Assembly (NCBI RefSeq): GCF_000373365.1
Contig: NZ_KB891203.1
Span: 1 to 64,000, forward strand
Origin: Parafrankia discariae
Lineage (GTDB): Bacteria; Actinomycetota; Actinomycetes; Frankiales; Frankiaceae
Direction of reading: 5' to 3'
Length of the DNA stretch: 64,000 nucleotides
Shown here: one piece after another, positions 1-64,000 of the stretch
Layout: every line of letters begins with the position of its first letter
Numbering within the stretch: position 1 is the first letter of the stretch
The notes under the pieces: model-generated
What the model was told of the DNA's origin: nothing
The model's database searches: none
What the model saw: the letters and a program-made list of their open reading frames with translations, nothing else
Made by a program: the position numbers and the translations under genes

Positions 1-237
1 ACGAACCCGATCGAGTCCACGTTCGCGACCGTGCGCCACCGCACCCGGGTCACCAAGGGCCCCGGATCCCGGGCCGCCGGGCTGGCCATGGCGTTCAAAC
101 TGATCGAGGCCGCCCAGGCCCGCTGGCGGGCGGTCAACGCACCCCACCTCGTCGCCCTCGTCCGCGCCGGCGCCGTCTTCGAAGGCGGCCAGCTCGTCGA
201 ACGCCCCACCACCACACCCATCACCCAAGCCGCCTAA
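1..237 (+). CDS. IS256-family transposase, C-terminal fragment (5' cut by window edge)
   Basis: The frame is open from base 1 and ends with TAA at 235-237, giving 78 residues of a transposase C-terminus. It starts T-N-P-I-E-S-T-F and continues through an Arg/Gly-rich segment and an A-M-A-F-K-L helix, the usual end of IS256 (Mutator-type) transposases; the Glu of N-P-I-E-S is the expected third acidic catalytic residue. The rest of the protein lies left of the window, so whether the copy is intact cannot be judged. A downstream ATG at 31 is not needed to explain the frame. The family call rests on recognition of the conserved C-terminal block. Confidence 0.8.
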   Translation, partial: TNPIESTFATVRHRTRVTKGPGSRAAGLAMAFKLIEAAQARWRAVNAPHLVALVRAGAVFEGGQLVERPTTTPITQAA

Positions 238-270
238 CGATCACCATCCACAAGTCTTGACTATTTCTCA
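1..270 (+). mobile_element. right end of an IS256-type insertion sequence
   Basis: The transposase fragment is followed within 35 bp by CAAGTCTTGACTATTTCTC (251-269), a relatively A/T-rich segment that looks like the terminal inverted repeat. The partner terminus is off the window, so the end is inferred from position and composition. The insertion lies just past the stop codon of the first element gene (307), so it may have truncated or displaced the element's original left neighbourhood. Confidence 0.6.
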
Positions 271-306
271 GGCGGGCGTGCCGATGGTCGATGCGGGTCA
301 CTGTCG

Positions 307-1305
307 CTACTCCTGTTCGGTGGTGTCCGGCACTGCCCAGCCGGGCGTGGGCACGGCGACGATGTCGAGGCCGGCCCAGGTGGCGATGCGGACCAGGTCG
401 GCGAGGTGCACGGCGTCGGCGGCGCCTTGCAGGGTGCGGCTGACGGCGGCCGGGGTGACGCCGGCGTCCTGGGCGGCCTGGCGCAGCAGGATGCCGCGGG
501 CGGCGGCGGCGTCAGCGAACGCACCTGCGACCTTCCGCAGCATGGGCGGGGGGTCGGCCAGGTCGCCGGCGAACCGATCGGCCACGGCGCGAACGACGTG
601 CCCGAGGGCTTGGCGCCCTTCTTCGGTGAGCTCTCCGGATCCGCGGACGATAACCGTGACGTCTCCTCCGGCAGCGTTCGGCACCGTGACCGGACGGCAG
701 TGGTCTCGGCCCCGCTCGGCCGCGATCAAGGGGGTCTGCCGGTCCGTGCTGGCGCGGATGATGCCGCCTACTTGCTCGCTACCTGAAGCCTGCGGGTTGC
801 GAGTAGGAGCCCGCGCCGGCCTGTCTGACACCCAGGTGGCGTACTGCTCGCGGGTCATCCCGAGGACGTCGTGTAGTGGCTCGCTGGTGCGGTGGCCATC
901 GTGCCAGGCGTCGACGAGCTCATCCTCGAGGTCGCTGATCCGGGTCTGCAGGTCCTCGACGAGCTTGCCGGTGACGGCGAGGGCTGCCGCGGTCTCGGCC
1001 TGGTTCGTCGCGATCCGGGTCTCCAGGTCGAGGACGCGTCGGGTCAGGCCGGATGCCCGGGTCTGGGCGTCAGCGAGCTCGCCGGTGCGCACATCGAGGA
1101 TCCGGAGGAGCCGTCGGGCAATCATCAGGTTCAGGCCGGCCGGGTCGAGCCCCCGGCCGGCGAGGATGTCGTCGGCGGCTGCGGAGGCCTTCTCCGCAGC
1201 CGCGAGCTGTTCGGTGAGCTCGATGACCTGCGCTTCCGCGGAGGCGAGCAGCTGGACCAGTTCGTCCATGTGGGCGCGTCGGATGGATTCGGGCTGGCTG
1301 GTCAC
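307..1305 (-). CDS. coiled-coil protein with C-terminal helix-turn-helix-like segment
   Basis: This 332-residue protein has three parts. Residues about 15-140 are rich in Leu/Glu/Ala heptads and predicted coiled coil. The middle is a polar linker. The C-terminal 90 residues contain a helix-turn-helix-like stretch (Q-D-A-G-V-T-P-A-A-V-S-R-T-L-Q-G) resembling a Cro/XRE recognition unit. The GTG start at 1305 is chosen because GGAGGTGATG lies 5 nt upstream and the GTG overlaps the stop of the preceding gene by 4 bp (GTGA). It is the last gene of the early operon before the insertion sequence. A DNA-binding or nucleoid-associated role is inferred; I do not recognise the family. Confidence 0.75.
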   Translation of the reverse strand: MTSQPESIRRAHMDELVQLLASAEAQVIELTEQLAAAEKASAAADDILAGRGLDPAGLNLMIARRLLRILDVRTGELADAQTRASGLTRRVLDLETRIATNQAETAAALAVTGKLVEDLQTRISDLEDELVDAWHDGHRTSEPLHDVLGMTREQYATWVSDRPARAPTRNPQASGSEQVGGIIRASTDRQTPLIAAERGRDHCRPVTVPNAAGGDVTVIVRGSGELTEEGRQALGHVVRAVADRFAGDLADPPPMLRKVAGAFADAAAARGILLRQAAQDAGVTPAAVSRTLQGAADAVHLADLVRIATWAGLDIVAVPTPGWAVPDTTEQE

Positions 1306-1832
1306 GGTTGCATCACCTCCGCCTGGGCGCGCCAGTCTGTGGCCCACTGGAAGGTGAACCCGGCCAGCCGCGCACACTCCTGATCCTCGATCCGGTCGCC
1401 GATGAACAGGCCCAGGTGGGGCGGGTAGTACTCGCCGTACCGGGCGGCCAGTTCGATCGCGCTCTCGATGAGCAGGCCCGGGGAGGGTTTACGGCACCAG
1501 CAGCGGGCCAGTTCCGGGTGTGTGGCTTCGGGGAAGTGCGAGCACCAGGCGATCTTGTCGAAGAGGCCGTCGCACAGCTCGTGCGTGCGCATCATGGCCT
1601 TGGCGCAGGTCTGCATGGTCATGAATCCGAGGGCGATGCCGCCCTGGTTGGACACGCCGATGATCCGGCCGCCGTGGGCTTTCCACTGACGCATCTGCTC
1701 GACGGCCTCCGGGAAGACGATCACATCGTCGGGTCCGTTGACGAACCGGCCGAGTTCGTCACGGCCGTGGCGGACGGTGCCGTCGAGGTCGAGGACGAGC
1801 AGTGGGGTCGGCTTCTCGGGCTGGTGGGTCAT
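1302..1832 (-). CDS. HAD-superfamily phosphatase, GmhB-like
   Basis: A 176-residue HAD hydrolase. Motif I is L-D-L-D-G-T near the N-terminus, motif II the Ser of V-S-N-Q-G-G, motif III the Lys of C-R-K-P, and motif IV G-D-R-I-E-D. Between II and III it carries a C-x-H ... C-x-C arrangement (C-S-H-F-P-E then A-R-C-W-C-R-K-P), the zinc loop typical of GmhB-type heptose bisphosphate phosphatases. Related HAD domains also act as DNA 3'-phosphatases, so in a phage-like operon the substrate could be nucleic acid or nucleotide rather than a sugar. The ATG at 1832 overlaps the upstream stop by 4 bp. Confidence 0.85.
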   Translation of the reverse strand: MTHQPEKPTPLLVLDLDGTVRHGRDELGRFVNGPDDVIVFPEAVEQMRQWKAHGGRIIGVSNQGGIALGFMTMQTCAKAMMRTHELCDGLFDKIAWCSHFPEATHPELARCWCRKPSPGLLIESAIELAARYGEYYPPHLGLFIGDRIEDQECARLAGFTFQWATDWRAQAEVMQP

Positions 1833-2143
1833 GGCTCCATCACCTGGGTGTCTCCGCACCGGGTGCAGGTCTGGATCTGGGTGCGGCTGAGGGCGCCGGC
1901 GGGCCGGGTCGTGAGGGCGTCAGCCAGGTGCGGCGGGCAGGTGGCCGGCCTGGCGGCCTCCGCCCGCTGGTCGTGGGCCCGGGCACACGGGGTGCACATC
2001 TGCAGGGGCAGCTCCTCGGTGAGGCCTGCCATCGGCCTGGTGGTCTCGTACTGGTCGGTACACAGGCCTGGCCGGGTCGGGTGGAGGAAGGCGCACAGGC
2101 AGTGGCACTTCATCCCGGGGACGATCGGGAGCGGGTCAGACAT
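1829..2143 (-). CDS. small Cys-rich protein, possible zinc-binding
   Basis: A 104-residue protein with about nine Cys residues arranged as C-H-C-L-C near the start, C-T-P-C in the middle and a closing C-T-R-C pair near the C-terminus, suggesting one or two zinc knuckles. The start at 2143 is preferred over the in-frame ATG at 2155 because it overlaps the previous stop codon within a coupled operon. No family is recognised. It lies between the 191-residue hypothetical protein and the GmhB-like phosphatase. Confidence 0.65.
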   Translation of the reverse strand: MSDPLPIVPGMKCHCLCAFLHPTRPGLCTDQYETTRPMAGLTEELPLQMCTPCARAHDQRAEAARPATCPPHLADALTTRPAGALSRTQIQTCTRCGDTQVMEP

Positions 2144-2711
2144 CGCCGCTCCCATCGGCGCGGGCTTGCTCCCTGGGTGGGTGGGCGGCCCGCCAGGCGT
2201 CGGCCGCGCGGCTGACCGCCTGCACGTACTGGGCGTAGCCGTCGGAGGTGCCCTCGTACGTGCCGTGCCGGCAGGTCAGTGACGCTACGACCCACTGGTC
2301 GCCGTCGAGCTGGTCGACCTGCGGGACGCAGCGGTAGCCGTAGGCGCGTGCGTACTCCCAGAGACCGGTGATGATCTTCCGGATCGGTTCGGGAGCGGTG
2401 CTGTCGAGCTCGACGACGGCCTCGACACGGGTCATCTCGGCGAGCAGCTCGCCGGCGGTCGGAGTGGGGGTGGCTGCGCGCCACCAGCGGTAGGCGTGGA
2501 CGTGCCAGGGCACGGCGAGCGCGAGTGTGGCGAGGCGCTGCGTGTCGGACTTCGCCAGGAGCTCGAGCAGGTACATGGTCCAGCTGGTGTCCGTGCCGCC
2601 GAGGGCCCGGGCGACGTCGCCGAGGCCGTCGAGCGGGTGGTCGTCGGCCACGGCGGACGGGTGTACCCAGGCGGGTCGCGCGGGCCCGCCGGTGCCGCCT
2701 TCGCCGCCCAT
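2136..2711 (-). CDS. hypothetical early-operon protein
   Basis: A 191-residue soluble protein, Trp/Tyr-rich in the middle (Y-R-W-W-R-A and Y-A-R-A-Y-G-Y-R), with no recognised domain. The start is the ATG at 2711 in a TGATG junction with the preceding gene; a GTG at 2723 is an alternative. Third-position G/C is high throughout, supporting that it is coding. Confidence 0.7.
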   Translation of the reverse strand: MGGEGGTGGPARPAWVHPSAVADDHPLDGLGDVARALGGTDTSWTMYLLELLAKSDTQRLATLALAVPWHVHAYRWWRAATPTPTAGELLAEMTRVEAVVELDSTAPEPIRKIITGLWEYARAYGYRCVPQVDQLDGDQWVVASLTCRHGTYEGTSDGYAQYVQAVSRAADAWRAAHPPREQARADGSGDV

Positions 2712-3043
2712 CAGGACGGCCACTCGCCGTCGAGGACCTCACGGGCGGTCGGCGGGGCGGCGGGCCGCGGCTGAAGTTCCCAGCGTTGGGCCGGTTCGGG
2801 CTGCTCGTGGATGGCGACGGCGCGGGCGATGGCCTCGGTGGTGGGGGTGAGGGCGTAGACGGCCTTGGGGCTCACGAACTGGGTGGCCCGGGTGCCGCCA
2901 TCGGCCGGGATGTCGAGGCGGAGGAACCCCTCGCCGGCGATTTCGACTTCGCGGACGCGGCCGGCGCGGCGGACACGCCCCATGAGTTCGACGATCATCC
3001 ACTCGTCGAGCTGGTCGCTGGTGCTGCCGTCGGAGTCAGTCAC
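2711..3043 (-). CDS. conserved phage-type small protein
   Basis: A 110-residue protein with a block of the form W-M-I-V-E-L-M-G-R-x-R-x-A-G-R-V, then a short beta-rich core and L-T-P-T-T-E-A-I-A-R-A-V-A. I recognise this pattern from many phage and prophage accessory genes of unknown function, where the final block is always present. The GTG start at 3043 has GGAAGAG 5 nt upstream and overlaps the short gene before it by 8 bp. Confidence 0.75.
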   Translation of the reverse strand: MTDSDGSTSDQLDEWMIVELMGRVRRAGRVREVEIAGEGFLRLDIPADGGTRATQFVSPKAVYALTPTTEAIARAVAIHEQPEPAQRWELQPRPAAPPTAREVLDGEWPS

Positions 3044-3155
3044 TGGTCTCTTCCCATCCGCAGTCGTCGCACGATTCCTCATTGCCGATGGTGTGGATGC
3101 CGTCGGAGGATCGCGGACAGTAGTTCTCGTCCGGTTCGGTCTCGTGGCCCTGCAT
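3036..3155 (-). CDS. 39-residue zinc-ribbon-like microprotein
   Basis: A very short gene in the gap between its two neighbours. It starts at the ATG at 3155 in a TGATG junction with the upstream stop and ends with TGA at 3036-3038, overlapping the next start by 8 bp. The product contains Y-C-P-R-S, an internal His and C-D-D-C-G-W, a spacing consistent with a single zinc-binding site. The exact fit of both junctions is the main evidence that it is real. Confidence 0.65.
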   Translation of the reverse strand: MQGHETEPDENYCPRSSDGIHTIGNEESCDDCGWEETSD

Positions 3156-3415
3156 CAGTCCTGGGTCTCCTCGGCGCCGACGGGGCCGGCGGCCAGGGCG
3201 CGGACGGCGGTGTGGAGTAGGCGCCAGGTGGTCTGGGCGATGACCTGGGTGCCGTCCTCGAGCTCGAGGACGAGGCCGACGGAGGCGCGGCCGGTGGTGG
3301 TGCTGTTGCGGAGTAGGCCGATGCGGGTCAGCTGCGCGGGCGTGGGGTTGGTGAGGTCGGTCCAGGGGGCGCGTTCGAGGTCCGGGACGATGCTCAGTCC
3401 GGTCATGCCGGTCAC
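3155..3415 (-). CDS. hypothetical early-operon protein
   Basis: An 86-residue protein with a beta-rich core ending L-E-L-E-D-G-T-Q-V-I-A-Q-T-T and a following helix. No family recognised. The GTG at 3415 overlaps the preceding stop codon as GTGA; an ATG three codons later (3406) is possible. It is translationally coupled on both sides. Confidence 0.65.
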   Translation of the reverse strand: MTGMTGLSIVPDLERAPWTDLTNPTPAQLTRIGLLRNSTTTGRASVGLVLELEDGTQVIAQTTWRLLHTAVRALAAGPVGAEETQD

Positions 3416-3687
3416 AGGGTGCCCGCCTGTCGGGTCTGCTGGTCCTGGTGGAGGGCGGCGAGCACGCGGTTGGTGATGTCGTCGACGGCGGCGGCGTGCA
3501 CGAGGGGCTGGACGTCAGTGGTCTGGTAGTCGCTGAGCGCGACTGTGTGCTCGACGTCGGGGTGGGCGGTGCTGATGTCGCGGGCGTTGGCGTAGGCGGA
3601 GTCGAGCAGGCGCAGCGCTTCGGCTCGGTCGCGGGTGCGCAGCTCGAGGGTGACCAGGTATTCGGTGCGGGGTGTCTCGTCGGTCAT
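3412..3687 (-). CDS. hypothetical early-operon protein
   Basis: A 91-residue acidic protein starting T-D-E-T-P-R-T-E-Y-L-V-T-L-E-L, where an N-terminal beta strand is followed by helices (A-E-A-L-R-L-L-D-S-A-Y). The pattern suggests a small alpha/beta fold of unknown role. The ATG at 3687 follows a short 51-bp spacer after the Cys/His microprotein gene. No clear ribosome-binding site is seen. Confidence 0.6.
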   Translation of the reverse strand: MTDETPRTEYLVTLELRTRDRAEALRLLDSAYANARDISTAHPDVEHTVALSDYQTTDVQPLVHAAAVDDITNRVLAALHQDQQTRQAGTL

Positions 3688-3738
3688 CGGTGGGTGATCC
3701 GTTCTGTCGGTGGTTCGTGGTGGGTTCGGGTGTTTCGG

Positions 3739-3891
3739 CTACCGGCGCCGTCCTCCGATGCGCCGGTGGTAGGCGGGGCAGTGGCACCAGGTGCAGTAGC
3801 TGCGGCGGTGGTCGGCGCGGGGGTGGCCGCAGGTGGCGCGGTGGCAGGGGCGGCGGCCGAGGGCACGGACGAGCGCACGGATATGGATCAT
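3739..3891 (-). CDS. 50-residue Cys/His-rich microprotein
   Basis: A short gene starting at ATG 3891 and stopping with TAG at 3739-3741. The start overlaps the preceding gene's stop as ATGA, the junction used all along this operon. The product has P-C-H-R-A-T-C-G-H, then Y-C-T-W-C-H-C-P-A-Y-H, five Cys and several His in 30 residues, plus a very basic C-terminus. This fits a small zinc finger that could bind nucleic acid. A competing Ala/Pro/Thr-rich frame across the same bases (3684-3878) looks like a shadow. Confidence 0.65.
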   Translation of the reverse strand: MIHIRALVRALGRRPCHRATCGHPRADHRRSYCTWCHCPAYHRRIGGRRR

Positions 3892-4622
3892 GGTGTGGTG
3901 CCGGTCCGAGCCGGGGGTGAGCCTGCGGCGCGGGTCGGCTCAGGCCGGCGCTGGGTGCTGGCGAGGATGCGGCGCGCGGTGGCCGCGTGCATGCCGACCT
4001 GAGCGGCCAGGTCGGCCGCGCGTTCGGTCGGGCCGCGCGGGTCGTCGTCCGGGAGCGCGGCCGCGAGAGCGAGGAGCCGGGCGGTCTTGGTGCCTGCGGT
4101 CTGCGGCTCGTCGGTGTGCGCCTGCGGCTCAGTGTTCGGCTCGGTGCGGCTCAGGGTCGGCTCGGTGGCCGTGGGCGGGGGGCTTGGGCGGGTGAGCCGG
4201 CAGGCCAGCGCGCCGGCGACGGCCAGGGCCGGCCAGAGAGCGAGGGCGGCCGCCCACCACGACGGCGGGCCGGTCGGGCTGGTGGTGGCCAGCGCGCAGG
4301 CCGCGGCGAGGGCGAGTGGAACCGCGAGCAGGACGGCGGGCAGGGTCCAGCGGGCGCCGGCGGTCCGGCGGAGGTGGAGCTCGCGGGCGGCCGCGGCGGC
4401 GAGCAGGATGCCGGCCGCGGCGGTGCCCGCGGCGTGCGGGGGTGCCTGGCCGGCGTCGAGTGCGGCCGCGCCGACCTCGACGGTCGGCAGCGCGCCACCG
4501 ACGAGGACCAGGACCACGGCGAGGAGGGCGTCCCACAGCCGCGGGGAGGTCAGATTCGTCGCCCAGTGGCGTAGGTAGTCCTCGGCCAGCCAGTCGTATC
4601 GGGTGGGGGCAGGATGGGGCAC
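3888..4622 (-). CDS. multi-pass membrane protein with C-terminal helix-turn-helix-like tail
   Basis: A 244-residue protein with hydrophobic segments near residues 32-50, 60-78, 93-112 and 122-142, then a Thr/Pro/Glu-rich linker and a C-terminal helical region (R-A-A-D-L-A-A-Q-V-G-M-H-A-A-T-A-R-R-I-L-A) like the HTH that ends SpdB/TraB-type or DUF2637 transfer proteins of actinomycete plasmids. That resemblance hints at an integrative conjugative rather than purely phage origin but is not conclusive. The GTG at 4622 has AAAGGCG about 9 nt upstream. The next gene overlaps by 4 bp. Confidence 0.75.
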   Translation of the reverse strand: MPHPAPTRYDWLAEDYLRHWATNLTSPRLWDALLAVVLVLVGGALPTVEVGAAALDAGQAPPHAAGTAAAGILLAAAAARELHLRRTAGARWTLPAVLLAVPLALAAACALATTSPTGPPSWWAAALALWPALAVAGALACRLTRPSPPPTATEPTLSRTEPNTEPQAHTDEPQTAGTKTARLLALAAALPDDDPRGPTERAADLAAQVGMHAATARRILASTQRRPEPTRAAGSPPARTGTTP

Positions 4623-4698
4623 GGGCCATCGCCTTTCGCGGGAGGGTGGCGGCTCGGCCGGCCCTGGGGTGCGCGCACACCCTGGGGTCGGTGTTGTT

Positions 4699-5217
4699 TC
4701 AGAGGATCGGGACGGCGTCGGGCAGGACCGCGCCGGCGATCTGGGCGTTCAGGAGTACGGCGTGGGTGGGCGGGTCCGACTCCGGTCCGCCGTTGTCGAG
4801 CCAGACCATGAGCGCGCCGCCGATCCCGATCAGGGCCTGCGCCGGCGTGGAGCCCTCGGCGGTGACGCCGGGCCGGGCGCCGACGATCCACGCGGACCAG
4901 ACCTGCCCGGCACGCTGGACGCAGACCGTCCACTCGTGCGGGAGCGGCCGCCCGGCGCGCACCGGGCCTTCGGCCGGCGGCGGGACGGTGGGCAGGGGTG
5001 GCATCGGGACGGGGATCGGCCCGGTGGTGGCCAGCGTCGCGGCGAGCGCGGCGGCCGCGTCGTGGTCGGCCTCGGCGGCCGTGGCCGTCGGGAAGTCCAG
5101 GCCAGCCCAGCGGCAGGTCGAGCAGGTCCAGGACCAGCGGTACCGGCCCCGGGTCAGCTGGAGCTCGTGGTCCTCACCGGGGTCCGCGCTCCCCACCGGA
5201 GCCGGCGGCGTAGCCAC
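4699..5217 (-). CDS. hypothetical protein with a CxxC pair; start uncertain
   Basis: About 172 residues with W-T-C-S-T-C-R-W near the N-terminus, Ala-rich helices, then a Trp-containing beta-rich half (W-T-V-C-V-Q-R-A-G-Q-V-W-S-A-W). Third-position G/C marks this frame as coding only up to about 5220; further upstream the other frame (gene 5154-5360) takes over. GTG at 5217 or 5196 are candidates without a good ribosome-binding site, and CTG at 5157 would give a CTGA overlap. An ATG at 5412 in the same frame has GAGAGG 8 nt upstream, so a longer product cannot be excluded. Confidence 0.5.
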   Translation of the reverse strand: MATPPAPVGSADPGEDHELQLTRGRYRWSWTCSTCRWAGLDFPTATAAEADHDAAAALAATLATTGPIPVPMPPLPTVPPPAEGPVRAGRPLPHEWTVCVQRAGQVWSAWIVGARPGVTAEGSTPAQALIGIGGALMVWLDNGGPESDPPTHAVLLNAQIAGAVLPDAVPIL

Positions 5218-5360
5218 GGGCGGCAGGTCAGGCACGGACGGGGCCGGCCCTCCTCGTCGGTCCCGGCCCATCCCTGGCAGTGCGGGGGGTGTGGCCGCTC
5301 GGGGGGTGTGGCGGGCATGTCCTCGCGGTCCTCGGACGCGACGTACGGGGCTGAGTACAC
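5154..5360 (-). CDS. 68-residue Cys-containing protein
   Basis: It starts at GTG 5360 after a strong GGGAGGTGATC ribosome-binding site. The product has an acidic N-terminus (A-S-E-D-R-E-D), H-C-Q-G-W-A-G-T-D-E-E-G and C-L-T-C-R-P-W, a plausible single zinc site, then a basic tail. Codon third positions are consistently G/C in this frame. It overlaps the following gene, whose start is unclear, and the two could also be joined by a frameshift. Confidence 0.6.
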   Translation of the reverse strand: MYSAPYVASEDREDMPATPPERPHPPHCQGWAGTDEEGRPRPCLTCRPWLRRRLRWGARTPVRTTSSS

Positions 5361-5433
5361 GGCTGATCACCTCCCACCAAGGAGTGTGATCTATCGATCC
5401 GACATGATCCATAGCTTTTGCCTCTCGTGCGGG

Positions 5434-6531
5434 TCAGGCGGTCTCGGCGGCGAGCGACGGGAGAGGTGCGGCGGGGGCGGCCATCGGTGGGCCGAGCAGG
5501 TCGGGGACCGGCTCGGCGAACAGCGGCAGCGGGTGCTGGCGGTACGCGGCGGGTTCGGGATGGTGGCGGATCGGCTTACCGCTCTTGGAGACCAGGCGGA
5601 ACCCCGCGCGCGTGGCGGCCGCGGCGAGCGACGCGCGCGCGTGATCGACGGCGGCATAGGCCGCGACGGTGAAGCCCGCCGGCGGAGCGCCGGCGGGTGC
5701 GGCCGCAGGGCGTGTGTCCTCACCGTCAGCGGAGGCCAGGGGATCGACCGGGACTACCGCGAGGTGCGGCGCCGGCTCGCTCGAGCTCACCTGCGCGGCG
5801 GTGTTCCCCTCAGTCCCATCACCACCACCCCGAAGGGGTGGTGATGGGACTGGGTATGGGGTCTGGATCGGATCTGGACACGATCCAGGTGGGATCTGGA
5901 TAGAACCTGGATCGGATCCGGATTGGTTCTGGACCGGTTCCAGATGGGATCTGGATCGGCCCGGCCGGCCGGGCCCGGGGGGCGGCGGCGCCTGGGGGAT
6001 CGGGCCGAGCGCCATCCCGGCGTGCTCGGCCGCGCGGCCGACGTGCCGTTTCTGGCAGCCGCGGCAGGCCACGACGAGGTTGTCCAGCCCCACCGGCCGG
6101 GCCGGGTCGACGAGGTCCAGGACCCCACCGCGGACCGTGCGCCGGTCCGCCCAGCTCACCAGCCGGCCGCACCCCTGGTAGCGGCACCGGTTCCCGTCGC
6201 GCGCCTTCACGATGCCGCGCAGCTCCGGGTCGACGGCGGCCGCCTTCTTCACCGCGCGGTCCGCGAGGATCTCCGCGCGGGACGGGTTGTGGCCGAGGTA
6301 GTCGTGGATCACCCACCCGTCCTCGACGACGTCGAGCATGCGCACGGCGACGAGCCGGTCGATCAGGTGCTGGTCGCCGTACCGCAGCGCGACCGGGCCG
6401 GGGATGACACCGTCGGTGAGCTGGCGGGCGGCATACGCACCGAGGCGGACCCACAGGCCCACGGCCTCGCTGCCGGCGGCCTCAACCTTGGGGTGGTCGG
6501 TGAAGTCGTCGCTGATACGGAACCAGGGCAT
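5434..6531 (-). CDS. phage-type replication protein with embedded HNH-like zinc domain and internal repeats
   Basis: A 365-residue protein. Residues 1-92 (M-P-W-F-R-I-S-D-D-F ... H-P-K-V) form the winged-helix-like N-terminal domain seen on many phage replication or helicase-loader-type proteins. Residues 110-165 hold an HNH-like zinc module with C116/C121, L-D-N-L at 149-152, C156/C159 and H163. Residues about 185-260 are a Pro/Ser/Asp-rich linker whose DNA contains nine tandem 11-bp repeats and a 15-bp-arm palindrome. The tail is Ala/Pro-rich. The ATG at 6531 shares a TGATG junction with the preceding gene. A lambda O-like initiator carrying its own origin is inferred, not shown. Confidence 0.7.
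   Translation of the reverse strand: MPWFRISDDFTDHPKVEAAGSEAVGLWVRLGAYAARQLTDGVIPGPVALRYGDQHLIDRLVAVRMLDVVEDGWVIHDYLGHNPSRAEILADRAVKKAAAVDPELRGIVKARDGNRCRYQGCGRLVSWADRRTVRGGVLDLVDPARPVGLDNLVVACRGCQKRHVGRAAEHAGMALGPIPQAPPPPGPGRPGRSRSHLEPVQNQSGSDPGSIQIPPGSCPDPIQTPYPVPSPPLRGGGDGTEGNTAAQVSSSEPAPHLAVVPVDPLASADGEDTRPAAAPAGAPPAGFTVAAYAAVDHARASLAAAATRAGFRLVSKSGKPIRHHPEPAAYRQHPLPLFAEPVPDLLGPPMAAPAAPLPSLAAETA
5812..5851. repeat. perfect inverted repeat, 15-bp arms, beside the 11-bp repeats
   Basis: AGTCCCATCACCACC is followed by a 10-nt spacer (ACCCCGAAGG) and the exact reverse complement GGTGGTGATGGGACT. It lies inside the replication-type gene, 9 bp from the tandem 11-bp repeats. As DNA it could extrude or bind a dimeric protein; as RNA it would form a strong hairpin. 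Position and perfection suggest part of an origin rather than chance. Confidence 0.7.
5861..5959. repeat. nine tandem 11-bp iteron-like repeats (putative replication origin)
   Basis: Nine back-to-back 11-bp units read GTCTGGATCGG, ATCTGGACACG, ATCCAGGTGGG, ATCTGGATAGA, ACCTGGATCGG, ATCCGGATTGG, TTCTGGACCGG, TTCCAGATGGG and ATCTGGATCGG; the consensus is ATCTGGATCGG. The period is about one helical turn and is not a multiple of three, so coding constraint alone does not explain it. Binding sites on one helix face for the N-terminal domain of the same gene's product would be the obvious interpretation. Confidence 0.75.
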
Positions 6532-6833
6532 CAGGCACGCACCAGCCGCATCGCGGCGACGGCGATGTCCCAGGAGTCCAGGTAGTAGCCCTGCCCGATC
6601 TCCTCGACGTGCGCCGGCCGCCACAGGCCAGCCCGACACAGGGTCGCCTCGGCGGCGACCTCCTGCGGCGTCGTCCCCGTGCCGGCGGGCACGAAGCCGC
6701 CCGGGCCGGGGTAGTCCCGCGTGGATCGCGCGACCGCGCCGGCGAACGCCAGGGTGTGTAGGCCGAGGACCGCGGCCGTGACCCGGTGCGCGTGGATCGC
6801 ATCCGGACGGACCGGTACCAGGAGCAGCCTCAT
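6531..6833 (-). CDS. hypothetical early-operon protein
   Basis: A 100-residue mixed alpha/beta protein with no recognised family; the middle is Gly-rich (P-G-P-G-G-F-V-P-A-G-T-G) and the end reads I-G-Q-G-Y-Y-L-D-S-W-D-I-A. It starts at ATG 6833 in an ATGA overlap with the HNH gene and ends in a TGATG junction with the replication-type gene. It could be an accessory of either partner. Confidence 0.65.
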   Translation of the reverse strand: MRLLLVPVRPDAIHAHRVTAAVLGLHTLAFAGAVARSTRDYPGPGGFVPAGTGTTPQEVAAEATLCRAGLWRPAHVEEIGQGYYLDSWDIAVAAMRLVRA

Positions 6834-7246
6834 CGCGCCTCCTCGGCGTAGGAGCCCTCAGCGGTGAGCAGGACCCGGCGTGTGCCGTGGATCAGGACCG
6901 ACACCCGGGCAGGGTCGGCGGCGCGACGAACGAGCATCCCGGCGTCGCGGGCCGCGACCGGGTGGCCGTGCACGTCGCCGTGGCACCCGTCGGCGCCGCG
7001 GCCGCACAGGACAAGGAGGTTCGTGGGCGAGTGCAGATCGGTCGCGCGGGAGCCGCCCATGCCCTTGGGACGGCGGTGGTGCAGGGAGTAGCGGGAGATG
7101 TCGAGGTCACCGGCGCACGACTCGCACCGGCCACCGGCCCGGGCGAGGACCAGGCGGCGCGTGTCGGCGGGAATCTCGTCGGTCGGGCGGGCGCTGGGCG
7201 CGGCCGTGACTGTGACGGGGAGCCACGGCGGACGCGAGCGGGCCAT
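6830..7246 (-). CDS. HNH endonuclease
   Basis: A 138-residue protein with a complete HNH fold: zinc ligands C41/C44 (R-C-E-S-C) and C81/C88 (L-C-G-R-G-A-D-G-C-H), the catalytic H56-H57 pair in S-L-H-H-R-R-P-K-G-M-G-G, N76 in S-P-T-N-L-L and H93. HNH proteins in phage genomes nick or cleave DNA in packaging, mobility or replication. Here it lies directly upstream of the replication-type gene and far from any packaging gene, so a role in replication or recombination is more likely. The start at ATG 7246 shares its A with the preceding TGA. Confidence 0.88.
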   Translation of the reverse strand: MARSRPPWLPVTVTAAPSARPTDEIPADTRRLVLARAGGRCESCAGDLDISRYSLHHRRPKGMGGSRATDLHSPTNLLVLCGRGADGCHGDVHGHPVAARDAGMLVRRAADPARVSVLIHGTRRVLLTAEGSYAEEAR

Positions 7247-7458
7247 CAGGCGCCGACCGCGGGTGGACGCAGCGGCACCGTCGGCGGGTCGGCCGGGATG
7301 ACGGCCGCGGGCGGCGGTGCGGCCGGTGCCGGCCGCGGCGCGCGGACGCGACGGACCGCCATCCCGCCGGCGAACACCAGAGCGTGCGCCACGGCGTACG
7401 CGGCCGCGAACGCGGCGACGATCGCGGCCGCCACCGACCAGGTCTCCGACGGAGTCAT
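7246..7458 (-). CDS. small single-pass membrane protein
   Basis: A 70-residue protein. Residues about 8-32 (S-V-A-A-A-I-V-A-A-F-A-A-A-Y) form one membrane helix, followed by a basic stop-transfer patch (V-R-R-V-R) and a Pro/Ala-rich cytoplasmic tail. The ATG at 7458 lies in a GTGATG junction with the preceding gene's TGA. Function unknown; small membrane proteins of this type recur in actinophage early regions. Confidence 0.65.
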   Translation of the reverse strand: MTPSETWSVAAAIVAAFAAAYAVAHALVFAGGMAVRRVRAPRPAPAAPPPAAVIPADPPTVPLRPPAVGA

Positions 7459-7763
7459 CACCGTGCCGTCTCGACGTCGACGAACGGCAGGGTCGTGATC
7501 CGGTTACGGTCGTGACGCCCCCGGTCGAGCAGGTCCCGCAGCATGTCCGCGGGCAGCGCGCGGCCCTCCGGCTCGGCCTCCCGGATCTCGATCGTCGGCA
7601 CGATCAGGCCCTCGGTCGTGTGGGTCGTGAGCCGCACGGTGTCCAGGCGCACGATCGCGAGAACCGGCTCGTTCGCCCGCACAAATCGCTTGATCATCTC
7701 CAGGAGGCCGTTGGTCTCCTGCGTCGGCGGCAGCTTCGACGAGACGCGCAGAGGCACGCTCAT
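7458..7763 (-). CDS. hypothetical early-operon protein
   Basis: A 101-residue protein starting S-V-P-L-R-V-S-S-K-L-P-P-T-Q-E-T-N. The core is beta-rich (E-P-V-L-A-I-V-R-L-D-T-V-R-L-T-T-H-T), and the spacing suggests a small single-domain protein. No family recognised. The ATG at 7763 overlaps the stop of a 25-codon frame as ATGA; a longer frame running back to 8153 is low-complexity and is rejected. Confidence 0.65.
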   Translation of the reverse strand: MSVPLRVSSKLPPTQETNGLLEMIKRFVRANEPVLAIVRLDTVRLTTHTTEGLIVPTIEIREAEPEGRALPADMLRDLLDRGRHDRNRITTLPFVDVETAR

Positions 7764-7837
7764 CGCAGACGCCCAGCCGTCACGTGGTCGACGAGCACCG
7801 TCCGGCCGGCCGGGCCGGCCCCCTCCACTGCGATCAC
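7760..7837 (-). CDS. 25-residue micro-ORF coupled to the next gene
   Basis: GTG at 7837 is preceded by GAGAGGA and opens a 25-codon frame that ends in an ATGA overlap with gene 7458-7763. The peptide is hydrophobic and basic with no motif. It may be a true microprotein or a leader that couples translation into the next gene. Support is only the ribosome-binding site and the junction. Confidence 0.4.
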   Translation of the reverse strand: MIAVEGAGPAGRTVLVDHVTAGRLR

Positions 7838-7888
7838 AGGTGTCCTCTCGGGTGCTATGGGCCGGCCTCGGGCAGGCCGGCCGGTGTC

Positions 7889-8242
7889 TCAGTGCCGCGG
7901 CCGCCGCCAGCGCCCGGGATCGGCACAGGTGGCGAAATGGGTGTCCCAGCGGCCGCCCGGGACGTCGGCCGGCGGGTTGACCCGCGCGATCCGCGCGCCG
8001 CCGTCGCGGTAGATAGCGACGGCTCCGGCCCGCGTCGGCGTGGCGTTCAGGGGCAGCCACTTCGGGTCTTTCGGGTCCTCGGTCAACGCCCACAGCAGCG
8101 CGGCACCGTCCGCGGGACAGCGCTGCGGATGCGCCGCCAGACCCGTCCGCCACAGGAAGGCGCGCCGGTCCCGCAGCTGCCGGCGGATGTCCTCATCCAT
8201 CAGCAGCAGCTCGCGCAGCGGCAGCACGACGTCATCAGGCAT
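7889..8242 (-). CDS. hypothetical early-operon protein
   Basis: A 117-residue soluble protein with a helical N-terminus (L-P-L-R-E-L-L-L-M-D-E-D-I-R-R-Q-L-R-D-R), a single C-P-A-D-G segment and a His/Trp-rich C-terminus ending R-W-R-R-P-R-H. The start at ATG 8242 overlaps the preceding short frame by 8 bp. No family recognised. A 51-bp spacer with no obvious signal separates it from the 25-codon frame. Confidence 0.6.
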   Translation of the reverse strand: MPDDVVLPLRELLLMDEDIRRQLRDRRAFLWRTGLAAHPQRCPADGAALLWALTEDPKDPKWLPLNATPTRAGAVAIYRDGGARIARVNPPADVPGGRWDTHFATCADPGRWRRPRH

Positions 8243-8330
8243 CGGCGGCCGCCCCCGTGGGGATCCCGGGCCCGCCACGGTCGCGCCCGGCGGCCAGCCG
8301 CCCGCCCGTAGCGGGCCCGGGGGTTGTCAC
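8235..8330 (-). CDS. 31-residue micro-ORF between two early genes
   Basis: GTG at 8330 overlaps the stop of the upstream gene as GTGA and the frame ends at 8235-8237, overlapping the next start by 8 bp. The peptide is Gly/Pro/Ala-rich and has no motif. It fills an otherwise unusually large gap in the operon, but its composition is what chance would give in this G/C-rich DNA. Confidence 0.35.
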   Translation of the reverse strand: MTTPGPATGGRLAAGRDRGGPGIPTGAAADA

Positions 8331-8710
8331 GCTGCGGCCAGGCGCGGGTTGGTGATCCGCTCGTAGCACCACAGCGTCAGGTCCAAGCCGGGGACGGGCA
8401 CACGGAGGCTGACGAGCTGCCCCCAGGTGCCGGCGGCGAGCCGGACCGGTACGCCGATCTCGAGTTCGGCCGCGTCCCACACCGACCACAGCGACCGGAG
8501 CCGGACCGCGGCGGGCGGGAGCGTGCCCGCGGGCTCGACGTGCACGCTGATCGCGGCGGATGGGCTGACCGCGATCGTGCCCACGCCAAGGATGTGCCCG
8601 AGTTCGCACCAGTCCGCGGCCATCCGCAGCGCCTCGGCCTGGATAGCCAGGCTGCGGACGCTCTGCGCGATGACCGGGCCGTCCGTCCAGTGCGACCCGA
8701 GGCCGGTCAC
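8327..8710 (-). CDS. hypothetical early-operon protein
   Basis: A 127-residue protein with a helical first half (S-V-R-S-L-A-I-Q-A-E-A-L-R-M-A-A-D-W) and a beta-rich second half with several Trp residues and V-S-L-R-V-P-V-P-G-L-D-L-T-L-W-C-Y-E. The family is unknown. The GTG at 8710 overlaps the preceding stop as GTGA. Confidence 0.6.
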   Translation of the reverse strand: MTGLGSHWTDGPVIAQSVRSLAIQAEALRMAADWCELGHILGVGTIAVSPSAAISVHVEPAGTLPPAAVRLRSLWSVWDAAELEIGVPVRLAAGTWGQLVSLRVPVPGLDLTLWCYERITNPRLAAA

Positions 8711-9108
8711 CGGGCACCCCCGATCTTGAGCGCGACCGTGTCGTGATCGATGTCGATCTCGAACGGCGGCGGCTCCGGGACCAGGGCCAGCAGCACCGGG
8801 CCGACGGTCAGTGCCATGGCAACGATCCGCCTCGGCTCGGCGCCGGCCGCGCCGGCGGCCAGGACGAGGCGGGACCAGTGGTCCATCCGGTCCGGGGAGT
8901 CAGGCGTCAGCGCGGCGACGTGGGCGGCGAGCTGGTCCGGGTCCTGGATCGGGCTCAGGGCCAGGGCGAGCAGCGCCCGACGCCGGCCCTCTCGGTCCGC
9001 CTGGGCGGGGACCATCGGCGTCTGCCCGGAGGGTGCGTCGTGCGTCGAGGTGCCGGTGGGCCGCTCGGAGTCCGCGGCCGGCGTCATCCAGCTGGCGGGC
9101 GGGTTCAT
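8707..9108 (-). CDS. hypothetical early-operon protein
   Basis: A 133-residue protein whose N-terminal third is polar and Thr/Pro-rich and whose C-terminal two thirds are helical (R-R-R-A-L-L-A-L-A-L-S-P-I-Q-D-P-D-Q-L-A-A-H). The ATG at 9108 overlaps the previous stop as ATGA; upstream sequence in this frame is Arg/Pro-rich and non-coding in character. No motif assigns a function. Confidence 0.6.
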   Translation of the reverse strand: MNPPASWMTPAADSERPTGTSTHDAPSGQTPMVPAQADREGRRRALLALALSPIQDPDQLAAHVAALTPDSPDRMDHWSRLVLAAGAAGAEPRRIVAMALTVGPVLLALVPEPPPFEIDIDHDTVALKIGGAR

Positions 9109-9656
9109 GCGCTCGCCGCCTGGGTGGTCTGGAGGGTGCGGTCGCGTCCGGTGGGGGTGATCGCCCAGACGGGACGGTCGTGGAGGGTGCTCTGCACGAC
9201 CAGGCCGGCCGCGGCCTGGCAGGTCAGCCAGGCCAGGACGCGCCGGGTCTCGACCGCCAGCGTCCGGGCGATCGCGGCCGGCGAGATGACGTCCGCGTGC
9301 CGGCCGCTCGTCGCCCGTTCGGAAAGGTGCGCGGCGATCGCCGGCCACGTCTCGACGTCGGTGAGGTCACGCTCGCGCAGCGCCTGGGCGTGGGCCTGGC
9401 CGGCGGAGGTGACTCGCCAGTGGATGACTTTTCCGATGGAGCGGTGAGCCAGGAGACCGGCCGCGTACAGCTCGGCGAGCCGGCCCTCGAGGTCGGCGAC
9501 CGCGACGGCGTAGCGGGGGACGGAGAGGCGGCGGGCGACGCCGTGCACCGTCGGGCCCTGCCCGCGGTACGCGATCGCGGCCGAGGTGGCGTTCGTGATC
9601 GCGTCCCAGAGCTCCGCGTCGGATACGGAGGCCATCGGCCGCTTCGGCGTGCTCAT
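9105..9656 (-). CDS. winged-helix-type DNA-binding protein
   Basis: A 183-residue protein with two helix-turn-helix-like regions. Residues about 35-90 include T-V-H-G-V-A-R-R-L-S-V-P-R-Y-A-V-A and a wing-like W-R-V-T; residues about 120-170 include I-S-P-A-A-I-A-R-T-L-A-V-E-T-R-R-V-L-A followed by W-A-I-T-P-T-G-R. The second resembles the 'T-x-x-G' wing of MarR/PadR-like folds. It is coupled by ATGA to the BldD-like regulator directly upstream, so the pair may work together. Target unknown. Confidence 0.65.
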   Translation of the reverse strand: MSTPKRPMASVSDAELWDAITNATSAAIAYRGQGPTVHGVARRLSVPRYAVAVADLEGRLAELYAAGLLAHRSIGKVIHWRVTSAGQAHAQALRERDLTDVETWPAIAAHLSERATSGRHADVISPAAIARTLAVETRRVLAWLTCQAAAGLVVQSTLHDRPVWAITPTGRDRTLQTTQAASA

Positions 9657-10183
9657 CGCTTCCAGCCGATCGTGTTACCGAGCTCGATCTCGAGGTCGGC
9701 GAGCTTGGGGAGGTCGTGCAGGACACCCCACTGGCTCATCAGGTCCAGCGCGCCGCCGGGTGTGGTGCTGAGCGCCGCGGCGATGTGGACCATGTCGGAG
9801 ACGCGGACGGAGAGGATGAGGCCGTTCCAGTCCCCCCGGATCCGGCAGATGAGCGTGGCCCACCGGCGGAGCGGGTCCGCCTCGGGCGGGGCGGAGCGCA
9901 ACGCCACGAGATTGAGGACGATCCGCGGCCGGGGCGTCGTGAGCGTCTCGGCGCCCGCGAGGAACACGCTGACCGGGACACCGAAAAACTCGGCGATCTC
10001 CGCCAGACGCTCGACGGTGACCATCCGATCGCCACGCTCGTACGAGCCGATCACAACAGTCTTGATCTTGCCGGCGGACTTCTTCTCGACGTCGGCCAGG
10101 CTCAAGCCCTGCTGGGTGCGGACCATGCGGATCCGCTCGCCCACGAGCCGGGCATGGTCACGCCGCCGAAGGTCGGGGGTCAT
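9653..10183 (-). CDS. BldD-like transcription factor with c-di-GMP-binding signature
   Basis: A 176-residue protein matching the BldD layout. Residues 15-75 form the XRE-type HTH (R-I-R-M-V-R-T-Q-Q-G-L-S-L then V-V-I-G-S-Y-E-R-G-D-R). The C-terminal domain at 86-175 carries R116-G-D118, eight residues, then R127-V-S-D130, which is exactly the RxD-X8-RxxD motif by which BldD dimers bind tetrameric c-di-GMP. Chromosomal BldD represses sporulation genes; a copy inside an integrated element is notable. The ATG at 10183 overlaps the preceding stop as ATGA. A host bldD elsewhere is expected but not in view. Confidence 0.85.
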   Translation of the reverse strand: MTPDLRRRDHARLVGERIRMVRTQQGLSLADVEKKSAGKIKTVVIGSYERGDRMVTVERLAEIAEFFGVPVSVFLAGAETLTTPRPRIVLNLVALRSAPPEADPLRRWATLICRIRGDWNGLILSVRVSDMVHIAAALSTTPGGALDLMSQWGVLHDLPKLADLEIELGNTIGWKR

Positions 10184-10446
10184 CGGGCCACCGCCGGCAC
10201 CACGTCACGGGCCGGCACGAGCTGGACGAGCAGCGGGTCGACCGCCGCGGCCAGTTCCGCGAGCTCGTTGACGTCGGCGGCGTCCACGTCACGCAGCGCC
10301 TGCGCGAGCTGGGCCCACAGCGTGGCGCGGCCCGCCGTGTCCGGCGCGAGACGGCGCACTTCGGCCGTCACCACCGCGACCGGCAACCGGCTCGCCTGCG
10401 TCGCCAGCAACAGCAGATGCCGCCTTCGGGTGTCCTGTACCTTCAT
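10180..10446 (-). CDS. small helical protein of the early operon
   Basis: An 88-residue protein beginning K-V-Q-D-T-R-R-R-H-L-L-L-L, almost entirely helical and rich in Ala/Leu, with no recognised family. The ATG at 10446 has GAGAGGAACC about 5 nt upstream, the clearest start in this part of the operon, so it may be the first gene of a transcript that continues into the BldD-like gene. Confidence 0.65.
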   Translation of the reverse strand: MKVQDTRRRHLLLLATQASRLPVAVVTAEVRRLAPDTAGRATLWAQLAQALRDVDAADVNELAELAAAVDPLLVQLVPARDVVPAVAR

Positions 10447-10497
10447 GAACGGTTCCTCTCGGAGGTCGTCGAGGGCGTTTGCGAGGGGCCAACTCCG

Positions 10498-10546
10498 GTG
10501 ATCCCGTCCGGTCTGGCCCCCCGTGTGCAGGCCGGACGGGTGATCA
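10498..10546 (-). terminator. terminator-like hairpin after the 10544 gene
   Basis: CCGTCCGG (10504-10511) pairs with CCGGACGG (10532-10539) around a 20-nt loop, flanked by imperfect GTGATC repeats that extend the stem. It overlaps the stop codon of gene 10544-10840 and precedes gene 10180-10446, so it may separate immediate-early from later transcription. Confidence 0.4.
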
Positions 10547-10840
10547 CGGCGCCGTGGCCCTCCGCCGCGACACACGGGCCGCGGCCGAGGCCTTCCCCAG
10601 CGCCGCGAAGTGCGCCTTACGCAGATGCGCGGCGATCCGCGCGATCTCCTCCGCCGACGCACCCGGATGCAGCTCCATCGCCTTCCGGGTGAAGCTGCTC
10701 AGAAACGCGGACCGCGCCGGCGCGGAAATCGACTCGGCCGACGGCGCCTTCGCCGCACGCATGTGACCGGCACGCACCGCCCGGAGGTGGCGCTCGGCCG
10801 GCGTCTCCCCCATCTGCGGAGGCACCCGACCCGACGTCAC
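10544..10840 (-). CDS. hypothetical early protein behind the XRE repressor
   Basis: A 98-residue basic protein, helical throughout, with E-R-H-L-R-A-V-R-A-G-H-M-R-A-A near the start and a central S-A-F-L-S-S-F-T-R-K-A-M-E-L. The GTG at 10840 overlaps the XRE repressor's stop as GTGA. I do not recognise the family. Its place directly behind the repressor suggests an accessory DNA-binding or anti-repressor role. Confidence 0.6.
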   Translation of the reverse strand: MTSGRVPPQMGETPAERHLRAVRAGHMRAAKAPSAESISAPARSAFLSSFTRKAMELHPGASAEEIARIAAHLRKAHFAALGKASAAARVSRRRATAP

Positions 10841-11082
10841 GGCGTGTCCGAGCTGGTGGTGCCCGTGGGAGTGGCAGTCACCGGACCGATGTGCTCTTCG
10901 ATCGCGCGGAGGAATCGCGGCGAGATCGTGCGTACTCGTCCACGTTCGATCTTGGAGAGCCAACCCTGGTCGACACCGGCGCGCGTCGCCAGCTCGGTTT
11001 GGGTCAAGCGGCAGGAGACCCGCTTGGACCGGATCTCGTCGCCGCTCACCTCGATGGTCATCGTTCGCGACATGAGCGACAT
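10837..11082 (-). CDS. XRE-family repressor-like regulator
   Basis: An 81-residue single-domain helix-turn-helix protein. The HTH spans residues about 23-65 (C-R-L-T-Q-T-E-L-A-T-R-A-G-V-D-Q-G-W-L-S-K-I-E-R-G). Three Met codons (11082, 11073, 11061) compete as starts and none has a good ribosome-binding site, so a leaderless message is possible. It faces away from the XRE gene at 11210 across a 127-bp region with repeated CTCATG boxes, the typical layout of a lysis/lysogeny or excision switch. Confidence 0.8.
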   Translation of the reverse strand: MSLMSRTMTIEVSGDEIRSKRVSCRLTQTELATRAGVDQGWLSKIERGRVRTISPRFLRAIEEHIGPVTATPTGTTSSDTP

Positions 11083-11209
11083 GATGTGGACTCATGAAGT
11101 CTCATGTCAACTCAAGCGATGCTAAAGATCACACGACGGGGGACCGTCTGCGCGACACCACGCCAATGGGCCACCATGGGCTCCACTCGATATGAGTTCT
11201 CATGAGTGA
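11083..11209. promoter_or_regulatory. divergent control region with repeated CTCATG operators
   Basis: Between the two divergent XRE genes lie three near-tandem 10-bp units, ACTCATGAAG, TCTCATGTCA and ACTCAAGCGA (about 11090-11119), and near the other gene ATGAG-TT-CTCAT (11192-11203), an inverted pair of the same half-site. The CTCATG element thus occurs on both flanks, as expected for operators bound by one or both regulators. The A/T content is higher than in the surroundings. Confidence 0.6.
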
Positions 11210-11707
11210 ATGGGCGCGATGGATCTCACCGATGAGCAGGCAGCGCACCTTGGACGGGCCATCCGTGCCTACCGAACGAAGACGCTGCGTATCAGCCAAC
11301 TCGAGGCTGCGAAGCGTGCGCAGCTCAGCATCGCCACCATCGGCCGGATTGAACGAGGCGAGAGCCAGTCCGTCACCGACGACACGATCGCAGGCGTAGA
11401 GGAGGCGTTGGACTGGCAGGAAGGCTCCGCCGAGCTCGTCGCACTCGGCGGTGACCCGATCCCGAAAGATCATCCGCGAGCGGTGATCCAAGAGTTCCGA
11501 GACTCGACCGGAACGATCCGACACAGGGTCAGTGTGGATCACGAGACCGGTGAGCCCCTGCCAGTCGAGGCGCTGGCCGGGCAGATCGCTGCGTCAGGCA
11601 CCGAGGAGATACGGATACTGACGCGCCTACTCAGCATCGAGGCACCGCGGCGCGCGTATGTGATTGCGATCCTTGATCGCATTCTCGATCTTGTGGACAG
11701 TGTCTGA
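11210..11707 (+). CDS. XRE-family transcriptional regulator
   Basis: A 165-residue protein. Residues 15-65 form an XRE HTH (A-I-R-A-Y-R-T-K-T-L-R-I-S-Q-L-E-A-A-K then L-S-I-A-T-I-G-R-I-E-R-G-E-S). The remaining 100 residues are a charged helical domain that may dimerise or sense a signal. ATG at 11210 or at 11219 could start it; the ATGAG/CTCAT inverted repeat lies just upstream and overlaps where a promoter or leader should be. It is divergent from the small XRE gene and probably sets the element's on/off state. Confidence 0.8.
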   Translation: MGAMDLTDEQAAHLGRAIRAYRTKTLRISQLEAAKRAQLSIATIGRIERGESQSVTDDTIAGVEEALDWQEGSAELVALGGDPIPKDHPRAVIQEFRDSTGTIRHRVSVDHETGEPLPVEALAGQIAASGTEEIRILTRLLSIEAPRRAYVIAILDRILDLVDSV

Positions 11708-11835
11708 GCCCTGCCCTGGCGGGGCGCGCCCTCGCGGCGAGGCCAGATGTCGGGAAGCTCGCGCCTCGCGGTCACGCTCCGGCTATGGTCTGATGCGCTC
11801 ACGCAATGCATCCGAGCATGCAGGCCGGACGATCA

Positions 11836-11867
11836 GCTAGTACGTGATGATCAGTCACCTACATGTG
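11836..11867 (+). promoter_or_regulatory. 32-bp conserved box, copy 1 (upstream of the 11917 regulator)
   Basis: The box begins GCTAGTACGTGA, has a variable 4-bp centre (TGAT) and ends CAGTCACCTACATGTG. A second copy at 16384-16415 is identical in all 28 flanking positions and differs only in the centre. Copy 1 lies 50 bp upstream of the ATG at 11917 in the same orientation, so it is probably a promoter or operator. The gap 11708-11916 holds nothing else recognised. Confidence 0.65.
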
Positions 11868-11916
11868 AGAGCCCGGACTCACACGCCCTCGACATCACGC
11901 CCGGAGGACCACCGGG

Positions 11917-13320
11917 ATGGACGACGCCCCCTCACCCCTCGCCCAGCTCGGCGCGGAGTTATGCCGCCGCCGTACTGACGCGGGGCTCACCCAGGACGCA
12001 CTCGCCGCCGCCGCCGGCTTCCCGAAGGCACGTGCTGCTATCAGCAGATGCGAACGCGAGAAGGAACCACTGTCCGACAGGTTCGCCCAGTTGGTCGACG
12101 AGGCGCTCGGCGCCGGCGGAGAGATCATCAGACTTTGCCGCATGGTCGAAGCCGAAAAGCTGCGCCAGGCCGCCGACAAGCTGTCCCCTGCGGCGAGCCC
12201 TCCTGACCTCTCCGAGCGCCAGTCAACATCGACAATCACCGCGCTTGATCGACTAGACCAAAGCCCAGGGTTCCAGGCACTCTCAGAGGAGCGCTCCCCT
12301 GCGGCCGAGGAGGACACCACGGACCGGAGACAGCTCCTTCAGACCGGCGGCCTCGCAACCGGATTCATTTTCGCTACGGGCGCTTCAGCGTCCGCACTCT
12401 CCGAGCGACTCGCCCGAGCCGATCCCATCCCTAAGACACTCCGAGAGATCGGCGTCGACCTCCGCCGAATCGCCGAGACCTACAACACGACTCCCAGGCT
12501 CGCGCTGGTACCGCATCTCGAGGCCGGGTGGATCCGTGTACAGAAGCTGCTCGACACTCGGGTCTCCCCGGAGGTGCGTCGCCGGCTCACCGGACAGGCC
12601 GGCTGGTACTCGTACTACATCGCCACGCTCGCCTTCGACTTGGGCCAAGACTCGGTCGCTCATGCCCATCTCCCCATCGCCGAGCATCACGCCGAGGAGG
12701 CGGGAGACCGGCTACTGGCCGGATCGGTCGCCTCCATGGAATGGGCCTTGGCTCACTTTGGCGGCGATTACATCGGAGCGATGAACATCGCAGCATCGGC
12801 CCGGGTCGATGCCGACCCCTACATCCTCCCCACGCTCGCGGCGAACGAGGCGCAGTCCGCCGCGAAGGCGCGCCGACCGACCCAGGCTCGCTCTGCGCTC
12901 GAGGACATGTGGGATCACATCCTGGTGGATATCACCGTTCCAGGTCCGCTCACCCTCGACGAGCAGAACGCCCACGCTGCCAGCGCATCTGTGTATGCAG
13001 CGCTCGGCGATGGGGTGGCAGCCGAATCGCACGCACGCAGCTCACTTCGGCTACTCGCAGGAACCGGCCAGTTCGGAGAGATGGGAGGTACGTATAACGC
13101 GCTGGCCCGCTCATTCCTGCGCCGGAAGAATCCTGACCCTGAGCAGGCCGCCGACGCGGCACGAAGCGCGCTCGCCGCTATCGAGCATCGGCCCGTGCGG
13201 TGGGTGATTCGACCGGTGGATGATCTGTGGCAACGGATGAACGCAGGCTGGGGCACGCTTCCCGCTGTCGCCGAATTGGGCCACCAGCTCGCTCTACACC
13301 GCAGCGCCGCCCTCGGGTAG
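11917..13320 (+). CDS. large XRE regulator with C-terminal TPR-like domain
   Basis: A 467-residue protein. Residues 8-62 form an XRE HTH (G-L-T-Q-D-A-L-A-A-A-A-G-F). A polar linker follows, including a hydrophobic A-T-G-F-I-F-A-T-G-A-S-A-S near 145-160. From about 190 to the end it is repeated helical pairs resembling tetratricopeptide repeats (A-H-L-P-I-A-E-H-H-A-E-E-A-G-D and later). This architecture is common in actinomycete plasmid and phage regulators that sense peptides or proteins. The ATG follows CGGAGGACC. Codon use is less G/C-extreme than in the operon to its left, suggesting separate acquisition. Confidence 0.8.
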   Translation: MDDAPSPLAQLGAELCRRRTDAGLTQDALAAAAGFPKARAAISRCEREKEPLSDRFAQLVDEALGAGGEIIRLCRMVEAEKLRQAADKLSPAASPPDLSERQSTSTITALDRLDQSPGFQALSEERSPAAEEDTTDRRQLLQTGGLATGFIFATGASASALSERLARADPIPKTLREIGVDLRRIAETYNTTPRLALVPHLEAGWIRVQKLLDTRVSPEVRRRLTGQAGWYSYYIATLAFDLGQDSVAHAHLPIAEHHAEEAGDRLLAGSVASMEWALAHFGGDYIGAMNIAASARVDADPYILPTLAANEAQSAAKARRPTQARSALEDMWDHILVDITVPGPLTLDEQNAHAASASVYAALGDGVAAESHARSSLRLLAGTGQFGEMGGTYNALARSFLRRKNPDPEQAADAARSALAAIEHRPVRWVIRPVDDLWQRMNAGWGTLPAVAELGHQLALHRSAALG

Positions 13321-13340
13321 CGTGCCGGGCCGCCGACGGC

Positions 13341-13374
13341 CGAGGCCCCGCCGCGACGCTGCGGCAGGGCCTCG
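13341..13374. terminator. bidirectional terminator-like hairpin
   Basis: CGAGGCCCCGCCGC (13341-13354) and GCGGCAGGGCCTCG (13361-13374) form a 14-bp stem with one mismatch and a 6-nt loop. It lies between the convergent ends of the XRE/TPR gene (13320) and the phosphotransferase gene (13419), the right place for a shared terminator. No T-tract is present, as usual in such genomes. Confidence 0.7.
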
Positions 13375-13408
13375 GGGTGTGGGCGGGCCAGTGGAGGCCT
13401 CACGCCAG
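13352..13408. repeat. 57-bp repeat, copy 1 (3' flank of the phosphotransferase gene)
   Basis: Matches 14953-15009 at 54 of 57 positions in the same orientation; it begins CGCGACGCTGCGGC and ends AGGCCTCACGCCAG. Each copy starts about 11 bp beyond the stop codon of a minus-strand gene (13419 and 15021). The conserved spacing suggests a 3'-end RNA element or terminator rather than an insertion. Confidence 0.7.
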
Positions 13409-13418
13409 TGGGGAAGAT

Positions 13419-14309
13419 TTAGGCGGATGCAGACCGAAGGGTCGAGGGGGCCGCCGACTGCAGTACCCATGCGGCCACGCGCCGAGCTGCCCCGGCGCGC
13501 GACGCCCATCCGGCGCCCCCGACCGTCACCGCCCGGTAGCCCCAAAGGCCCGCCACGTACAGCGCGAACGCCGTCAGCGTGTCCCGGTCGAGCGTCCAGC
13601 AGGACAAGCCGTGGGCCCATGCCTCCGCGCTGTTCGGGTCGTGTCCGACCTCGACGAGCCGCAGCAGCAGGAAGGCCGCGTCCACCCACCCGGCGCCCGC
13701 CGCGGGCCAGCCCCAGTCCACGACCCGTGTCCCGGCCGGGCCGATCAGGAACTGGTCGCCATGCAGGTCGGCGTGGATCAGCCGGTCACCCTCGACGAGC
13801 ACCGGGACGCGCGCCGACCACCGCTCGGCCTCGGGCACGTCCCAACCCTCGACAGCCGCCGGGTTCACCTCGGCGAGCTGCTCCCACCAGGTGCAGCCCT
13901 CCCACCGAGCGCGCATGCTCCGCAGGCCCGGCGCGGCCAGCTGGCTGAGCTGGTCGACGGTGGCCGCGACCACGGGCAGGTCCGCCGAGCCGGGCGCGAG
14001 ACTCGCCGCCCGGCCGGGGGCGTACTCGAACCCGACGATCAGCCAGTCATCGGCGTCGATGGCGAACAGCGCCGCCGGTGCGATGCCGGCGGCGAGCTGC
14101 CCGGCGGTGATCTCGTTCCGGAGCCAGCGCATCTGCCGGCCGACTCCGTTCACGGCCTTCACGAACACCGGCCCGGCCTGGCCGTGCACCACGGCGGCGA
14201 GGTCGTTGTTCTCCCCACCGGGCACGTCGTGCGCGGCGGTGACGTGCCCGATGTGCCCCTCCACGGTTTGACGTACCAGGTCGGGGACCGTCGTCCACGT
14301 CACCGCCAT
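13419..14309 (-). CDS. aminoglycoside-phosphotransferase-like kinase
   Basis: A 296-residue APH-fold protein. The N-lobe has G-P-V-F-V-K-A-V with the ATP-binding Lys and R-N-E-I-T with the paired Glu. The catalytic loop is L-I-H-A-D-L-H-G-D-Q-F-L-I (about residues 178-190) and the metal Asp follows in V-V-D-W-G-W-P. Members phosphorylate antibiotics, choline-like small molecules or proteins; nothing here identifies the substrate. ATG 14309 follows AAGGGTG; a GTG one codon upstream is possible. The NUDIX gene lies 12 bp upstream, so the two probably form an operon. Confidence 0.8.
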   Translation of the reverse strand: MAVTWTTVPDLVRQTVEGHIGHVTAAHDVPGGENNDLAAVVHGQAGPVFVKAVNGVGRQMRWLRNEITAGQLAAGIAPAALFAIDADDWLIVGFEYAPGRAASLAPGSADLPVVAATVDQLSQLAAPGLRSMRARWEGCTWWEQLAEVNPAAVEGWDVPEAERWSARVPVLVEGDRLIHADLHGDQFLIGPAGTRVVDWGWPAAGAGWVDAAFLLLRLVEVGHDPNSAEAWAHGLSCWTLDRDTLTAFALYVAGLWGYRAVTVGGAGWASRAGAARRVAAWVLQSAAPSTLRSASA

Positions 14310-14321
14310 CACACCCTTGTC

Positions 14322-14864
14322 TCAGCGAAGAGCGGCCGCGATGCGGCGCCGCAGTGTTTCGTCGCTGACGCTATCGACCGGGCGCCAGTCCGCGGCGGTG
14401 ACCTCCTCGGCCTGGAGCTGGCCGACCTCGGCATCTGTGCGGAAGAGAAACCGGAAGTCGATGTGCTGGTGGTCCGGCTCGCCCTTGGTTCCATTGGCGG
14501 GGATGGGGTGGACGTCGATGTGGATCGGGCTGGCGGCCGCGGAGATGACCGCGCCGGCGGGAATGCCGGTCTCCTCAACGAGCTCGCGTAGGGCGGCGTC
14601 CTGTAGCGAGCCGTCTCCTGCCTCGAGGTGACCGCCCGGCAGGAGCCACCGGCCCAAAGCCAGGTGGTGGATCTGCAGGATGCTGCCGTCGGCGTCAGCG
14701 AGGATCGCTCCGGCGGTCGCGTGGCCGCGGAACTCGCCTCGAGAGGCGAGGTTGGCCCCTGCGTCGAGGAGCCCGACGGCGGGCGCGAGGGCCTCCTTGT
14801 CCTCGGGGTAGGTGTCGAGGTAGCCGGTCAGGGTCGTACGGATGTGTTCTGCCGTGATGGGCAT
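14322..14864 (-). CDS. NUDIX hydrolase
   Basis: A 180-residue NUDIX protein. The Nudix box lies at residues 77-101 (P-G-G-H-L-E-A-G-D ... L-R-E-L-V-E-E-T-G), with the R-E-x-x-E-E metal-binding core intact and a GD variant at the first acidic position, which is frequent in this subgroup. It cleaves a nucleoside diphosphate-linked substrate; the substrate cannot be inferred. The ATG at 14864 is preferred over GTG 14873 because AGGTGA lies 6 nt upstream. It precedes the kinase-like gene in the same operon. Confidence 0.88.
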   Translation of the reverse strand: MPITAEHIRTTLTGYLDTYPEDKEALAPAVGLLDAGANLASRGEFRGHATAGAILADADGSILQIHHLALGRWLLPGGHLEAGDGSLQDAALRELVEETGIPAGAVISAAASPIHIDVHPIPANGTKGEPDHQHIDFRFLFRTDAEVGQLQAEEVTAADWRPVDSVSDETLRRRIAAALR

Positions 14865-14952
14865 AATGATCACCTGTTGAAGTAGCTGAGCCAGATTGCC
14901 GCGATCGCGGCGCGGTCCGCGGCGGAGACCTCGTGGAGGCCTGGGGCCAGGT

Positions 14953-15009
14953 CGCGACGCTGCGGCGGGGCCTCGGGGTGTGGGCGGGCCGTTGGAGGCC
15001 TCACGCCAG
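14953..15009. repeat. 57-bp repeat, copy 2 (3' flank of the zinc-ribbon gene)
   Basis: The second copy of the 13352-13408 element, with three differences. It fills most of the 14865-15020 gap between the zinc-ribbon gene and the NUDIX gene, both minus strand. A minus frame across it (14870-15133) is out of phase with the better-supported genes on both sides and is not called. Confidence 0.7.
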
Positions 15010-15020
15010 CAGGGAAAGGT

Positions 15021-15164
15021 TCAGACAGGGCTGCCGCTGCCGGGGCAGGTGCCACCGCCGGGCTTCTGGTGGATGTTGATGGTGCCGTTCCTGACTCCGG
15101 CACGCTGGCCGCAAACGGGGCAGGTTGCAGCATTGGCCAATAACGGGATGATAATGCCGTTCAC
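15021..15164 (-). CDS. 47-residue zinc-ribbon microprotein
   Basis: It starts at GTG 15164, which overlaps the preceding stop as GTGA, and ends with TGA at 15021. The product has T-C-P-V-C-G-Q-R, then a His and P-G-G-G-T-C-P-G-S-G. This C-P-x-C-G ... H-x-x-P-G-G-G-x-C-P-G-S-G pattern recurs at the ends of many actinophage and Streptomyces small proteins. Zinc binding is likely; the function is unknown. Confidence 0.75.
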   Translation of the reverse strand: MNGIIIPLLANAATCPVCGQRAGVRNGTINIHQKPGGGTCPGSGSPV

Positions 15165-15664
15165 ATTGCCTCCAGCCATTGATAGTCCTGTCCCGACTGC
15201 GGGGTGCGGCCAGCCGGGAGCGTCTGCAGGAAATAAAGATGACAGACGTTCCTGCGGTGGAACTCGATGTTCATGCCGTACTTGTGGAAGCCGTCTTTCT
15301 CGGACAGCACTCGTACAGCGGCAACCTCAGGGTTCCCACTGTTGAGGATCAGCGCCCGGAGGTACTGTTCAACGTCACGGGTGCGAACTTTTCCCCCGGA
15401 TAGCTCAAGGTCGGGCAGCGGGACCGGGGTTGGCGGTTCCCCCTCGACAATCGTCTCGGGCTGCGTGTGGTCGTCACCACCGGGCGGCGCCGAGGACACG
15501 ATGTTTGCGTAAAGGGAGCCACCGGACGCGAACGAGACGATCAGACCGTACGGACCGGCGCCCTTGAATCCCGCCTCTGCGAAGGTTTTGGCTTCGCGAA
15601 TCACTCCGCCCCCGCTGACCGGAATGAGCGCTTTGAGGAAGGGTTCAAATCGCTGAACACGCAC
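15161..15664 (-). CDS. hypothetical cargo protein
   Basis: A 167-residue protein with two similar-looking halves, each with a helix and a beta segment (F-L-K-A-L-I-P-V-S-G-G ... and Y-L-R-A-L-I-L-N-S-G-N ...), separated by a Pro/Asp-rich linker; it may contain a duplicated fold. The GTG at 15664 follows a strong AAAGGAGAG ribosome-binding site. It is coupled by GTGA to the downstream zinc-ribbon gene. I do not recognise the family. Confidence 0.7.
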   Translation of the reverse strand: MRVQRFEPFLKALIPVSGGGVIREAKTFAEAGFKGAGPYGLIVSFASGGSLYANIVSSAPPGGDDHTQPETIVEGEPPTPVPLPDLELSGGKVRTRDVEQYLRALILNSGNPEVAAVRVLSEKDGFHKYGMNIEFHRRNVCHLYFLQTLPAGRTPQSGQDYQWLEAM

Positions 15665-15728
15665 GGGCTCTCCTTTTGCGGACGGTCGTCGATGTCGTCA
15701 GGATATCGGCGCCTCCTAACGATCTCGG

Positions 15729-16010
15729 CTAGTGGTCGAAGAGGTTGTCGTACAGGCCCTGGCGGATCTCGGCCACGAACCGCGCCCAGGCCTGCGCGGG
15801 CACGATGAGGTCGGGCCCACGGCCGCAGCGCAGGATCACGGCCTGGCGGACCGCGCCGACGGCGAGGACGTCGGCGGCCGGCGTCGTGGCCTGCAGCCAC
15901 TCGACCGGACCCGAGACCCCCGACCCGGCGCCAGGGTCGCTCCAGTGGTCCGGGCCGCTCGGCGGGTCAGGTGTCGCGGTTCCCTGCGTCGGTGGGCTAT
16001 GACCGTCCAC
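15729..16010 (-). CDS. DUF397-like small protein
   Basis: A 93-residue protein starting at GTG 16010, with GAGGGAGA 6 nt upstream. Its C-terminal half (V-E-W-L-Q-A-T ... A-V-I-L-R-C ... W-A-R-F-V-A-E-I-R-Q-G-L-Y-D-N-L) follows the DUF397 pattern of a short beta-rich core and an F-x-x-x-I/V-R-x-G-x-Y/F-D ending. DUF397 genes usually pair with XRE regulators in actinomycetes, and large XRE genes sit at 11210 and 11917. The similarity is partial, so the call is tentative. Confidence 0.55.
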   Translation of the reverse strand: MDGHSPPTQGTATPDPPSGPDHWSDPGAGSGVSGPVEWLQATTPAADVLAVGAVRQAVILRCGRGPDLIVPAQAWARFVAEIRQGLYDNLFDH

Positions 16011-16086
16011 GGGTTTGTCTCCCTCGTCGGTGGGGTGGTCCGCGCCGAACCCGAGGCGTGTGGTGGCGCCGCGGGCCCGGCGCGCG

Positions 16087-16329
16087 TCATGCGGCCAGGA
16101 ACGGAACGACGAACCAGGCGTTGGGCTCGTCCTGGCGCTCGGTCCAGGCCTGCGCGGCTCGCCGGGTGCCGAACCAGTGGTTCGCCGAGACGGGTACGCC
16201 GTCGGCCATCCGAACCACGGTGAACAACGCTGGCGTGGGTGGGCGGTGGGCACCCCCGTTGCAGGTGCCCGCGCGGATCCGTAGCCGCATGTGGCGTTGT
16301 GGTCGTCGACTGCCGTTCACCAGCGACAC
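16087..16329 (-). CDS. small hypothetical protein
   Basis: Up to 80 residues. The C-terminal part (L-F-T-V-V-R-M-A-D-G-V-P-V-S-A-N-H-W-F-G-T) is a credible small beta-rich protein with a helix (T-R-R-A-A-Q-A-W-T). The start is uncertain: GTG 16329, GTG 16320 and ATG 16290 are in frame, and the Cys/Arg-rich N-terminus may be non-coding. The conserved box and palindrome at 16384-16441 lie upstream and could control it or the plus-strand gene at 16612. Confidence 0.55.
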   Translation of the reverse strand: MSLVNGSRRPQRHMRLRIRAGTCNGGAHRPPTPALFTVVRMADGVPVSANHWFGTRRAAQAWTERQDEPNAWFVVPFLAA

Positions 16330-16383
16330 CCCCGTGTCATCGTCCGTCCAGCTAGATCAGTTCACCGCGTTCGGGAGGCGGTG

Positions 16384-16415
16384 GCTAGTACGTGAGTACC
16401 AGTCACCTACATGTG
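16384..16415 (+). promoter_or_regulatory. 32-bp conserved box, copy 2
   Basis: Identical to the 11836 box at the outer 12 bp (GCTAGTACGTGA) and 16 bp (CAGTCACCTACATGTG), with GTAC in the 4-bp centre instead of TGAT. It lies between the minus-strand gene 16087-16329 and the plus-strand gene at 16612, in the same orientation as copy 1. A shared regulator or sigma factor is the likely reader. Confidence 0.65.
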
Positions 16416-16421
16416 CACTCC

Positions 16422-16441
16422 CGCCGTCACATGTGACGGCG
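16422..16441. promoter_or_regulatory. 20-bp perfect palindrome, likely operator
   Basis: CGCCGTCACATGTGACGGCG is a perfect 20-bp palindrome, 7 bp from the second conserved box, with a TCACATGTGA core that shares ACATGTG with the end of the box. Strict symmetry without a loop fits a dimeric DNA-binding protein better than an RNA hairpin. The first box copy lacks such a palindrome. Confidence 0.7.
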
Positions 16442-16611
16442 AGCACGCACAGAGAACGAACAGGGCAACTCATTTGAATACGCATAGTCATTCTTCGCAC
16501 AACAACCCGACAGAACCCACCACCGTGCGTCTTCCTAGCCTGCCCGGAGAGTTAGTTTTCGTATTGACAAGATGATCAATTGCGATCCGGGACCGAGTAG
16601 GGGGGCCAAGG

Positions 16612-16815
16612 GTGCTGGTCGAGACAACGGAGGACGCCACGAGCGTCGAGGAGCGCGAGGGGGGTCTCGTCCTGCTCGTCCGGCGAGCGGCCCTCGCCGA
16701 CGCCGACCTACGGGCGCTCCGAGCCGTGCTCGCGCCCGTCTCCGGCCGGATAGTCGGCTGCCCATACGCGCCGCGCCGCCGGCCGCGGCCGGGCCGGCCG
16801 CCCGGCCCTGGGTGA
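16612..16815 (+). CDS. 67-residue hypothetical protein
   Basis: GTG at 16612 lies 8 nt after AGGGGGG and opens a frame with a convincing small-protein sequence: acidic start (V-E-T-T-E-D-A-T-S-V-E-E-R-E), a beta-strand/helix middle (G-L-V-L-L-V-R-R-A-A-L-A-D-A-D-L-R-A-L-R) and a Pro/Arg tail. A TTGACA at 16564 may belong to its promoter. No family recognised. It is the only plus-strand gene between 13320 and the chromosome. Confidence 0.5.
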   Translation: MLVETTEDATSVEEREGGLVLLVRRAALADADLRALRAVLAPVSGRIVGCPYAPRRRPRPGRPPGPG

Positions 16816-16847
16816 CGTGGTTCCGAATCCACTGCCCGGGGCGGTGG

Positions 16848-17234
16848 TCACGTCAGCGGACTGGCTTCCTGGATCCGCTGCTTGTGGACGGCATCTGCGC
16901 CGTTGTAGAAGCCGGAGCGGTAGGACGGAGTGTCGCGGGTGTACCCGGCGGCGCGCGATGCCTCGGCGAGCTGGGGCATCTTGGGCGGGTGGTAGCCCTC
17001 GCGGGCCCAGTCTCGGACCGACATGAGGAGCGCGGACTCAAGCTCGGCCAGGGGAATACTGCGAGCCCACCTGGCGCCCGCCGACTCGCCCGCGACCCGG
17101 TCTGCCTTGCGCTGGGCACTGACGGCCAAACGGGCGGCATCATCTTCGCAGGCGGCCAGCTCGCGGACGTCATCGTCGGCCGTCACGCTGATCACCATGG
17201 GTTCGCGCGGGGCCGGCCCGTTCTCGATATTCAT
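16848..17234 (-). CDS. hypothetical cargo protein
   Basis: A 128-residue soluble, mostly helical protein. It has a cluster of acidic residues (T-A-D-D-D-V-R-E-L-A-A-C-E-D-D-A-A-R-L), a middle rich in Arg/Ala, and T-P-S-Y-R-S-G-F-Y-N-G-A-D near the end. The ATG at 17234 has no clear ribosome-binding site; ATG 17198 is an alternative. No family recognised. The 17235-17408 gap upstream holds one hairpin and no convincing gene. Confidence 0.6.
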   Translation of the reverse strand: MNIENGPAPREPMVISVTADDDVRELAACEDDAARLAVSAQRKADRVAGESAGARWARSIPLAELESALLMSVRDWAREGYHPPKMPQLAEASRAAGYTRDTPSYRSGFYNGADAVHKQRIQEASPLT

Positions 17235-17370
17235 CGCGGCAGTGTGCCAGAGGCTGCCGGAGCATCACCCGTCGAGTGCATAGAGGAACCGACCCGCTCC
17301 GGATGGCGGGGAATGCCGAGCTATCGGTGGGACGAATCCAGCTGCACGCCCTCGCATACGCGTCGAGGCT

Positions 17371-17390
17371 CCGCCGCATCTCCGCGGCGG
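17371..17390 (-). terminator. terminator-like hairpin after the toxin-antitoxin pair
   Basis: CCGCCGC and GCGGCGG form a 7-bp stem with a 6-nt loop (ATCTCC), 19 bp beyond the stop codon of gene 17409-17708 on the minus strand. Its place at the end of the two-gene unit makes a terminator the simplest reading. Confidence 0.55.
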
Positions 17391-17408
17391 GGGCTTCGAC
17401 GGTGGAGG

Positions 17409-17708
17409 TCAGACGGGTCTGTTCAGCGTGGCGAAGCTGTCGCAGCGCACCACGTGGTCGCGTTCGTCGATCCAGAAGGAGCAGCAGACCGCGCTCCAGT
17501 CCTTGTGTTCGGAGCGTGGGATGGAGGAGAACCAGAGGTTCGCGAACCCGGGTTCGCGGCGGGCGCCTTGATAGGGGTCATCCGTGCGGGTGAAGATCCA
17601 GGTGGTTACGAGCCGGCGAATCTCTTCAGGCGGCGATTCCAGCCCGATCCACAGGTCGAGTCGGTCGAGGAAGTTCACCAGCCGCCACGGCTCGGGAGTG
17701 TCAGGCAC
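17409..17708 (-). CDS. putative toxin partner of the Panacea-domain protein
   Basis: A 99-residue protein with P-E-P-W-R-L-V-N-F-L-D-R-L-D at the start, a helix (P-P-E-E-I-R-R-L-V-T-T-W-I-F-T) and a beta-rich C-terminal half (F-A-N-L-W-F-S-S-I ... A-V-C-C-S-F-W-I-D-E ... V-V-R-C-D-S-F), a layout compatible with a small RelE/BrnT-like fold but not diagnostic. The GTG at 17708 has GAGG 5 nt upstream and overlaps the Panacea gene by 8 bp, as in co-translated toxin-antitoxin pairs. The toxin role is inferred from that partnership. Confidence 0.6.
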   Translation of the reverse strand: MPDTPEPWRLVNFLDRLDLWIGLESPPEEIRRLVTTWIFTRTDDPYQGARREPGFANLWFSSIPRSEHKDWSAVCCSFWIDERDHVVRCDSFATLNRPV

Positions 17709-18252
17709 TGAGCCTCGCACGCAGCGCGTCGAGGTCGTCTGGGATGTCCGGCCCGCGGCGGTCGGCGGCGCCGGCGAGCCAGCGGGACACATCGGCGGAG
17801 TCCAGGGCGGGCTCATCGTCCTCGGCGTCGCCGGGCGCGCCGCCGGTGGCGAAGTACTCGCGCATGACGTCCAGCGAGATGGGCGCCGAAGTCCTGGGTA
17901 GGCGCCCGCGGTTGGCCTCGGCCCAAGGGGGCTCCCCGTGGCTGAGTACCTCCAGGTCGGTACCTGTCAGTGTGCCGTAGCGGCTCAGGACGTAGCCGAT
18001 CGTGTTCAGCTCCGCCTCGTCCAGCTCGGCGCCGCCGGGTGCTCCGGCCGGCCCGTTCCGCTCCTCGTACCAGAGCTGGCCGACTACGGGTCCCATGTCC
18101 CAGGCCGAAATCGTCTCGCCGAACAGCGGTTCACCGAAGGTCGCGAGGTGGTGACCCTGGCAGTAGTAGAGCATCTTGTGCAGCTTCTTCGTCCCCAGCC
18201 CAGGAAGCCGGCTGCGGAGGATGGCTGCCACGTCGCGCGCCGCAGTCGGCAT
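17701..18252 (-). CDS. Panacea-domain (DUF4065, SocA-like) antitoxin
   Basis: A 183-residue protein with the Panacea/DUF4065 core: K-K-L-H-K-M-L-Y-Y-C-Q-G-H-H-L-A near residues 22-37, then F-x-E-x-I-S-A-W-D-M-G-P-V-V, then the W-Y-E and L-S-R-Y-G elements. The domain is the hallmark of a widespread hyperpromiscuous antitoxin family that neutralises unrelated toxins. The ATG at 18252 follows AAGGGGG. It precedes and overlaps the small partner gene. The module probably stabilises the element or acts in phage defence. Confidence 0.82.
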   Translation of the reverse strand: MPTAARDVAAILRSRLPGLGTKKLHKMLYYCQGHHLATFGEPLFGETISAWDMGPVVGQLWYEERNGPAGAPGGAELDEAELNTIGYVLSRYGTLTGTDLEVLSHGEPPWAEANRGRLPRTSAPISLDVMREYFATGGAPGDAEDDEPALDSADVSRWLAGAADRRGPDIPDDLDALRARLSA

Positions 18253-18303
18253 GACGCCCCCTTGGTAGTCGTCGAGGATTGCCCAGGCTATCGCCGGCCA
18301 CCG

Positions 18304-19380
18304 TCAAAATCTGTCGGCCAGCCCCAACCGAGCGTGGGCGTTACGGGCGCGGCGGCGCTGGCCGGCCGCGCCGTAGCGCTCGACCATCTCGTGGGACGTC
18401 CAGCCAGCGTGGATCATGAGGGCGCCGCGGTCACCGCCGTTGTCGAGCCAGTCGTCGGCGAGCTTGCGGCGGAACTCGTGCCAGTGGGTGCCTGGGCGGC
18501 CGATGAGCAGGCCGCGGCGTTCGATGAGCTGCCCGAGGCCGGAGTGGGTGAGCGGCGCCGTGCCGGTCTCGTTGAGCCAGATCGCGCCGGTCTGGTCCGC
18601 GTACGGCTTGCCGGCGCGTAGGCGCTGGTAGCGGCCCAGGCTCAGGGCAGTGGTGCGCCCGATGCCGGGGATCCGCTGTTTGCCGCCCTTACCGGTGACC
18701 TTGATCGTGCGCAGGTGGAGATCGACGTCGGCAACCGTCATGCCGGCGACCTCCGCGCGCCGGGCGCCGAGGTCGAGGAACGTTCTGATCATCGCCTGAT
18801 CCCGGATGGCGACGAACCGGGCGCGCTCGTCGAACTTCGGATTGCCGGTCTTCACCGCCACGCACGAGGCGAGCAGCGCGCGGACGTGGTCGTCGGTGAG
18901 CTCGGCCGGGATCCGCTGGTCGACCTTCGGCGCCTTGATGCGCTCCATCGGGCTGCGGTCGATGTCCTCCTCGTCGAGGAGGTAGGCCATCCACTGCTGC
19001 AGCGCCCGGAAGACCTGATTCGCGTACGCCTGGCCGGGACCGTTCGGGCAGCGCGGGGTCGGGGTGGCCCGGAACGCGACCAGGAACGCCTCGACGTGCT
19101 GACGGGTGATCTCCTCGGGCCCGGCCGGGCGCGGGAGCGCGGGCCGCCCGGCGTGGTCGACGGCGCCTTCGGCCGGGGTCTCCTCGAGGGCCAGGAGCCA
19201 GGCGACGAACAGCCGGCCGGCGTGCAGGTAGATCCGGCGCGTGTTCGGCTTGCGGTCGGCGGACTCGAGAGACAAGTCCCAATTGATCAGGAGCAGGTTC
19301 CACATCGGATCTGCGACGGTCGGGCCGTGGGACAGGGGTCCGCCCGGCGGACGGAGCGTAGGGGTGATCGTCGAGGACAC
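18304..19380 (-). CDS. int: tyrosine recombinase/integrase
   Basis: A 358-residue site-specific recombinase. The N-terminal SAM-like core-binding domain lies at residues about 30-150. The catalytic domain has R207/R208 in D-L-G-A-R-R-A-E-V, a Lys in K-G-G-K-Q-R (231-235), H301-E-F-R304, H324 in M-I-H-A-G-W, and nucleophile Y336 in M-V-E-R-Y-G. All catalytic positions are present, so the enzyme should be active. The GTG at 19380 has no clear ribosome-binding site; ATG 19305 is possible. It sits 155 bp from the tRNA-Val 3' end and probably catalyses integration there; no excisionase gene is obvious nearby. Confidence 0.9.
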   Translation of the reverse strand: MSSTITPTLRPPGGPLSHGPTVADPMWNLLLINWDLSLESADRKPNTRRIYLHAGRLFVAWLLALEETPAEGAVDHAGRPALPRPAGPEEITRQHVEAFLVAFRATPTPRCPNGPGQAYANQVFRALQQWMAYLLDEEDIDRSPMERIKAPKVDQRIPAELTDDHVRALLASCVAVKTGNPKFDERARFVAIRDQAMIRTFLDLGARRAEVAGMTVADVDLHLRTIKVTGKGGKQRIPGIGRTTALSLGRYQRLRAGKPYADQTGAIWLNETGTAPLTHSGLGQLIERRGLLIGRPGTHWHEFRRKLADDWLDNGGDRGALMIHAGWTSHEMVERYGAAGQRRRARNAHARLGLADRF

Positions 19381-19535
19381 GGGGCGGGAGCATAGGAAGA
19401 GCCCGGCACCCTGGCAACATCGTGATCTTGCAGAATTAATCGCTGTGGGAGCGCAGAGCCCGGAGCCCCTTGACGGGACATGATCGAGATTAATAGGGTC
19501 CGTGGCTGTTCAGCCGCCGTGTGGGACCGGGTGGG

Positions 19536-19607
19536 TGGGCGCGGCAGGGATCGAACCTGCGACCACTCGCTTGTAAGGCGAGCGCTCTCCCGCTGAGCTA
19601 CGCGCCC
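19536..19607 (-). tRNA. tRNA-Val (UAC)
   Basis: Read on the minus strand, a 72-nt cloverleaf: acceptor GGGCGCG/CGCGCCC with discriminator A, D-arm GCTC/GAGC, anticodon arm CTCGC-CTTACAA-GCGAG with anticodon UAC, and T-arm with GTTCGATC. The encoded tail is CCC, so CCA must be added post-transcriptionally. The 3' end faces the integrase gene. The 19381-19535 stretch between them contains A/T-rich ATTAAT patches and is the likely attachment region. Confidence 0.93.
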
Positions 19608-19722
19608 GGGATGGATGCCAGCCTACGCACAGGCATCGTTCGTCCGGGGCACGGCCGACCGCCGGATCGGCGGAGGTGACCGTGTCCGGTCGCAACGTTA
19701 GCGGATGATCCCGGATCGTGGG

Positions 19723-20292
19723 TCAGGAAACCGGGCGTGGCCGCCCGAACATGCGGGCGAGGGCGGCGTCCACGTCGGCGGCCAGGTCTCCGCTGAGGGC
19801 ACGCTCAGGCCCCTCCGCGGCCAGCTCCACCGGCTCCCCGTCAGGACGTCCCAGGGAGGCTTCTGGGGTGTCTGTGGTGGCCGTTGTGCTCCTGGCGGAG
19901 CCGGCGGCCGGTCGGCGCGGCGCCGCACCGGCTGTGGTCTCGACTGCGCCGGGGGCGGTCTCGGCTGCGGTGGGGGCGGTCCGCGGCGGCGTGGGCGTGG
20001 ATGGGACCGGTTCGTGGGCCGACGGAGGTGGTTCAGGGGCGGGCGCGCGGCCGGCGGGCTGCCGATCGGGGGACTTCCGCTCGCCGCAGGCCCGGCAGAA
20101 CACCGTGCCGAGGGCCTTCGCCAGGTGGGTGGAGGCGCAGCGGTCGCAGCGGTCGAGGATCTTCTCCCACTCCGGGGAGGGGCGGCAGGTCGGGCAGACC
20201 AGGACCTGTTCGCCGCCGACGACCGCGCGTTGCCAGGGGCTGGCGCCCCGGACCGGGTCGGTCTGTCGTGCACTGCAGCGGTAACACGGCAT
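19723..20292 (-). CDS. zinc-ribbon protein with Ala/Pro/Thr-rich tail
   Basis: A 189-residue protein. The first 70 residues have three Cys pairs (P-C-Y-R-C, V-C-P-T-C, R-C-D-R-C) plus F-C-R-A-C-G, i.e. two zinc knuckles. A low-complexity Pro/Ala/Thr linker follows, and the last 35 residues form an acidic helix (D-L-A-A-D-V-D-A-A-L-A-R-M-F). The ATG at 20292 has GAGGACGG upstream. No family recognised. It is the first chromosomal gene past the element boundary. Confidence 0.7.
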   Translation of the reverse strand: MPCYRCSARQTDPVRGASPWQRAVVGGEQVLVCPTCRPSPEWEKILDRCDRCASTHLAKALGTVFCRACGERKSPDRQPAGRAPAPEPPPSAHEPVPSTPTPPRTAPTAAETAPGAVETTAGAAPRRPAAGSARSTTATTDTPEASLGRPDGEPVELAAEGPERALSGDLAADVDAALARMFGRPRPVS

Positions 20293-20355
20293 GAGGTTCA
20301 CCGTCCTCGAGGACCGGCGGCGCACGTCGCCCGTGCCGTGCCACGCCCGGACACG

Positions 20356-20389
20356 CGCGAGGTGTTCCCTGGCTCGGGAACACCTCGCG
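20356..20389 (-). terminator. terminator hairpin after the peroxiredoxin gene
   Basis: CGCGAGGTGTTCCC and GGGAACACCTCGCG form a perfect 14-bp stem with a TGGCTC loop, 45 bp beyond the AhpE stop codon on the minus strand. It is among the strongest hairpins in the window. Confidence 0.8.
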
Positions 20390-20433
20390 GGGGTCCGACG
20401 GGGCGGAGCGACCCGGCCCGCCGCTCGCCGGGA

Positions 20434-20892
20434 CTACAGCGAGGCGAGGGCCTTGAGGTACTCGGCCTGGTCGCGTGCGTCCGGGATGTTGTTGACGACC
20501 TTCCAGCGCACCTTGCCCTCCTTGTCGATGATGAAGGTTCCGCGCAGGGAGATGCCCTTCTCCTCGTTGAAGATCCCGTAGGCCTTCGCCACCTCGCCGT
20601 GCGGCCAGAAGTCGGCCAGCAGCGGGAACTCGTAGCCCTGCTGGTCGGCCCAGACCTTGTGCGCGAAGGCGGAGTCGACGGAGATGGCCAGCACCTGCAC
20701 GTCGTCGTTCTGGAAGGAGGCCAGGTCGTCCCGGACTGAGCACAGCTCGCCCTGGCAGACGCCGGTGAAGGTCAGCGGGTAGAACAGGAGCACCACGTTG
20801 CGGCGGCCCCGGAAGTCGGACAGGGTGACGACCTCGTTGTTCTGGTCCTTCAACGAGAAGTCGGGGGCGACGGCTCCGACGTCGACGGTCAC
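20434..20892 (-). CDS. ahpE: AhpE-type peroxiredoxin
   Basis: A 152-residue one-domain peroxiredoxin that reduces hydrogen peroxide, alkyl hydroperoxides and peroxynitrite. The peroxidatic Cys46 lies in Y-P-L-T-F-T-G-V-C, the PxxxTxxC motif, and a second Cys51 (C-Q-G-E-L-C) could resolve the sulfenate or form a mixed disulfide with a redoxin or mycothiol. The GTG at 20892 follows GAGAGGAAGAG; the frame continues upstream but is non-coding in character. Order and neighbours (DUF3052 and aceE close by) match the mycobacterial ahpE locus. Confidence 0.88.
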   Translation of the reverse strand: MTVDVGAVAPDFSLKDQNNEVVTLSDFRGRRNVVLLFYPLTFTGVCQGELCSVRDDLASFQNDDVQVLAISVDSAFAHKVWADQQGYEFPLLADFWPHGEVAKAYGIFNEEKGISLRGTFIIDKEGKVRWKVVNNIPDARDQAEYLKALASL

Positions 20893-21424
20893 GAGCTCTT
20901 CCTCTCGATTGCGGTTGGTTTTCGCGTCCTGCGGTGCTGTTCGACCTCTCGGTCTTCGCGACCTGTCGGTCCTCTCCGCCAGCATGCCACCGCCGAGCGC
21001 GGCCTTGCGCTCCGGCTGCGGCCGGTGTGCCGGATCCGGCGGGTAGGCCAGGACCGCGCACGGCGGCGGCGATGTGGTGTCGACGTGGTGCCGATGCGCC
21101 GAGACGGCGCAGACAACCACCCACGCCCACGGCGGCACTCGAAGATGAGAAACCGGAAACAGTCTCACAACGTGCCTGGCCGGCCGCGGATGGCACTTTT
21201 CCGGTCAGCGAAGCCACAGGAAGGCGCGGGAGCAGGTTTCTGGGACTCTGGTGCCCTAGTCTGACCGGTCAACGACCGCGGCGAGCAAGTCGTGCCGGAC
21301 AAGGACAGAAGGTGACCGGGCGGAGTGTGCTTCTCCGGCCGGCGCCCCGGCTCGCGGCAATGCCGCGGACGGGGCCGCACAGCGGCGCGTCGGGCGTCCC
21401 GCGGATGCCGACAGCAGGGAGGTC
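20893..21424. other. intergenic region, nothing recognised
   Basis: Between the divergent ahpE and DUF4234 genes. It should hold both promoters. I see GGGAGGTC just ahead of the GTG at 21425 and no clear hairpin, tRNA or repeat. Frames crossing it are low-complexity. Confidence 0.5.
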
Positions 21425-22150
21425 GTGACCACCTTGACCGATCACATGCCGCCGTCCGGCCCACCTGGCTGGGGACCTGGCGGCCACGGGGGCCCCGGCG
21501 GATCGTCGTCCGGGCCCGGCGGTGCCTTCGGATCGTTCCCGGACGGCCCTCCTGGAGCGCCGCACGCAGGCCCGCGCGGGTTCGCCGGCGCGGCCGAGCC
21601 AGCGGGCGCTCCCGGCCCGTACCCGGATGGTCCGGGCGGCTACCCGCCGTTCCCCCAGGAGGGCGCGAGTCCCTACCCGCCTCATCCCGGGGCCGGGCAG
21701 ACCTATCCCGTCCCGCCCGGGTACGGGCCGCCGCCGGCCGGTGTGCCGCCGGTCGGGGCCGGCATCCTCGGGAAGCGGCGTAATCCGTTCGGGGTGTGGC
21801 TCGGTCTTCCCCTGATCACCCTCGGGATCTACGGCTTCGTGTGGGTGTACAAGACCAACAAGGAGCTGGCCGCCTACAACTCGCGGATCAAGGTCAATCC
21901 GACGTTGTCGCTGCTGGCCTTCCTGCTCGGCTGGGTGCTGATCGTCCCGCCGTTCGTGGCGGCGTGGCGGCTGGGGGCCCGGACGGCGCAGGCGCAGCGT
22001 GCCGCGGGCCTGCCGGAGCTCAGCCCGGGGATCGCGTTCCTGCTCTGGCTGATCGGCGGTGGGCCGCTCTATCTCCAGTACGAGATCAACAAGATCTGGA
22101 GCCGCTACCCCGGGGCGGTGGAAGGTCAGCAGGTACCACTCAGCCGCTGA
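21425..22150 (+). CDS. DUF4234 membrane protein with Gly/Pro-rich N-terminus
   Basis: A 241-residue protein. Residues 1-115 are a disordered Gly/Pro/Tyr-rich stretch (P-P-G-Y-G-P-P-P-A-G), then a basic K-R-R-N-P patch and four membrane helices at about 122-142, 160-182, 185-205 and 205-222, with the DUF4234 signature I-T-L-G-I-Y-G-F-V-W-V-Y-K-T-N-K-E-L and W-R-L-G. The disordered tail may recruit partners at the membrane. GTG 21425 follows GGGAGG. Function unknown. Confidence 0.75.
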   Translation: MTTLTDHMPPSGPPGWGPGGHGGPGGSSSGPGGAFGSFPDGPPGAPHAGPRGFAGAAEPAGAPGPYPDGPGGYPPFPQEGASPYPPHPGAGQTYPVPPGYGPPPAGVPPVGAGILGKRRNPFGVWLGLPLITLGIYGFVWVYKTNKELAAYNSRIKVNPTLSLLAFLLGWVLIVPPFVAAWRLGARTAQAQRAAGLPELSPGIAFLLWLIGGGPLYLQYEINKIWSRYPGAVEGQQVPLSR

Positions 22151-22509
22151 GGAACCGCCGAGGAACCGCTGAGCCGAGCCGCGAGGCGGGGACAGCGGGG
22201 CGGGGATCGGAATCAGCACCGCGGGCCGTGACGGCCCGCGGTGCCGTGACGCTGGTCACCTGGTGCCGTGCCGCTGGTCACCTGGGTGCGCCGGCCGGCC
22301 GGCGCCGGTCGCGGACTGTCAGCCGCGGGCCGCCTGCCGGACGGGTACGCGGATCACCCGTCCGCGGGCCGCGCCACGGGCCGAGTCACAGACCTGGCCG
22401 CGGGCACGGCTGAGGAACCGTCGGCGATCGTGTCGCGCCGATCGGTCACGGCCCCGATCGCGAAGACCGCCGCCGCTGAGGCCTCGGACGCTCGCGGGCG
22501 CCCGGGGCC
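22151..22509. other. convergent intergenic region with two terminators
   Basis: Between the convergent DUF4234 and DUF3052 genes. Apart from the two terminator hairpins listed separately it contains a short direct repeat of GCTGGTCACCTGG (22252-22282) and no gene. Confidence 0.6.
22216..22244 (+). terminator. terminator after the DUF4234 gene
   Basis: GCACCGCGGGCC and GGCCCGCGGTGC form a perfect 12-bp stem with a 5-nt loop, 66 bp beyond the stop codon at 22150. Confidence 0.8.
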
Positions 22510-22516
22510 TCAGCGG
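22473..22516 (-). terminator. hairpin overlapping the DUF3052 stop codon
   Basis: CCGCTGAGGCC (22473-22483) pairs perfectly with GGCCTCAGCGG (22506-22516), leaving a 22-nt GC-rich loop. It overlaps the TGA of gene 22510-22947 on the minus strand, so it probably ends that transcript. Confidence 0.65.
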
Positions 22517-22947
22517 TGACGGACCCGCTGGGACTTCGGGGCGGCCAGCCGCATCCCGGCCCATTCGGCCGCGACGCTGACCGTGCTGGTCTGCACCAGA
22601 CCGGCGGTCGGCACGGCGTCCAGGACGTCGCTGGGCTCGACGTGGCCGTCACGGCCAGCCTTCGGGGTCAGCAGCCAGATCACGCCGTCCTCGGACAGCT
22701 GCCTGCGCGCGTCGATGAGGGCGTTGGCAAGATCACCGTCATCCTCGCGCCACCAGAGGAGCACGACGTCTACGACGTCGTCGGAGTCCTCCGGGACAAG
22801 GTCGGTGCCACTCGAGGTCGTGACGGCGTCCAGGAGGTCCTGGGCGATGTCATCGTCCTCGTTGAGTGACTGGACCAAGGTCCCGGCCACGACTCCCAGA
22901 CGTTCCGCACGGCGCTGACCCTCGGCGTTCGCCGCGGTCGGACTCAC
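22510..22947 (-). CDS. DUF3052 family protein
   Basis: A 145-residue protein of the actinobacteria-specific DUF3052 family. The signature blocks D-V-V-L-L-W-W-R-E-D-D-G-D-L, G-V-I-W-L-L-T-P-K-A-G-R-D-G-H-V-E and L-V-Q-T-S-T-V-S-V-A-A-E-W are all present. The function is unknown; in Mycobacterium the homologue (Rv2239c) also lies between ahpE and aceE, as here. The GTG at 22947 is preceded by GGAGG with unusually short spacing. Confidence 0.85.
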   Translation of the reverse strand: MSPTAANAEGQRRAERLGVVAGTLVQSLNEDDDIAQDLLDAVTTSSGTDLVPEDSDDVVDVVLLWWREDDGDLANALIDARRQLSEDGVIWLLTPKAGRDGHVEPSDVLDAVPTAGLVQTSTVSVAAEWAGMRLAAPKSQRVRHR

Positions 22948-23382
22948 CCTCCGCTACCTCCTGCTCGTCTACACGACGCTCCGCGGTCGCGGGGCGCCCC
23001 GGTCGTGGGCGGACCGGTTCGGCGACGATCCGCTCACGCGACCCGCCGTGGGCCTAGTCCACCGGACCACCCGGTGGGTGCGCAAGTGCCACGCCGGGGG
23101 TTGTGGACAAGCAGGGGGATGCCGGCCGTTCCACAACGATCTCCGCTGACACAATCTCGCTACCCCGGGGCCGCCTCGTCAACCCGTCCCACGAAACCCA
23201 CCGACACGATCCCACCATCGATCCAACCTGCGGGTATGTGATGTCGGACGTCTCCTGACCGTTCTGATGATCCCAGGTCCGGCGCCGGGGTGGGCGCACT
23301 GGCCGGACTTTGCCCGCCGGGCGGAGCCGACCGGGCCGGTCGACGGAGCCGACCGGCCCGGTCGGCCGCGCGGGAACCCCGG
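22948..23382. other. intergenic region, one hairpin, no gene
   Basis: Between the DUF3052 promoter side and the end of the YjbQ-family gene. It holds CCACCGGACCACCCGGTGG (about 23057-23075), a short hairpin, and the terminator at 23329. Frames across it are Arg/Pro-rich and unsupported. Confidence 0.5.
23329..23363 (-). terminator. terminator after the YjbQ-family gene
   Basis: GACCGGGCCGGTCG and CGACCGGCCCGGTC form a perfect 14-bp stem with a 7-nt loop (ACGGAGC), 20 bp beyond the stop codon at 23383 on the minus strand. Confidence 0.8.
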
Positions 23383-23787
23383 TCAGCCGCGCAGGAAGGA
23401 GAACCGGACGGTCCGCTCGAGGTTGTCCACATTGAGGTCGACGAGGGCCACCGACTGCCAGGTGCCGAGCGCGAGCCGCCCGTCCAGGACGGGAACGGTC
23501 AGGGATGGCGGGATGATGGCCGGCATCACGTGTGAGCGGCCGTGCCCACGGGAGCCGTGGGCGTGTCTCCAGCGGTCGTCGGCGGGCAGCAGGTCGGCCA
23601 GGGCGGCGAGGAGGTCGTCGTCGCTGCCGGCGCCCAGCTCGAGGATGGCCACGCCTGCCGTCGCGTGCGGGACGAAGACGGACAGCAGTCCGTCACCGTG
23701 GCCGGCGACGAACTCGGCCGCCGGCTCGGTGAGGTCGACGACCCGTTCGTCGCGCCCCGTCCGCACCGTCATCGTCTTCGTCTCCAC
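23383..23787 (-). CDS. YjbQ family (UPF0047) protein
   Basis: A 134-residue protein of the YjbQ/UPF0047 family, annotated in databases as 'secondary thiamine-phosphate synthase enzyme' because some members complement thiE mutants. The conserved blocks are L-L-S-V-F-V-P-H-A-T-A-G-V-A-I-L-E, W-R-H-A-H-G-S-x-G-H-G-R-S-H-V and L-G-T-W-Q-S-V-A-L-V-D. The His-rich middle suggests a metal site. Length is normal. The GTG at 23787 follows GGGAGGA. A true thiE lies at 47557, so this protein is not needed for that step. Confidence 0.85.
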   Translation of the reverse strand: METKTMTVRTGRDERVVDLTEPAAEFVAGHGDGLLSVFVPHATAGVAILELGAGSDDDLLAALADLLPADDRWRHAHGSRGHGRSHVMPAIIPPSLTVPVLDGRLALGTWQSVALVDLNVDNLERTVRFSFLRG

Positions 23788-24121
23788 GGTGGCGTCCTCC
23801 CTCGGCCTCCCCCGGCGGGCGTCCACAACTCGGGCGCACGTATCCACAACCATCCCGCACCTGTCGGTGCGACCGGCCCGCGCCACCCCGGCGCCCGGCC
23901 GGCGGCCCGCGCAGGTGGGCCGTGTCCAGGTGCTGGTCAGACGGCCGTCGCGGCGTGTTCACCGGCGCGCCACCGCCTCGGTGCCAGACCACCAACAACT
24001 GCCTGTGCCGATCCAGTTTCTCTACCGCACAGTAGGCAGGGCGTGCGTGACGGGCGTGTCGAGACGGAGCACGATAGTGAGAGGGCATCGGCACAGGAGC
24101 TAACGGAGAGCAGGAGTAGGC
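23788..24121. promoter_or_regulatory. divergent promoter region of the YjbQ-family gene and aceE
   Basis: The stretch 23995-24075 is less G/C-rich than its flanks and includes GATAGT (24072-24077), a possible -10 element for aceE, then GGAG ahead of the GTG at 24122. I see no operator with clear symmetry. The assignment is by position. Confidence 0.35.
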
Positions 24122-26956
24122 GTGGCGCAGGACACAACGCGGAAGTTCTCGGTCATCACCGACGGGCTCCCGAGCCAGTTGCCGGACATCGATCCGTCCG
24201 AAACCAGCGAATGGCTCGAGTCGCTCGACGCGGTGATCGAGGAGTCCGGGCGAGGCCGGGCACGGTTCCTCATGCTCAAACTCCTCGAGCGAGCGCGTGA
24301 GAAGGCCGTCGGGGTACCGGGCCTGACCAGCACCGACTTCATCAACACGATCCCCCCCGAGCAGGAACCCTGGTTCCCGGGGGACGAGCACGTCGAACGG
24401 CGGATCCGGGCTTATATCCGGTGGAACGCCGCCATCATGGTCAGCCGTGCGAACCGTCCCGAATACAATGTCGGTGGCCATATCGCCACATATGCCTCAA
24501 GTGCCAGCCTGTACGAGGTCGGCTTCAATCATTTCTTCCGGGGCAAGGACCATCTGACGTCCTCCCCCGGCAGCGATTCCGGGGACCAGATCTTCATCCA
24601 GGGGCACGCCTCCCCCGGCATCTACGCCCGCGCGTTCCTCGAGGGCCGTCTCACCGAGGCGCAGCTGGACGCGTTCCGCCGGGAGGGTGAGCCGGGCGGC
24701 CTGTCCTCCTACCCGCACCCGCGGCTGATGCCGGACTTCTGGGAGTTCCCGACGGTGTCGATGGGCCTCGGCCCGATCGACGCCATCTACCAGGCCCGGT
24801 TCAACCGCTACCTGCTCAACCGCCAGATCAAGGACACCTCGCGCAGCAAGGTGTGGGCCTTCCTCGGCGACGGCGAGATGGACGAGCCGGAGTCGATCGG
24901 CGCGCTCGGGGTCGCCGCCCGCGAGGAGCTGGACAACCTCATCTTCGTGGTGAACTGCAACCTGCAGCGCCTCGACGGTCCGGTCCGCGGCAACGGCAAG
25001 ATCATGCAGGAGCTGGAGTCGCTGTTCCGCGGCGCCGGCTGGAACGTCATCAAGGTCGTCTGGGGCCGCGACTGGGACCCGCTGCTGGCCAAGGACACCG
25101 ACGGCGTCCTCGTGCACCGGATGAACACCACGCCCGACGGCCAGTTCCAGACCTACTCGACCTCGTCGGGCGACTACATCCGGGAGCACTTCTTCGGCGC
25201 CGACGCCCGGCTGCGCCGGATGGTCGCCGACCTGGCCGACGAGGACCTGAGCAAGCTCTCCCGCGGCGGGCACGACTACCGCAAGCTGTACGCGGCCTAC
25301 AAGGCGGCCACGGAGCACACCGGCCAGCCGACCGTGATCCTCGCCCACACCATCAAGGGCTGGACGCTGGGCAAGGACTTCGAGGGCCGCAACGCCACGC
25401 ACCAGATGAAGAAGCTCACCAAGACCGAGCTCAAGGAGCTGCGCGACCGGCTCTACCTGGAGATCCCCGACTCGGCCCTGGACGGCAACCTCCCGCCGTA
25501 CTACCGCCCGGGCCCGGACTCCGAGGAGATCCAGTACATGCGGGAGCGCCGGGCGGGGCTCGGCGGGTCGATCCCGCGCCGCGTGGTGCGGGCCCGCACC
25601 CTCACCCAGCCGCCGAAGTCCATCTTCGACGACCTGCGGAAGGGCTCCGGCAAGCAGCCGGTGGCGACGACGATGGCCTTCGTCCGGCTACTCAAGGACC
25701 TGATGAAGACCAAGGAGATGGGTGCCCGGTTCGTGCCCGTCATCCCGGACGAGGCGCGCACGTTCGGGATGGACGCGATGTTCCCGACGGCGAAGATCTA
25801 CTCGCCGCACGGGCAGCGCTACGAGGCCGTCGACCGGGAGCTGCTGCTCTCCTACCGGGAGTCCGAGTCCGGCCAGATGCTGCACGAGGGCATCAGCGAG
25901 GCCGGCTCGATGGGTTCGGTGATCGCCGCCGCCACGGCGTACTCCACCCACGGCCAGCACATGATCCCGGTGTACGTCTTCTACTCGATGTTCGGCTTCC
26001 AGCGGACCGGCGACCAGATGTGGGCGCTCGGTGACCAGCTCGGCCGGGCCTTCCTGCTCGGCGCCACCGCGGGGCGCACGACCCTGAACGGCGAGGGCCT
26101 GCAGCACCAGGACGGCCACTCGCTGCTGCTGGCGTCCACGAACCCGGCGTGCGTGTCGTACGACCCGGCGTTCGCGTTCGAGATCTCCCACATCGTCCGC
26201 GACGCGCTCGACCGGATGTACGGCGAGCGGAACGAGAACGTCTTCTACTACCTGACCGTCTACAACGAGCCGGTCCCGCAGCCGGCCGAGCCGGCCGGGG
26301 TCGACCCGGCCCAGATCATCGCCGGCATGTACCGGTTCCGCACCGCCGACGCGCTCACCGGCGGCGAGGGGGCGTCCGCCGGGCCGGTCGAGGGTGGGGC
26401 AGCCGGAGGCTCCACCACGGCGCAGGCGCAGCTGCTGGCCAGCGGCACGGGCATGCGCTGGGCGCTGGCCGCCCAGGAGATGCTGGCGGCCGACTACGGC
26501 ATCGCCGCCGACGTGTGGTCGGTGACCTCGTGGAACGAGCTGCGCCGGGAGGCGCTCGTCTGCGAGCGGCGCAACCTGCTCAACCCGGAGCAGCCGCCGG
26601 CCGTGCCCTACGTCAGCCAGATCCTGGACGGCGCGCCGGGCCCGGTCGTCGCGGTCTCGGACTGGATGCGCGCCGTCCCCGACCAGATCTCACGGTGGGT
26701 GCCGCAGCAGTACACCTCGCTGGGCACCGACGGCTTCGGCCGTTCCGACACCCGGGCCGCCCTGCGGCGCCACTTCAACGTCGACGCCGAGTCGGTGGTC
26801 GTGGCGACCCTGGAGGCACTGGCCCGAACGGGTGATGTCGAGCAGGCCACCGTGGACGACGCCATCCGCCGGTACGGGCTGCGCAAGGACGGCGTCGGCG
26901 AGGCCGCTCTCGGCACCGGTGCCGAGGAGCGGGACGACCAGCCGGTCTCCGGCTGA
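24122..26956 (+). CDS. aceE: pyruvate dehydrogenase E1 component, homodimeric
   Basis: A 944-residue thiamine diphosphate enzyme that decarboxylates pyruvate and acetylates the lipoyl group of E2. The TPP-binding motif is [10 protein letters not shown] (about residue 249) ending at N-C-N-L-Q-R-L-D-G, and the E1 activation helix and pyrimidine site include Y-G-x-x ... [17 protein letters not shown]. Length fits the AceE family, with a Gly/Ala-rich insertion near 745-770. GTG 24122 follows GGAG. No E2/E3 genes adjoin, as usual in actinobacteria, where aceE stands alone. Confidence 0.96.
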
Positions 26957-27031
26957 CCCACCCCGCCGCCGGCGGCCGGCCCGGCCCCTGGTGGCGGCCG
27001 GGAACGGTCCTGGCGGACCGCCGGACCTGGT

Positions 27032-27068
27032 CCTGCGGGGCTCCCGAGACGCTCGGGGGCCCCGCGGG
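27032..27068 (+). terminator. terminator after aceE
   Basis: CCTGCGGGGCTCCCGAG and CTCGGGGGCCCCGCGGG form a long stem with a 3-nt ACG loop and two mismatches, 76 bp beyond the aceE stop codon. Confidence 0.75.
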
Positions 27069-27294
27069 CACCAACCACGGACGCACCGCCCACAACACGG
27101 TGTGACGACGCTCGCCACACCCAACACCACTCTGCGTAACCGAACACGGCACTAACTCCCCGTGTTCACGGAGCTCCGGGCGTGCACCGGCTACCATCTG
27201 CACTCCAACGGCGCCACCAGCCCAGCACTCCGTGTGACAAGCTGTCACCGGCAATCGGTTCCGGATCGTCACCGGCGACACTATTGTCTCGGGA

Positions 27295-27549
27295 GTGACA
27301 TCCACGGCCGATGGCCGGCCGACGCTGTCATGCGTCGGCCAGGGGTCGGCCAACAGCCGCGGGATGTCCCCCACGGCGCACGGCATCGCGCCACGGCACC
27401 GGCCCGGCGAGGGCTGGGGCGTGGCCGACGTCGCGTGGCCGGCCCGCGCAGCTACCGGCGCGCGTGGCCCCCGCCGTCCGGAGTACCGGCCGGCACTCGG
27501 CGGGCCCCGTCGCGACCTGGTCGCCACGAGATCGAGGAGGAGCACGTGA
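27295..27549 (+). CDS. 84-codon frame, possible leader gene
   Basis: GTG at 27295 follows a -10-like CACTATTGT and GGGA and opens 84 codons with G/C-rich third positions, ending in a GTGA overlap with the next short frame. The sequence is Arg/Pro/Gly-rich with no motif. Only the promoter-like element and the junction support it. Confidence 0.28.
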   Translation: MTSTADGRPTLSCVGQGSANSRGMSPTAHGIAPRHRPGEGWGVADVAWPARAATGARGPRRPEYRPALGGPRRDLVATRSRRST

Positions 27550-27620
27550 CGCGTGTCCCGAGGACCACCGGTCCGGCCGCCAGCATGGCGGCCACCCGCC
27601 AGCCGGGCCGGCAGGCATGA
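27546..27620 (+). CDS. 24-residue leader peptide coupled to gene 27617
   Basis: GTG at 27546 lies 3-5 nt after the strongest Shine-Dalgarno in this area (GAGGAGGAGC) and the 24-codon frame ends in an ATGA overlap with the next gene. The peptide is polar and basic without motif. Translational coupling to gene 27617, which has only a weak site of its own, is a plausible role. Confidence 0.45.
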   Translation: MTRVPRTTGPAASMAATRQPGRQA

Positions 27621-28456
27621 TCCTCCGGGCCCGCCGCATCGAGCGGCTGGAGGAGCATCCGAACCTCCGCGGGATCCTCGGCATCCTGGCGCAGCTCGTG
27701 CACACCTCCGACAGCGAGCTGGTGGCGCTGGCCTCGCTGTGGCGCAACTCCGGCCAGCTGGCCTCGGCCCGGGACAAGGCGCTCGCCCCCGACTCCCCGC
27801 TGATCGTCGAGGTCCTGGCGGCCTTCGACGCCCTCTCCGCGATCTACGCGGACGACCTGGCCGGCGCGGAGTACGTGACCCTCGACCCGGCGATCACCGC
27901 CACCGCGCTGCGCGCGATGCGCGACGCGCTCGCCGGCGCCTACGCCAAGCCGATCCTGAACCGCTCCGAGTACACAGCGCTGCTACGGCCGTGGCGCACC
28001 GTGTACCCGCGGGTCCGCTCACACGAGCCGGACCTGGGCCCGGCCGCCGCCGACGTGAAGCGGGTGCTGTCCACGCTGCCGCGGCTGGCCCGCCGCTGCC
28101 ACGACCAGGCCAGCCTCGAGGTCTTCGACGGCCTGCTCACCACGGTGCTCACCCGCGACGACGACGCCCACCAGATCGCGATGGAACGAGCCTTCGACAG
28201 CGCCGTCCTGACCGGGCGGCGGCGGGTGTGGACACTGGTCCGCCGCAGCGCCGCCGAGGGCTTCTGGCGGCTGTGCCCGGCCTGCCGCCGGCTCGCCACC
28301 GCGCCGGACTCGTCCTCGGACGAGCGCGTCATGGAGCTGTGCGCCGACCTGGCCTGCGCGCTGCTGGTCGAGGACCTGCTCGACCCGGAGGTCTTCGCCC
28401 GCCTCACCACCCCGCTGCGCGCGCTGATCCCGCTCCAGAGCCCTCCCGGGGACTGA
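27617..28456 (+). CDS. hypothetical protein, all-helical
   Basis: A 279-residue protein, almost entirely alpha-helical and rich in Ala/Leu/Arg, beginning I-L-R-A-R-R-I-E-R-L-E-E-H and with a C-P-A-C pair near residue 223 (W-R-L-C-P-A-C-R-R-L). I recognise no family. The ATG at 27617 overlaps the short upstream frame. It is convergent with the lipid-enzyme gene at 28494 and not in an operon with aceE. Confidence 0.7.
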   Translation: MILRARRIERLEEHPNLRGILGILAQLVHTSDSELVALASLWRNSGQLASARDKALAPDSPLIVEVLAAFDALSAIYADDLAGAEYVTLDPAITATALRAMRDALAGAYAKPILNRSEYTALLRPWRTVYPRVRSHEPDLGPAAADVKRVLSTLPRLARRCHDQASLEVFDGLLTTVLTRDDDAHQIAMERAFDSAVLTGRRRVWTLVRRSAAEGFWRLCPACRRLATAPDSSSDERVMELCADLACALLVEDLLDPEVFARLTTPLRALIPLQSPPGD

Positions 28457-28493
28457 CCGGGGGCCCCCGGGCAGCGGGAGCAGCGGGCACGGT

Positions 28494-30140
28494 CTACTCG
28501 GGCCGGTACACGACGAGGCGGGCACCGCTCGTCGTGATCGCGATCCGGCGGATCCCCTCGGTCACCTCGCCGTCGCTGGCGAACGGCAACGGCGAGGGCT
28601 GGCCGGAGGCGATCCGCACCCGTTCCACCGTCCGCTGCTCGTAGACCCGGGAGCGGCCGAGACGACCGGTCAGCACCGCGCCGACGAGCCGGAACCGGGC
28701 CAGCGGGGCGGTCGCGTCGACGACCCGCAGGTCGAGCAGGCTCTCGTCGAGGCGGGTCCGGTAGGTCGGGGCGAACCCGTCGGGCAGGTAGCGGCCGTTG
28801 CCGACGAAGACGAGCCAGACCCGTCGGGTGACGCCGTCGATCTCCACGTCGAACGGCGGGTCGCTCCACAGCACCCAGCTCAGCGCGAGGATCATCGCCG
28901 GCCACTTGCCGATCCGGCGCTCGAAGCGCTCCCGGACGCCGACCATGTCCGGGTAGCCGCCGAGGCTGGCGGTGTTCACGAAGATCCGGCTGAACCGGGA
29001 GTCGCCCGCGCCGATGCCGTCGACCCGGCCGACGTCCACCGCGACGGCCGTGCCCTCGCGAACCGCCTTGACCGTGTCGCCGGCGCTGTTCAGGCCGACG
29101 TCGGCGGCGAAGTGGTTGAGGGTGCCGGCCGGGAACACGGCGAGGGGAAGGCCCCGGGCGAGCGCGGCCGTGGCCGCGGCGTTGACCGTCCCGTCGCCGC
29201 CGGCGACGCCGAGGACCCTGCTGTGCGCGGCGACGCGCTCCAGGGCCTCGGTGACGTCCTGGTCGGGGCCGACCTCGACGACCTGCGCGCCGGGCAGGTC
29301 GGCCCGCAGGACGGCGACGAGGTCGGCGTGGTGACCGGCGCCGGAGCGGGCGTTGACGACCACGCCGAGGCCCGTCCCGTCCGGCAGGGCCGGGGCCCAG
29401 GCGGACGCCGGCCGGGCCCGCGCCGGTGACCAGGGACGCCGCGGCATCACCTTGGTCGTCAGCAGCCCGGCGCCGATGCCGAGCACGGCACCCGCCACCA
29501 CGTCACCCGGGTAGTGGGCACCGACGTAGACCCGGGAGAAGGCGACCGCGGACGCGAGGGCCGCCACCGGGACGGCCGCCGCGGGTGCGTCGAGCGCGAC
29601 ACCGGTGGCGAAGGCGGCGGCCGACGCCGAGTGGCCCGACGGGAACGAGAAGGTCGTCAGGTCACGGCCCAGCCGGCGCAGCGGCGGGATGCCGTGTGTC
29701 GGCGGCCGGCCGCGGCGGAACAGCAGCTTGGCCGGGCCGTTGGCGACGGCGCTGGCGACGCCCAGGGCGAGCAGGCCGCGCATCGCCGCCGGCCGGCGCC
29801 GGCCCTTCGTCGCGCCCAGCGCGCCCGCCACCCCCCACCAGAGCATGCCGTGGTCCGCCGCGTGGGAGAGCCGGGGCAGCAGCGGGTCCACCAGCGGCCG
29901 GGCGCCGGCGATGGCGGAGAACATCGCCCGGTCGACCGTGATGAAGGTGCGCACGAAACGCCGGCCGATCGCGACGTCATGCCGGACGAGCAGACGGGCC
30001 AGCTCACCGGCCCGGGCCAGATCGCCGACGCGGGACGAATCGCTCCCACCGGGCAGGTCGCGGGAACAGGCGCTGTCACGGGGACGGGCGCTGTCACGGG
30101 AACGGTGGACGGGCCGCGGAATCCGCCGCATGGACGTCAC
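28494..30140 (-). CDS. PAP2 phosphatase-diacylglycerol kinase fusion
   Basis: A 548-residue bifunctional membrane lipid enzyme. Residues 80-235 form a PAP2 phosphatase with all three motifs: K138-x6-R-P146, P167-S-G-H170 and S202-R ... H209 ... D213. Residues 258-545 form a diacylglycerol/sphingosine kinase domain with V-V-N-A-R-S-G and G314-G-D-G-T318. The PAP2 half dephosphorylates lipid phosphates; the kinase half phosphorylates a diacylglycerol or polyprenol. Such fusions are common in actinobacteria. The GTG start at 30140 is the first of several near the Arg-rich N-terminus, so the exact start is uncertain. Confidence 0.88.
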   Translation of the reverse strand: MTSMRRIPRPVHRSRDSARPRDSACSRDLPGGSDSSRVGDLARAGELARLLVRHDVAIGRRFVRTFITVDRAMFSAIAGARPLVDPLLPRLSHAADHGMLWWGVAGALGATKGRRRPAAMRGLLALGVASAVANGPAKLLFRRGRPPTHGIPPLRRLGRDLTTFSFPSGHSASAAAFATGVALDAPAAAVPVAALASAVAFSRVYVGAHYPGDVVAGAVLGIGAGLLTTKVMPRRPWSPARARPASAWAPALPDGTGLGVVVNARSGAGHHADLVAVLRADLPGAQVVEVGPDQDVTEALERVAAHSRVLGVAGGDGTVNAAATAALARGLPLAVFPAGTLNHFAADVGLNSAGDTVKAVREGTAVAVDVGRVDGIGAGDSRFSRIFVNTASLGGYPDMVGVRERFERRIGKWPAMILALSWVLWSDPPFDVEIDGVTRRVWLVFVGNGRYLPDGFAPTYRTRLDESLLDLRVVDATAPLARFRLVGAVLTGRLGRSRVYEQRTVERVRIASGQPSPLPFASDGEVTEGIRRIAITTSGARLVVYRPE

Positions 30141-30344
30141 GCCGGAACCGTACCCGTTCGTCCCATCCGCGGGCAGGCGCGCGGACCGGGACGCCCGCGG
30201 CCTGGTCTCCGCCCGGCCGGGTGAACCACGTTCAGGTGGTTCGCGCAGGCCGGACCGGCATCAGCACCCCGCCGCCCTCGTTCCCCGAACCGGGGTTCCC
30301 CGGGCTGTGGCGGGTCGGACCGCGGTTCGCCGGACCGCGGCGGG

Positions 30345-30704
30345 TCAGACCGGTGTCGGCGCGGCGAGCGCCCCACGACGCGGCGCGGGAGGCCGGGGTA
30401 CGCACCCGGGCCTCGGCAACGGGCGTCGCGGCTCCACGGTGCGACCGGTGGGCAGGATCTCCCCCGTGTCCTCGAAGAGGATCACCCCGTTGCAGAGCAG
30501 GCTCCAGCCCTGGTCACAGTGCCTGCTGGTGACTCTCGCCGCGTCGTGGTCGGCGCTGTCGGCGGCCGGGCAGGGCGGACTGTGCTGGCATTTCCGCCGC
30601 GTGAGGGAGGAGGCGGAGGCGGGGTCGCCGGACGGCTCCGCCTCCCTGGTGGGCGCCGGCACGGCCGGGGCCTGGTTGAAAACACTTCCTTGGTGCACGA
30701 GCAC
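30345..30704 (-). CDS. DUF5999 family protein
   Basis: The conserved DUF5999 core C-Q-H-S-P-P-C-P-A-A-D-S-A-D, then D-Q-G-W-S-L-L-C-N-G-V-I-L-F-E-D-T-G-E-I-L-P, is intact. Streptomyces members are only about 60-70 residues and begin at the first Cys; here no start codon exists there, so the frame is extended to GTG 30704 (119 residues), with GGAGAGG 11 nt upstream. The Cys/His cluster suggests a metal site. Function unknown. Confidence 0.75.
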   Translation of the reverse strand: MLVHQGSVFNQAPAVPAPTREAEPSGDPASASSLTRRKCQHSPPCPAADSADHDAARVTSRHCDQGWSLLCNGVILFEDTGEILPTGRTVEPRRPLPRPGCVPRPPAPRRGALAAPTPV

Positions 30705-31043
30705 CAGAGATTACGCCTCTCCGTTAGGCACGTCACACGGGGGCGCCTGGGCGCCCACCGGCGTGTCACGCCGTACCCGGCCAGCCGGGGGCGGGTGTGG
30801 GCGTCCGGTGAGCCGGGGCGTATCTCCCCGTGGCCGTAGGCGAGGGTGGCTGCCCGGCGCTCACGCATATGGGTAGATTGCAGCCCGACGCCGAGCGTTC
30901 GACCTGCTCGGACCAGAGGATTGGTCCGAGCCGACAGGCGGGGCCCGGCCTCGTCGGTCGATCGTCGCGGCCGGGCCGGTCCGGGATGCGAACCATCAGG
31001 TTCGACCGGCGCACGTCTGCTCCTGGCCTGTGGGGGGTCACGC
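30705..31043. other. divergent intergenic region, no recognised signal
   Basis: Upstream of the DUF5999 gene and of the glycosyltransferase gene, so it should hold both promoters. The 30700-30735 part (TTACGCCTCTCCGTTAGGC) is less G/C-rich and may contain the DUF5999 promoter. An in-frame upstream ATG at 30846 would extend the glycosyltransferase but looks non-coding. Confidence 0.4.
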
Positions 31044-32594
31044 ATGGTGAACGACTCGCGTACCACCGGCGGTCCGCCGCCGGAGACCGTCGGCCCGCTC
31101 GCCGTCGGCCCGCTCGCCGCCGACACCGACCGCGCCGACGGCGGTGATCCCGCCGACCGCCTCGAGGTCTCCGTCGTCATGCCGTGTCTGAACGAGGCGG
31201 AGTCGGTCGGCGTCTGCGTCCGCAAGGCGCTGGCCGGGCTGGCCGCCGCCGGGGTCGCGGGCGAGGTCGTCGTGGTCGACAACGGCTCGACCGACGGCTC
31301 CGCCGCGGTGGCGGCCGCGGCCGGCGCCCGGGTCGTCGCCGAGTCCCGGCGAGGCTACGGCAACGCCTACCTCGCCGGCTTCGCCGCCGCGCACGGCCGT
31401 TTCCTGGTCATGGGCGACTCCGACGACACCTACGACTTCGCCGACCTCGGCGCGCTGCTCGCCCCGCTGCGCGCCGGGCGCGCCGACTACGTGCTGGGCT
31501 CCCGCTTCGCGGGGGAGATCCTGCCCGGCGCCATGCCCTGGCTGCACCGGTACGTCGGCAACCCGCTGCTCACCGGCATCCTGAACCGCCTGTTCGACGT
31601 CCGCTCGTCCGACGCCCATTCCGGGATGCGGGCCTTCACCAGGGACGCCTACCGGCGGATGCGGCTGCGCTGCGAGGGCATGGAGCTCGCCTCCGAGCTC
31701 GTCATCGCCGCGCGCCGGGCCGAGCTGCGGATCGAGGAGGTGCCGATCACCTATCACCCGCGGGTAGGGGCGTCGAAGCTCCACTCCCTGCGGGACGGTT
31801 GGCGCCACCTGCGGTTCATGCTGCTGCTGGCGCCCAGGCACCTGTTCGTCCTGCCCGGCCTGGTCCTGTTCGGGCTGGGCACGGCCGGCCAGCTGGCGCT
31901 CCTGCCCGGTTCGCTCGACGTCGGCTTCCACCGGCTCGACCTGCACTTCTCCGTACTGTTCGCGCTGATCGCGCTCCTCGGTTGGCAGCTGGTGCTGCTC
32001 GGGGTCTTCGCCGACGTCCACAACCACGCCGCGGGGTGGCAGGAGCGCCGCCGCTGGCCGCTGACGTCGATCCACCGCCGTTTCACGCTGGAGCGGGGTC
32101 TGGCGGCCGGGGGCCTCCTGTTCACCGTCGGCTTCGCGATCGACTGCGTCATACTCGCCCGATGGCTGGCGAACTCGATGGGGCCGCTCAACGAGCTGCG
32201 TCCCGCCCTGCTCGCCATGTCGCTGATGGTCCTCGGCGCGCAGACCGCCTTCGGGTCGTTCTTCCTGCGGTTGGTGACGGCCGGGCCGAGCGGCGGCCAC
32301 GGCCGGGCCGGCTGGGCGCCCTCGACCGGACCCGCCGCCTCGGTCCCAGCCTCGACCGGTGCCGGTGCCGCGGCACCGGGTTCGGGCTCGGGCTCGGGCA
32401 TCGCCGGCCCGTCGGAGGCCTCCCCGCCGGTCGGGGCGGCGGGTCCGACGGCTCCGACCGGGACACCGGCGCCAGACGGAGGAGCGGGTCAGCCCACCCG
32501 TACCGGTCCGGAAAGCCATGAGAACGACGAGGAGGCGGCGTTCCTCGCCGCGCCCCCACCCGCCCGCGGGGGAATTCCCGCCCACCAGCACTGA
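31044..32594 (+). CDS. GT2-family glycosyltransferase with C-terminal membrane helices
   Basis: A 516-residue protein. Residues 40-265 form a GT-A fold with V-S-V-V-M-P-C-L-N-E-A-E-S, V-V-V-D-N-G-S-T-D-G-S, and the metal/nucleotide motif M-G-D-S-D-D-T-Y-D-F; the layout matches polyprenyl-phosphate glucose/mannose synthases (DPM-like). Three to four membrane helices follow (about 275-400), then a Pro/Ser/Gly-rich tail. It should make a polyprenyl-linked sugar donor at the inner face of the membrane. ATG 31044 follows GGGGGTC. The next gene, a membrane glycosyltransferase, starts 21 bp later and may use that donor. Confidence 0.88.
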   Translation: MVNDSRTTGGPPPETVGPLAVGPLAADTDRADGGDPADRLEVSVVMPCLNEAESVGVCVRKALAGLAAAGVAGEVVVVDNGSTDGSAAVAAAAGARVVAESRRGYGNAYLAGFAAAHGRFLVMGDSDDTYDFADLGALLAPLRAGRADYVLGSRFAGEILPGAMPWLHRYVGNPLLTGILNRLFDVRSSDAHSGMRAFTRDAYRRMRLRCEGMELASELVIAARRAELRIEEVPITYHPRVGASKLHSLRDGWRHLRFMLLLAPRHLFVLPGLVLFGLGTAGQLALLPGSLDVGFHRLDLHFSVLFALIALLGWQLVLLGVFADVHNHAAGWQERRRWPLTSIHRRFTLERGLAAGGLLFTVGFAIDCVILARWLANSMGPLNELRPALLAMSLMVLGAQTAFGSFFLRLVTAGPSGGHGRAGWAPSTGPAASVPASTGAGAAAPGSGSGSGIAGPSEASPPVGAAGPTAPTGTPAPDGGAGQPTRTGPESHENDEEAAFLAAPPPARGGIPAHQH

Positions 32595-32615
32595 GCGCTC
32601 CGAGCGGGTCTCACC

Positions 32616-35150
32616 GTGATCCACATACACAATCGGGGGCCCAAAGGGGACCATTTGGACAATTCCGCGGAACGATCGTGGACCATGGGTGCCGTGACGG
32701 CATCTGGACAGCTCCACGCCTCCGGACCCCGCGGCGCGCTGGAGGTCCCCGGCCGATCCCGACCCGGCGACGGCGACGCCTGGACCACGCCCGCGGTGAG
32801 CCCGGCGACCGGTGACGACGGGGGTGGCGCCGGGGGCGGCGCCGGCCACCACGTCGCCCAGGGGCCGGCCGTGGGCCCGTTCGAGCTCGAGCCCGAGTTC
32901 GCGACCGAGCCCCACTCCGAGCCGACCCGACGAGGGCGGCCGCGCCGGCGGTCAGCCTCCGGACGGCGCTCCCCGCTCGCCCGACACTCCGTCTTCGGCG
33001 TTCTCCTGTTCGCCGGCGTCGTGCTCCGGCTCGTCACCACCTACGCCTACCGACCCGCCTTCGAGTTCAACGGCGACTCGTACGCGTACATCCGACTCAC
33101 CCGGCTGTCAGAACCGGACCCGATGCGCCCGGCTGGCTACCCGGCGTTCCTGCGCGCCCTGAGCGAGACCGGGGCCGACCTGTGGGTCGTCCCCCTGGCA
33201 CAGCACGTACTCGGGCTCCTGCTCGCGACGGCCCTCTACGTGCTGCTCGTCCACCGCAGGGTGGCCGCGCCGATCGCCGCGCTCGCCACCGCGCCGATCC
33301 TGCTCGACGCCTACCAGATCGTGATCGAGCACTTCGTGATGGCCGAGACGCTCTTCGCCGTCCTCCTCGTCGCCGCCGTCGTCGCGCTGATGTGGTCGCG
33401 CCGGCCGTCGGTGTGGGCGTTCGCCCTGGCCGGGCTGCTCCTCGGCGCGTCGGGCCTGGTGCGCACGATCGGCGTGGCCGTCGGCCTGCTGGCCTTCGGC
33501 TACGTGGTGCTGCGCCGGGTCGGCTGGCTGCGGGTCGGGGTCTTCGCCGTCTTCCTGGCCGCGCCGCTGATCGCGTACGCGTCCTGGTTCCAGTCCGCGC
33601 ACGGGAAGATCGGGCTCACCGGGGGTGACGCCGCCTGGCTGTACGGCCGGGTCGCCCCGATCGCCGACTGCGCCCAGCTCGACCTCGAACCCGCCCAGCT
33701 CTCGCTGTGCTCCCCGCACCCGGTCGGCGAGCGGCCCGACCCGAGCTACTACGTCTGGGACCGCAACAGCCCGAGCAATCAGCTCGACGTCCCCGCCGAC
33801 GAACGCGACCGGCTCCTGAACGACTTCTCCCGGCAGGTCATCACCCGGCAGCCCGTCGACTACCTGCGCATGGTCGGCTCCGACATCGCGCACTACTTCG
33901 AGCCGGGGCGCCGCGTCGGGCCCCGGGACTGGCCGGACGCCACCTGGCGCTTCCCGACCGCTGACGAGCCCGGCTACCTGCACAACGACGAACCGCTGCT
34001 CGGCCTGCACGGGGAGGACGACCGGCCGGACCGGACCGTGATCGAGCCCTGGGCCGGCGATCTGCGCGCCTACCAGAGCCGGGGCTTCACCCCCGGCCCG
34101 GCGCTCGCCGTGGCCGGCGTCCTGGGCCTGCTCGCCTGCCTGGCCGCCCTGCCCCGGGTCGTTCCGGCGGGCCTGCGCGGAGGTGACGGGCGGGCCCGCT
34201 GGCACGACCTGACCGCGGAACGCCGGCGCACCGGCGCCGACTGCCTGTTCCTGGTCGCCGCCGGGGCGACGATGATCGTCGTCCCCGCGGCCACCGTCTG
34301 CTTCGACTACCGGTACCTGCTGCCGGCGCTGTTCCTGCTGCCGCCGGCCGCCGCGCTCGCCGTCCGGCAGGGCCACCTGCTGGTCGTCGCGTGGCGTGAG
34401 CGGCGCGAGGCCACCGAGACCCCCTGGCGGACGCCTCCCGGCCCGGCCGGCCTCGGCCCGGCCGGGCCGGACACCGACGGCGACCCGTCCGCTCCCGACC
34501 CGTTCGACACCGCCGAGGCCGGTCCGACCGGCGGCGGGGCGGCTCGCGGCGGGGCGGCTGGCGGCGGGGCGGCTGGCGGCGGGGCCGCCGGTTTCGGCCC
34601 GCCGGGTGATCGCGACGATCCGGACGCCCCGTTCGCCCTCGGCGGTCTCGGCGCGCCGCCGGGTGGCGTGAAGCCGCCCGTCCCGCCGACAGCGCCCATC
34701 CCACCGACAGCGCCGCAGCCACCGGCAGCGCCGCAGCCACCGGCAGCGGCGAAGCCGGCGGGGCCGACGCCGCCGACGGATCCGGCCCCGCCGGCGGCGT
34801 CGGCCAGGCCGGCCCCGCTGCGCAGTGGGCCGAACCCGGGCGCGGCGGCGGCGCGGCGGCGGAACCCGTCCGGGACACCGCCCCTGCCGAAGCGTGCGCC
34901 CGGGGTCACCCTCGAGGAGAGGAACCGCCGGTCACGCCCCGACCCGGCCGGCGGAGCCGCCCCGGAGACCCCGCCCGGGCGGGCCACACCGCGACTCCGA
35001 CCGGTGAGCCTCGGTCCGGACGCCCGGATGCCCACCCCGGGCAGCCGGCCCGCGGCGCGCGGCCCGGCCCCGAACGCCTGGGACGACCCGACGGCGCCGC
35101 CTACGAAAGCCGAGCCCGATGCCGGGGACGATCCGACCTTCCCCGGTTGA
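32616..35150 (+). CDS. multi-pass membrane glycosyltransferase (GT39/PMT-like)
   Basis: An 844-residue protein. A disordered N-terminus of about 120 residues precedes roughly nine to ten membrane helices (130-345 and 510-610), with the short D-x-Y motif G-D-S-Y-A-Y-I-R-L-T in the first outer loop, as in ArnT/PMT-type GT-C enzymes using polyprenyl-phosphate sugars. A large outer loop (345-500) separates the helix groups, and a Pro/Ala/Gly-rich cytoplasmic tail carries GGGAA-type repeats (34530-34590) and P-P-A-A-P-Q repeats. GTG 32616 is used; ATG 32685 is an alternative start. It probably transfers sugars made available by the upstream synthase. Confidence 0.78.
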   Translation: MIHIHNRGPKGDHLDNSAERSWTMGAVTASGQLHASGPRGALEVPGRSRPGDGDAWTTPAVSPATGDDGGGAGGGAGHHVAQGPAVGPFELEPEFATEPHSEPTRRGRPRRRSASGRRSPLARHSVFGVLLFAGVVLRLVTTYAYRPAFEFNGDSYAYIRLTRLSEPDPMRPAGYPAFLRALSETGADLWVVPLAQHVLGLLLATALYVLLVHRRVAAPIAALATAPILLDAYQIVIEHFVMAETLFAVLLVAAVVALMWSRRPSVWAFALAGLLLGASGLVRTIGVAVGLLAFGYVVLRRVGWLRVGVFAVFLAAPLIAYASWFQSAHGKIGLTGGDAAWLYGRVAPIADCAQLDLEPAQLSLCSPHPVGERPDPSYYVWDRNSPSNQLDVPADERDRLLNDFSRQVITRQPVDYLRMVGSDIAHYFEPGRRVGPRDWPDATWRFPTADEPGYLHNDEPLLGLHGEDDRPDRTVIEPWAGDLRAYQSRGFTPGPALAVAGVLGLLACLAALPRVVPAGLRGGDGRARWHDLTAERRRTGADCLFLVAAGATMIVVPAATVCFDYRYLLPALFLLPPAAALAVRQGHLLVVAWRERREATETPWRTPPGPAGLGPAGPDTDGDPSAPDPFDTAEAGPTGGGAARGGAAGGGAAGGGAAGFGPPGDRDDPDAPFALGGLGAPPGGVKPPVPPTAPIPPTAPQPPAAPQPPAAAKPAGPTPPTDPAPPAASARPAPLRSGPNPGAAAARRRNPSGTPPLPKRAPGVTLEERNRRSRPDPAGGAAPETPPGRATPRLRPVSLGPDARMPTPGSRPAARGPAPNAWDDPTAPPTKAEPDAGDDPTFPG

Positions 35151-35567
35151 TCAGCGCCAGCCGAGCAGGCGGGGCCCGTCGATGCGGGGGCAGGCGTCCA
35201 CGACCACGTCGAGCCCGGCGTCGCGGGCGCGGGCCTGCGCGGCCTCGTCCCGAACGTCAAGCTGCGTCCAGATCGCGCCGGCGCCGATCTTCACCGCCTC
35301 GTCGATGACCTCGCCCACCAGGTCGGACCGCACGAAGAGATCCACCACGTCGACCGGGAACGGGATCTCGCCGAGCGTCGCGTAGCCCTGCTCGCCGGCG
35401 ATCACCGGCGCCGAGGGGTGCACCGGGATCGTCCGCTTCCCGTGCCTGCGCAGGTACTCGGCGACCCCGTAGGCCGCGCGCGAGGTGTTCTCGGACAGCC
35501 CGACGACCGCCCAGACCCCGGTGTCGGCGAGGACCCTGCGCTTGACCGCATCCGTGTTCTCCGTCAT
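35151..35567 (-). CDS. CoA-binding protein (YccU-like)
   Basis: A 138-residue Rossmann-fold CoA-binding protein: W-A-V-V-G-L-S-E-N-T-S-R-A-A-Y-G-V-A near residues 19-36 is the nucleotide loop, and I-P-V-H-P-S, F-P-V-D-V-V-D-L-F-V-R and G-A-G-A-I-W-T-Q-L follow in family order. These proteins bind CoA but usually have no known reaction. ATG 35567 is preferred; a longer frame to 35606 exists. It converges with the glycosyltransferase gene with no gap. Confidence 0.88.
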   Translation of the reverse strand: MTENTDAVKRRVLADTGVWAVVGLSENTSRAAYGVAEYLRRHGKRTIPVHPSAPVIAGEQGYATLGEIPFPVDVVDLFVRSDLVGEVIDEAVKIGAGAIWTQLDVRDEAAQARARDAGLDVVVDACPRIDGPRLLGWR

Positions 35568-35625
35568 GGACGGTTCCAACCCCTGGCCCAGCACGGACAA
35601 TCCCACGGCCCCGCCGCCGGACCGG

Positions 35626-36333
35626 TCAGCCGCGGGTCACGTGGTCCTCCGCGGCGGCGAGGACGATCTCGGCGGTGAGCCCCGCGATCGCGTCCACGCG
35701 CGCCGACGCCAACGCCAGCGCGTCCGGACCGGGTGGGAAGTGCTCGTTCGGGACGGCCACGACGGCCAGGCCCGCGGCCGAGGCCGCCCGCAGCCCGTTC
35801 GCCGAATCCTCGACGGCGACCACCACACCGGCCGCCGCGCCGGGCGGCACCCGCAGTCGGCGGACGGCTTCCAGGTACACGTCGGGCGCGGGTTTGCCCC
35901 GGGCGACCTCTTCGGAGGAGACGACCTGGCGGAACTCCCCCGCCAGCCCGGCCCGGTCCAGCACCAGCTCGATGAGCGTCCGCGGGGACGAGCTCGCCAC
36001 GGCCAGCGGCCAGCGCCGCGCGAGTGCCCGCACCGTCGCCACGGCGCCCGGAAGCAGCGGCGGCGCGTCACCGTAGCGTTCCGCGACCCGCCGGCGTACC
36101 TCGGCCGCGATCTCCTCAGCGCTGTCACCGGCACCCAGCTCGACCAGGTGACCGGACCACTCCGCGGTGGACATCCCCATCATCCGGGCGGTGCTGTCGG
36201 CCGCCCAGCGGCCCCCACGCTCGGTCACGAAGGCCCGCCGGACCTCGTCCCACACCTGCTCGGAATCGATCAGTACACCGTCGAGATCGAAGATGACGGC
36301 CTGGACGGGGACGGGTGCGGGAGGGAGAGCCAC
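35626..36333 (-). CDS. HAD phosphatase, beta-phosphoglucomutase-like
   Basis: A 235-residue HAD subfamily IA enzyme. Motif I is F-D-L-D-G-V-L with I-D-S-E, motif II A-S-S-S-P (about 115), motif III the Lys of G-K-P-A-P-D, motif IV V-E-D-S-A-N-G. A helical cap lies between I and II. Relatives are sugar-phosphate phosphatases or phosphoglucomutases; the substrate is not predictable here. GTG 36333 has AGGATGG upstream; ATG 36363 is an alternative. It is divergent from the RelE-like toxin gene. Confidence 0.85.
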   Translation of the reverse strand: MALPPAPVPVQAVIFDLDGVLIDSEQVWDEVRRAFVTERGGRWAADSTARMMGMSTAEWSGHLVELGAGDSAEEIAAEVRRRVAERYGDAPPLLPGAVATVRALARRWPLAVASSSPRTLIELVLDRAGLAGEFRQVVSSEEVARGKPAPDVYLEAVRRLRVPPGAAAGVVVAVEDSANGLRAASAAGLAVVAVPNEHFPPGPDALALASARVDAIAGLTAEIVLAAAEDHVTRG

Positions 36334-36431
36334 CGGCCCATCCTGCCGGGCCGTTCTCCCCATGGTGCGGCCGTTCCGGCCGGTGTGGCATGACCCGGCG
36401 ATCGGCGAGCCGGAGACGTTAGGGTCAGCAG

Positions 36432-36509
36432 ATGCCCAACGCGCACCGCGTTCCAGCACCCGCCCAGGCCGCCGCCGGCCGCCCTGCCCCGGTCGACGTC
36501 CACCGATGA
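36432..36509 (+). CDS. 25-residue leader or antitoxin remnant before relE
   Basis: ATG 36432 follows AGGG and a -10-like GTTAGGGT, and the 25-codon frame ends in an ATGA overlap with the RelE-like gene. The peptide is Ala/Pro-rich and far too short for a normal RelB/Phd antitoxin. It may be a translational leader or the remnant of a lost antitoxin. Confidence 0.4.
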   Translation: MPNAHRVPAPAQAAAGRPAPVDVHR

Positions 36510-36784
36510 GCGACAAGCACGAGGTGACGCTGTCCCCCTCGGCGGAGCGGGACCTGGCGAAGCTGCCCGAGCTGCTCAGCGCCGAGGTACGCCGGTTCCT
36601 GGACGGGCCGCTGCGCAACGATCCCCGCAAGGCGGGTACGCCGCTCGCCGGCGAGAGCCAGGTGGGCATGTTCGAGGCGACCGGGCGCGGCTGGCGGGTG
36701 CTGTACCGGGTCGACGCGAACACCCGGACGGTCCGGGTGATGATCGTCGGGCGGCGGCAGACACCGTCCCGGCTGCCCTTCTGA
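36506..36784 (+). CDS. RelE/ParE-family toxin-like protein
   Basis: A 92-residue protein with the RelE fold order: V-T-L-S-P-S-A-E-R-D-L-A-K-L-P (helix 1), F-L-D-G-P-L, G-T-P-L-A-G, then the beta sheet G-R-G-W-R-V-L-Y-R-V-D and V-R-V-M-I-V-G-R-R. RelE-type toxins cut mRNA on the ribosome. ATG 36506 overlaps the short leader frame by 4 bp. No full-length antitoxin gene adjoins on either side, which is unusual. Confidence 0.8.
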   Translation: MSDKHEVTLSPSAERDLAKLPELLSAEVRRFLDGPLRNDPRKAGTPLAGESQVGMFEATGRGWRVLYRVDANTRTVRVMIVGRRQTPSRLPF

Positions 36785-36818
36785 GGGCGGCCGGCGGGCC
36801 CGCTGGGAGACGGGCCCG

Positions 36819-37400
36819 CTAGGAGACGTTGACGCCGAAGTCGAGCGCGATGCCGCGCAGGCCCGACGCGTAGCCCTGCCCGACGGCCCGGAACTTCCAC
36901 TCGGCGCCGTAGCGGTAGAGCTCACCGAAGATCATCGCGGTCTCGGTCGAGGCGTCCTCGGTGAGGTCGTACCGGGCGACCTCGGCGCCGGTCGTCGCGT
37001 CCGCCACCCGGATGAAGGCATCGCGGACCTGACCGAAGGTCTGCCGCCGGGCGTCCGCGTCGTAGATCGACACCGCGAAGACCACCTTGCTGGCCTGCGG
37101 GGAGAGGATCCGGAGATCGACGGTGATCTGCTCGTCGTCGCCCCCGCCGCCGCCCACGAGGTTGTCCCCCAGGTGGGTCACGGCGCCGTCCGGGCTGACC
37201 AGGTTGTTGAAGAACACGAAGTGGCTGTCCGACAGCACACGGCCTGAGTCACCCACGACGATCGCCGAGGCATCGAGGTCGTACGGCGCGCCGGTGGTCT
37301 GACGGACCTGCCAGCCGAGGCCGACGGTCACCGCCGTCAGGTTGGGCGCGACCTTGCTGAGCGAGACGTTCCCGCCTTTGGACAGCGACACCGAGGACAT
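36819..37400 (-). CDS. terD: TerD-family protein
   Basis: A 193-residue TerD protein with the expected [12 protein letters not shown] start, [24 protein letters not shown] and the D-D-E-Q-I calcium-binding blocks, then A-M-I-F-G-E-L-Y-R near the end. TerD binds Ca2+ and occurs in tellurite-resistance and stress clusters; a single copy without other ter genes suggests a general stress role. ATG 37400 lacks a good ribosome-binding site. It is divergent from the SMC operon, across a 359-bp gap. Confidence 0.92.
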
Positions 37401-37759
37401 GTCGTGAGCGTAGTACCGCTCTCGGGCGCGCGGCATCCTCTCCCCCGCACTCGCCTCGTCCGCCCTCGCTCTGTTGTTCGGCCTGTTGTGCCGCCCCTGA
37501 TTCAGGCCGGCTCCTTGGACGGGGTCCGCGGGCCGGTCACCCACCGGCGGCCTGGTCCGGCACCTGCCCCGGCCAGGACCACACCTGCCCGCGCGGGGCC
37601 GGATCGACCCCCGGTTAGGGTGCCAGAGATGGAGATCCGCCAGGCACCGCCGGGCCCGGCCGAGCCGGCCCGCGCCGTGCCGGCCTGGGCTGTGTCGGCC
37701 CGTGCCGTCCCGTCCCGTGCCGTGTCGTGCCACGCGGTCGACCGGGACCGGGCCGGCCG
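37401..37759. promoter_or_regulatory. divergent region between terD and the SMC operon
   Basis: Holds the promoters of both. The part at 37670-37735 is a run of CCGTGCC/CCGTCCC-type near-repeats without clear symmetry; the part near 37461-37510 is somewhat less G/C-rich (TCTGTTGTTCGGCCTGTTG) and may contain a promoter. No gene, hairpin or operator is recognised. Confidence 0.4.
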
Positions 37760-39283
37760 ATGACCCCCACGACCACGGCGACCGTCGCACCCGCGGCGGT
37801 CGCCGACACCGGGATGACCCGGCGCCGCAAGGCACTCGCGCTCACCCAGCCGCTGCACGACCTGGACGCCAGGAAGTCGTACCTGGAGGGCGCCGACTTC
37901 GACGTCTACGCGATGGCCGAGCTCGCGCTGCACGCCATCGACCTGGTCACCGTGGCCATGGATTTCGACCGGGGTGCGGACCACGAGCAGGTGCTACGCA
38001 AACTCGTTCCGCTGGCCGCCGACCAGGCACCCGACCGGCCGCGGGCCGAACACGAGCGGGTCGCCCGGTGGGTGCTGAGCAACCTGATCAACGTCGGCAG
38101 CGTCGACCGCGGGTTTGACGTCATCTACGGCACCTACCGGGCCGACGGCCGCTACGTGCGCCGGCGGTTCGACTTCAAGTTGCTCGTCGAGCTGACGGGC
38201 AGCGGCGGCGAACTGTATCTGCGCGCCACGGACGAGGCGGTGACCGTCCTCGTCGGCGCGCTCGACACGGACGTGACCTCCGCGCAGATCGCGGCCGAGG
38301 TGACACTGGACAACCTGATCCGCCGCGGCCGACTGGCCGACGCCCGGACGGCGGCGGAGTCCGCGCGGTACCGGACCGTCCAGTACGCCGAGCAGCTGCG
38401 CCGCCAGCTCGACGCGACGCGACGCAACGTGCTGGCGGTGGACTGGCTGCGCGCGGTACCGGCGCTGCTGGACGAGGCGCTCAGCCACGTCGAGCAGCGG
38501 TACCGGCACGAGAACGCGATCCTGACCCACATCCGGCGCTACCGCGACGCGGCCGACGACGCCGATCACAAGCGGCAGGCCGCCGAGCTGGTCGCGATCG
38601 TGGCGGACTGCGTCCGCCGCCACACCCAGCTCCAGGCGCGCCTGCTCGAGGCGGGCGCGGTCTTCCGCGCCGAGCAGGATCGCCAGCAGTTCGCGGATGC
38701 CCCCGCGCGCGACGGGATCGACCTCTACACACAGATCCTGATGCCCGTCCTGGCCCTGCCGGTGACGACGGCGTCGGCTCCGGCCGCCGCGTTCTTCCCA
38801 GCCGCCGTGGGCGTACGCACGCCCCGGACCGTACGCCTCGTCGACCTGGTCGACGGACTCCTGGCGCCACCCACCGAGCAGGAGGTGCTCGGGCCTCCTG
38901 TGGTCGAGGCGGACCTGGTCTCGCTGCGCGAGCCGGCGCGGTTCGACGACGAGACCTGGTCGGCCGCGACGGCGATCCTGGAGATCGCGCCGGAGAAGCC
39001 GCGACGGCTGTCGGAGCTGCTCGCGCGGGCCCGGCGGGCGGGTGGCGCGGACGTGGCCGAGCTGGTGGTGCTGCTCGCCGCGCACGCGCTGAGCCCGCAG
39101 GTCTCCGCAGCCGCGCGCCAGGGTGACGACGTCGTGTCGGTCGCCGTCGATGACGGCGTCGAGCTGGATGACCCCTGGTTCGGTGGCGCCGACCTCCTCG
39201 TCGGCCGGGTACGTCTCGGAGCCGAGGGCGCCGATGCCGGCGACCTCGTTCCCCCACCCACCACGATCCGGAAACAGGCGTGA
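37760..39283 (+). CDS. MukF/JetA-like kleisin subunit
   Basis: A 507-residue mostly helical protein, first in a three-gene SMC operon. The N-terminal 200 residues look like winged-helix/dimerisation helices ([14 protein letters not shown] and [15 protein letters not shown]), the middle is a long charged helical bundle ([23 protein letters not shown]), and the C-terminal 120 residues form another small domain. The assignment rests on gene order (kleisin, wHTH, SMC), size and helical pattern; direct sequence similarity was not tested. ATG 37760 is used. The next gene overlaps as GTGA. Confidence 0.65.
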
Positions 39284-40293
39284 CAACAACCCACGAGCCC
39301 GTCGCCGCGCCGGGGCACGCCCCGGGCGTGGCCAGCCCTCGTCCCGAGGCCCCCGCGGCGTTCCCGACCGCCGCGACCGCCGCGACCGCTCCCGAGGAGA
39401 CCACCGCCCCCGAACGGAACGCCCGGCGTGAGCACGGCGACGCGTTCGACGCGGCCCGTCTGATCGCCTACGGCCTGCGGCCGAAGCTGGTGCCGGCGCG
39501 GGACGGGGCGTACGCCGAGCTCGTGCGGCGGCATCTGCGGGACCAGGAGTTCGCGGCGCTGACCCAGGCCGTCGCGGGTGGCCTCGGGCTGGTCGTCCTG
39601 GACGTGGCGGAGCGGGCCGGACTGGTGGTCGCGGGAGCCGAGGACTCCGCCTTCACCGTCCGGATGACGGACTACGCGCGGCGGGCCGGCGGTGAGCACC
39701 GGTCGGCCGAGCGTCTTCTGCACGCGATCGCGCAGCTCGCCGTCGCCGCGATCGCGTTCCCCCGACCGGCCGACCTGCTCGACGACTCCTATGTGGGCCG
39801 GGTCAGTGTCGAGGGAGTGGACGCGTTCGTCCGCGAGGCCTGCCGGCTGCTCGCGGAGCGGGTCGCCGCCGACCCGGACGCCGGCTCGGACACCGAGGCC
39901 GACCCGGTGGACGGCCGGCGGACACTCGAGGCCGCCTGGCGCCTGTACGCGCGCCGCCCGGCGGCGGGGACGACTCGGGACGCCCGCCGGCTCGCCGGGT
40001 CGACCACCGGGATCATCGCCCGGGCGATGAGCTTCCTCGCCGACTCCGGCTGCCTGGTGGCGGTGAGCGAGCAGGCCGGTGGCACGTTCCGCACCACGGC
40101 GCGCTATCAGATACAGGTGCGCGAGCTGGCGGCCGACGCGGCACTGGAGGAACTGCTCGACCTCGGCGTGGTGACGGTGGCCGACGGCTCGGGGGGTGTC
40201 CGGGTGCTCGAGGCCGAGCCCGTTCTGCCCGGCACCGAGGCCGGCCGGACGAGTGGGCCACCGCACGTGGCACCGGAGGCGGACGATGTTTGA
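39280..40293 (+). CDS. MukE/JetB-like winged-helix subunit
   Basis: A 337-residue protein with a disordered Pro/Ala-rich N-terminus of about 50 residues, then two winged-helix-like domains: F-D-A-A-R-L-I-A-Y-G-L near 60 and R-R-L-A-G-S-T-T-G-I-I-A-R-A-M-S-F-L-A-D-S-G-C-L-V around 240, followed by R-Y-Q-I-Q-V-R-E-L. MukE-type proteins bridge kleisin and DNA. The GTG at 39280 overlaps the upstream stop by 4 bp and the next gene starts 8 bp before this stop, so stoichiometry is probably set by translational coupling. Family inferred from operon context. Confidence 0.6.
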   Translation: MTTTHEPVAAPGHAPGVASPRPEAPAAFPTAATAATAPEETTAPERNARREHGDAFDAARLIAYGLRPKLVPARDGAYAELVRRHLRDQEFAALTQAVAGGLGLVVLDVAERAGLVVAGAEDSAFTVRMTDYARRAGGEHRSAERLLHAIAQLAVAAIAFPRPADLLDDSYVGRVSVEGVDAFVREACRLLAERVAADPDAGSDTEADPVDGRRTLEAAWRLYARRPAAGTTRDARRLAGSTTGIIARAMSFLADSGCLVAVSEQAGGTFRTTARYQIQVRELAADAALEELLDLGVVTVADGSGGVRVLEAEPVLPGTEAGRTSGPPHVAPEADDV

Positions 40294-43200
40294 GCTCTCC
40301 AAGGTGCGACTCCATTCGATCGGGCCGCCAGGGGCGCGGTTCGGCGATGTGCTGCTCGACTTCTCCGGGGTGGGGGCGCCCGTCACCGGGCACCGTCAGG
40401 ATGCGCTCTTCAACGCCGGCGTGGCCGCCCCTGAGGCAGACGGGGACAGTGAGAGCACGGAGCGGCGGACCGGCGCCGCGGCGGGCAGCGGTGCCGGCGG
40501 TGGCAGTGGGAGTCCCGGTAGCAGTGCCGGTGGCAGCGGTGCCGGTGACGACGGTGCCGCCCGGCCGGTCCGGCCGTCGCCCGCGTCCGTGCTGTTCCTG
40601 GAGAACGGCGGCGGCAAGAGCGTCCTGATGAAGTTGATCTTCTCGGTGGTACTCCCCGGCCGCCGGCAGGTCGTGGGCACCTCGAACGGCCGCGTGCTGG
40701 ACAACTTCGTCCTCGCCAGGGACTGCGGGCATGTCGTCTGCGAGTGGCAGCACGCCGTCACCGGGGAGCGGGTCGTCACCGGCAAGGTCAGCGAGTGGCG
40801 CGGGCGGGCGACCGGTGACGCGTCCCGGCTCGCCGAGGCCTGGTACTCCTTCCGGCCGAGCGCGGCGCTGGACATCGCCACCCTTCCCCTCGTCCGCGAC
40901 GGACGGCTGGTCACGCTCGCCGGCTTCCGTACCCGGCTCGCCGAGGCCGGCGCGGCGGACCCGAAGCTCACGCTGACCTGGGAGACGCACCAGGGCGCCT
41001 GGAGCGAGAACCTCGACGCCATCGGCCTGGACCCGGAGCTGTTCCGCTACCAGCGGGCGATGAACGCGGGCGAGGGGGAGGCCGCGGAGGCGTTCTCGTT
41101 CAACAGCGACGAGCAGTTCATCGACTTCCTGCTGCGCGCCGTCACCCCGCCGGAGGATCCCGCCGGCGTCGCCGAGGTCGTCGACGGCTACGCGGCGAAG
41201 CTCGCCGAGCGGGCGGCACTCGACGCCGAACGGGAGTTCGTCGCCGGCGCGCTCGAACGGCTCAACCCGCTGGTCGAGGCGGTCGAGGCACGCGCGGAGT
41301 CCGCGGCGGCGCTGCGGGCGCTGCTGGCGACGGTGCGCGGCGCGGCCGGCGCCGTCGAGGCGCGGATCGCGTTCGACCGCGCGGGGGCGACCGAGCTGGA
41401 CGCCCGCGGCCAGTCGGGCCGGGATGCCGCCGAAGAGGCCGAAGGGGCCCGGCGGCGCGCGGTCGACACCGAGCTCGCGGCGCGGCTGCGGGTCGCCGAG
41501 CTGCGGCTGGCCGCGGCCGAGACGACCCGCGACGAGCTCGTCGAGCGTTTCGCGGCGGCCAACGAGGAGCTGGACGCGTGGCGCGCCGCCGAGGACGTCC
41601 TGCGGCATGCCGCCGCCTCGGGCGAGGCCGAACGGCTGACCCGGCTCGTCGAGGAGGCCGAGTCCCGCTCGGCGCCGGCCCTGGCCGACCGGGACGCCGC
41701 CGCCCGCGCCCTGGTCGTCGGGCTGGCCCGGCTCGCGGCGGCCTCGGACGCGGAGGAGAGCCGGGCCCGCGCGGCCGCCGCGGCCCACGACCTGGCCGCC
41801 GAGTCGGCCGCCACGGCGGACCGCGCCGCCGCCGACGCCGCGGCCACAGCACGCGCGGGCGCGGCGGCGCTGCGGGAGCGACGCGCCCGGTCCGCGCAGG
41901 TGCTCGCCGACTCGGTCCGGGACGGCCTGCTCCCCTCCGCCGACGTCGATCCCCGGTCGGCGGCCACCGAGGCCGCGCGGGCGGCGGACGAGGCCCGCGC
42001 CGCCGTCCAGGACGCGCTCGCGGCCGCGACCCGTTCCACGGACCGGGAACGGGCCCAGGACGCCGCCCGCACCGCCGAGCGCGAGCTGGACACCGCGCGC
42101 GCCGAGCTCGCCCGGCTCACCGGTGAACTCGAGCAGGCGCTGGCCGGGGCACGCGCCCTGACCGCCGACGGCCGGATAGCCGCCCTGCTGGGCCTCGGCA
42201 CCGGGCCGGACCGATCCGACGAGCCGGACCGCGCCGATCCACCCGCGGACCGCGCCGATCCGCTCGCGGACGAGACCGGTCCGCCCACGGCCGGGTCGGT
42301 CGCCCCGGGCTCCGCCCACCACCTCGACCCGGTGGATCTGGACACCGACGCGCGCGCCGCGCTGGACGCGCTCGCCGCGGCGGTCCGGGCCGCCGAGGAA
42401 CGCCAGCTGACGCTGTCCGTCGACGCGGAGGCGGATCTGCGGGTGCTCAACGCGCTCGGCGACGGGGACCTGCGGCCGGCGCGGCCGGCGGTCGGCGACG
42501 TCCTGGCGGTGCTGACCCGGGCCGGCATTCCCGCGATCTCCGGCTGGCAGCATCTCTCCCGGTCGGTGGCCGCGGCCGACCGTGAGCGGGTGCTCGCCGC
42601 CCGTCCCGACCTGGTGGACGGCGTCGTCGTGCCGGCCGGCTGGGACGTCGGCGCCGCGCACGCGGCACTGGCCACGGCCCGGCTGTTTCCCGACTGCGCG
42701 ATCGTGGTCGGGGCCACCGAGCTGCTGTCGGCCGCGGCGTCGCCCGACCACCCCCGCCACGCCACCGCCACCGACCCCGCCGACGCTGTCGACGCCGCCG
42801 ACGCCGACCCCGCGGGCAGCGCCGTCAGCGCGGGTACCGGGCAGGCGTTCCTCGTCCCGCCGAACCCGGCGCTGTACGACCGGGCCGCCGCCGCGGCCGA
42901 GCGGGAGTCCGTCCGGCGCCGGCACGAGGAGCGCAGTGCGCGGGCGGCCGAGCTGAGCGCGCGGGCGCGGGCCGACCGCGAGCTCGCCGCGGCGGTCGCC
43001 GGCTGGCGCCGGGCCAACCCGCCGGGACGGGTCGCGGGCCTGCGCGCCGCCGTCCGCGCCGGCCAGGACACTGTCGACGCCGCGCGGCACGCGCTGGCGG
43101 CCGCCCGCGAACTGGTCGGGCAGGCCGTCCGCGCCGCCGAGCTGGCGGTCGCCGAGGTCGAACGCCTGCGCGTGGTGGAGGAGGAGCGGACGGCCCGCGC

Positions 43201-45523
43201 CGCGGCGCTCGACCTGCTCGTCCACGCCGTCGAGGAGTCGGTGGGAGCCGACAGCGAGATCACGCTGCTGGCGGCGGTCGCGGCCCAGCGGGCCACCGAG
43301 GCCGAGGAGCATCGGGCCCGGGCCGCGGCCGCCCGGGCAGCCGCCCAGGACGCGCTGCGGCGGGCCGACGACGCCGCGCGCAACGCCCGGGTGGCGCGGG
43401 CGGAATCAGCCGAGGTGGCCGGCGGCGGCGACCTCGACACCGGCGGCGACACCGACGGCACCGACACCGCCGACACCGGCAGCGGTGCGGACGGCGCCGG
43501 GTCCACGGTGGGCGGGCCGCCACCGCAGGTCCCGCTGCTGCGGGCCGCCCACGAGTCGGCCGAGCGGGCGTACGCGCAGGTCGAGGTCGGCGCGGACCTA
43601 CGCGGCGAGCTCGACCGCGCGCGGCGGGCGCAGGCGGCGGCGCGCGGTGCCGTGGAGGGGCTGCCCGCCGCCGTCCGCACCCGTTCGGCGGCGCTGCTGG
43701 CCGGTCCGAACGGCGGCGACGCGGCCGCGCGGGCGACCGCCCAGGCCGCCTCCCGGCGCGTCGCGGCGGACCTCGGCCGCGAGCTCGACGGGGCGCGGGA
43801 GCGGCTCGGCGGGCTGCGCCAGGAGCTGCGCCACACCGCCGCCGAGGTGGCCGACGCCGGAGCACGGCCGCTGGCACGGGACGAGGGCCCCGCCACGATG
43901 GAGCAGGCCCGCGACGCGCACCGGGCCGCCGTCGAGGCGCTGCGCGAGTCGGAGGCCGCCGTCCGGGCGGCCCGGGCCGCGTTGGACGAGCTGGAACGCC
44001 ACACCGCGGCGCACGAACGCGAGGTGGACGCCTTCGGTCTCGTCACCGAGACGCTGTCCGAGCTGCTCGCGGACGCCGAATCGACGGTGGCCGGCACGAG
44101 CGAGCGCGCCGGTGCCACGGGCTCCGGCACCGGAGCCGGCACCGAAGCCGGAGCCGGCCCGGGAACGGGAGCCGGACCGGGAACGGGAGCCGGACCGGCG
44201 GGCTCCGCCGGCTGGCCGGACGGCGCCGTGGCCGCGTTCGGCGGGGACACCGCCGCGGCCACCGCGATGGCCCGCGAGCTGCGGTCGTCCTGGCGGCAGG
44301 CGGTGGTGGCGCACGGCGAAGCGGCGGGCCGGGTACGGGCCGCCGCGGACGCCGTGGCCGCCTGGGCCGCGACCGACCGCTTCGAGTCAGTCCGTTCCCC
44401 GGCCCGCCGGCAGATGGTGCGGGCCGGCCGGGACGCCGTGGCCGCGAACGCCGGCGACTGGGCCGCGGCGCTCGCGCCCCGCCTGCGCAGCCTCGACGAC
44501 GACCTGGCGCACATCGGCCGCAACCGGGCCGCGATCGTGGCCCGGCTCGAGGGCATGGTGCGGGCCTCGCTGGGCACGCTGCGCTCGGCGCAGCGGCTGT
44601 CCCGGCTGCCCGACCGGCTCGGCGACTGGTCCGGCCAGGAGTTCCTGCGCATCACCTTCACCGAGCCGGACCCGGTGGCGCTCACCGACGCGCTCGGCGA
44701 GGTGGTGGACGCCGCCGCGCGCGGTTCGGTCACCCCGGGGCCGGCGTCCACGGGTGCCACGACGGGCGCCGCCGCGGGCGGACCTGGCGGGCCCGTTCCG
44801 GCCGGGGCCCGCCGGGACGGCATGACGCTGCTGCTGCGCGGCGTGCGCGCCGCGCTCCCCGGCGGGGTGCGGGTCGAGATCCTCAAGCCGGACGCGGTGC
44901 TGCGCACCGAACGCGTACGGGTCTCCCAGCTCGGCGACGTGTTCTCCGGCGGCCAGCAGCTCACCGCGGCGATCATCCTGTACTGCACCATGGCGGCCCT
45001 GCGGGCCAACGACCGTGGACGGCTGCGCGCCCGGCACGCCGGCGTGCTCTTCCTCGACAACCCGATCGGACGGGCCAGCGCCGCCTACCTGCTGGACCTG
45101 CAGCTCGCGGTGGCCGACCGGCTCGGGGTGCAGCTGATCTACACCACCGGCCTGTTCGACACCACCGCACTGAGCGCCTTCACCCTCGTCATCCGGCTGC
45201 GCAACGACGCCGACCTGCGGGCGGGGATGAAGTACCTGCGGGTCCAGGAACGGCTGCGCCCGGGGCTGACCCCGCCGGACGTCGCGGCCGGCGGCGCAGC
45301 CGGAGTGATCACCGCCAGCCGCCTGTTCCGCCGGACGGCACCCGGCGCACCGCCCGGGACACCCACCCCGGCCGCGCCGGCCGCGACACCAGTGCCGGCC
45401 ACGACACCAGTGCCGGCCACGGCATCAGCGCCGACCGCGACGTCTGCGCCAGCCGCACCGTCAGCGCCGACCGGGGCCGGCCGGGAGGCCGCCGTCGGCA
45501 CGAACGCCCATAGGGGACCGTGA
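40286..45523 (+). CDS. MukB/JetC-like SMC ATPase
   Basis: A 1745-residue SMC-type ATPase. The N-terminal head has the P-loop L-E-N-G-G-G-K-S-V-L at about 105-113, preceded by a Gly/Ser-rich insertion (about 55-95). The body is a very long Ala/Glu/Arg coiled coil (about 330-1500) with a central hinge-like region near 700-850. The C-terminal head has signature F-S-G-G-Q-Q-L-T-A-A (about 1553) and Walker B G-V-L-F-L-D-N-P-I-G-R-A-S (about 1587), then Y-T-T-G-L-F-D, as in MukB/JetC. All motifs are intact. The ATG follows GGAGG. Tandem P-G-T-G-A-G repeats lie at 44155-44205. Confidence 0.85.
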   Translation: MFELSKVRLHSIGPPGARFGDVLLDFSGVGAPVTGHRQDALFNAGVAAPEADGDSESTERRTGAAAGSGAGGGSGSPGSSAGGSGAGDDGAARPVRPSPASVLFLENGGGKSVLMKLIFSVVLPGRRQVVGTSNGRVLDNFVLARDCGHVVCEWQHAVTGERVVTGKVSEWRGRATGDASRLAEAWYSFRPSAALDIATLPLVRDGRLVTLAGFRTRLAEAGAADPKLTLTWETHQGAWSENLDAIGLDPELFRYQRAMNAGEGEAAEAFSFNSDEQFIDFLLRAVTPPEDPAGVAEVVDGYAAKLAERAALDAEREFVAGALERLNPLVEAVEARAESAAALRALLATVRGAAGAVEARIAFDRAGATELDARGQSGRDAAEEAEGARRRAVDTELAARLRVAELRLAAAETTRDELVERFAAANEELDAWRAAEDVLRHAAASGEAERLTRLVEEAESRSAPALADRDAAARALVVGLARLAAASDAEESRARAAAAAHDLAAESAATADRAAADAAATARAGAAALRERRARSAQVLADSVRDGLLPSADVDPRSAATEAARAADEARAAVQDALAAATRSTDRERAQDAARTAERELDTARAELARLTGELEQALAGARALTADGRIAALLGLGTGPDRSDEPDRADPPADRADPLADETGPPTAGSVAPGSAHHLDPVDLDTDARAALDALAAAVRAAEERQLTLSVDAEADLRVLNALGDGDLRPARPAVGDVLAVLTRAGIPAISGWQHLSRSVAAADRERVLAARPDLVDGVVVPAGWDVGAAHAALATARLFPDCAIVVGATELLSAAASPDHPRHATATDPADAVDAADADPAGSAVSAGTGQAFLVPPNPALYDRAAAAAERESVRRRHEERSARAAELSARARADRELAAAVAGWRRANPPGRVAGLRAAVRAGQDTVDAARHALAAARELVGQAVRAAELAVAEVERLRVVEEERTARAAALDLLVHAVEESVGADSEITLLAAVAAQRATEAEEHRARAAAARAAAQDALRRADDAARNARVARAESAEVAGGGDLDTGGDTDGTDTADTGSGADGAGSTVGGPPPQVPLLRAAHESAERAYAQVEVGADLRGELDRARRAQAAARGAVEGLPAAVRTRSAALLAGPNGGDAAARATAQAASRRVAADLGRELDGARERLGGLRQELRHTAAEVADAGARPLARDEGPATMEQARDAHRAAVEALRESEAAVRAARAALDELERHTAAHEREVDAFGLVTETLSELLADAESTVAGTSERAGATGSGTGAGTEAGAGPGTGAGPGTGAGPAGSAGWPDGAVAAFGGDTAAATAMARELRSSWRQAVVAHGEAAGRVRAAADAVAAWAATDRFESVRSPARRQMVRAGRDAVAANAGDWAAALAPRLRSLDDDLAHIGRNRAAIVARLEGMVRASLGTLRSAQRLSRLPDRLGDWSGQEFLRITFTEPDPVALTDALGEVVDAAARGSVTPGPASTGATTGAAAGGPGGPVPAGARRDGMTLLLRGVRAALPGGVRVEILKPDAVLRTERVRVSQLGDVFSGGQQLTAAIILYCTMAALRANDRGRLRARHAGVLFLDNPIGRASAAYLLDLQLAVADRLGVQLIYTTGLFDTTALSAFTLVIRLRNDADLRAGMKYLRVQERLRPGLTPPDVAAGGAAGVITASRLFRRTAPGAPPGTPTPAAPAATPVPATTPVPATASAPTATSAPAAPSAPTGAGREAAVGTNAHRGP

Positions 45524-45649
45524 GCATCGGGTCCGCACGAAGCCTTGGTCCCGGGCCCGGCGGGTGAGACCATGAGTCGCGCCGTCCGGCACCCCCCGAG
45601 CCGGGCGGCGCCGTTAAAGCGTCCGCCGGCCGGGCCCGGCCGCCGCCGG

Positions 45650-46708
45650 TCAGCCGGCCGGGCAGGGGCGCACCTCGACGGACCCGTCGGTCGTCGAGCT
45701 CCGGCCGTCGAGGTCGGTCGCCACCACGGTGTAGGTGATCGTTCCCGCCGTCGGCGCCGGCCCGACCGGCCCGGACCAGGTCGACCGGTCGTCCACCGCC
45801 GTGACCAGCTGAAGCGGGGTGGTGGTGGCCTGTCCGTCCGGCGCCCGGGTGCGCACCTCGACGCCGAGGACGCCCGTAGGGTCGACGACCGTGGCGGTCA
45901 CCGTCGCCTGCGTCGCACCCTGATCACCGGCGCAGCCGCTGGTGAGGATGGCGGTCGGCGCGGCCGAGACGCCGCTGAGCCCCGGCGCCCCGGAGACCCG
46001 CGCGGTGATCCGCAGGTCCCCGCCGCCGGAGCCGTCGACGGCCGAGACCGGGACGTCCAGGTCGATCGAGCCCGGCGGGGCCGTCGCCCGGTCCAGGGTC
46101 ACCACCAGCGGTACCTGGGCACCCGGATCGACGACCTCCTGCCCCGGGACGACGCTCACCCACCCGGGCGTGTCACCGACCCGCACCCGCGCCGGTGACG
46201 TCCCGACGCCGAGCAGGTCGACCCTGATCGTCGACTCCACCTCGCCGAAGTCGACGTCGGTGCGGCTCAGCCCGATCGCCGGCCCGGCCGTCGCGGTCCC
46301 GCGCGGACCGTCGGTGCCCGCTCCCGGGCGGGCCGGCGCGGCCGTGCCTGCCACCTGGGACGGCTCCGGGGCCGCCGAGACCCCGGAACCCTCCGCGGAC
46401 CCGGACAGCCCGGGCGCCCCGACCGCCCCGACGGGGACCGGGCCGCTCGCCGACGGCGACGGAGTCGGCGGGGAGGCGACGGAGGTCGACACGACGATGC
46501 TGGTCCGCGCTCCGGCCGGGTCCCGCGTCGCGGACGGCGGCTCCGACCCGCTGTTGTGGACCAGCAGCAGGGTCGTGACCAGGGCCGCCGCGGCCCCCAC
46601 CGCGGCCGCGACCCGCCCCCACCGAATGGGGAGGATCCGTTTGGAGCGCCCCCAGGGAGAACGGTGCCGGCCGGCGGGACCAATCTCGTCCGCCATCCGT
46701 TGTGCCAT
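45650..46708 (-). CDS. membrane-anchored Ig-like/BACON domain protein
   Basis: A 352-residue protein: short cytoplasmic N-terminus, one membrane helix at about 34-54 (V-A-A-A-V-G-A-A-A-A-L-V-T-T-L-L-L), a Ser/Pro/Gly-rich stalk to about 140, then two beta-sandwich domains. The first (T-D-V-D-F-G-E-V ... R-V-R-V-G-D-T-P-G-W-V-S-V) follows the BACON/ASPM-SPD2-like pattern; the second is an Ig-like fold with paired Cys. It is probably displayed outside the membrane to bind ligands or sense a signal. ATG 46708 is used; TTG 46729 is possible. It converges with the SMC operon. Confidence 0.72.
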   Translation of the reverse strand: MAQRMADEIGPAGRHRSPWGRSKRILPIRWGRVAAAVGAAAALVTTLLLVHNSGSEPPSATRDPAGARTSIVVSTSVASPPTPSPSASGPVPVGAVGAPGLSGSAEGSGVSAAPEPSQVAGTAAPARPGAGTDGPRGTATAGPAIGLSRTDVDFGEVESTIRVDLLGVGTSPARVRVGDTPGWVSVVPGQEVVDPGAQVPLVVTLDRATAPPGSIDLDVPVSAVDGSGGGDLRITARVSGAPGLSGVSAAPTAILTSGCAGDQGATQATVTATVVDPTGVLGVEVRTRAPDGQATTTPLQLVTAVDDRSTWSGPVGPAPTAGTITYTVVATDLDGRSSTTDGSVEVRPCPAG

Positions 46709-46750
46709 CGGGTCCGAGCGTAGGCCCAAAAGTGGATGCAGGACCCTTAT

Positions 46751-47053
46751 TCACTCGTTTCCGTGACGAATTCCCCACCACACCCACCACACCAGCGTCT
46801 GGGTGACCAACGCGAACCCGAACAGCAGGTCCTCGACCGGCGCGAACACCAGCCGGGGGCCGGCGATCGCGTCCGGGTCGTACACGACGATGTCGAAGCC
46901 GGTCAGGATGCCGTTCGTGACGAGCTGGAAGAAGACGATGATCGCGTAGGCCGTCCAGAACAGCCGGCGGGTGAGCAGCCGGGTGCGCAGGATCCGCAGA
47001 TCCAGCAGAACGGTCACGGCGACGCCCACGACGGCCAGCGCGGTGTAGCTCAT
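46751..47053 (-). CDS. crtYd: lycopene cyclase subunit CrtYd-like
   Basis: A 100-residue integral membrane protein with three membrane helices, ending W-W-V-W-W-G-I-R-H-G-N-E, and with the subunit's F-Q-L-V-T-N-G-I-L and V-Y-D-P-D-A-I-A-G-P-R-L blocks and a conserved Glu in P-V-E-D-L-L-F-G-F. It is half of the heterodimeric lycopene beta-cyclase of actinobacteria. ATG 47053 overlaps its partner gene's stop as ATGA. No crtE, crtB or crtI is in the window. Confidence 0.85.
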   Translation of the reverse strand: MSYTALAVVGVAVTVLLDLRILRTRLLTRRLFWTAYAIIVFFQLVTNGILTGFDIVVYDPDAIAGPRLVFAPVEDLLFGFALVTQTLVWWVWWGIRHGNE

Positions 47054-47538
47054 CCCGGCCCACGGGCCCCGTCCGCCGGCTCGCCGTCCACCGACGCGTC
47101 GCCTGGACGCCCGCCGTCCGGCCGCCCGTCCTCCGGCCGCCCGTCCTTCGGGCGCCCGTCCTCCGGGCGCTCGTCGCCCGCGTGCCAGCCGGTCACGGCG
47201 CGCACGGCCTCCAGCGCGAGCACGGCGCACACCGGCACCGCGACGAAGAACAGGACCTCGTCGAGCGGGAGGCCGCCGGGCAGCAGCACCCCGGTGGTGC
47301 GCCGCGGGTCGAACGCCCAGTGGCCGCGGGCGATCGCGTACAGGTCCCAGCCGACGAAGACGACCAGCACCGGCGCCACCGACAGCAGCAGCCGGCGGGG
47401 GCGCGCGTACACCCGCGTCCGCAGCAGGATCTCCAGCGGCGCCGTGGCCACCAGGCACCCCAGCAGCACCGCCAGGTAGCTGAAGTGGCCCAGGCCGCCG
47501 AAGTGACCGGGCCCGCCGAAGTGACCGAGGCCGCTCAC
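47050..47538 (-). CDS. crtYc: lycopene cyclase subunit CrtYc-like
   Basis: A 162-residue partner of the CrtYd-like protein. The fold part (Y-L-A-V-L-L-G-C-L-V-A-T-A-P-L-E-I ... P-L-D-E-V-L-F-F-V-A-V-P-V) matches the family, with P-L-E and D-E-V-L-F as catalytic-region signatures. Unusually, the N-terminus carries three G-H-F-G-G-type units and the C-terminus a run of R-P-E-D-G / R-P-K-D-G / R-P-D-G-G units, both from short tandem DNA repeats and outside the cyclase core. GTG 47538 follows GGAGGG. Together the two subunits should cyclise lycopene ends. Confidence 0.83.
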   Translation of the reverse strand: MSGLGHFGGPGHFGGLGHFSYLAVLLGCLVATAPLEILLRTRVYARPRRLLLSVAPVLVVFVGWDLYAIARGHWAFDPRRTTGVLLPGGLPLDEVLFFVAVPVCAVLALEAVRAVTGWHAGDERPEDGRPKDGRPEDGRPDGGRPGDASVDGEPADGARGPG

Positions 47539-47556
47539 CGCGGACGCCCTCCCCGG

Positions 47557-48279
47557 TCAGGCCGAGCGCAGGCGTTCGGCGAGCGCGGTGGCGGCGGTTC
47601 CCGGATCGGCGGCCTCGGTGATGCCCCGCACCACGACGACCCGGCGCGCCCCGGTCTCCAGGACGGCGTCGAGAGTCCGCGCGTCCACGCCGCCGGTGAC
47701 GAACCAGGGCTTGGCCCCCGGCTCGAACGGCGGGGCGTGCCGCGCGGCGAGCCGCGGCAGGCCCATCCCGACCGGCGGGCGGCCCTCCTTGGTCGGCGTG
47801 GCGTGCACCGGGCCGACGCACACGTAGTCGACGTCCGGGTCGGCGAGCGCGACCAGGAACTGCTCGGGGTCGTGCGTGGACAGCCCGATCAGCACGTCCG
47901 GCCCGACGATGGTCCGCGCCAGCCGCGGCGGGATGTCGTCCTGCCCCACGTGCAGGATGTCGACCCCCGCGAAGGCGGCGACGTCGGCCCGGTCGTTGGC
48001 GCTGACCAGAGCGCCGACCCGGGCCGCGGCCTCCCGCATCCGGGCCAGCCCGGCGAGCTCCTCGCGCCACTCCAGCCCCTTCTCCCGAAGCTGGACGAGG
48101 TCGACGGCGGGCACGCCCGGACCACCGAGCACCTCCTCGAGGAAGCTTCCCTCGTCACCACGACGGGCGGTGCACAGGTAGAGGCGGGCGTCGAGGAGAC
48201 GGGCCAGCCGACACGCGCGCAACGACTCGGTCTCCGGGAGCGGCTCGGCCCCCCGTGACGACTCAGCCCCCGGCGACGG
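47557..48279 (-). CDS. thiE: thiamine-phosphate synthase
   Basis: A 240-residue TIM-barrel enzyme that joins HMP-pyrophosphate and thiazole phosphate. Motifs in order: Y-L-C-T, V-Q-L-R-E-K, the catalytic-loop S-A-N-D-R-A-D, H-V-G-Q-D-D, G-L-S-T-H, D-Y-V-C-V-G-P-V-H-A-T-P-T-K and the phosphate-binding V-T-G-G-V. The GTG at 48279 has GGAGATC 5 nt upstream and starts inside the thiS gene, so the two are coupled. The first 15 residues or so are not conserved. Confidence 0.9.
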   Translation of the reverse strand, partial: PSPGAESSRGAEPLPETESLRACRLARLLDARLYLCTARRGDEGSFLEEVLGGPGVPAVDLVQLREKGLEWREELAGLARMREAAARVGALVSANDRADVAAFAGVDILHVGQDDIPPRLARTIVGPDVLIGLSTHDPEQFLVALADPDVDYVCVGPVHATPTKEGRPPVGMGLPRLAARHAPPFEPGAKPWFVTGGVDARTLDAVLETGARRVVVVRGITEAADPGTAATALAERLRSA

Positions 48280-48550
48280 CACGGACGATCTCCAGGGTGT
48301 CGCCGTCGGCCAGCTGGACCGCGGGCATCTCCGAGGGAGTGAGCGCGGTGCCGCGCAGCTCCACGACCACCGAGCCGGGCCGCAGCCCGAGCTGGACGAG
48401 CAGGTCCGGCAGGGCCAGCCCGGCGGGCACCTCCCGCGGCTGCCCGTTGACGACGATGCGCGCACCGCCCGGGCCACCGGCCGGGGCGGTGCTGACGGCT
48501 GCGGGTCCCGGGGACGGATCGAGCTCCGCCCGGTTCGGACGATCGGCCAT
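48263..48550 (-). CDS. thiS: sulfur carrier protein ThiS
   Basis: A 95-residue protein whose last 65 residues are the ubiquitin-like ThiS domain (I-V-V-N-G-Q-P-R-E-V then L-P-D-L-L-V-Q-L-G-L), ending A-V-A-G-G, the Gly-Gly tail that becomes a thiocarboxylate and donates sulfur to thiazole. The N-terminal 30 residues are an extra disordered Pro/Ala stretch. It precedes and overlaps thiE. Confidence 0.88.
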   Translation of the reverse strand: MADRPNRAELDPSPGPAAVSTAPAGGPGGARIVVNGQPREVPAGLALPDLLVQLGLRPGSVVVELRGTALTPSEMPAVQLADGDTLEIVRAVAGG

Positions 48551-48610
48551 GCACCCGACCCTACGGGAGCGGACGCCCCTGGCCGGGCGGGTTCGGCCGG
48601 GCGGCCCGGT

Positions 48611-48934
48611 TCAGAACCCCAGCGCCTGCGCGCGCCGCCTCACTTCTTTGCCGCGGTTCTCGGCCAGCGCCGCGACCGGGGTGCCCGGCAGGCTCGGATC
48701 CTCCCGGAACAGCCAGTCGAGGGCCTCGTCGTCGTCGTAGCCGGCGTCGAAGAGCAGCGTGAGCAGTCCGGGCAGGCCCTTGACCACCGCGCCGTCCTGG
48801 ATGAACGCCGCGGGCACCTTGAGCACGCCGTCCACCCGCCGGGCCAGAAGGGTGCGGTCACGCACCATCTGGCGCACCCGGGTGACGGGCACTCCCAGAC
48901 TCTCGGCCACGTCGGGCACGTTCAGCCAATCCAT
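48611..48934 (-). CDS. Rv2175c-family DNA-binding protein
   Basis: A 107-residue winged-helix protein with W-L-N-V-P-D-V-A-E-S-L-G-V-P-V-T-R-V-R-Q-M at the N-terminus, the HTH of the Rv2175c family, and a helical C-terminus with L-P-G-L-L-T-L-L-F-D-A-G-Y. In M. tuberculosis Rv2175c binds DNA and is phosphorylated by the neighbouring PASTA kinase PknL; here a PASTA kinase lies about 6 kb away, with thiamine and oxidoreductase genes in between. ATG 48934. Confidence 0.85.
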   Translation of the reverse strand: MDWLNVPDVAESLGVPVTRVRQMVRDRTLLARRVDGVLKVPAAFIQDGAVVKGLPGLLTLLFDAGYDDDEALDWLFREDPSLPGTPVAALAENRGKEVRRRAQALGF

Positions 48935-48965
48935 GGTCAAGAGTAAACACCTTGCGGCGGGTTGG

Positions 48966-50597
48966 TCAGGCGGGCGCCATCTGCGCGCCGCCGGCGGCCG
49001 CCGACCTGCGGGCCGCCTCGAGCACCGCGACCAGCCGGCGGGCGTCCTCCGGCCGGTGCTCAGCCAGTGGCCAGCCCGCGACCAGGCAGTCCGCGAGCTC
49101 GCGGTGGAACCTGGTGGCGTCGTGCGGCCCGGTGGGCAGCGCGGTGCGCGTCCCGTCGTGGGCGAGCACTCGCGGTGACCGCCGGTGCCACTGGTCGCCG
49201 GCACCGGCACCGGCACCGCTGCCGTCGTCGCCACGCGTGCCGCCGCCGGACCGAGCACCACCACCGGCACGGCCGCCGTCGCCGGCACGGGCGAGCAGCG
49301 AGCCGGTGCTGCCGAGCACCTGGGTGCCGGGCCGCCCGGCGGCGGCCACGTCCGAGATCGTCACCTGGGCCTCGCAGCCGCCGGCGAAGTGCAGCAGCAC
49401 CCGGGCGTGGTCGGCGTTCGTGACGTGGTGCCACACCCGCTTGTGCCCGGCGGCGCTGACCCACTCGACCTGGTCGTCGACGAGGTCGAGGACCCGGTCG
49501 AGCTGCGCCGCGCCCCGGTCGAAGATCAGCCCGCCGCTGATCCGCTCGTCGTCGTGCCAGGTGCCGGCGGGCCGGCGCAGGCCACCGGAGAAGATCTCGA
49601 TCCACATCACCTCGCCGACGTCACCGCGGCGCACGGCCGTGCGCATCGCCCGGTGACCGGGGTCGTCCCGGCCGTCGGGGTAGACGGCGAGCAGCAGCGA
49701 GCGGCTGTCCGCGAGCTCGGTCAGCTCGTCCACCTCATGGGTCGACAGGCACATCGGCGCGTGCACGACCACCTGCTTGCCGGCCTCGAGCGCGCGGCGG
49801 GCCCACTCGACGTGGGTGTGCGTGGGGGTCGCGACGATCACCAGGTTGAGCTCGGGATCGTTGACCAGGTCGTCGGGGTCGTCGACGCGCCGGGCCGGGC
49901 GGTCGGTGTCCCGGCTGGGCGGGCGGGCCATCCCGCCGTCGCAGAGGGCGGCCAGCTCCAGGCCCTCGACGGCGTCGACGGCGTCGATGTGCACGCCGAA
50001 GACGTCGGGCGCGCCGATGAGCCCGACCTTGACCGGCGCGGCGTCGGTCACGCCGAGCGCGTGGCGCAGCCAGCGGCCGACGAGCCGCTGGTAGCGGGGG
50101 TCGGCGAGCAGTTCCTCCCCCGCCCCGAGGGTGAAGATGCCCAGGCCGGTGGACGGCCGCCAGGTGCAGATCGGGTGCTCGCCCATCTCATGGCGCACCA
50201 TCAGCAGCCGCTCGACGTCCTCGGCCACCTTCTCCGGGACGACCCAGGACTCCCGGGGCCGGAAGTCCCCGAGGCGGGCGGCCACGGCGGCGCCGTCCGG
50301 CCCGGGGATCAGCGGCAGGTCGTAGGGGGGTGTCACCCGGCCGGGGGTGAGCCCGGAGGCGTCGATGAGCGGGCTGTCCGGCGACAGCGACCGGACGGTC
50401 GGCCCGGCCAGCAGGACCGGCACGGACTGCCGGGCCCGATCGAGCAGCTCCTGCTCGACGTGGTCGAGCGGGCGGTCGATGAGGACGAGCAGCGCGTCGG
50501 CCGAGCGGGCCGACGTCGGCCCGAGCCCGGCGGCCCGTAGATGATCACCGAGCGCATTCACGCCGGGAAGGTTCGACACCAGGTGAATGCGTGGCAC
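48966..50597 (-). CDS. Gfo/Idh/MocA-family oxidoreductase with extra N-terminal domain
   Basis: A 543-residue protein. Residues about 190-430 are a Gfo/Idh/MocA dehydrogenase: V-K-V-G-L-I-G-A-P-D-V-F-G-V-H as the NAD(P) loop, then the family block V-I-V-A-T-P-T-H-T-H-V-E-W-A-R-R-A-L-E-A-G-K. Here A-P-M-C-L replaces the usual E-K-P, so the catalytic Lys seems absent. Residues 1-185 form an unrelated alpha/beta domain. A Gly/Ala-rich insertion lies near residues 435-470. The usual role is oxidation of a sugar or inositol; the missing Lys makes a binding or regulatory role possible. Confidence 0.78.
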   Translation of the reverse strand: MPRIHLVSNLPGVNALGDHLRAAGLGPTSARSADALLVLIDRPLDHVEQELLDRARQSVPVLLAGPTVRSLSPDSPLIDASGLTPGRVTPPYDLPLIPGPDGAAVAARLGDFRPRESWVVPEKVAEDVERLLMVRHEMGEHPICTWRPSTGLGIFTLGAGEELLADPRYQRLVGRWLRHALGVTDAAPVKVGLIGAPDVFGVHIDAVDAVEGLELAALCDGGMARPPSRDTDRPARRVDDPDDLVNDPELNLVIVATPTHTHVEWARRALEAGKQVVVHAPMCLSTHEVDELTELADSRSLLLAVYPDGRDDPGHRAMRTAVRRGDVGEVMWIEIFSGGLRRPAGTWHDDERISGGLIFDRGAAQLDRVLDLVDDQVEWVSAAGHKRVWHHVTNADHARVLLHFAGGCEAQVTISDVAAAGRPGTQVLGSTGSLLARAGDGGRAGGGARSGGGTRGDDGSGAGAGAGDQWHRRSPRVLAHDGTRTALPTGPHDATRFHRELADCLVAGWPLAEHRPEDARRLVAVLEAARRSAAAGGAQMAPA

Positions 50598-50847
50598 GGG
50601 GGCACTTTAGTAAGAATCCACCCGGACGGGAACAGTGGGTTCACGGCACGCGAGCGAGCCACGAATCCCACGACGGAACGTCCGCAAAAATGTCACGGAA
50701 AGTGATCAAAAGCGGGTGCGACGGAAGCCGCCGACCGCGCCACGGCGATCCGCGGCGCCGCGGCCGACGGTGTCCCGGCCGGCAGTGCCGTGGTCCGCAG
50801 TGCCGTGGTCCGCGGTCCCGCGATCCGCGGCCGGCGGTGTCGCGTCC

Positions 50848-52140
50848 TCAGACCGGCTGGGCGGGCTGGAGCTCCTTCAGCGCGACCGCGGGGTCCGCGA
50901 ACCGCTCGGCGTCGGGCGCCGCGCCGGTGAGCAGCATCCGCCGGCCGGCGACCATGTCCAGCGGGCGGGCCACGGTCACCAGGGCGACCAGCTCGCCGTC
51001 CGGGGCGAACCAGCCAGCCGACCAGCCCGGCGCCCGCTTCACGCCCTCCGGGGCGACGGCGGTCGGGTCGCCCCGCAAAACCAGCGTGCTGTCCGCGCCG
51101 GGCATGCCGGCGAACTGGATCATGCGCCCGAACTGCTGCGACCAGAAGTAGGGGACGGGATCGTAGATCTCGGCCGGCGCACCGGCCGGGTCATCGGCCC
51201 GGGCCGGCCCGGCACCGCCGGCGAGGGAACGCAGCAGCGTGGCGACGGCGACCCGCGGAGACTCCTGGGCGCACTCCCAGTGCTCGACGCGCAACCGGCG
51301 GTCGTAGCGCCGGGACCACCACGCGGCGCAGTCCCCCACCGCGACGACCGAATCCGGCCGGTAGCCGTTGGCCGTGGCCGGCACACCGGTGCCGGGCACC
51401 GCCGACAGCCGTTCGTCGACGACGACGCCGCGGTCCAGCGGCAGGCCCGACGACTCGAGCCAGGCCACGTCCGGACGAACGCCGACGCCGACGACCACCA
51501 CGTCGGCGGGCACGAACTCGCCGCCGGCCAGCGCGAGCCCGTCCGCCCGGATCTCGTCGACCGCGACACCGAGCCGCAGGTCGATCCCCGCCTTGGCGTA
51601 CCAGGGCACCGTGTACCCGCCGATCTCGGCTCCCAGCGCGAGCAGCGGCGCGGAGCCGGCCTCGACGACCGTCACGTCCACGCCGGCGGCCGCCGCGTGC
51701 GTGGCGACCTCGGCGCCGATCCAGCCCGCGCCGACGATGGCCAGCCGGGCGCCCGGGGTCAGTGCCGCGCGCAGCGCGAGGGCGTCGTCGATGGTGCGCA
51801 GCACCCGCTGCGTGCCGGGGCCGGGCAGCCGCACCGGGGCGGCGCCGGTGGCGAGCACCAGCCCGTCGAACTCGACGGTGCCGCCGTCGGTCTCCAGCAC
51901 ACCCGGGCGCAGCCCGGTCGCGCGCCGGCCGAGCAGCAGCTCCACGCCGTCGAGGTCGACGGGCAGCGTGGTGTCGTCCGTCCGCCCCGACAGCACCGCC
52001 TTCGACAGCGGCGGCCGGTCGTACGGCCGGTGTTCCTCAGCGCCTACCAGAGTGATGGCGCCGGCGAAGCCCTGCGCGCGGAGCTCGACGACCGCCCGCC
52101 CTCCGGCCAGCCCGCCACCGACGACGACGACACGGTCCAT
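50848..52140 (-). CDS. FAD/NAD(P)-dependent ferredoxin reductase-type oxidoreductase
   Basis: A 430-residue flavoprotein with R-V-V-V-V-G-G-G-L-A-G at the N-terminus (FAD), Y-D-R-P-P-L-S-K, V-L-A-T-G-A, A-I-V-G-A-G-W-I-G-A-E-V near 150 (NAD(P)) and V-V-A-V-G-D-C-A-A-W near 290, then a C-terminal reductase domain. This is the rubredoxin/ferredoxin reductase family, not a glycine oxidase. It lies 161 bp downstream of thiH on the same strand, so it could feed electrons to the ThiH iron-sulfur cluster; that link is inferred. ATG 52140 follows GGAGCGGG. Confidence 0.85.
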   Translation of the reverse strand: MDRVVVVGGGLAGGRAVVELRAQGFAGAITLVGAEEHRPYDRPPLSKAVLSGRTDDTTLPVDLDGVELLLGRRATGLRPGVLETDGGTVEFDGLVLATGAAPVRLPGPGTQRVLRTIDDALALRAALTPGARLAIVGAGWIGAEVATHAAAAGVDVTVVEAGSAPLLALGAEIGGYTVPWYAKAGIDLRLGVAVDEIRADGLALAGGEFVPADVVVVGVGVRPDVAWLESSGLPLDRGVVVDERLSAVPGTGVPATANGYRPDSVVAVGDCAAWWSRRYDRRLRVEHWECAQESPRVAVATLLRSLAGGAGPARADDPAGAPAEIYDPVPYFWSQQFGRMIQFAGMPGADSTLVLRGDPTAVAPEGVKRAPGWSAGWFAPDGELVALVTVARPLDMVAGRRMLLTGAAPDAERFADPAVALKELQPAQPV

Positions 52141-52301
52141 CAGACCACCCGCTCCATGGAGCCAGAGGGTACTGGGGCGGTCCGTTCCGCGTCGCCCGCG
52201 AGTAGCGCTGCCCACAACGGCGCGCGGCGCGGGCCCCGCCGGACGGATCGTCTTCGGCCGGCCCCGCCCGTCGCCCGGGGCCGGGTGGGGATGACGGGCG
52301 G

Positions 52302-53474
52302 TCAGCCGGTGGCGTCGACCAGCGGGAAGGCGTCCTTCCACACGGGCTCGTAGCCGGCGCCGACCAGCATCGCGGCGACGTCCGCCGGGGAACGCTCGTC
52401 AGAGATGGAGAACTGCTCCTGTGCCGTCCCGGGCCGGCCGTACCCGCCGGGCTCGGTCGACGAGCCGGCGCTCATCGTGGTCACCGCGATGCGGACCAGG
52501 CCGTCGCGCAGGGCCGCCGGCTCGCGGGTCGACAGGGAGATCGCCGCGTCCGGCTCGAACAGCCGCAGTGCCGCGTGCGCCTGGACGAACTCGGCGTCGC
52601 CGACGACGACGGTCGGCGGGAAGCCGCTGGCGCTCGGCTTGATCCTGGGCAGCGCCACCGAGACCTCCGTCCGCCAGAACCGGCGGGCCAGGAACGAGGC
52701 GTGCGCGGCGAGCGCGAGGACGTCGGCCCGCCAGTCCGGCGCCAGGCCGAGCAGGGCACCAAGGCCGAGGCGGCGGGCGCCGGCGTCGGCCGCCCGCTCG
52801 AAGGAGGACAGCCGGCGGTCGAAGTCGCGCTTCCACCCGGCCACGTGCACCTGCGCGTAGCGCTCCCGGTCGTAGGTCTCCTGGTAATGGACGACGCCGT
52901 CGAGCCCGGCCGCGACCAGCCGGGTGTAGGTGTCGTCCGACCAGGTCTGGGTCTCCACCGAGATCGAGGGGAACAACGGCCGCAGCCGCTCGACGACGTC
53001 CACCAGGTACCCGGCGGACACCTCGACGCGGTGCTCGCCGGAGACCAGCAGGATGTGCCGGAAGCCGCGGCCGGCCAGCAGGCGCGCCTCGGCCTCGGCC
53101 TCGTCGACCGTCAGCGTGCGCCGGGCCACCTCCAGCCCCTTGGCGAACCCGCAGTAGGTGCAGGACGACAGGCAGGCGTTCGACACGTACAGCGGGGCGA
53201 ACAGCCGGACCGCCCGGCCGAACCGGCGCAGCGTCGTCTCCCGCGCCGCCTGTGCCAGCTCCTCCAGCCGCCCGGTCGCGGCCGGCGACAGCAGGACGGC
53301 GAGGTCGGCGAGATCCAGCCGGCCGCCGGTGTCGGGACGCCCGGCGGCGACGGCCCGGGCCCGGCGCAGGACGGCGTCGACCCGCGCCCCGTCGGCCGCG
53401 ACCGAGGCGCGGGCGAGCGCCGGGATGTCGAGCGCGGCCAGCTCGCGGGCGAACAGCCCCGCCGGGCTGGCCAT
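52302..53474 (-). CDS. thiH: 2-iminoacetate synthase
   Basis: A 390-residue radical SAM enzyme that cleaves tyrosine to dehydroglycine for the thiazole ring. The cluster motif is C101-x3-C105-x2-C108 ([10 protein letters not shown]), followed by [11 protein letters not shown] and Y-Q-E-T-Y-D. Length is normal. The ATG at 53474 shares its A with the thiG stop codon, so the two are translationally coupled. Most aerobic actinobacteria use the glycine oxidase ThiO instead. Confidence 0.92.
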
Positions 53475-54403
53475 CAGCCGGCCCGACCAGGTAGATCGGG
53501 CAGATCGGGCAGACCCGGCAGGCCGCCGGGCACCGCGTCCAGGAAGCCGGTGAGCGGCGAGGACGCCTCGGCCGCGGTGGCACCGCCCGCCCGCGGCCGG
53601 CCGGCGAGGTGGGCCATCCGCCCGGCGGTGGTCGCCAGCGCGAAGGCCCGGGCCATCGCGACCGGGTCGGCGGCGATCGCGATCGCCGTGTTGACGAGTA
53701 CCGCGTCCGCCCCGATCTCCATCGCCTCGGCGGCGTCGGAGGGCGCGCCGATGCCGGCGTCCACCACCACCGGGACCCCGGCGGTCTCCACGATCGCCTC
53801 GATGGCGTCGCGGGTGCGCAGGCCGCGGTTGGAGCCGATCCAGCTGCCCAGCGGCATCACCGTGGCGCAGCCGGCCTCCTCGAGCCGGCGCGCCAGCACC
53901 GGGTCGGCCGAGCAGTACGGGAGCACGGTGAACCCGTCGGCGACCATCAGCTCGGCGGCGCGCAGCGTCTCGATCGGATCCGGCGCGAGGGTGCGCGGAT
54001 CCGGGGTGACCTCGAGCTTCACCAGGGACGTCCCGGTCGCCACCCGGCCTAGCCGGGCCAGCCGCAGCGCCTCGGCCGCGTCGACCGCGCCGGAGGTGTT
54101 CGGCAGCAGCGTCATGCCGGCCGGGACGAAGTCGAGGACGTCGCCCTCCCCCGCGCGGCTCAGGTCGACCCGGCGCAGGGCCACGGTGACGATGTCCGCC
54201 CCCGAGGCGACCAGGCTCTCGCGCATGATCGGATGGCTCGCGAACTTGCCGGTGCCGACGAGCAGCCGGCTGGCGTAGACGGTGCCGGCGATCCGGAACG
54301 GGTCCGGACGGCCGGGTTCCGGACGCTCGGGCTCCGGATGACCAGACTCCGGACGACCGGACCTGCCCGGCTCGTGCTGTACCTCGGTGACCCGCTGTGT
54401 CAT
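53474..54403 (-). CDS. thiG: thiazole synthase
   Basis: A 309-residue ThiG that assembles thiazole phosphate from deoxyxylulose phosphate, ThiS thiocarboxylate and dehydroglycine. The Schiff-base Lys129 lies in [26 protein letters not shown] and L-P-Y-C follow as in the family. The N-terminal 35 residues carry a Pro/Glu/Arg-rich repeat ([13 protein letters not shown]) beyond the usual start. ATG 54403 follows GGGAGGGA, which is part of the upstream TPP riboswitch. Confidence 0.93.
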
Positions 54404-54407
54404 CAGA

Positions 54408-54508
54408 TCGTTCCCTCCCCACGCGCGCATGACCGCGATCGGGTATGCGGGTCGCCGGCGGCATCCTGGCCGGCCTCTCAGCCCGCGTCCGCGGGCTCCC
54501 CGGTCGAA
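54408..54508 (-). promoter_or_regulatory. TPP riboswitch (THI element) controlling thiG-thiH
   Basis: On the minus strand, the leader of thiG has the conserved TPP-aptamer blocks in order: GGGGAGCCC with its hairpin, CTGAGAGG, then ACCCGATC, GGTCATGC and GTGGGGAGGGAAC at the 3' side. The final purine-rich part is also the Shine-Dalgarno of thiG, so TPP binding should block translation initiation directly. The rest of the gap to 54700 contains the thiG promoter region and the divergent kinase promoter, with AT-richer stretches near 54595-54660. Confidence 0.85.
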
Positions 54509-54700
54509 ACCACAGTCTAAGCCGCCGGGTGCGGCGGACCAGCGGCTCCGGCGAACCCGGACAGACAACGGCGGGCTGGGATCAAGCACCCGGCTCGAAT
54601 TCCAGATTTTGTGACGAACATCCCGCCCGTTCGGGTACATCTCACAGCTAATTGCGCAGTAAGACCACTGTCTGGCCGATGGGGCGGCCGATCGTAAACT

Positions 54701-56677
54701 GTGCATGTGGATTCCACCGTGGCCGACCCCGTCATAGGTCGACTCCTGGACGGCCGGTACACCGCCCAGGAGCGGCTCGCCGTCGGCGGTATGGCGACGG
54801 TGTACGTAGCCCACGACAACCGGCTCGACCGGTTCGTCGCCCTGAAGATCATGCATCCGAACCTCAGTCACGACCCGGAGTTCGTGGCCCGGTTCCACCG
54901 GGAGGCGAACGCGGTCGCGCGGCTGAACACGCCGTGCGCCGTCTCGATCCTCGACCAGGGGTCCGACACCAGCCCGGCCGGTGTCCTGCACTACCTGGTG
55001 ATGGAGCTGGTGCGCGGGCGCTCGCTGCGCCAGCACCTGGGGATACGCGGGCGGCTCACCGTCCCCGAGGTCGTCGAGATCTTCGAGCCGGTGGCCGAGG
55101 CGCTCGCCGCGGCGCACGCGGCCGGCATCATCCACCGCGACATCAAGCCGGAGAACATCCTGCTCGGTGACGACGGCCGGGTGAAGGTCGCCGACTTCGG
55201 CCTGGCCCGGCCGGTCACCAACCCCACCGCGGCCCTCACCGGCGGGGTGGTGATGGGCACGGTCGGCTACCTGGCCCCCGAGCAGGTCACCCACGGCACC
55301 GCCGGCATGCGCAGCGACGTCTACGCGGCCGGGGTGATGCTCTTCGAGATGATCACCGGCAACCTGCCGCACACCGGCGAGACACCGATGTCGGTCGCCT
55401 ACCAGTCGGTGCACGGCGACGTGCCGGCGCCGTCCACGGTCGCGCCGGACGTCCCCGCCGAGCTGGACGCGCTGACGCTGCGGGCCACCGCCCGCGACCC
55501 GAACCACCGGCCGGCCGACGGCGCCGCGCTGCTGGCCGAGCTGCGCGCGATCATGCCCTACCTGCCGGAGCCGGACGCCGGCGACGAGTACCACTCCGGT
55601 TTCACCGGGCCGCTGGCCACCCCGTCGCGACCGGCACCGCCGCGACCGCCCGCCGGGCCGCCGATCGCCCCGACGAGCATGCTCGGGACGAACCCCGGGT
55701 CGTCCTCGGGCGGGCGGCGGCGGGCCCAGCGGACCGGGCGCGGCTCGCGACTGCCGGTCGGCCCCGCCGTCATCGCCGTGGTGGTCGTCGTGTGTCTCGT
55801 GCTCGGGGTGCTCATGCTGCGGGCGCTCGTCGGCGGCGGCAAGCCCGAGGTGCCACTGCTGATCGGCCTGTCCAAGGCCGACGCCGAGCAGGACCTGCGC
55901 GACGCCGGCCTCGCGTTCACCTACGGCCCGGAGATCGCCAGCGCCACGGTCCCGCAGGGGCTCGTCGTCGAGCAGGACCCGAAGGACGGCGCCGCCGTCA
56001 GCGACGGCGCCGTGGTGACGCTGCGGCTGAGCTCCGGCGCGCCGAAGGCCACCGTGCCCGACCTGGCCGGGCTGACCGTCGACCAGGCGCTGGCGAAGCT
56101 GACCGAGGCGAAGCTGGCCGACGGCGGGCGCACCAGCGAGGCGAGCGACACTGTGCCGCAGGGCCAGGTGGTCCGCACCGAGCCCCAAGCCGGGAACGTC
56201 GTCGACCCCAGCACGCCGGTGAAGCTCGTGCTCAGCAGCGGGCCGAACTCGGTCGTCGTCCCCAGCGACATCATCGGGATGACGTTCGACGCGGCCAGGT
56301 CACGCCTGGAGTCGCTGAATCTCAACCTCACGGTCCAGCAGAGCGCCGTCGCCAGCGACAGCGTCGATCCCGGCAAGGTGGTCCGCTCGTCGCCCGACCC
56401 CGGCCAGCGGGTGAACGCCGGCGGGTCGGTGACGCTCTTCGTCGCCCAGGAGGCCGACTCCGGGGACGGCGACGGCAGCGGCGTCGTGGTCACGGTCCCG
56501 AACGTGGTGGGCAAGTCCTGGTCGGAGGCCGAGCGCGCCCTCGGCCGCCTCGGGCTGAACGCCGACCGGACGAACTGGTTCGCGGAACGGGTCACGGGGC
56601 AGAGCCCCCGGGCCGGCAGCAAGATCGAGAAGGGCAGCACCGTCCATCTCAAGACGGAGTTCCGCGTAGGCAACTGA
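54701..56677 (+). CDS. membrane Ser/Thr kinase with four PASTA domains (PknL/PknB-like)
   Basis: A 658-residue receptor kinase. Kinase domain about 20-290: V-G-G-M-A-T-V-Y-V glycine loop, K49, H145-R-D147, D165-F-G167 and the activation-loop A-P-E. A Pro/Gly linker, one membrane helix at 353-375, and four PASTA repeats (382-448, 449-515, 516-585, 590-658) follow; these bind peptidoglycan fragments and lipid II. It probably controls cell-wall synthesis and the Rv2175c-like protein at 48611. A -10-like TAAACT at 54695 lies just upstream, so initiation could be leaderless at GTG 54707 rather than GTG 54701. Confidence 0.92.
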
Positions 56678-56865
56678 TCCCCGGGCCGGGTGCGGGCCGC
56701 GGTGCGTGCTCCGCCCGCACCGGCCACGCCGCCCGGTGAGGGTCTCGCTCGTCTCCGTGACGAGACACGCCCGGGATCGCGGTTGCCGGCACCCCCGATC
56801 GGGTACGGTCGATCTTCACCGGGACCGCGGGCCGGGGCAGGGGAACGAGGAGCGCGGGGGGCGAC

Positions 56866-59223
56866 GTGGCGGCAGGGCGCGGACCACGCTGGCACGGCGG
56901 GCGGGCCGGCCGCGCCGCCGAGATGCTCGACGGCCGCCGGCCGCCCCTCGACGAGTCCGAACGGCAGCTGGCGCGCACGGTCGCGGCCCTGCGGGCGCTG
57001 CCCGGCGCGCTGCCCGCGCCGGCGATGTCGCCCCGGGTCCGCGCCGAGATCCGCGCGATGCTCCTCACCGAGCCGATCGGCGCCCCCGGCGCGCACCCGC
57101 GCGGCACCCACGGCACCCGTGAGACCGCCGCCCGGCTCCCGGCAGCCAGCGACTCCCCCAGCGCGCCCGGCGCGGACGCCACCGAAGGCGACGGCAGGGG
57201 AACCGCCGGTCCGATCGAGGGCACCCGGCGGGCCCAGCCGACTCGACCGGTCCGACCGCCGCGGCCCGCCGCGGTCGTCACCCGGCCGGGCGGGATGGGC
57301 GTCCGGCAGGCGCTGCGCTTGGCCCGACCGGCCCTGATCGGGGCGCTGGCCGCCTCGGTCACGACGGTGGGCGTCGCGGTGAGCGCCGAGCAGGCCCTGC
57401 CCGGCGAGCTGCTCTACGGGGTGAAGCGGCAGGTCGAACAGATCCAGGTCAGCCTGGCCGGCAACCGCGTCGACCGCGCCAAGCTCCAGCTTTCGGTCGC
57501 CCGGAACCGGATGGACGAGCTCGTCGCGGTCGTCCATCCGCAGGCCCGGCCGGCCCAACGGCCGCCGGGCGACCCGGCCGGCGGCGACCCGGCCGGCGGC
57601 GACCCGGCCGGCGGCGACCCGGCCGGCGGCGACCCGGCCGGCAGCGGCCCGGATGGCAGCGGCACCGCGCACGGCTCCGGCGCCCCGGTCGGTACCGCGG
57701 CCGGCGGGAACGGGGCCGGCGGGAACGGCGAGGCTGGCTGGAACGGCGGGCCGCCGGCGGGCGACACCGCCGGATCGCCCCCGGGCCAGCCACCTCCGGC
57801 GACGACCCCGGGCCTCGGATCCACCGGAGAGCCCCGGGCAGCGGCCGCGCCGGACCAGCCGGACGGCCCGGTGCCGACACTCTCCGCGCCCCCCGCTCCG
57901 GCCACCGCCTCCCCCGGCCACCCGACGCCGACGGGACGTCCGGCCGCGGGTGGGGAAATCGACACAGTGACCAGGTTGCTGCGTGACTGGTGCGACGAGG
58001 CCGGGGCCGGTAGCGAGGTGCTGATCGCGGAGGCCCTCGCGGGCAGCCGCGACGCCCGGGTAACCCTGAACGAGTTCGCCGCGGACCAGTCGACGCGCCT
58101 CGAGGCGCTGCTCGACGCGCTGCCGGACGGCCCGGTACCCGGCGCGGACGAGGCTCGACAGATCATCCACCAGGTCGACTCCGCGCTGACTGTCACCACC
58201 GGGGCGGGCGACGGCTCGTCCGAGACCGGCACCGCGGCGGGGCACGGCGACGCCGGCACAGTGGGCACGGCCGGAACAGCCGGCGGCGGTACCTCGCCCG
58301 ACTCGATCGGCCGGGCCCGGTCCGCCGGCGGGGCGACCAGGCCGGCGGCCACTGAACGTGGTGGCTCCCGGCGGCCGCCCGCCGGGCCGCAGGCGCCGCC
58401 CACGCCGACCGCCCCGGCGACGATCGGCGGCATCGCCGGTGGCTTCCTCCCCGGCCTGCCCTTCCTCACCCCGGCCCAGTCACTGACACCGGTCCAGTCA
58501 CTGACACCGGCGCAGTCGGCACCGGCCCAGTCGCTGACACCTGAGCAGCCACCGGCGTCCGGGCAGTCCTCGGCGCCGGCGCCGGCCTCGGCGCCACCCG
58601 GAACGCCCGCGGACGGCGTCCCGGCTCCCGGCGCGGCTTCCGGGGGTCCGGGCACCGCCCCGGCCGCCGATCTCCCGCTCGTCCTGGAGCCGGAGCCGTC
58701 GACACCTTCGTCGACGGACGGACCTCCTCGAGGCGACGGGACGGCGCAGGCCTCCTCGGAGCCCACCGCACCGCCGGGCGTTCTCGAGACGTTCGACGCG
58801 CCCGCGAAGGCGGCCGGCCCCGACGACGGTTCTCCCGCCGACGACCCCGGTGATGATCCGGCCGGCGGCCCCGCGGACGACGAGCCCGCCGGTCGCGGGG
58901 CCGAGCGGGCTCCAGCGGAGGGTTCGTGGTCGGACGGCCCGCGGCCGGCGGAATCCCCCGTCACGCAACCGTCACCGGCGGCGTCGGACGAACCGCTGGT
59001 GGAGGAGACCGCCTTCGGGGAGTGGCCGACCGGGGCACCGACCAGCGCGGCGGCGGCACCGGCCGGCGAAACGACACCGGCCGCCGAGACCGCGCCGAAC
59101 GCGGTAACCACGGCCACCCCGAAGACCACGGCCACTCCGAAGACCACGGCCACCCCGACGGGCGAGGCCCCGGCGGCCACCGGGGATGACACCGACGAGA
59201 CCGCGCCGGCCTGGCAGCCGTGA
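56866..59223 (+). CDS. DUF5667-type membrane protein with long repeat-rich extracellular region
   Basis: A 785-residue protein. The cytoplasmic N-terminus (about 1-145) starts like anti-sigma factors or sigma-linked DUF5667 proteins, one membrane helix lies at about 152-172 (A-L-I-G-A-L-A-A-S-V-T-T-V-G-V-A), and the DUF5667 core E-Q-A-L-P-G-E-L-L-Y-G-V-K-R-Q-V-E-Q follows, then S-V-A-R-N-R-M-D-E-L. The remainder is Ala/Pro/Thr/Gly-rich with tandem G-D-P-A-G-G (57571-57640), Q-S-L-T-P (58477-58545) and T-T-A-T-P-K (59107-59160) repeats. GTG 56866 follows GGGGGG. DUF5667 genes usually follow an ECF sigma factor; none is here. Confidence 0.75.
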   Translation: MAAGRGPRWHGGRAGRAAEMLDGRRPPLDESERQLARTVAALRALPGALPAPAMSPRVRAEIRAMLLTEPIGAPGAHPRGTHGTRETAARLPAASDSPSAPGADATEGDGRGTAGPIEGTRRAQPTRPVRPPRPAAVVTRPGGMGVRQALRLARPALIGALAASVTTVGVAVSAEQALPGELLYGVKRQVEQIQVSLAGNRVDRAKLQLSVARNRMDELVAVVHPQARPAQRPPGDPAGGDPAGGDPAGGDPAGGDPAGSGPDGSGTAHGSGAPVGTAAGGNGAGGNGEAGWNGGPPAGDTAGSPPGQPPPATTPGLGSTGEPRAAAAPDQPDGPVPTLSAPPAPATASPGHPTPTGRPAAGGEIDTVTRLLRDWCDEAGAGSEVLIAEALAGSRDARVTLNEFAADQSTRLEALLDALPDGPVPGADEARQIIHQVDSALTVTTGAGDGSSETGTAAGHGDAGTVGTAGTAGGGTSPDSIGRARSAGGATRPAATERGGSRRPPAGPQAPPTPTAPATIGGIAGGFLPGLPFLTPAQSLTPVQSLTPAQSAPAQSLTPEQPPASGQSSAPAPASAPPGTPADGVPAPGAASGGPGTAPAADLPLVLEPEPSTPSSTDGPPRGDGTAQASSEPTAPPGVLETFDAPAKAAGPDDGSPADDPGDDPAGGPADDEPAGRGAERAPAEGSWSDGPRPAESPVTQPSPAASDEPLVEETAFGEWPTGAPTSAAAAPAGETTPAAETAPNAVTTATPKTTATPKTTATPTGEAPAATGDDTDETAPAWQP

Positions 59224-59265
59224 CCGCCCCGCCCCGGGCCGTGCCGGGGGCGGGCGGGAGGCGGG

Positions 59266-60627
<1,362 letters not shown>

Positions 60628-60705
60628 TCACCAGGGTACGGGTACGGCGCCGACATCTCCCGCGGTTCGGGCTCAGCGCCGCGCCCGCCGGTCACTCCCG
60701 TGACC

Positions 60706-61731
60706 TCACCCGAAGAAGACCTCCGCCTCGCCGTACAGGTGCTCGGGGACGGTCTTGAGCTCACCGGTCGCCTCGCGCAGCGGCACCCGGTCGATCCGGG
60801 TGCCGTGCAGGGCGACCATCGTCCCGAAGTCGCCCTCGTGCACGGCGTCGACGGCGTGCAGTCCGAACCGGGTGGCCAGCCAGCGGTCGAAGGCGGTCGG
60901 TGTCCCGCCGCGCTGGACGTGCCCGAGCACCGTCGCCCGGGTCTCCCGGCCGGTCCGGCCGCGGATCTCGGTCTCGAGCAGACCGGAGATGCCCTGCAGG
61001 CGCACGTGGCCGAAGGCGTCCAGCTCGCCCTCCCGGGCCATGGCGGTGCCGGCGATCGGCCGGGCACCCTCGGCCACCACGATGATCGGCGCGTAGCGGG
61101 TGGCGAAGCGCTGCTCGACGAAGGCGCAGACCTTGTCGATGTCGAAGGGCCGCTCGGGGATGAGGATGACGTTCGCGCCGGCGGCCATCCCGCTGTGCAG
61201 GGCGATCCACCCGGCGTGGCGGCCCATGACCTCGACGACGAGGACGCGGTGATGGCTCTCCGCCGTCGTGTGCAGGCGGTCGATGGCCTCCATCGCGATG
61301 TTCACCGCGGTGTCGAAGCCGAACGTGTAGTCGGTGGCGGAGAGGTCGTTGTCGATCGTCTTCGGGACCCCGACGACCGGGATTCCCTCCGCGTGCAGGC
61401 GCGCGGCGGCGCCGAGGGTGTCCTCGCCGCCGACGGCGACGATGGCGTCCACGCCGGTGCGGTCAAGGGTCTCCCGGATCCGGGACGGGCCGTCCGCCGC
61501 GGCGAACGGGTTCGTCCGGCTGGAGCCGAGGATCGTCCCGCCGCGGGGCAGGATGCCGCGCACGGCCGTCACGTCCAACGGGACGGTGTCGTTCTCCAGC
61601 GGTCCCCGCCAGCCGTCCCGGAAGCCGACGAAGCTGTGGCCGTACACGCCGACGCCCTTGCGGACGACGGCACGGATCACCGCGTTCAGACCAGGACAGT
61701 CGCCACCGCCGGTCAGTACACCGATCTTCAC
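60706..61731 (-). CDS. pfkA: 6-phosphofructokinase with PPi-type active-site residues
   Basis: A 341-residue PfkA-family enzyme. M-K-I-G-V-L-T-G-G-G-D-C-P-G-L-N-A at the N-terminus, G-G-E-D at 101-104, P-K-T-I-D-N-D at 123-129, M-G-R-H-A-G-W and the G-H-V-Q-R-G-G region are all present. Asp104 (Gly in E. coli ATP-PFK) and Lys124 (Gly in E. coli) are the two residues that define pyrophosphate-dependent PFKs, so the donor is probably PPi and the reaction reversible. GTG 61731. No other glycolytic gene adjoins. Confidence 0.9.
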   Translation of the reverse strand: MKIGVLTGGGDCPGLNAVIRAVVRKGVGVYGHSFVGFRDGWRGPLENDTVPLDVTAVRGILPRGGTILGSSRTNPFAAADGPSRIRETLDRTGVDAIVAVGGEDTLGAAARLHAEGIPVVGVPKTIDNDLSATDYTFGFDTAVNIAMEAIDRLHTTAESHHRVLVVEVMGRHAGWIALHSGMAAGANVILIPERPFDIDKVCAFVEQRFATRYAPIIVVAEGARPIAGTAMAREGELDAFGHVRLQGISGLLETEIRGRTGRETRATVLGHVQRGGTPTAFDRWLATRFGLHAVDAVHEGDFGTMVALHGTRIDRVPLREATGELKTVPEHLYGEAEVFFG

Positions 61732-61856
61732 GCCCCAGGGCCTCTCTGTTCGAGTCGCCCCCGATCTGCGGCACGTCGCCGGCGGCAGCCTAGCTCCCCG
61801 CGGGCCCCGAAAGACCCCACACCACAAACACGGCGCGGCAAACCGAACCCTCTCCG

Positions 61857-62393
61857 TCAGTCGGCGGCGGGCCCAGGGGACTTCGGGGCGAGGCCGGCGC
61901 GCAGTGGCGCGAGGATGGCCCAGCGGGCCAGGTTGTGCCGCGCGTCGGCCAGTGCGTCGTGCGCGTCGGGCGGCGGCGGGGGCAGCCCGGGGCTGCCGAC
62001 GTCCTCCCAGAGCTGGCGCAGGTCGCGGGTGAACCGCGGCAGCCGACGCGGCAGCGCGGGCATCTTCCCGAAGAGCTGGCAGAGCACGACGTGGTCGTAG
62101 GCGGCGTACCAGGCCCACAGCTCCGGCGAGCCGTCCGCGGTCAGGAAGCGCGCGACCTCGTCGCGGATCCGTTCCCGCGACATCCAGGCCGGGCTGGCCG
62201 GCGAGGGCAGCCGGTCCAGGACGTTGCGGCGCACCCAGGGGACGGCGTGCGCGGGGTCGAACTCCGTCGAGACTGCGTAGAGCTCCCGCGTCCCGTCCTC
62301 GCTGACGATCCCGATGCTGACCAGGTCGAGCCAGTGATGGCCGCCGTCGTCGCGCTCGATGAACTCGGTGTCGTAGAAGAAACGGCCGCCCAC
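61857..62393 (-). CDS. RNase AS-type 3'-5' exoribonuclease
   Basis: A 178-residue DEDDh exonuclease like Rv2179c (RNase AS), which degrades adenylate-containing RNA ends. D8-T-E10 in F-Y-D-T-E-F is motif I, then W-A-W-Y-A-A-Y-D-H near 95 and D-A-H144-D-A-L-A-D149-A-R-H at motif III carry the remaining acidic residues and catalytic His. Its place beside the DAHP synthase locus matches Mycobacterium. The GTG at 62393 has a GGAGG with unusually short spacing. Confidence 0.88.
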   Translation of the reverse strand: MGGRFFYDTEFIERDDGGHHWLDLVSIGIVSEDGTRELYAVSTEFDPAHAVPWVRRNVLDRLPSPASPAWMSRERIRDEVARFLTADGSPELWAWYAAYDHVVLCQLFGKMPALPRRLPRFTRDLRQLWEDVGSPGLPPPPPDAHDALADARHNLARWAILAPLRAGLAPKSPGPAAD

Positions 62394-62503
62394 GCCTCCA
62401 GTGTGCTCCGCCCGCCCGACCCGCCGGAGACCGCCCGTCCCCAGCCCGGAACTGCGCCGGTCAGGCGCTGGTCAGGCGCCGGTCAGCGGCCGGGCGGCCA
62501 CGG

Positions 62504-63961
62504 TCAGCGGCGGCGCAGCCGGACGAACACAGGGCCGAGCGCGGCGGCCGCGGCGGCGGCGCCCAGCAGCGGCAGGACCAGCAGGAGCAGGACGGGGTCG
62601 TCGTCGGCACCGTCGGCCCCGTCGGAGTCGTCGGCCGCGGAGGTCGCCGCGGGTGTCCCGGCGGCTCCGGCGGCTCCGGTACCCGCACCCGCGGCGGACC
62701 CCGCGGCGGCGGCGCAGTTCACCGCGCCGGCGCGGGTGGGCGCGGCCGGCGCCGGACCGCCCGCGGCCGGCACCACCTCCACGCTGACCCGGGTCGCGCC
62801 CGTGACCGCGACCACGCACAGCACCCCGGCTCCGGGCGCGGAGGTGACCTGGCCGCCGGTGACCCGCGCCTGGTAACCCGACGGATAGGCCCACGCAGGC
62901 AGGACGACCGCCGTCGGCGTGCCCGGAGGGAACGTCCCGCCGCCGGCCCGGGACGGCCGGAAGGTGAGCCGGAAGACTCCCGCGCCGTCGCGCCTGGCCG
63001 ACTCCGGCACGCCCGCCACGGCGGCCGGGTAGGGCCGTACGATCTCCGCCGGCGGCGCGGCGGGGGCCCGCACCTCGCCCGGCCCGATGCCGGTCGCGGT
63101 GGGCTCGGCGGCCGGGCCGTCGAAGAACCAGCCCAGTCCGAACGTGTCCCCGGCGTCGGCCAACGCGGCGGCCCGGCGCGCGGAGCCGTCCACCCAGCCG
63201 GTGACGTACCCGGCTCCCTCGGTGGCCGCGACCCGCGCCGCCGGGTCGAACGGCGCCGGCTGCTCGACCCAGAGCGTGTGGTTCGCGTCGGCGGCCCGCA
63301 CGGCGCCGGCGAGCTCCGTCGCGTCGGCGCCGGCCGGTACCTCGTAGCCGATCAGCCCGGTCACCCCGCCGAACCGGCCGGCCAGGCGGGTCAGGCCGGA
63401 CGTCAGGTCGGCGCCCGAGGGGGTGTAGCCGGCGGCGCCCGGGACGATCCGCAGCACCACGGCGAACCCGCGGCCGGTCAGCTCCCGGACGACTGCGCCC
63501 GCCTGGTCGAGACCGCCCAGTTCCTGGTCGCCCGGTGGCGGGGCCTCGCCCGACGGCGGGAACAGCCCACCGCGGGTCATCGGGATCTCCAGCCGCAGGC
63601 CGGTGAAACCGAACTCGAGCCACTGCGCGATCTCGCCGGCGCTGGGAACCCGCCCGGCCGGGACGGTGACTCCGCGCGGCAGGACGACCCGTCCGTCACT
63701 GTCAGTGAGATTGGTGCCGGTGCGCGTCACGGTGCCCGGCGGCACCCGGGGGCCGCCGACGGTCGACGCGGCTGGCGCGGTCGTGGTGGCTGGGGTGGCT
63801 GGGGTGGTCGTGGCGGCGGCCCGGCCGGACAGACCGATGCCGATGTAGGACGGGAGAGGCGCGGCGACGAGGGCGGCCGCGAGCACCGCCGTCGCCCACC
63901 TGGGCGGGCGGCCGCCCCGACGGCCGTCTGCGTCTCGCGAACCACCAGCAAAGCCGCGCAC
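62504..63961 (-). CDS. GH5-like (endoglycoceramidase-type) surface protein, probably non-catalytic
   Basis: A 485-residue secreted or anchored protein: signal-like N-terminal helix (about 21-37), Thr/Ala-rich stalk, a TIM-barrel-like domain (about 75-330) with L-T-D-S-D-G-R-V-V-L-P-R-G-V-T-V and G-F-T-G-L-R-L-E-I, a C-terminal beta domain (about 340-420), an Ala/Gly-rich linker and a C-terminal membrane helix with basic tail. The GH5 acid/base motif N-E-P is replaced by G-Y-E-V-P-A-G, and no T-E-F-G-type nucleophile is seen, so hydrolysis is doubtful. GTG 63961 lies near the window edge; the gene appears complete. Confidence 0.65.
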   Translation of the reverse strand: MRGFAGGSRDADGRRGGRPPRWATAVLAAALVAAPLPSYIGIGLSGRAAATTTPATPATTTAPAASTVGGPRVPPGTVTRTGTNLTDSDGRVVLPRGVTVPAGRVPSAGEIAQWLEFGFTGLRLEIPMTRGGLFPPSGEAPPPGDQELGGLDQAGAVVRELTGRGFAVVLRIVPGAAGYTPSGADLTSGLTRLAGRFGGVTGLIGYEVPAGADATELAGAVRAADANHTLWVEQPAPFDPAARVAATEGAGYVTGWVDGSARRAAALADAGDTFGLGWFFDGPAAEPTATGIGPGEVRAPAAPPAEIVRPYPAAVAGVPESARRDGAGVFRLTFRPSRAGGGTFPPGTPTAVVLPAWAYPSGYQARVTGGQVTSAPGAGVLCVVAVTGATRVSVEVVPAAGGPAPAAPTRAGAVNCAAAAGSAAGAGTGAAGAAGTPAATSAADDSDGADGADDDPVLLLLVLPLLGAAAAAAALGPVFVRLRRR

Positions 63962-64000
63962 CGTGCAATCTTGCCGTGCGGGTGTGGAACCGCTCAGACC

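Follow-up and report, generated by a model that had tools for sequence, protein, structure and literature searches.

The locus lies in a window of 64,000 nucleotides, which is the whole stretch of DNA that was analysed, and it is made up of three overlapping genes with a divergent terD on one side and an unrelated convergent gene on the other (Table 1). The first-pass annotation had read positions 37760-45523 as three genes overlapping by 4 bp and 8 bp, with these flanks and with no fourth gene, and all of this was confirmed: jetA, jetB and jetC are each read as coding by the codon-position model, and the jetABC block is kept together in the relatives.

Table 1. Features of the locus and of JetC, with positions in the window
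Feature	Position	Strand	Evidence or remark
terD	36819-37436	opposite	Divergent from jetA; PF02342, E 1.4e-77
terD-jetA divergent intergenic region	37437..37759	.	Operon promoter presumed here, by position only
jetA (type III), kleisin-like subunit, 507 aa	37760..39283	+	PADLOC JetA3 PDLC00567, 616 bits; predicted fold nearest MukF
jetB (type III), KITE/winged-helix-like subunit, 337 aa	39280..40293	+	4-bp overlap with jetA; identity to four-gene JetB; predicted fold
jetC (type III), SMC ATPase, 1745 aa	40286..45523	+	8-bp overlap with jetB; PADLOC JetC3 PDLC00588, 1325 bits
Gly/Ser-rich lineage-specific insertion, N-terminal head of JetC, about residues 51-98	40436..40579	+	Gap-rich in relatives
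Walker A / P-loop FLENGGGKS, JetC residues 104-112	40595..40621	+	Identical in 75/75 jetC reads (window and fetched relatives)
ABC signature FSGGQ, JetC residues 1553-1557	44942..44956	+	Present and conserved
Walker B GVLFLDNP, JetC residues 1586-1593	45041..45064	+	Asn1592 at the catalytic Glu position
Convergent gene downstream of jetC	45650-46600		Without Pfam family, unrelated

Family identity of the three proteins

Among the PADLOC families, JetA is the Wadjet type III subunit JetA3 (the match spans residues 23-499 of a 518-aa frame) and JetC is JetC3, with JetC3 families only and no JetC1 family matched to E 1. The match of JetB to PADLOC JetB3 is weak by itself (E 0.019), and its membership of type III is given by the operon position, by 27-55% identity to JetB from 13 four-gene type III operons and by a JetB/MukE-like predicted fold. 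The predicted fold of JetA is nearest to MukF (Foldseek E 1.8e-4; VIA Z 13.6) and that of JetB to MukE and JetB in Foldseek, with JetB 8as8_C at the top in VIA (Z 8.0); unrelated CorA, 14-3-3 and LmrR rows stood close behind in the VIA-align lists, of which only the Muk/Jet rows that also topped Foldseek were used. The MukF-like kleisin fold and the MukE-like KITE fold are resemblances of fold only, and type I JetB fits equally. Sequence profiles run against the PDB gave no convincing relative for JetA or for JetB (nothing better than E 0.11) and no relative for JetC, the JetA matches being short ones to designed TIM barrels, which were judged chance.

MukBEF and MksBEF have a three-subunit design of kleisin, KITE and SMC without nuclease, and an ordinary condensin of this kind would agree with the predicted folds of JetA and JetB. 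However, the three proteins match no MukB, MukE, MukF, MksB, MukBEF/MksBEF, SMC, ScpA or ScpB family of Pfam and NCBIfam at E up to 1, where no credible family was obtained for any of them, and JetA3 and JetC3 match overwhelmingly, so that membership of MukBEF or MksBEF is very unlikely. Identity was settled by PADLOC, and, judged by their sequences, the three genes are JetA, JetB and JetC of type III Wadjet and not MukBEF/MksBEF; from the original description as a JetA/B/C- or MksF/E/B-like operon, the JetA/B/C-type SMC operon without nuclease partner is retained and the MksF/E/B family is dropped. Smc-ScpAB likewise joins an SMC motor to a kleisin and a KITE subunit, but its families are different, and the canonical SMC and ScpB of this genome are encoded elsewhere.

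Four-gene Wadjet type III (JetABCD3), known in Streptomyces, Frankiaceae, a Rhodococcus plasmid and other Actinomycetota, shares with the locus the JetA3 and JetC3 families, the gene order, the JetB identity given above and the Asn after the Walker B Asp; it differs in having JetD3 directly after jetC, in its patchy and partly plasmid-borne occurrence and in a jetC dN/dS above that of the Streptomycetaceae three-gene copies. Corynebacterium MksBEFG, or type I Wadjet, to which a type I jetABCD of the same genome (contig C131) belongs, has a similar SMC-kleisin-KITE motor but is built of type I families, with MksG/JetD present and the Walker B Asp followed by Glu (FLDE), and it is described as plasmid defence (PMC10123090).

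The first-pass annotation had called the P-loop, signature and Walker B of JetC intact, which is true of FLENGGGKS, FSGGQ and the Walker B Asp. The residue after this Asp, a catalytic Glu in most SMC ATPases, is replaced by Asn (FLDNP) in 65/65 three-gene JetC and in 24/24 four-gene type III JetC (17/17 and a further 7/7). Reading the Asn as the mark of a dead, nuclease-less motor was rejected because the four-gene type III JetC carry it too. With 1745 aa, JetC is larger than is typical, as was claimed, against 1529-1852 aa (median 1570) in 63 three-gene copies and 1392-1537 aa in 17 of 18 four-gene copies, the remaining one being called at 1067; the excess is largely low-complexity insertions. 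The unusual Gly/Ser insertion near the P-loop is real and poorly conserved, its columns holding 69% gaps in 65 three-gene rows and 87% in 16 four-gene rows.

Absence of type III JetD from the locus, the genome and the relatives

The PADLOC definition of Wadjet demands all four genes (PMC9252829). At the present locus the operon ends without JetD, the nuclease with which the motor elsewhere cuts plasmids, no JetD3 being found in six frames of the window, and PDLC00594 (type III JetD) has no match at E 1e-5 in the whole genome (assembly G000, 99.64% complete, 194 contigs). The search for an orphan JetD that the first-pass annotation had proposed returned a single JetD_C match, which lies in the separate type I operon on C131; this JetD is of type I (PADLOC JetD1, 319 bits) and stands at the end of an operon of type I genes, with all four families present but jetA read in two overlapping frames.

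For type III JetD, PF09983 is not sensitive enough by itself, as it gave no match at E 1e-5 in two genomes that both hold JetD3 (G042, G162), and therefore PDLC00594 and a home-made JetD3 profile of 21 sequences were used, the latter run in six frames without filters to E 0.01 on frames of at least 40 aa. This profile recovers JetD in its source four-gene loci and in four plasmid loci outside its build, and it found JetD in 0/80 fetched three-gene relatives and no remnant beside any three-gene copy; 60 of the 80 hold the full jetC and more than 1.2 kb beyond, in 19 the contig stops too soon and in one (L007) jetC is broken by an assembly gap. The absence of JetD is not a local loss: the homologues, which might all have been followed by a JetD gene, include the three-gene relatives without it, and the suggestion of an operon without nuclease partner is borne out in the genome and in the relatives. 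In 63 three-gene loci the first 150 bp after jetC are free of genes on the same strand (median distance 942 bp). A same-strand downstream gene of about 740-1020 aa in many Streptomyces loci was considered as a replacement effector and dropped because of weak histidine-kinase matches (in one example scanned, all below their cut-offs), its distance from jetC and its absence from 7 Frankiaceae loci.

It could be supposed that a type I or other JetD acts in trans on JetABC, since the genome has one JetD whose own jetA is read in two frames and which, if this break is real, may lack an intact motor of its own. However, that JetD is of type I and ends its own operon, a JetD_C match (E 1e-5) occurs in only 1/8 Streptomyces-genus genomes of the phylum sample (G193, the owner of a four-gene type III copy), and 179/200 Streptomyces genomes have no JetD3 match at E 1e-5. 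Action in trans is largely contradicted by this absence and is held to be extremely improbable.

Distribution, phylogeny and selection

Three-gene JetABC is near-universal in Streptomyces: JetA3 occurs in 197/200 genomes, and JetD3 of at least 150 bits in 15/200, 14 of which hold an extra JetA3 copy. Accordingly, JetD3 is present in 14/15 genomes with at least two JetA3 versus 1/182 with one (Fisher p 2.4e-19); in this single-JetA3 genome the operon with JetD is truncated by the start of its contig, which falls shortly ahead of the JetB position, so that its JetA is cut off, and the genome G485 has two JetA3 and no JetD3. Only 19/35 Frankiaceae genomes have JetA3, which is therefore dispensable there. 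Four plasmid-borne type III relatives were found, and no phage record has a JetA relative at E 1e-5.

In a quick, unrooted concatenated tree without bootstrap, made from 23 chosen rows of 104, the 13 three-gene rows form one clade among 10 four-gene rows (SH-aLRT 99.8), and the JetA-only tree does not resolve the sister relation of the Frankia and Streptomyces three-gene clades. Left out before the counts were, for the JetA tree, the short duplicates L082-L091 and JetA reads below 400 aa; for both trees, L125 and L126 (JetA missed by the gene caller or cut by the contig); and for the concatenated one, L094 and L095. As the tree is unrooted, the direction of the change, a loss of JetD and not a gain, is read from the deep rows, where those with a judgeable operon all have JetD except L095 (genome G279; no JetD3 found, short jetC pieces only).

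A survey of the neighbourhoods of homologues, also proposed in the first-pass annotation, returned a conserved setting within each of the two families, Frankiaceae and Streptomycetaceae (in the latter, 51/56 loci for each of two neighbour sets), and, among 13 neighbour genes tested, none common to both. The three-gene jetABC is under purifying selection, with dN/dS below 0.45 for jetA, jetB and jetC in every pair tested; for jetC it is 0.10-0.19 in 14 Streptomycetaceae pairs versus 0.28-0.33 in 4 four-gene pairs, and 0.33-0.37 in two Frankiaceae pairs, as high as in the four-gene copies. The residues invariant in nine four-gene relatives are mostly kept in the three-gene copies (JetA 61/72, JetB 24/29, JetC 101/131), and those switched to another fixed residue number 1 in JetA, 0 in JetB and 0 in JetC. 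This single change, the only one returned by a search for marks of a lost JetD interface, is conservative, and the comparison gave no signature of a new role.

A decaying Wadjet with JetD lost locally would have its parallels, as decayed-looking type III pieces exist (about half of JetD in G319, a short JetD piece in G315 and the jetC pieces of G279). However, the dN/dS values, the long open frames and invariant motifs of the relatives, the lack of a JetD remnant in frames of at least 40 aa beside three-gene copies, and the grouping of these copies in one clade instead of scattered losses make decay scarcely credible.

Proposed role of the three-gene motor

The reading that we favour, if only by a modest degree, is that a type III Wadjet motor lost JetD once and has been kept as a cell complex acting on the own chromosome. 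The loss would be a single event, close to the base of the copies of Frankiaceae and Streptomycetaceae or older than it, after which the motor would consist of the kleisin JetA, the KITE subunit JetB and the SMC ATPase JetC, as a core complex in Streptomyces. On the model of MukBEF and of the JetABC of type I, the JetC motors would be bridged into dimers by JetA, with JetB bound to this kleisin, and DNA would be captured and extruded into loops through cycles of ATP. The proposed complex would work like MukBEF, yet without being a member of it. Without JetD, an encounter with a small circle could not end in JetD cleavage, and the complex may serve as an accessory condensin beside Smc-ScpAB, with the multi-copy chromosome of the bacterium as its substrate. 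In Streptomyces it is probably a chromosome-acting SMC complex, its assembly, loop extrusion and chromosomal substrate being inferred, and the whole suggests a defence machine turned into a routine chromosome-handling one.

Smc5/6 restricts viral circles by compaction or silencing instead of cutting. JetABC might still serve defence by recognising invading DNA or small circles, either together with an effector that is unlinked and belongs to another family or, like Smc5/6, by compaction or silencing, and conservation alone would equally fit defence through an effector that is neither linked nor related. The nearest relatives are operons of the plasmid-defence type, all four plasmid-borne relatives carry JetD, and the JetABC residues are so little changed from the four-gene relatives that DNA-shape sensing could persist. 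However, none of the 13 neighbour genes is common to the loci of both families, no gene lies closely 3' of jetC, and presence in 197/200 Streptomyces, with a setting conserved in most loci, is not the pattern of a defence gene, while the copies with JetD are patchy (15/200); continued defence is considered possible but rather unlikely.

A 2023 review considers it unsettled how Wadjet arose and how it relates to the other SMC complexes, and offers the speculation that MukBEF and MksBEF descend from Wadjet (PMC10586767). A literature search over titles and the starts of abstracts, mostly outside subscription journals and preprints, returned no JetD-less JetABC in Streptomyces or Frankia. The initial label of an undescribed system is too strong for the components, which are those of Wadjet III; no description was found of the clade, its near-universality in Streptomyces or its loss of JetD. 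Chromosome folding in Streptomyces is under study via Smc, and the word Wadjet is absent from the texts of two such works (PMC8410768, PMC13121528).

To the idea that a plasmid-defence SMC complex became, through a single nuclease loss, a core complex that organises the chromosome in Streptomyces and its relatives, we would give even chances. If true, it would be a traceable change from defence to housekeeping, of a kind put forward until now only as a proposal for how MukBEF/MksBEF arose, and it would add to nearly every Streptomyces an SMC complex, a second condensin not yet taken into account in the chromosome biology of the genus; the JetD-less 'Wadjet other' calls in these genomes are not to be taken as plasmid defence without a test. 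The four-gene and three-gene type III versions coexist in single genomes, as in G193, and the effect of dropping JetD is therefore directly testable.

Identity of the three operon genes

The operon in the window comprises three genes that overlap by 4 bp (first and second) and 8 bp (second and third), and its parts are those of a type III Wadjet by the PADLOC families given in the table, while no credible name for any of the three proteins was obtained with Pfam and NCBIfam. The assignment of the second gene draws also on the 27-55% identity of its product to the JetB proteins from 13 type III operons with all four genes. As the first-pass annotation had stated, there is no fourth gene, with terD lying on the other strand upstream and a convergent gene downstream.

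Features of the jetABC region and of the tRNA gene in the window
Feature	Position	Strand	Match or context
jetA, first operon gene	37760-39283	+	PADLOC JetA3, 616 bits
jetB, second operon gene	39280-40293	+	PADLOC JetB3, weak, E 0.019; identity to four-gene JetB
jetC, third operon gene	40286-45523	+	PADLOC JetC3, 1325 bits
terD	36819-37436	opposite to operon	upstream of jetABC
gene without known Pfam family	45650-46600	convergent	downstream of jetC
tRNA-Val	19534-19607		beside integrase gene

The AlphaFold2 models of JetA and JetB, built with 34 relatives (mean pLDDT 80.5 and 79.9, respectively), were nearest to MukF for JetA (Foldseek E 1.8e-4 to 9gm7_C; in VIA, Z 13.6 to 7nz2_C1, and to 3rpu_A Z 13.4, with 143 residues aligned at 2.6 A), and to MukE and JetB for JetB (these fill Foldseek rows 1-9 and 11, with a best E of 6.1e-3; VIA top row 8as8_C, a JetB, Z 8.0 with 5.7 A over 181 residues). 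Since unrelated helical proteins score nearly as high (CorA, Z up to 13.0, for the JetA model; LmrR, Z 7.2, for the JetB model), the folds are taken as supporting evidence only.

In every type III JetC compared, 65 three-gene and 24 four-gene proteins, all from Actinomycetota, the residue next to the Walker B aspartate on its C-terminal side is asparagine (45059-45061 in the window). The type I JetC encoded in the window's own genome instead has glutamate there (FLDE), which normally acts as catalytic base in SMC ATPases. The asparagine is therefore a trait of the type III JetC compared and not a consequence of the JetD loss, and, judging from this residue, type III Wadjet may hydrolyse ATP by a different route.

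Distribution of JetD and descent of the three-gene copies

The genome of the strain (7.89 Mb, 99.64% complete, 194 contigs) yielded no type III JetD with the PDLC00594 profile at E 1e-5, and the one JetD_C match obtained at an E cut-off of 1 is a type I JetD (319 bits). It closes an operon whose other genes match JetC, JetB and JetA of type I. The three-gene operon has no nuclease partner beside it, as had been proposed from the sequence. The type I operon is located on contig C131 (L099:1517-8610), where JetA1 is split over two overlapping frames, 7079-7771 and 7735-8610, either because the gene is truly broken or through faulty assembly.

A scan for JetA relatives in 84,980 species, one genome per species, gave 463 stretches, the best 80 of which, all Frankiaceae and Streptomycetaceae by title, were fetched. 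JetD was absent from all 80 by a 21-sequence JetD3 profile in six frames, 60 of them holding the whole jetC and more than 1.2 kb beyond, 19 ending too early and one having an assembly gap in jetC. Across 63 three-gene loci, the first 150 bp beyond jetC held no same-strand gene.

In the genus Streptomyces, JetA3 was found in 197 of 200 genomes (low-scoring in two, G403 with E 3.9e-101 and G436 with E 1.2e-30), and the three others are two assemblies of more than 1,000 contigs and one that is 95% complete with 6% contamination. Strong JetD3 matches (at least 150 bits) occurred in 15 of the 200, with weak ones (27-42 bits) in six more. They were present in 14 of the 15 genomes with at least two JetA3, but in just one of the 182 that have one JetA3 (p 2.4e-19); JetD therefore travels with the extra copy. 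In the sole single-JetA3 exception, G505, the contig opens immediately ahead of where JetB of the JetD-bearing operon lies, which cuts off the JetA of that operon; the opposite exception, G485, has two JetA3 and no JetD3. Both forms are held by G193, as the four-gene L092 and the three-gene L093, the latter with Streptomyces neighbours. Accordingly, the copy common to nearly the whole genus is without JetD, and these counts contradict a merely local loss, which the first-pass annotation had named as an outcome that would refute its reading.

The distribution is patchier in Frankiaceae, with JetA3 in 19 of 35 genomes (23 loci) and in 6/6 of the window's genus. Twelve of the 19 lack JetD3 at E 1e-5, three have matches below 30 bits only, roughly half of a JetD is present in G319, and G306, G324 and G327 each hold a JetD3-bearing copy and a second JetA3 locus; JetD3 without a JetA3 match was seen in G329. 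The partial type III JetD pieces of two Frankiaceae, L114:1402-2055 (G319) and L115:1438-1710 (G315), are perhaps remains of a decayed four-gene Wadjet. All 48 JetA3-positive genomes of the class sample (n = 295) were Frankiaceae or of the genus Streptomyces, and the phylum sample gave 13 of 296, four of these with JetD3. Six Actinomycetota genomes that gave no JetA3 match showed weak JetD3-like matches in open frames of 470-609 aa, two of these frames with one stop read through (L104-L109, L134); jetABC was absent from the 16 kb of L134, the one such locus examined, and the frames are possibly stand-alone Toprim nucleases.

In the JetA tree (104 rows), the three-gene copies fall into two strongly supported clades, Frankiaceae and Streptomycetaceae, which include 20 rows with the operon end out of view and whose joining is left open. 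A quick, unrooted tree of concatenated JetA, JetB and JetC from 23 chosen rows united the three-gene copies of both families (SH-aLRT 99.8), with four-gene copies around. The direction is read as loss of JetD because the deeper type III rows carry it. Running counter is the deep row L095 of G279, a distant actinobacterium without JetD3 in its genome; here JetA3 and JetB precede nothing more of jetC than short pieces, after which unrelated genes begin (8735-12823), the operon being truncated or mis-assembled. JetD is present in all four plasmid-borne relatives found.

Conservation, proposed function and other elements

Conserved neighbours, dN/dS and kept residues are signs of a settled gene. 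Two neighbour sets were each found in 51 of 56 Streptomycetaceae three-gene loci (fetched 10 kb): 5-oxoprolinase-type, pyroglutamyl-peptidase or associated genes, listed upstream, and a conserved gene that matches histidine kinases weakly, listed downstream. The Frankiaceae loci have terD in 6/7 and the gene at 45650 in 7/7. The dN/dS of 14 Streptomycetaceae pairs was 0.05-0.21 for jetA and 0.10-0.19 for jetC, while the jetC of four pairs of four-gene copies gave 0.28-0.33, a contrast that is weaker in Frankiaceae because their jetC reaches 0.33-0.37 (two pairs). The residues invariant across nine four-gene relatives are mostly kept in the three-gene copies.

The JetD of Wadjet is thought to cut once extrusion exhausts the DNA of a small circle. 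By analogy with MukBEF and with type I JetABC (PMC10586767), two JetABC motors would pair into a dimer, by which DNA is captured and extruded. Without JetD, the DNA would be moved and folded with no cutting of the JetD type. Since the motor is kept in nearly every Streptomyces, which are mycelial and have many chromosome copies, JetABC would most simply be an accessory condensin beside Smc-ScpAB; the main rival is that it serves in defence together with a partner encoded elsewhere. On the accessory-condensin reading the complex works like a condensin. Its parts are those of Wadjet type III, and the operon falls outside the four-gene Wadjet definition for want of jetD: the PADLOC definition (PMC9252829) demands all four genes and reports MukFEB cases as 'other'. 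Wadjet was found enriched in Actinobacteria and, in Streptomyces, often located towards the chromosome ends, with three-gene and four-gene sets not told apart in the Wadjet portion of that survey (PMC10482375).

A ParE-like toxin gene (36506-36784, +; PF05016, 25 bits, barely above the cut-off) adjoins terD, and gene calling gave a homologue in 10 of the 80 fetched loci. At about 307-19305, the window is densely packed with minus-strand genes, most of them short. They include a gene for a replication-initiation/HNH-like protein, matches to phage-type repressors and, adjoining tRNA-Val, an integrase; the array is probably a phage-like or conjugative element that has integrated there.
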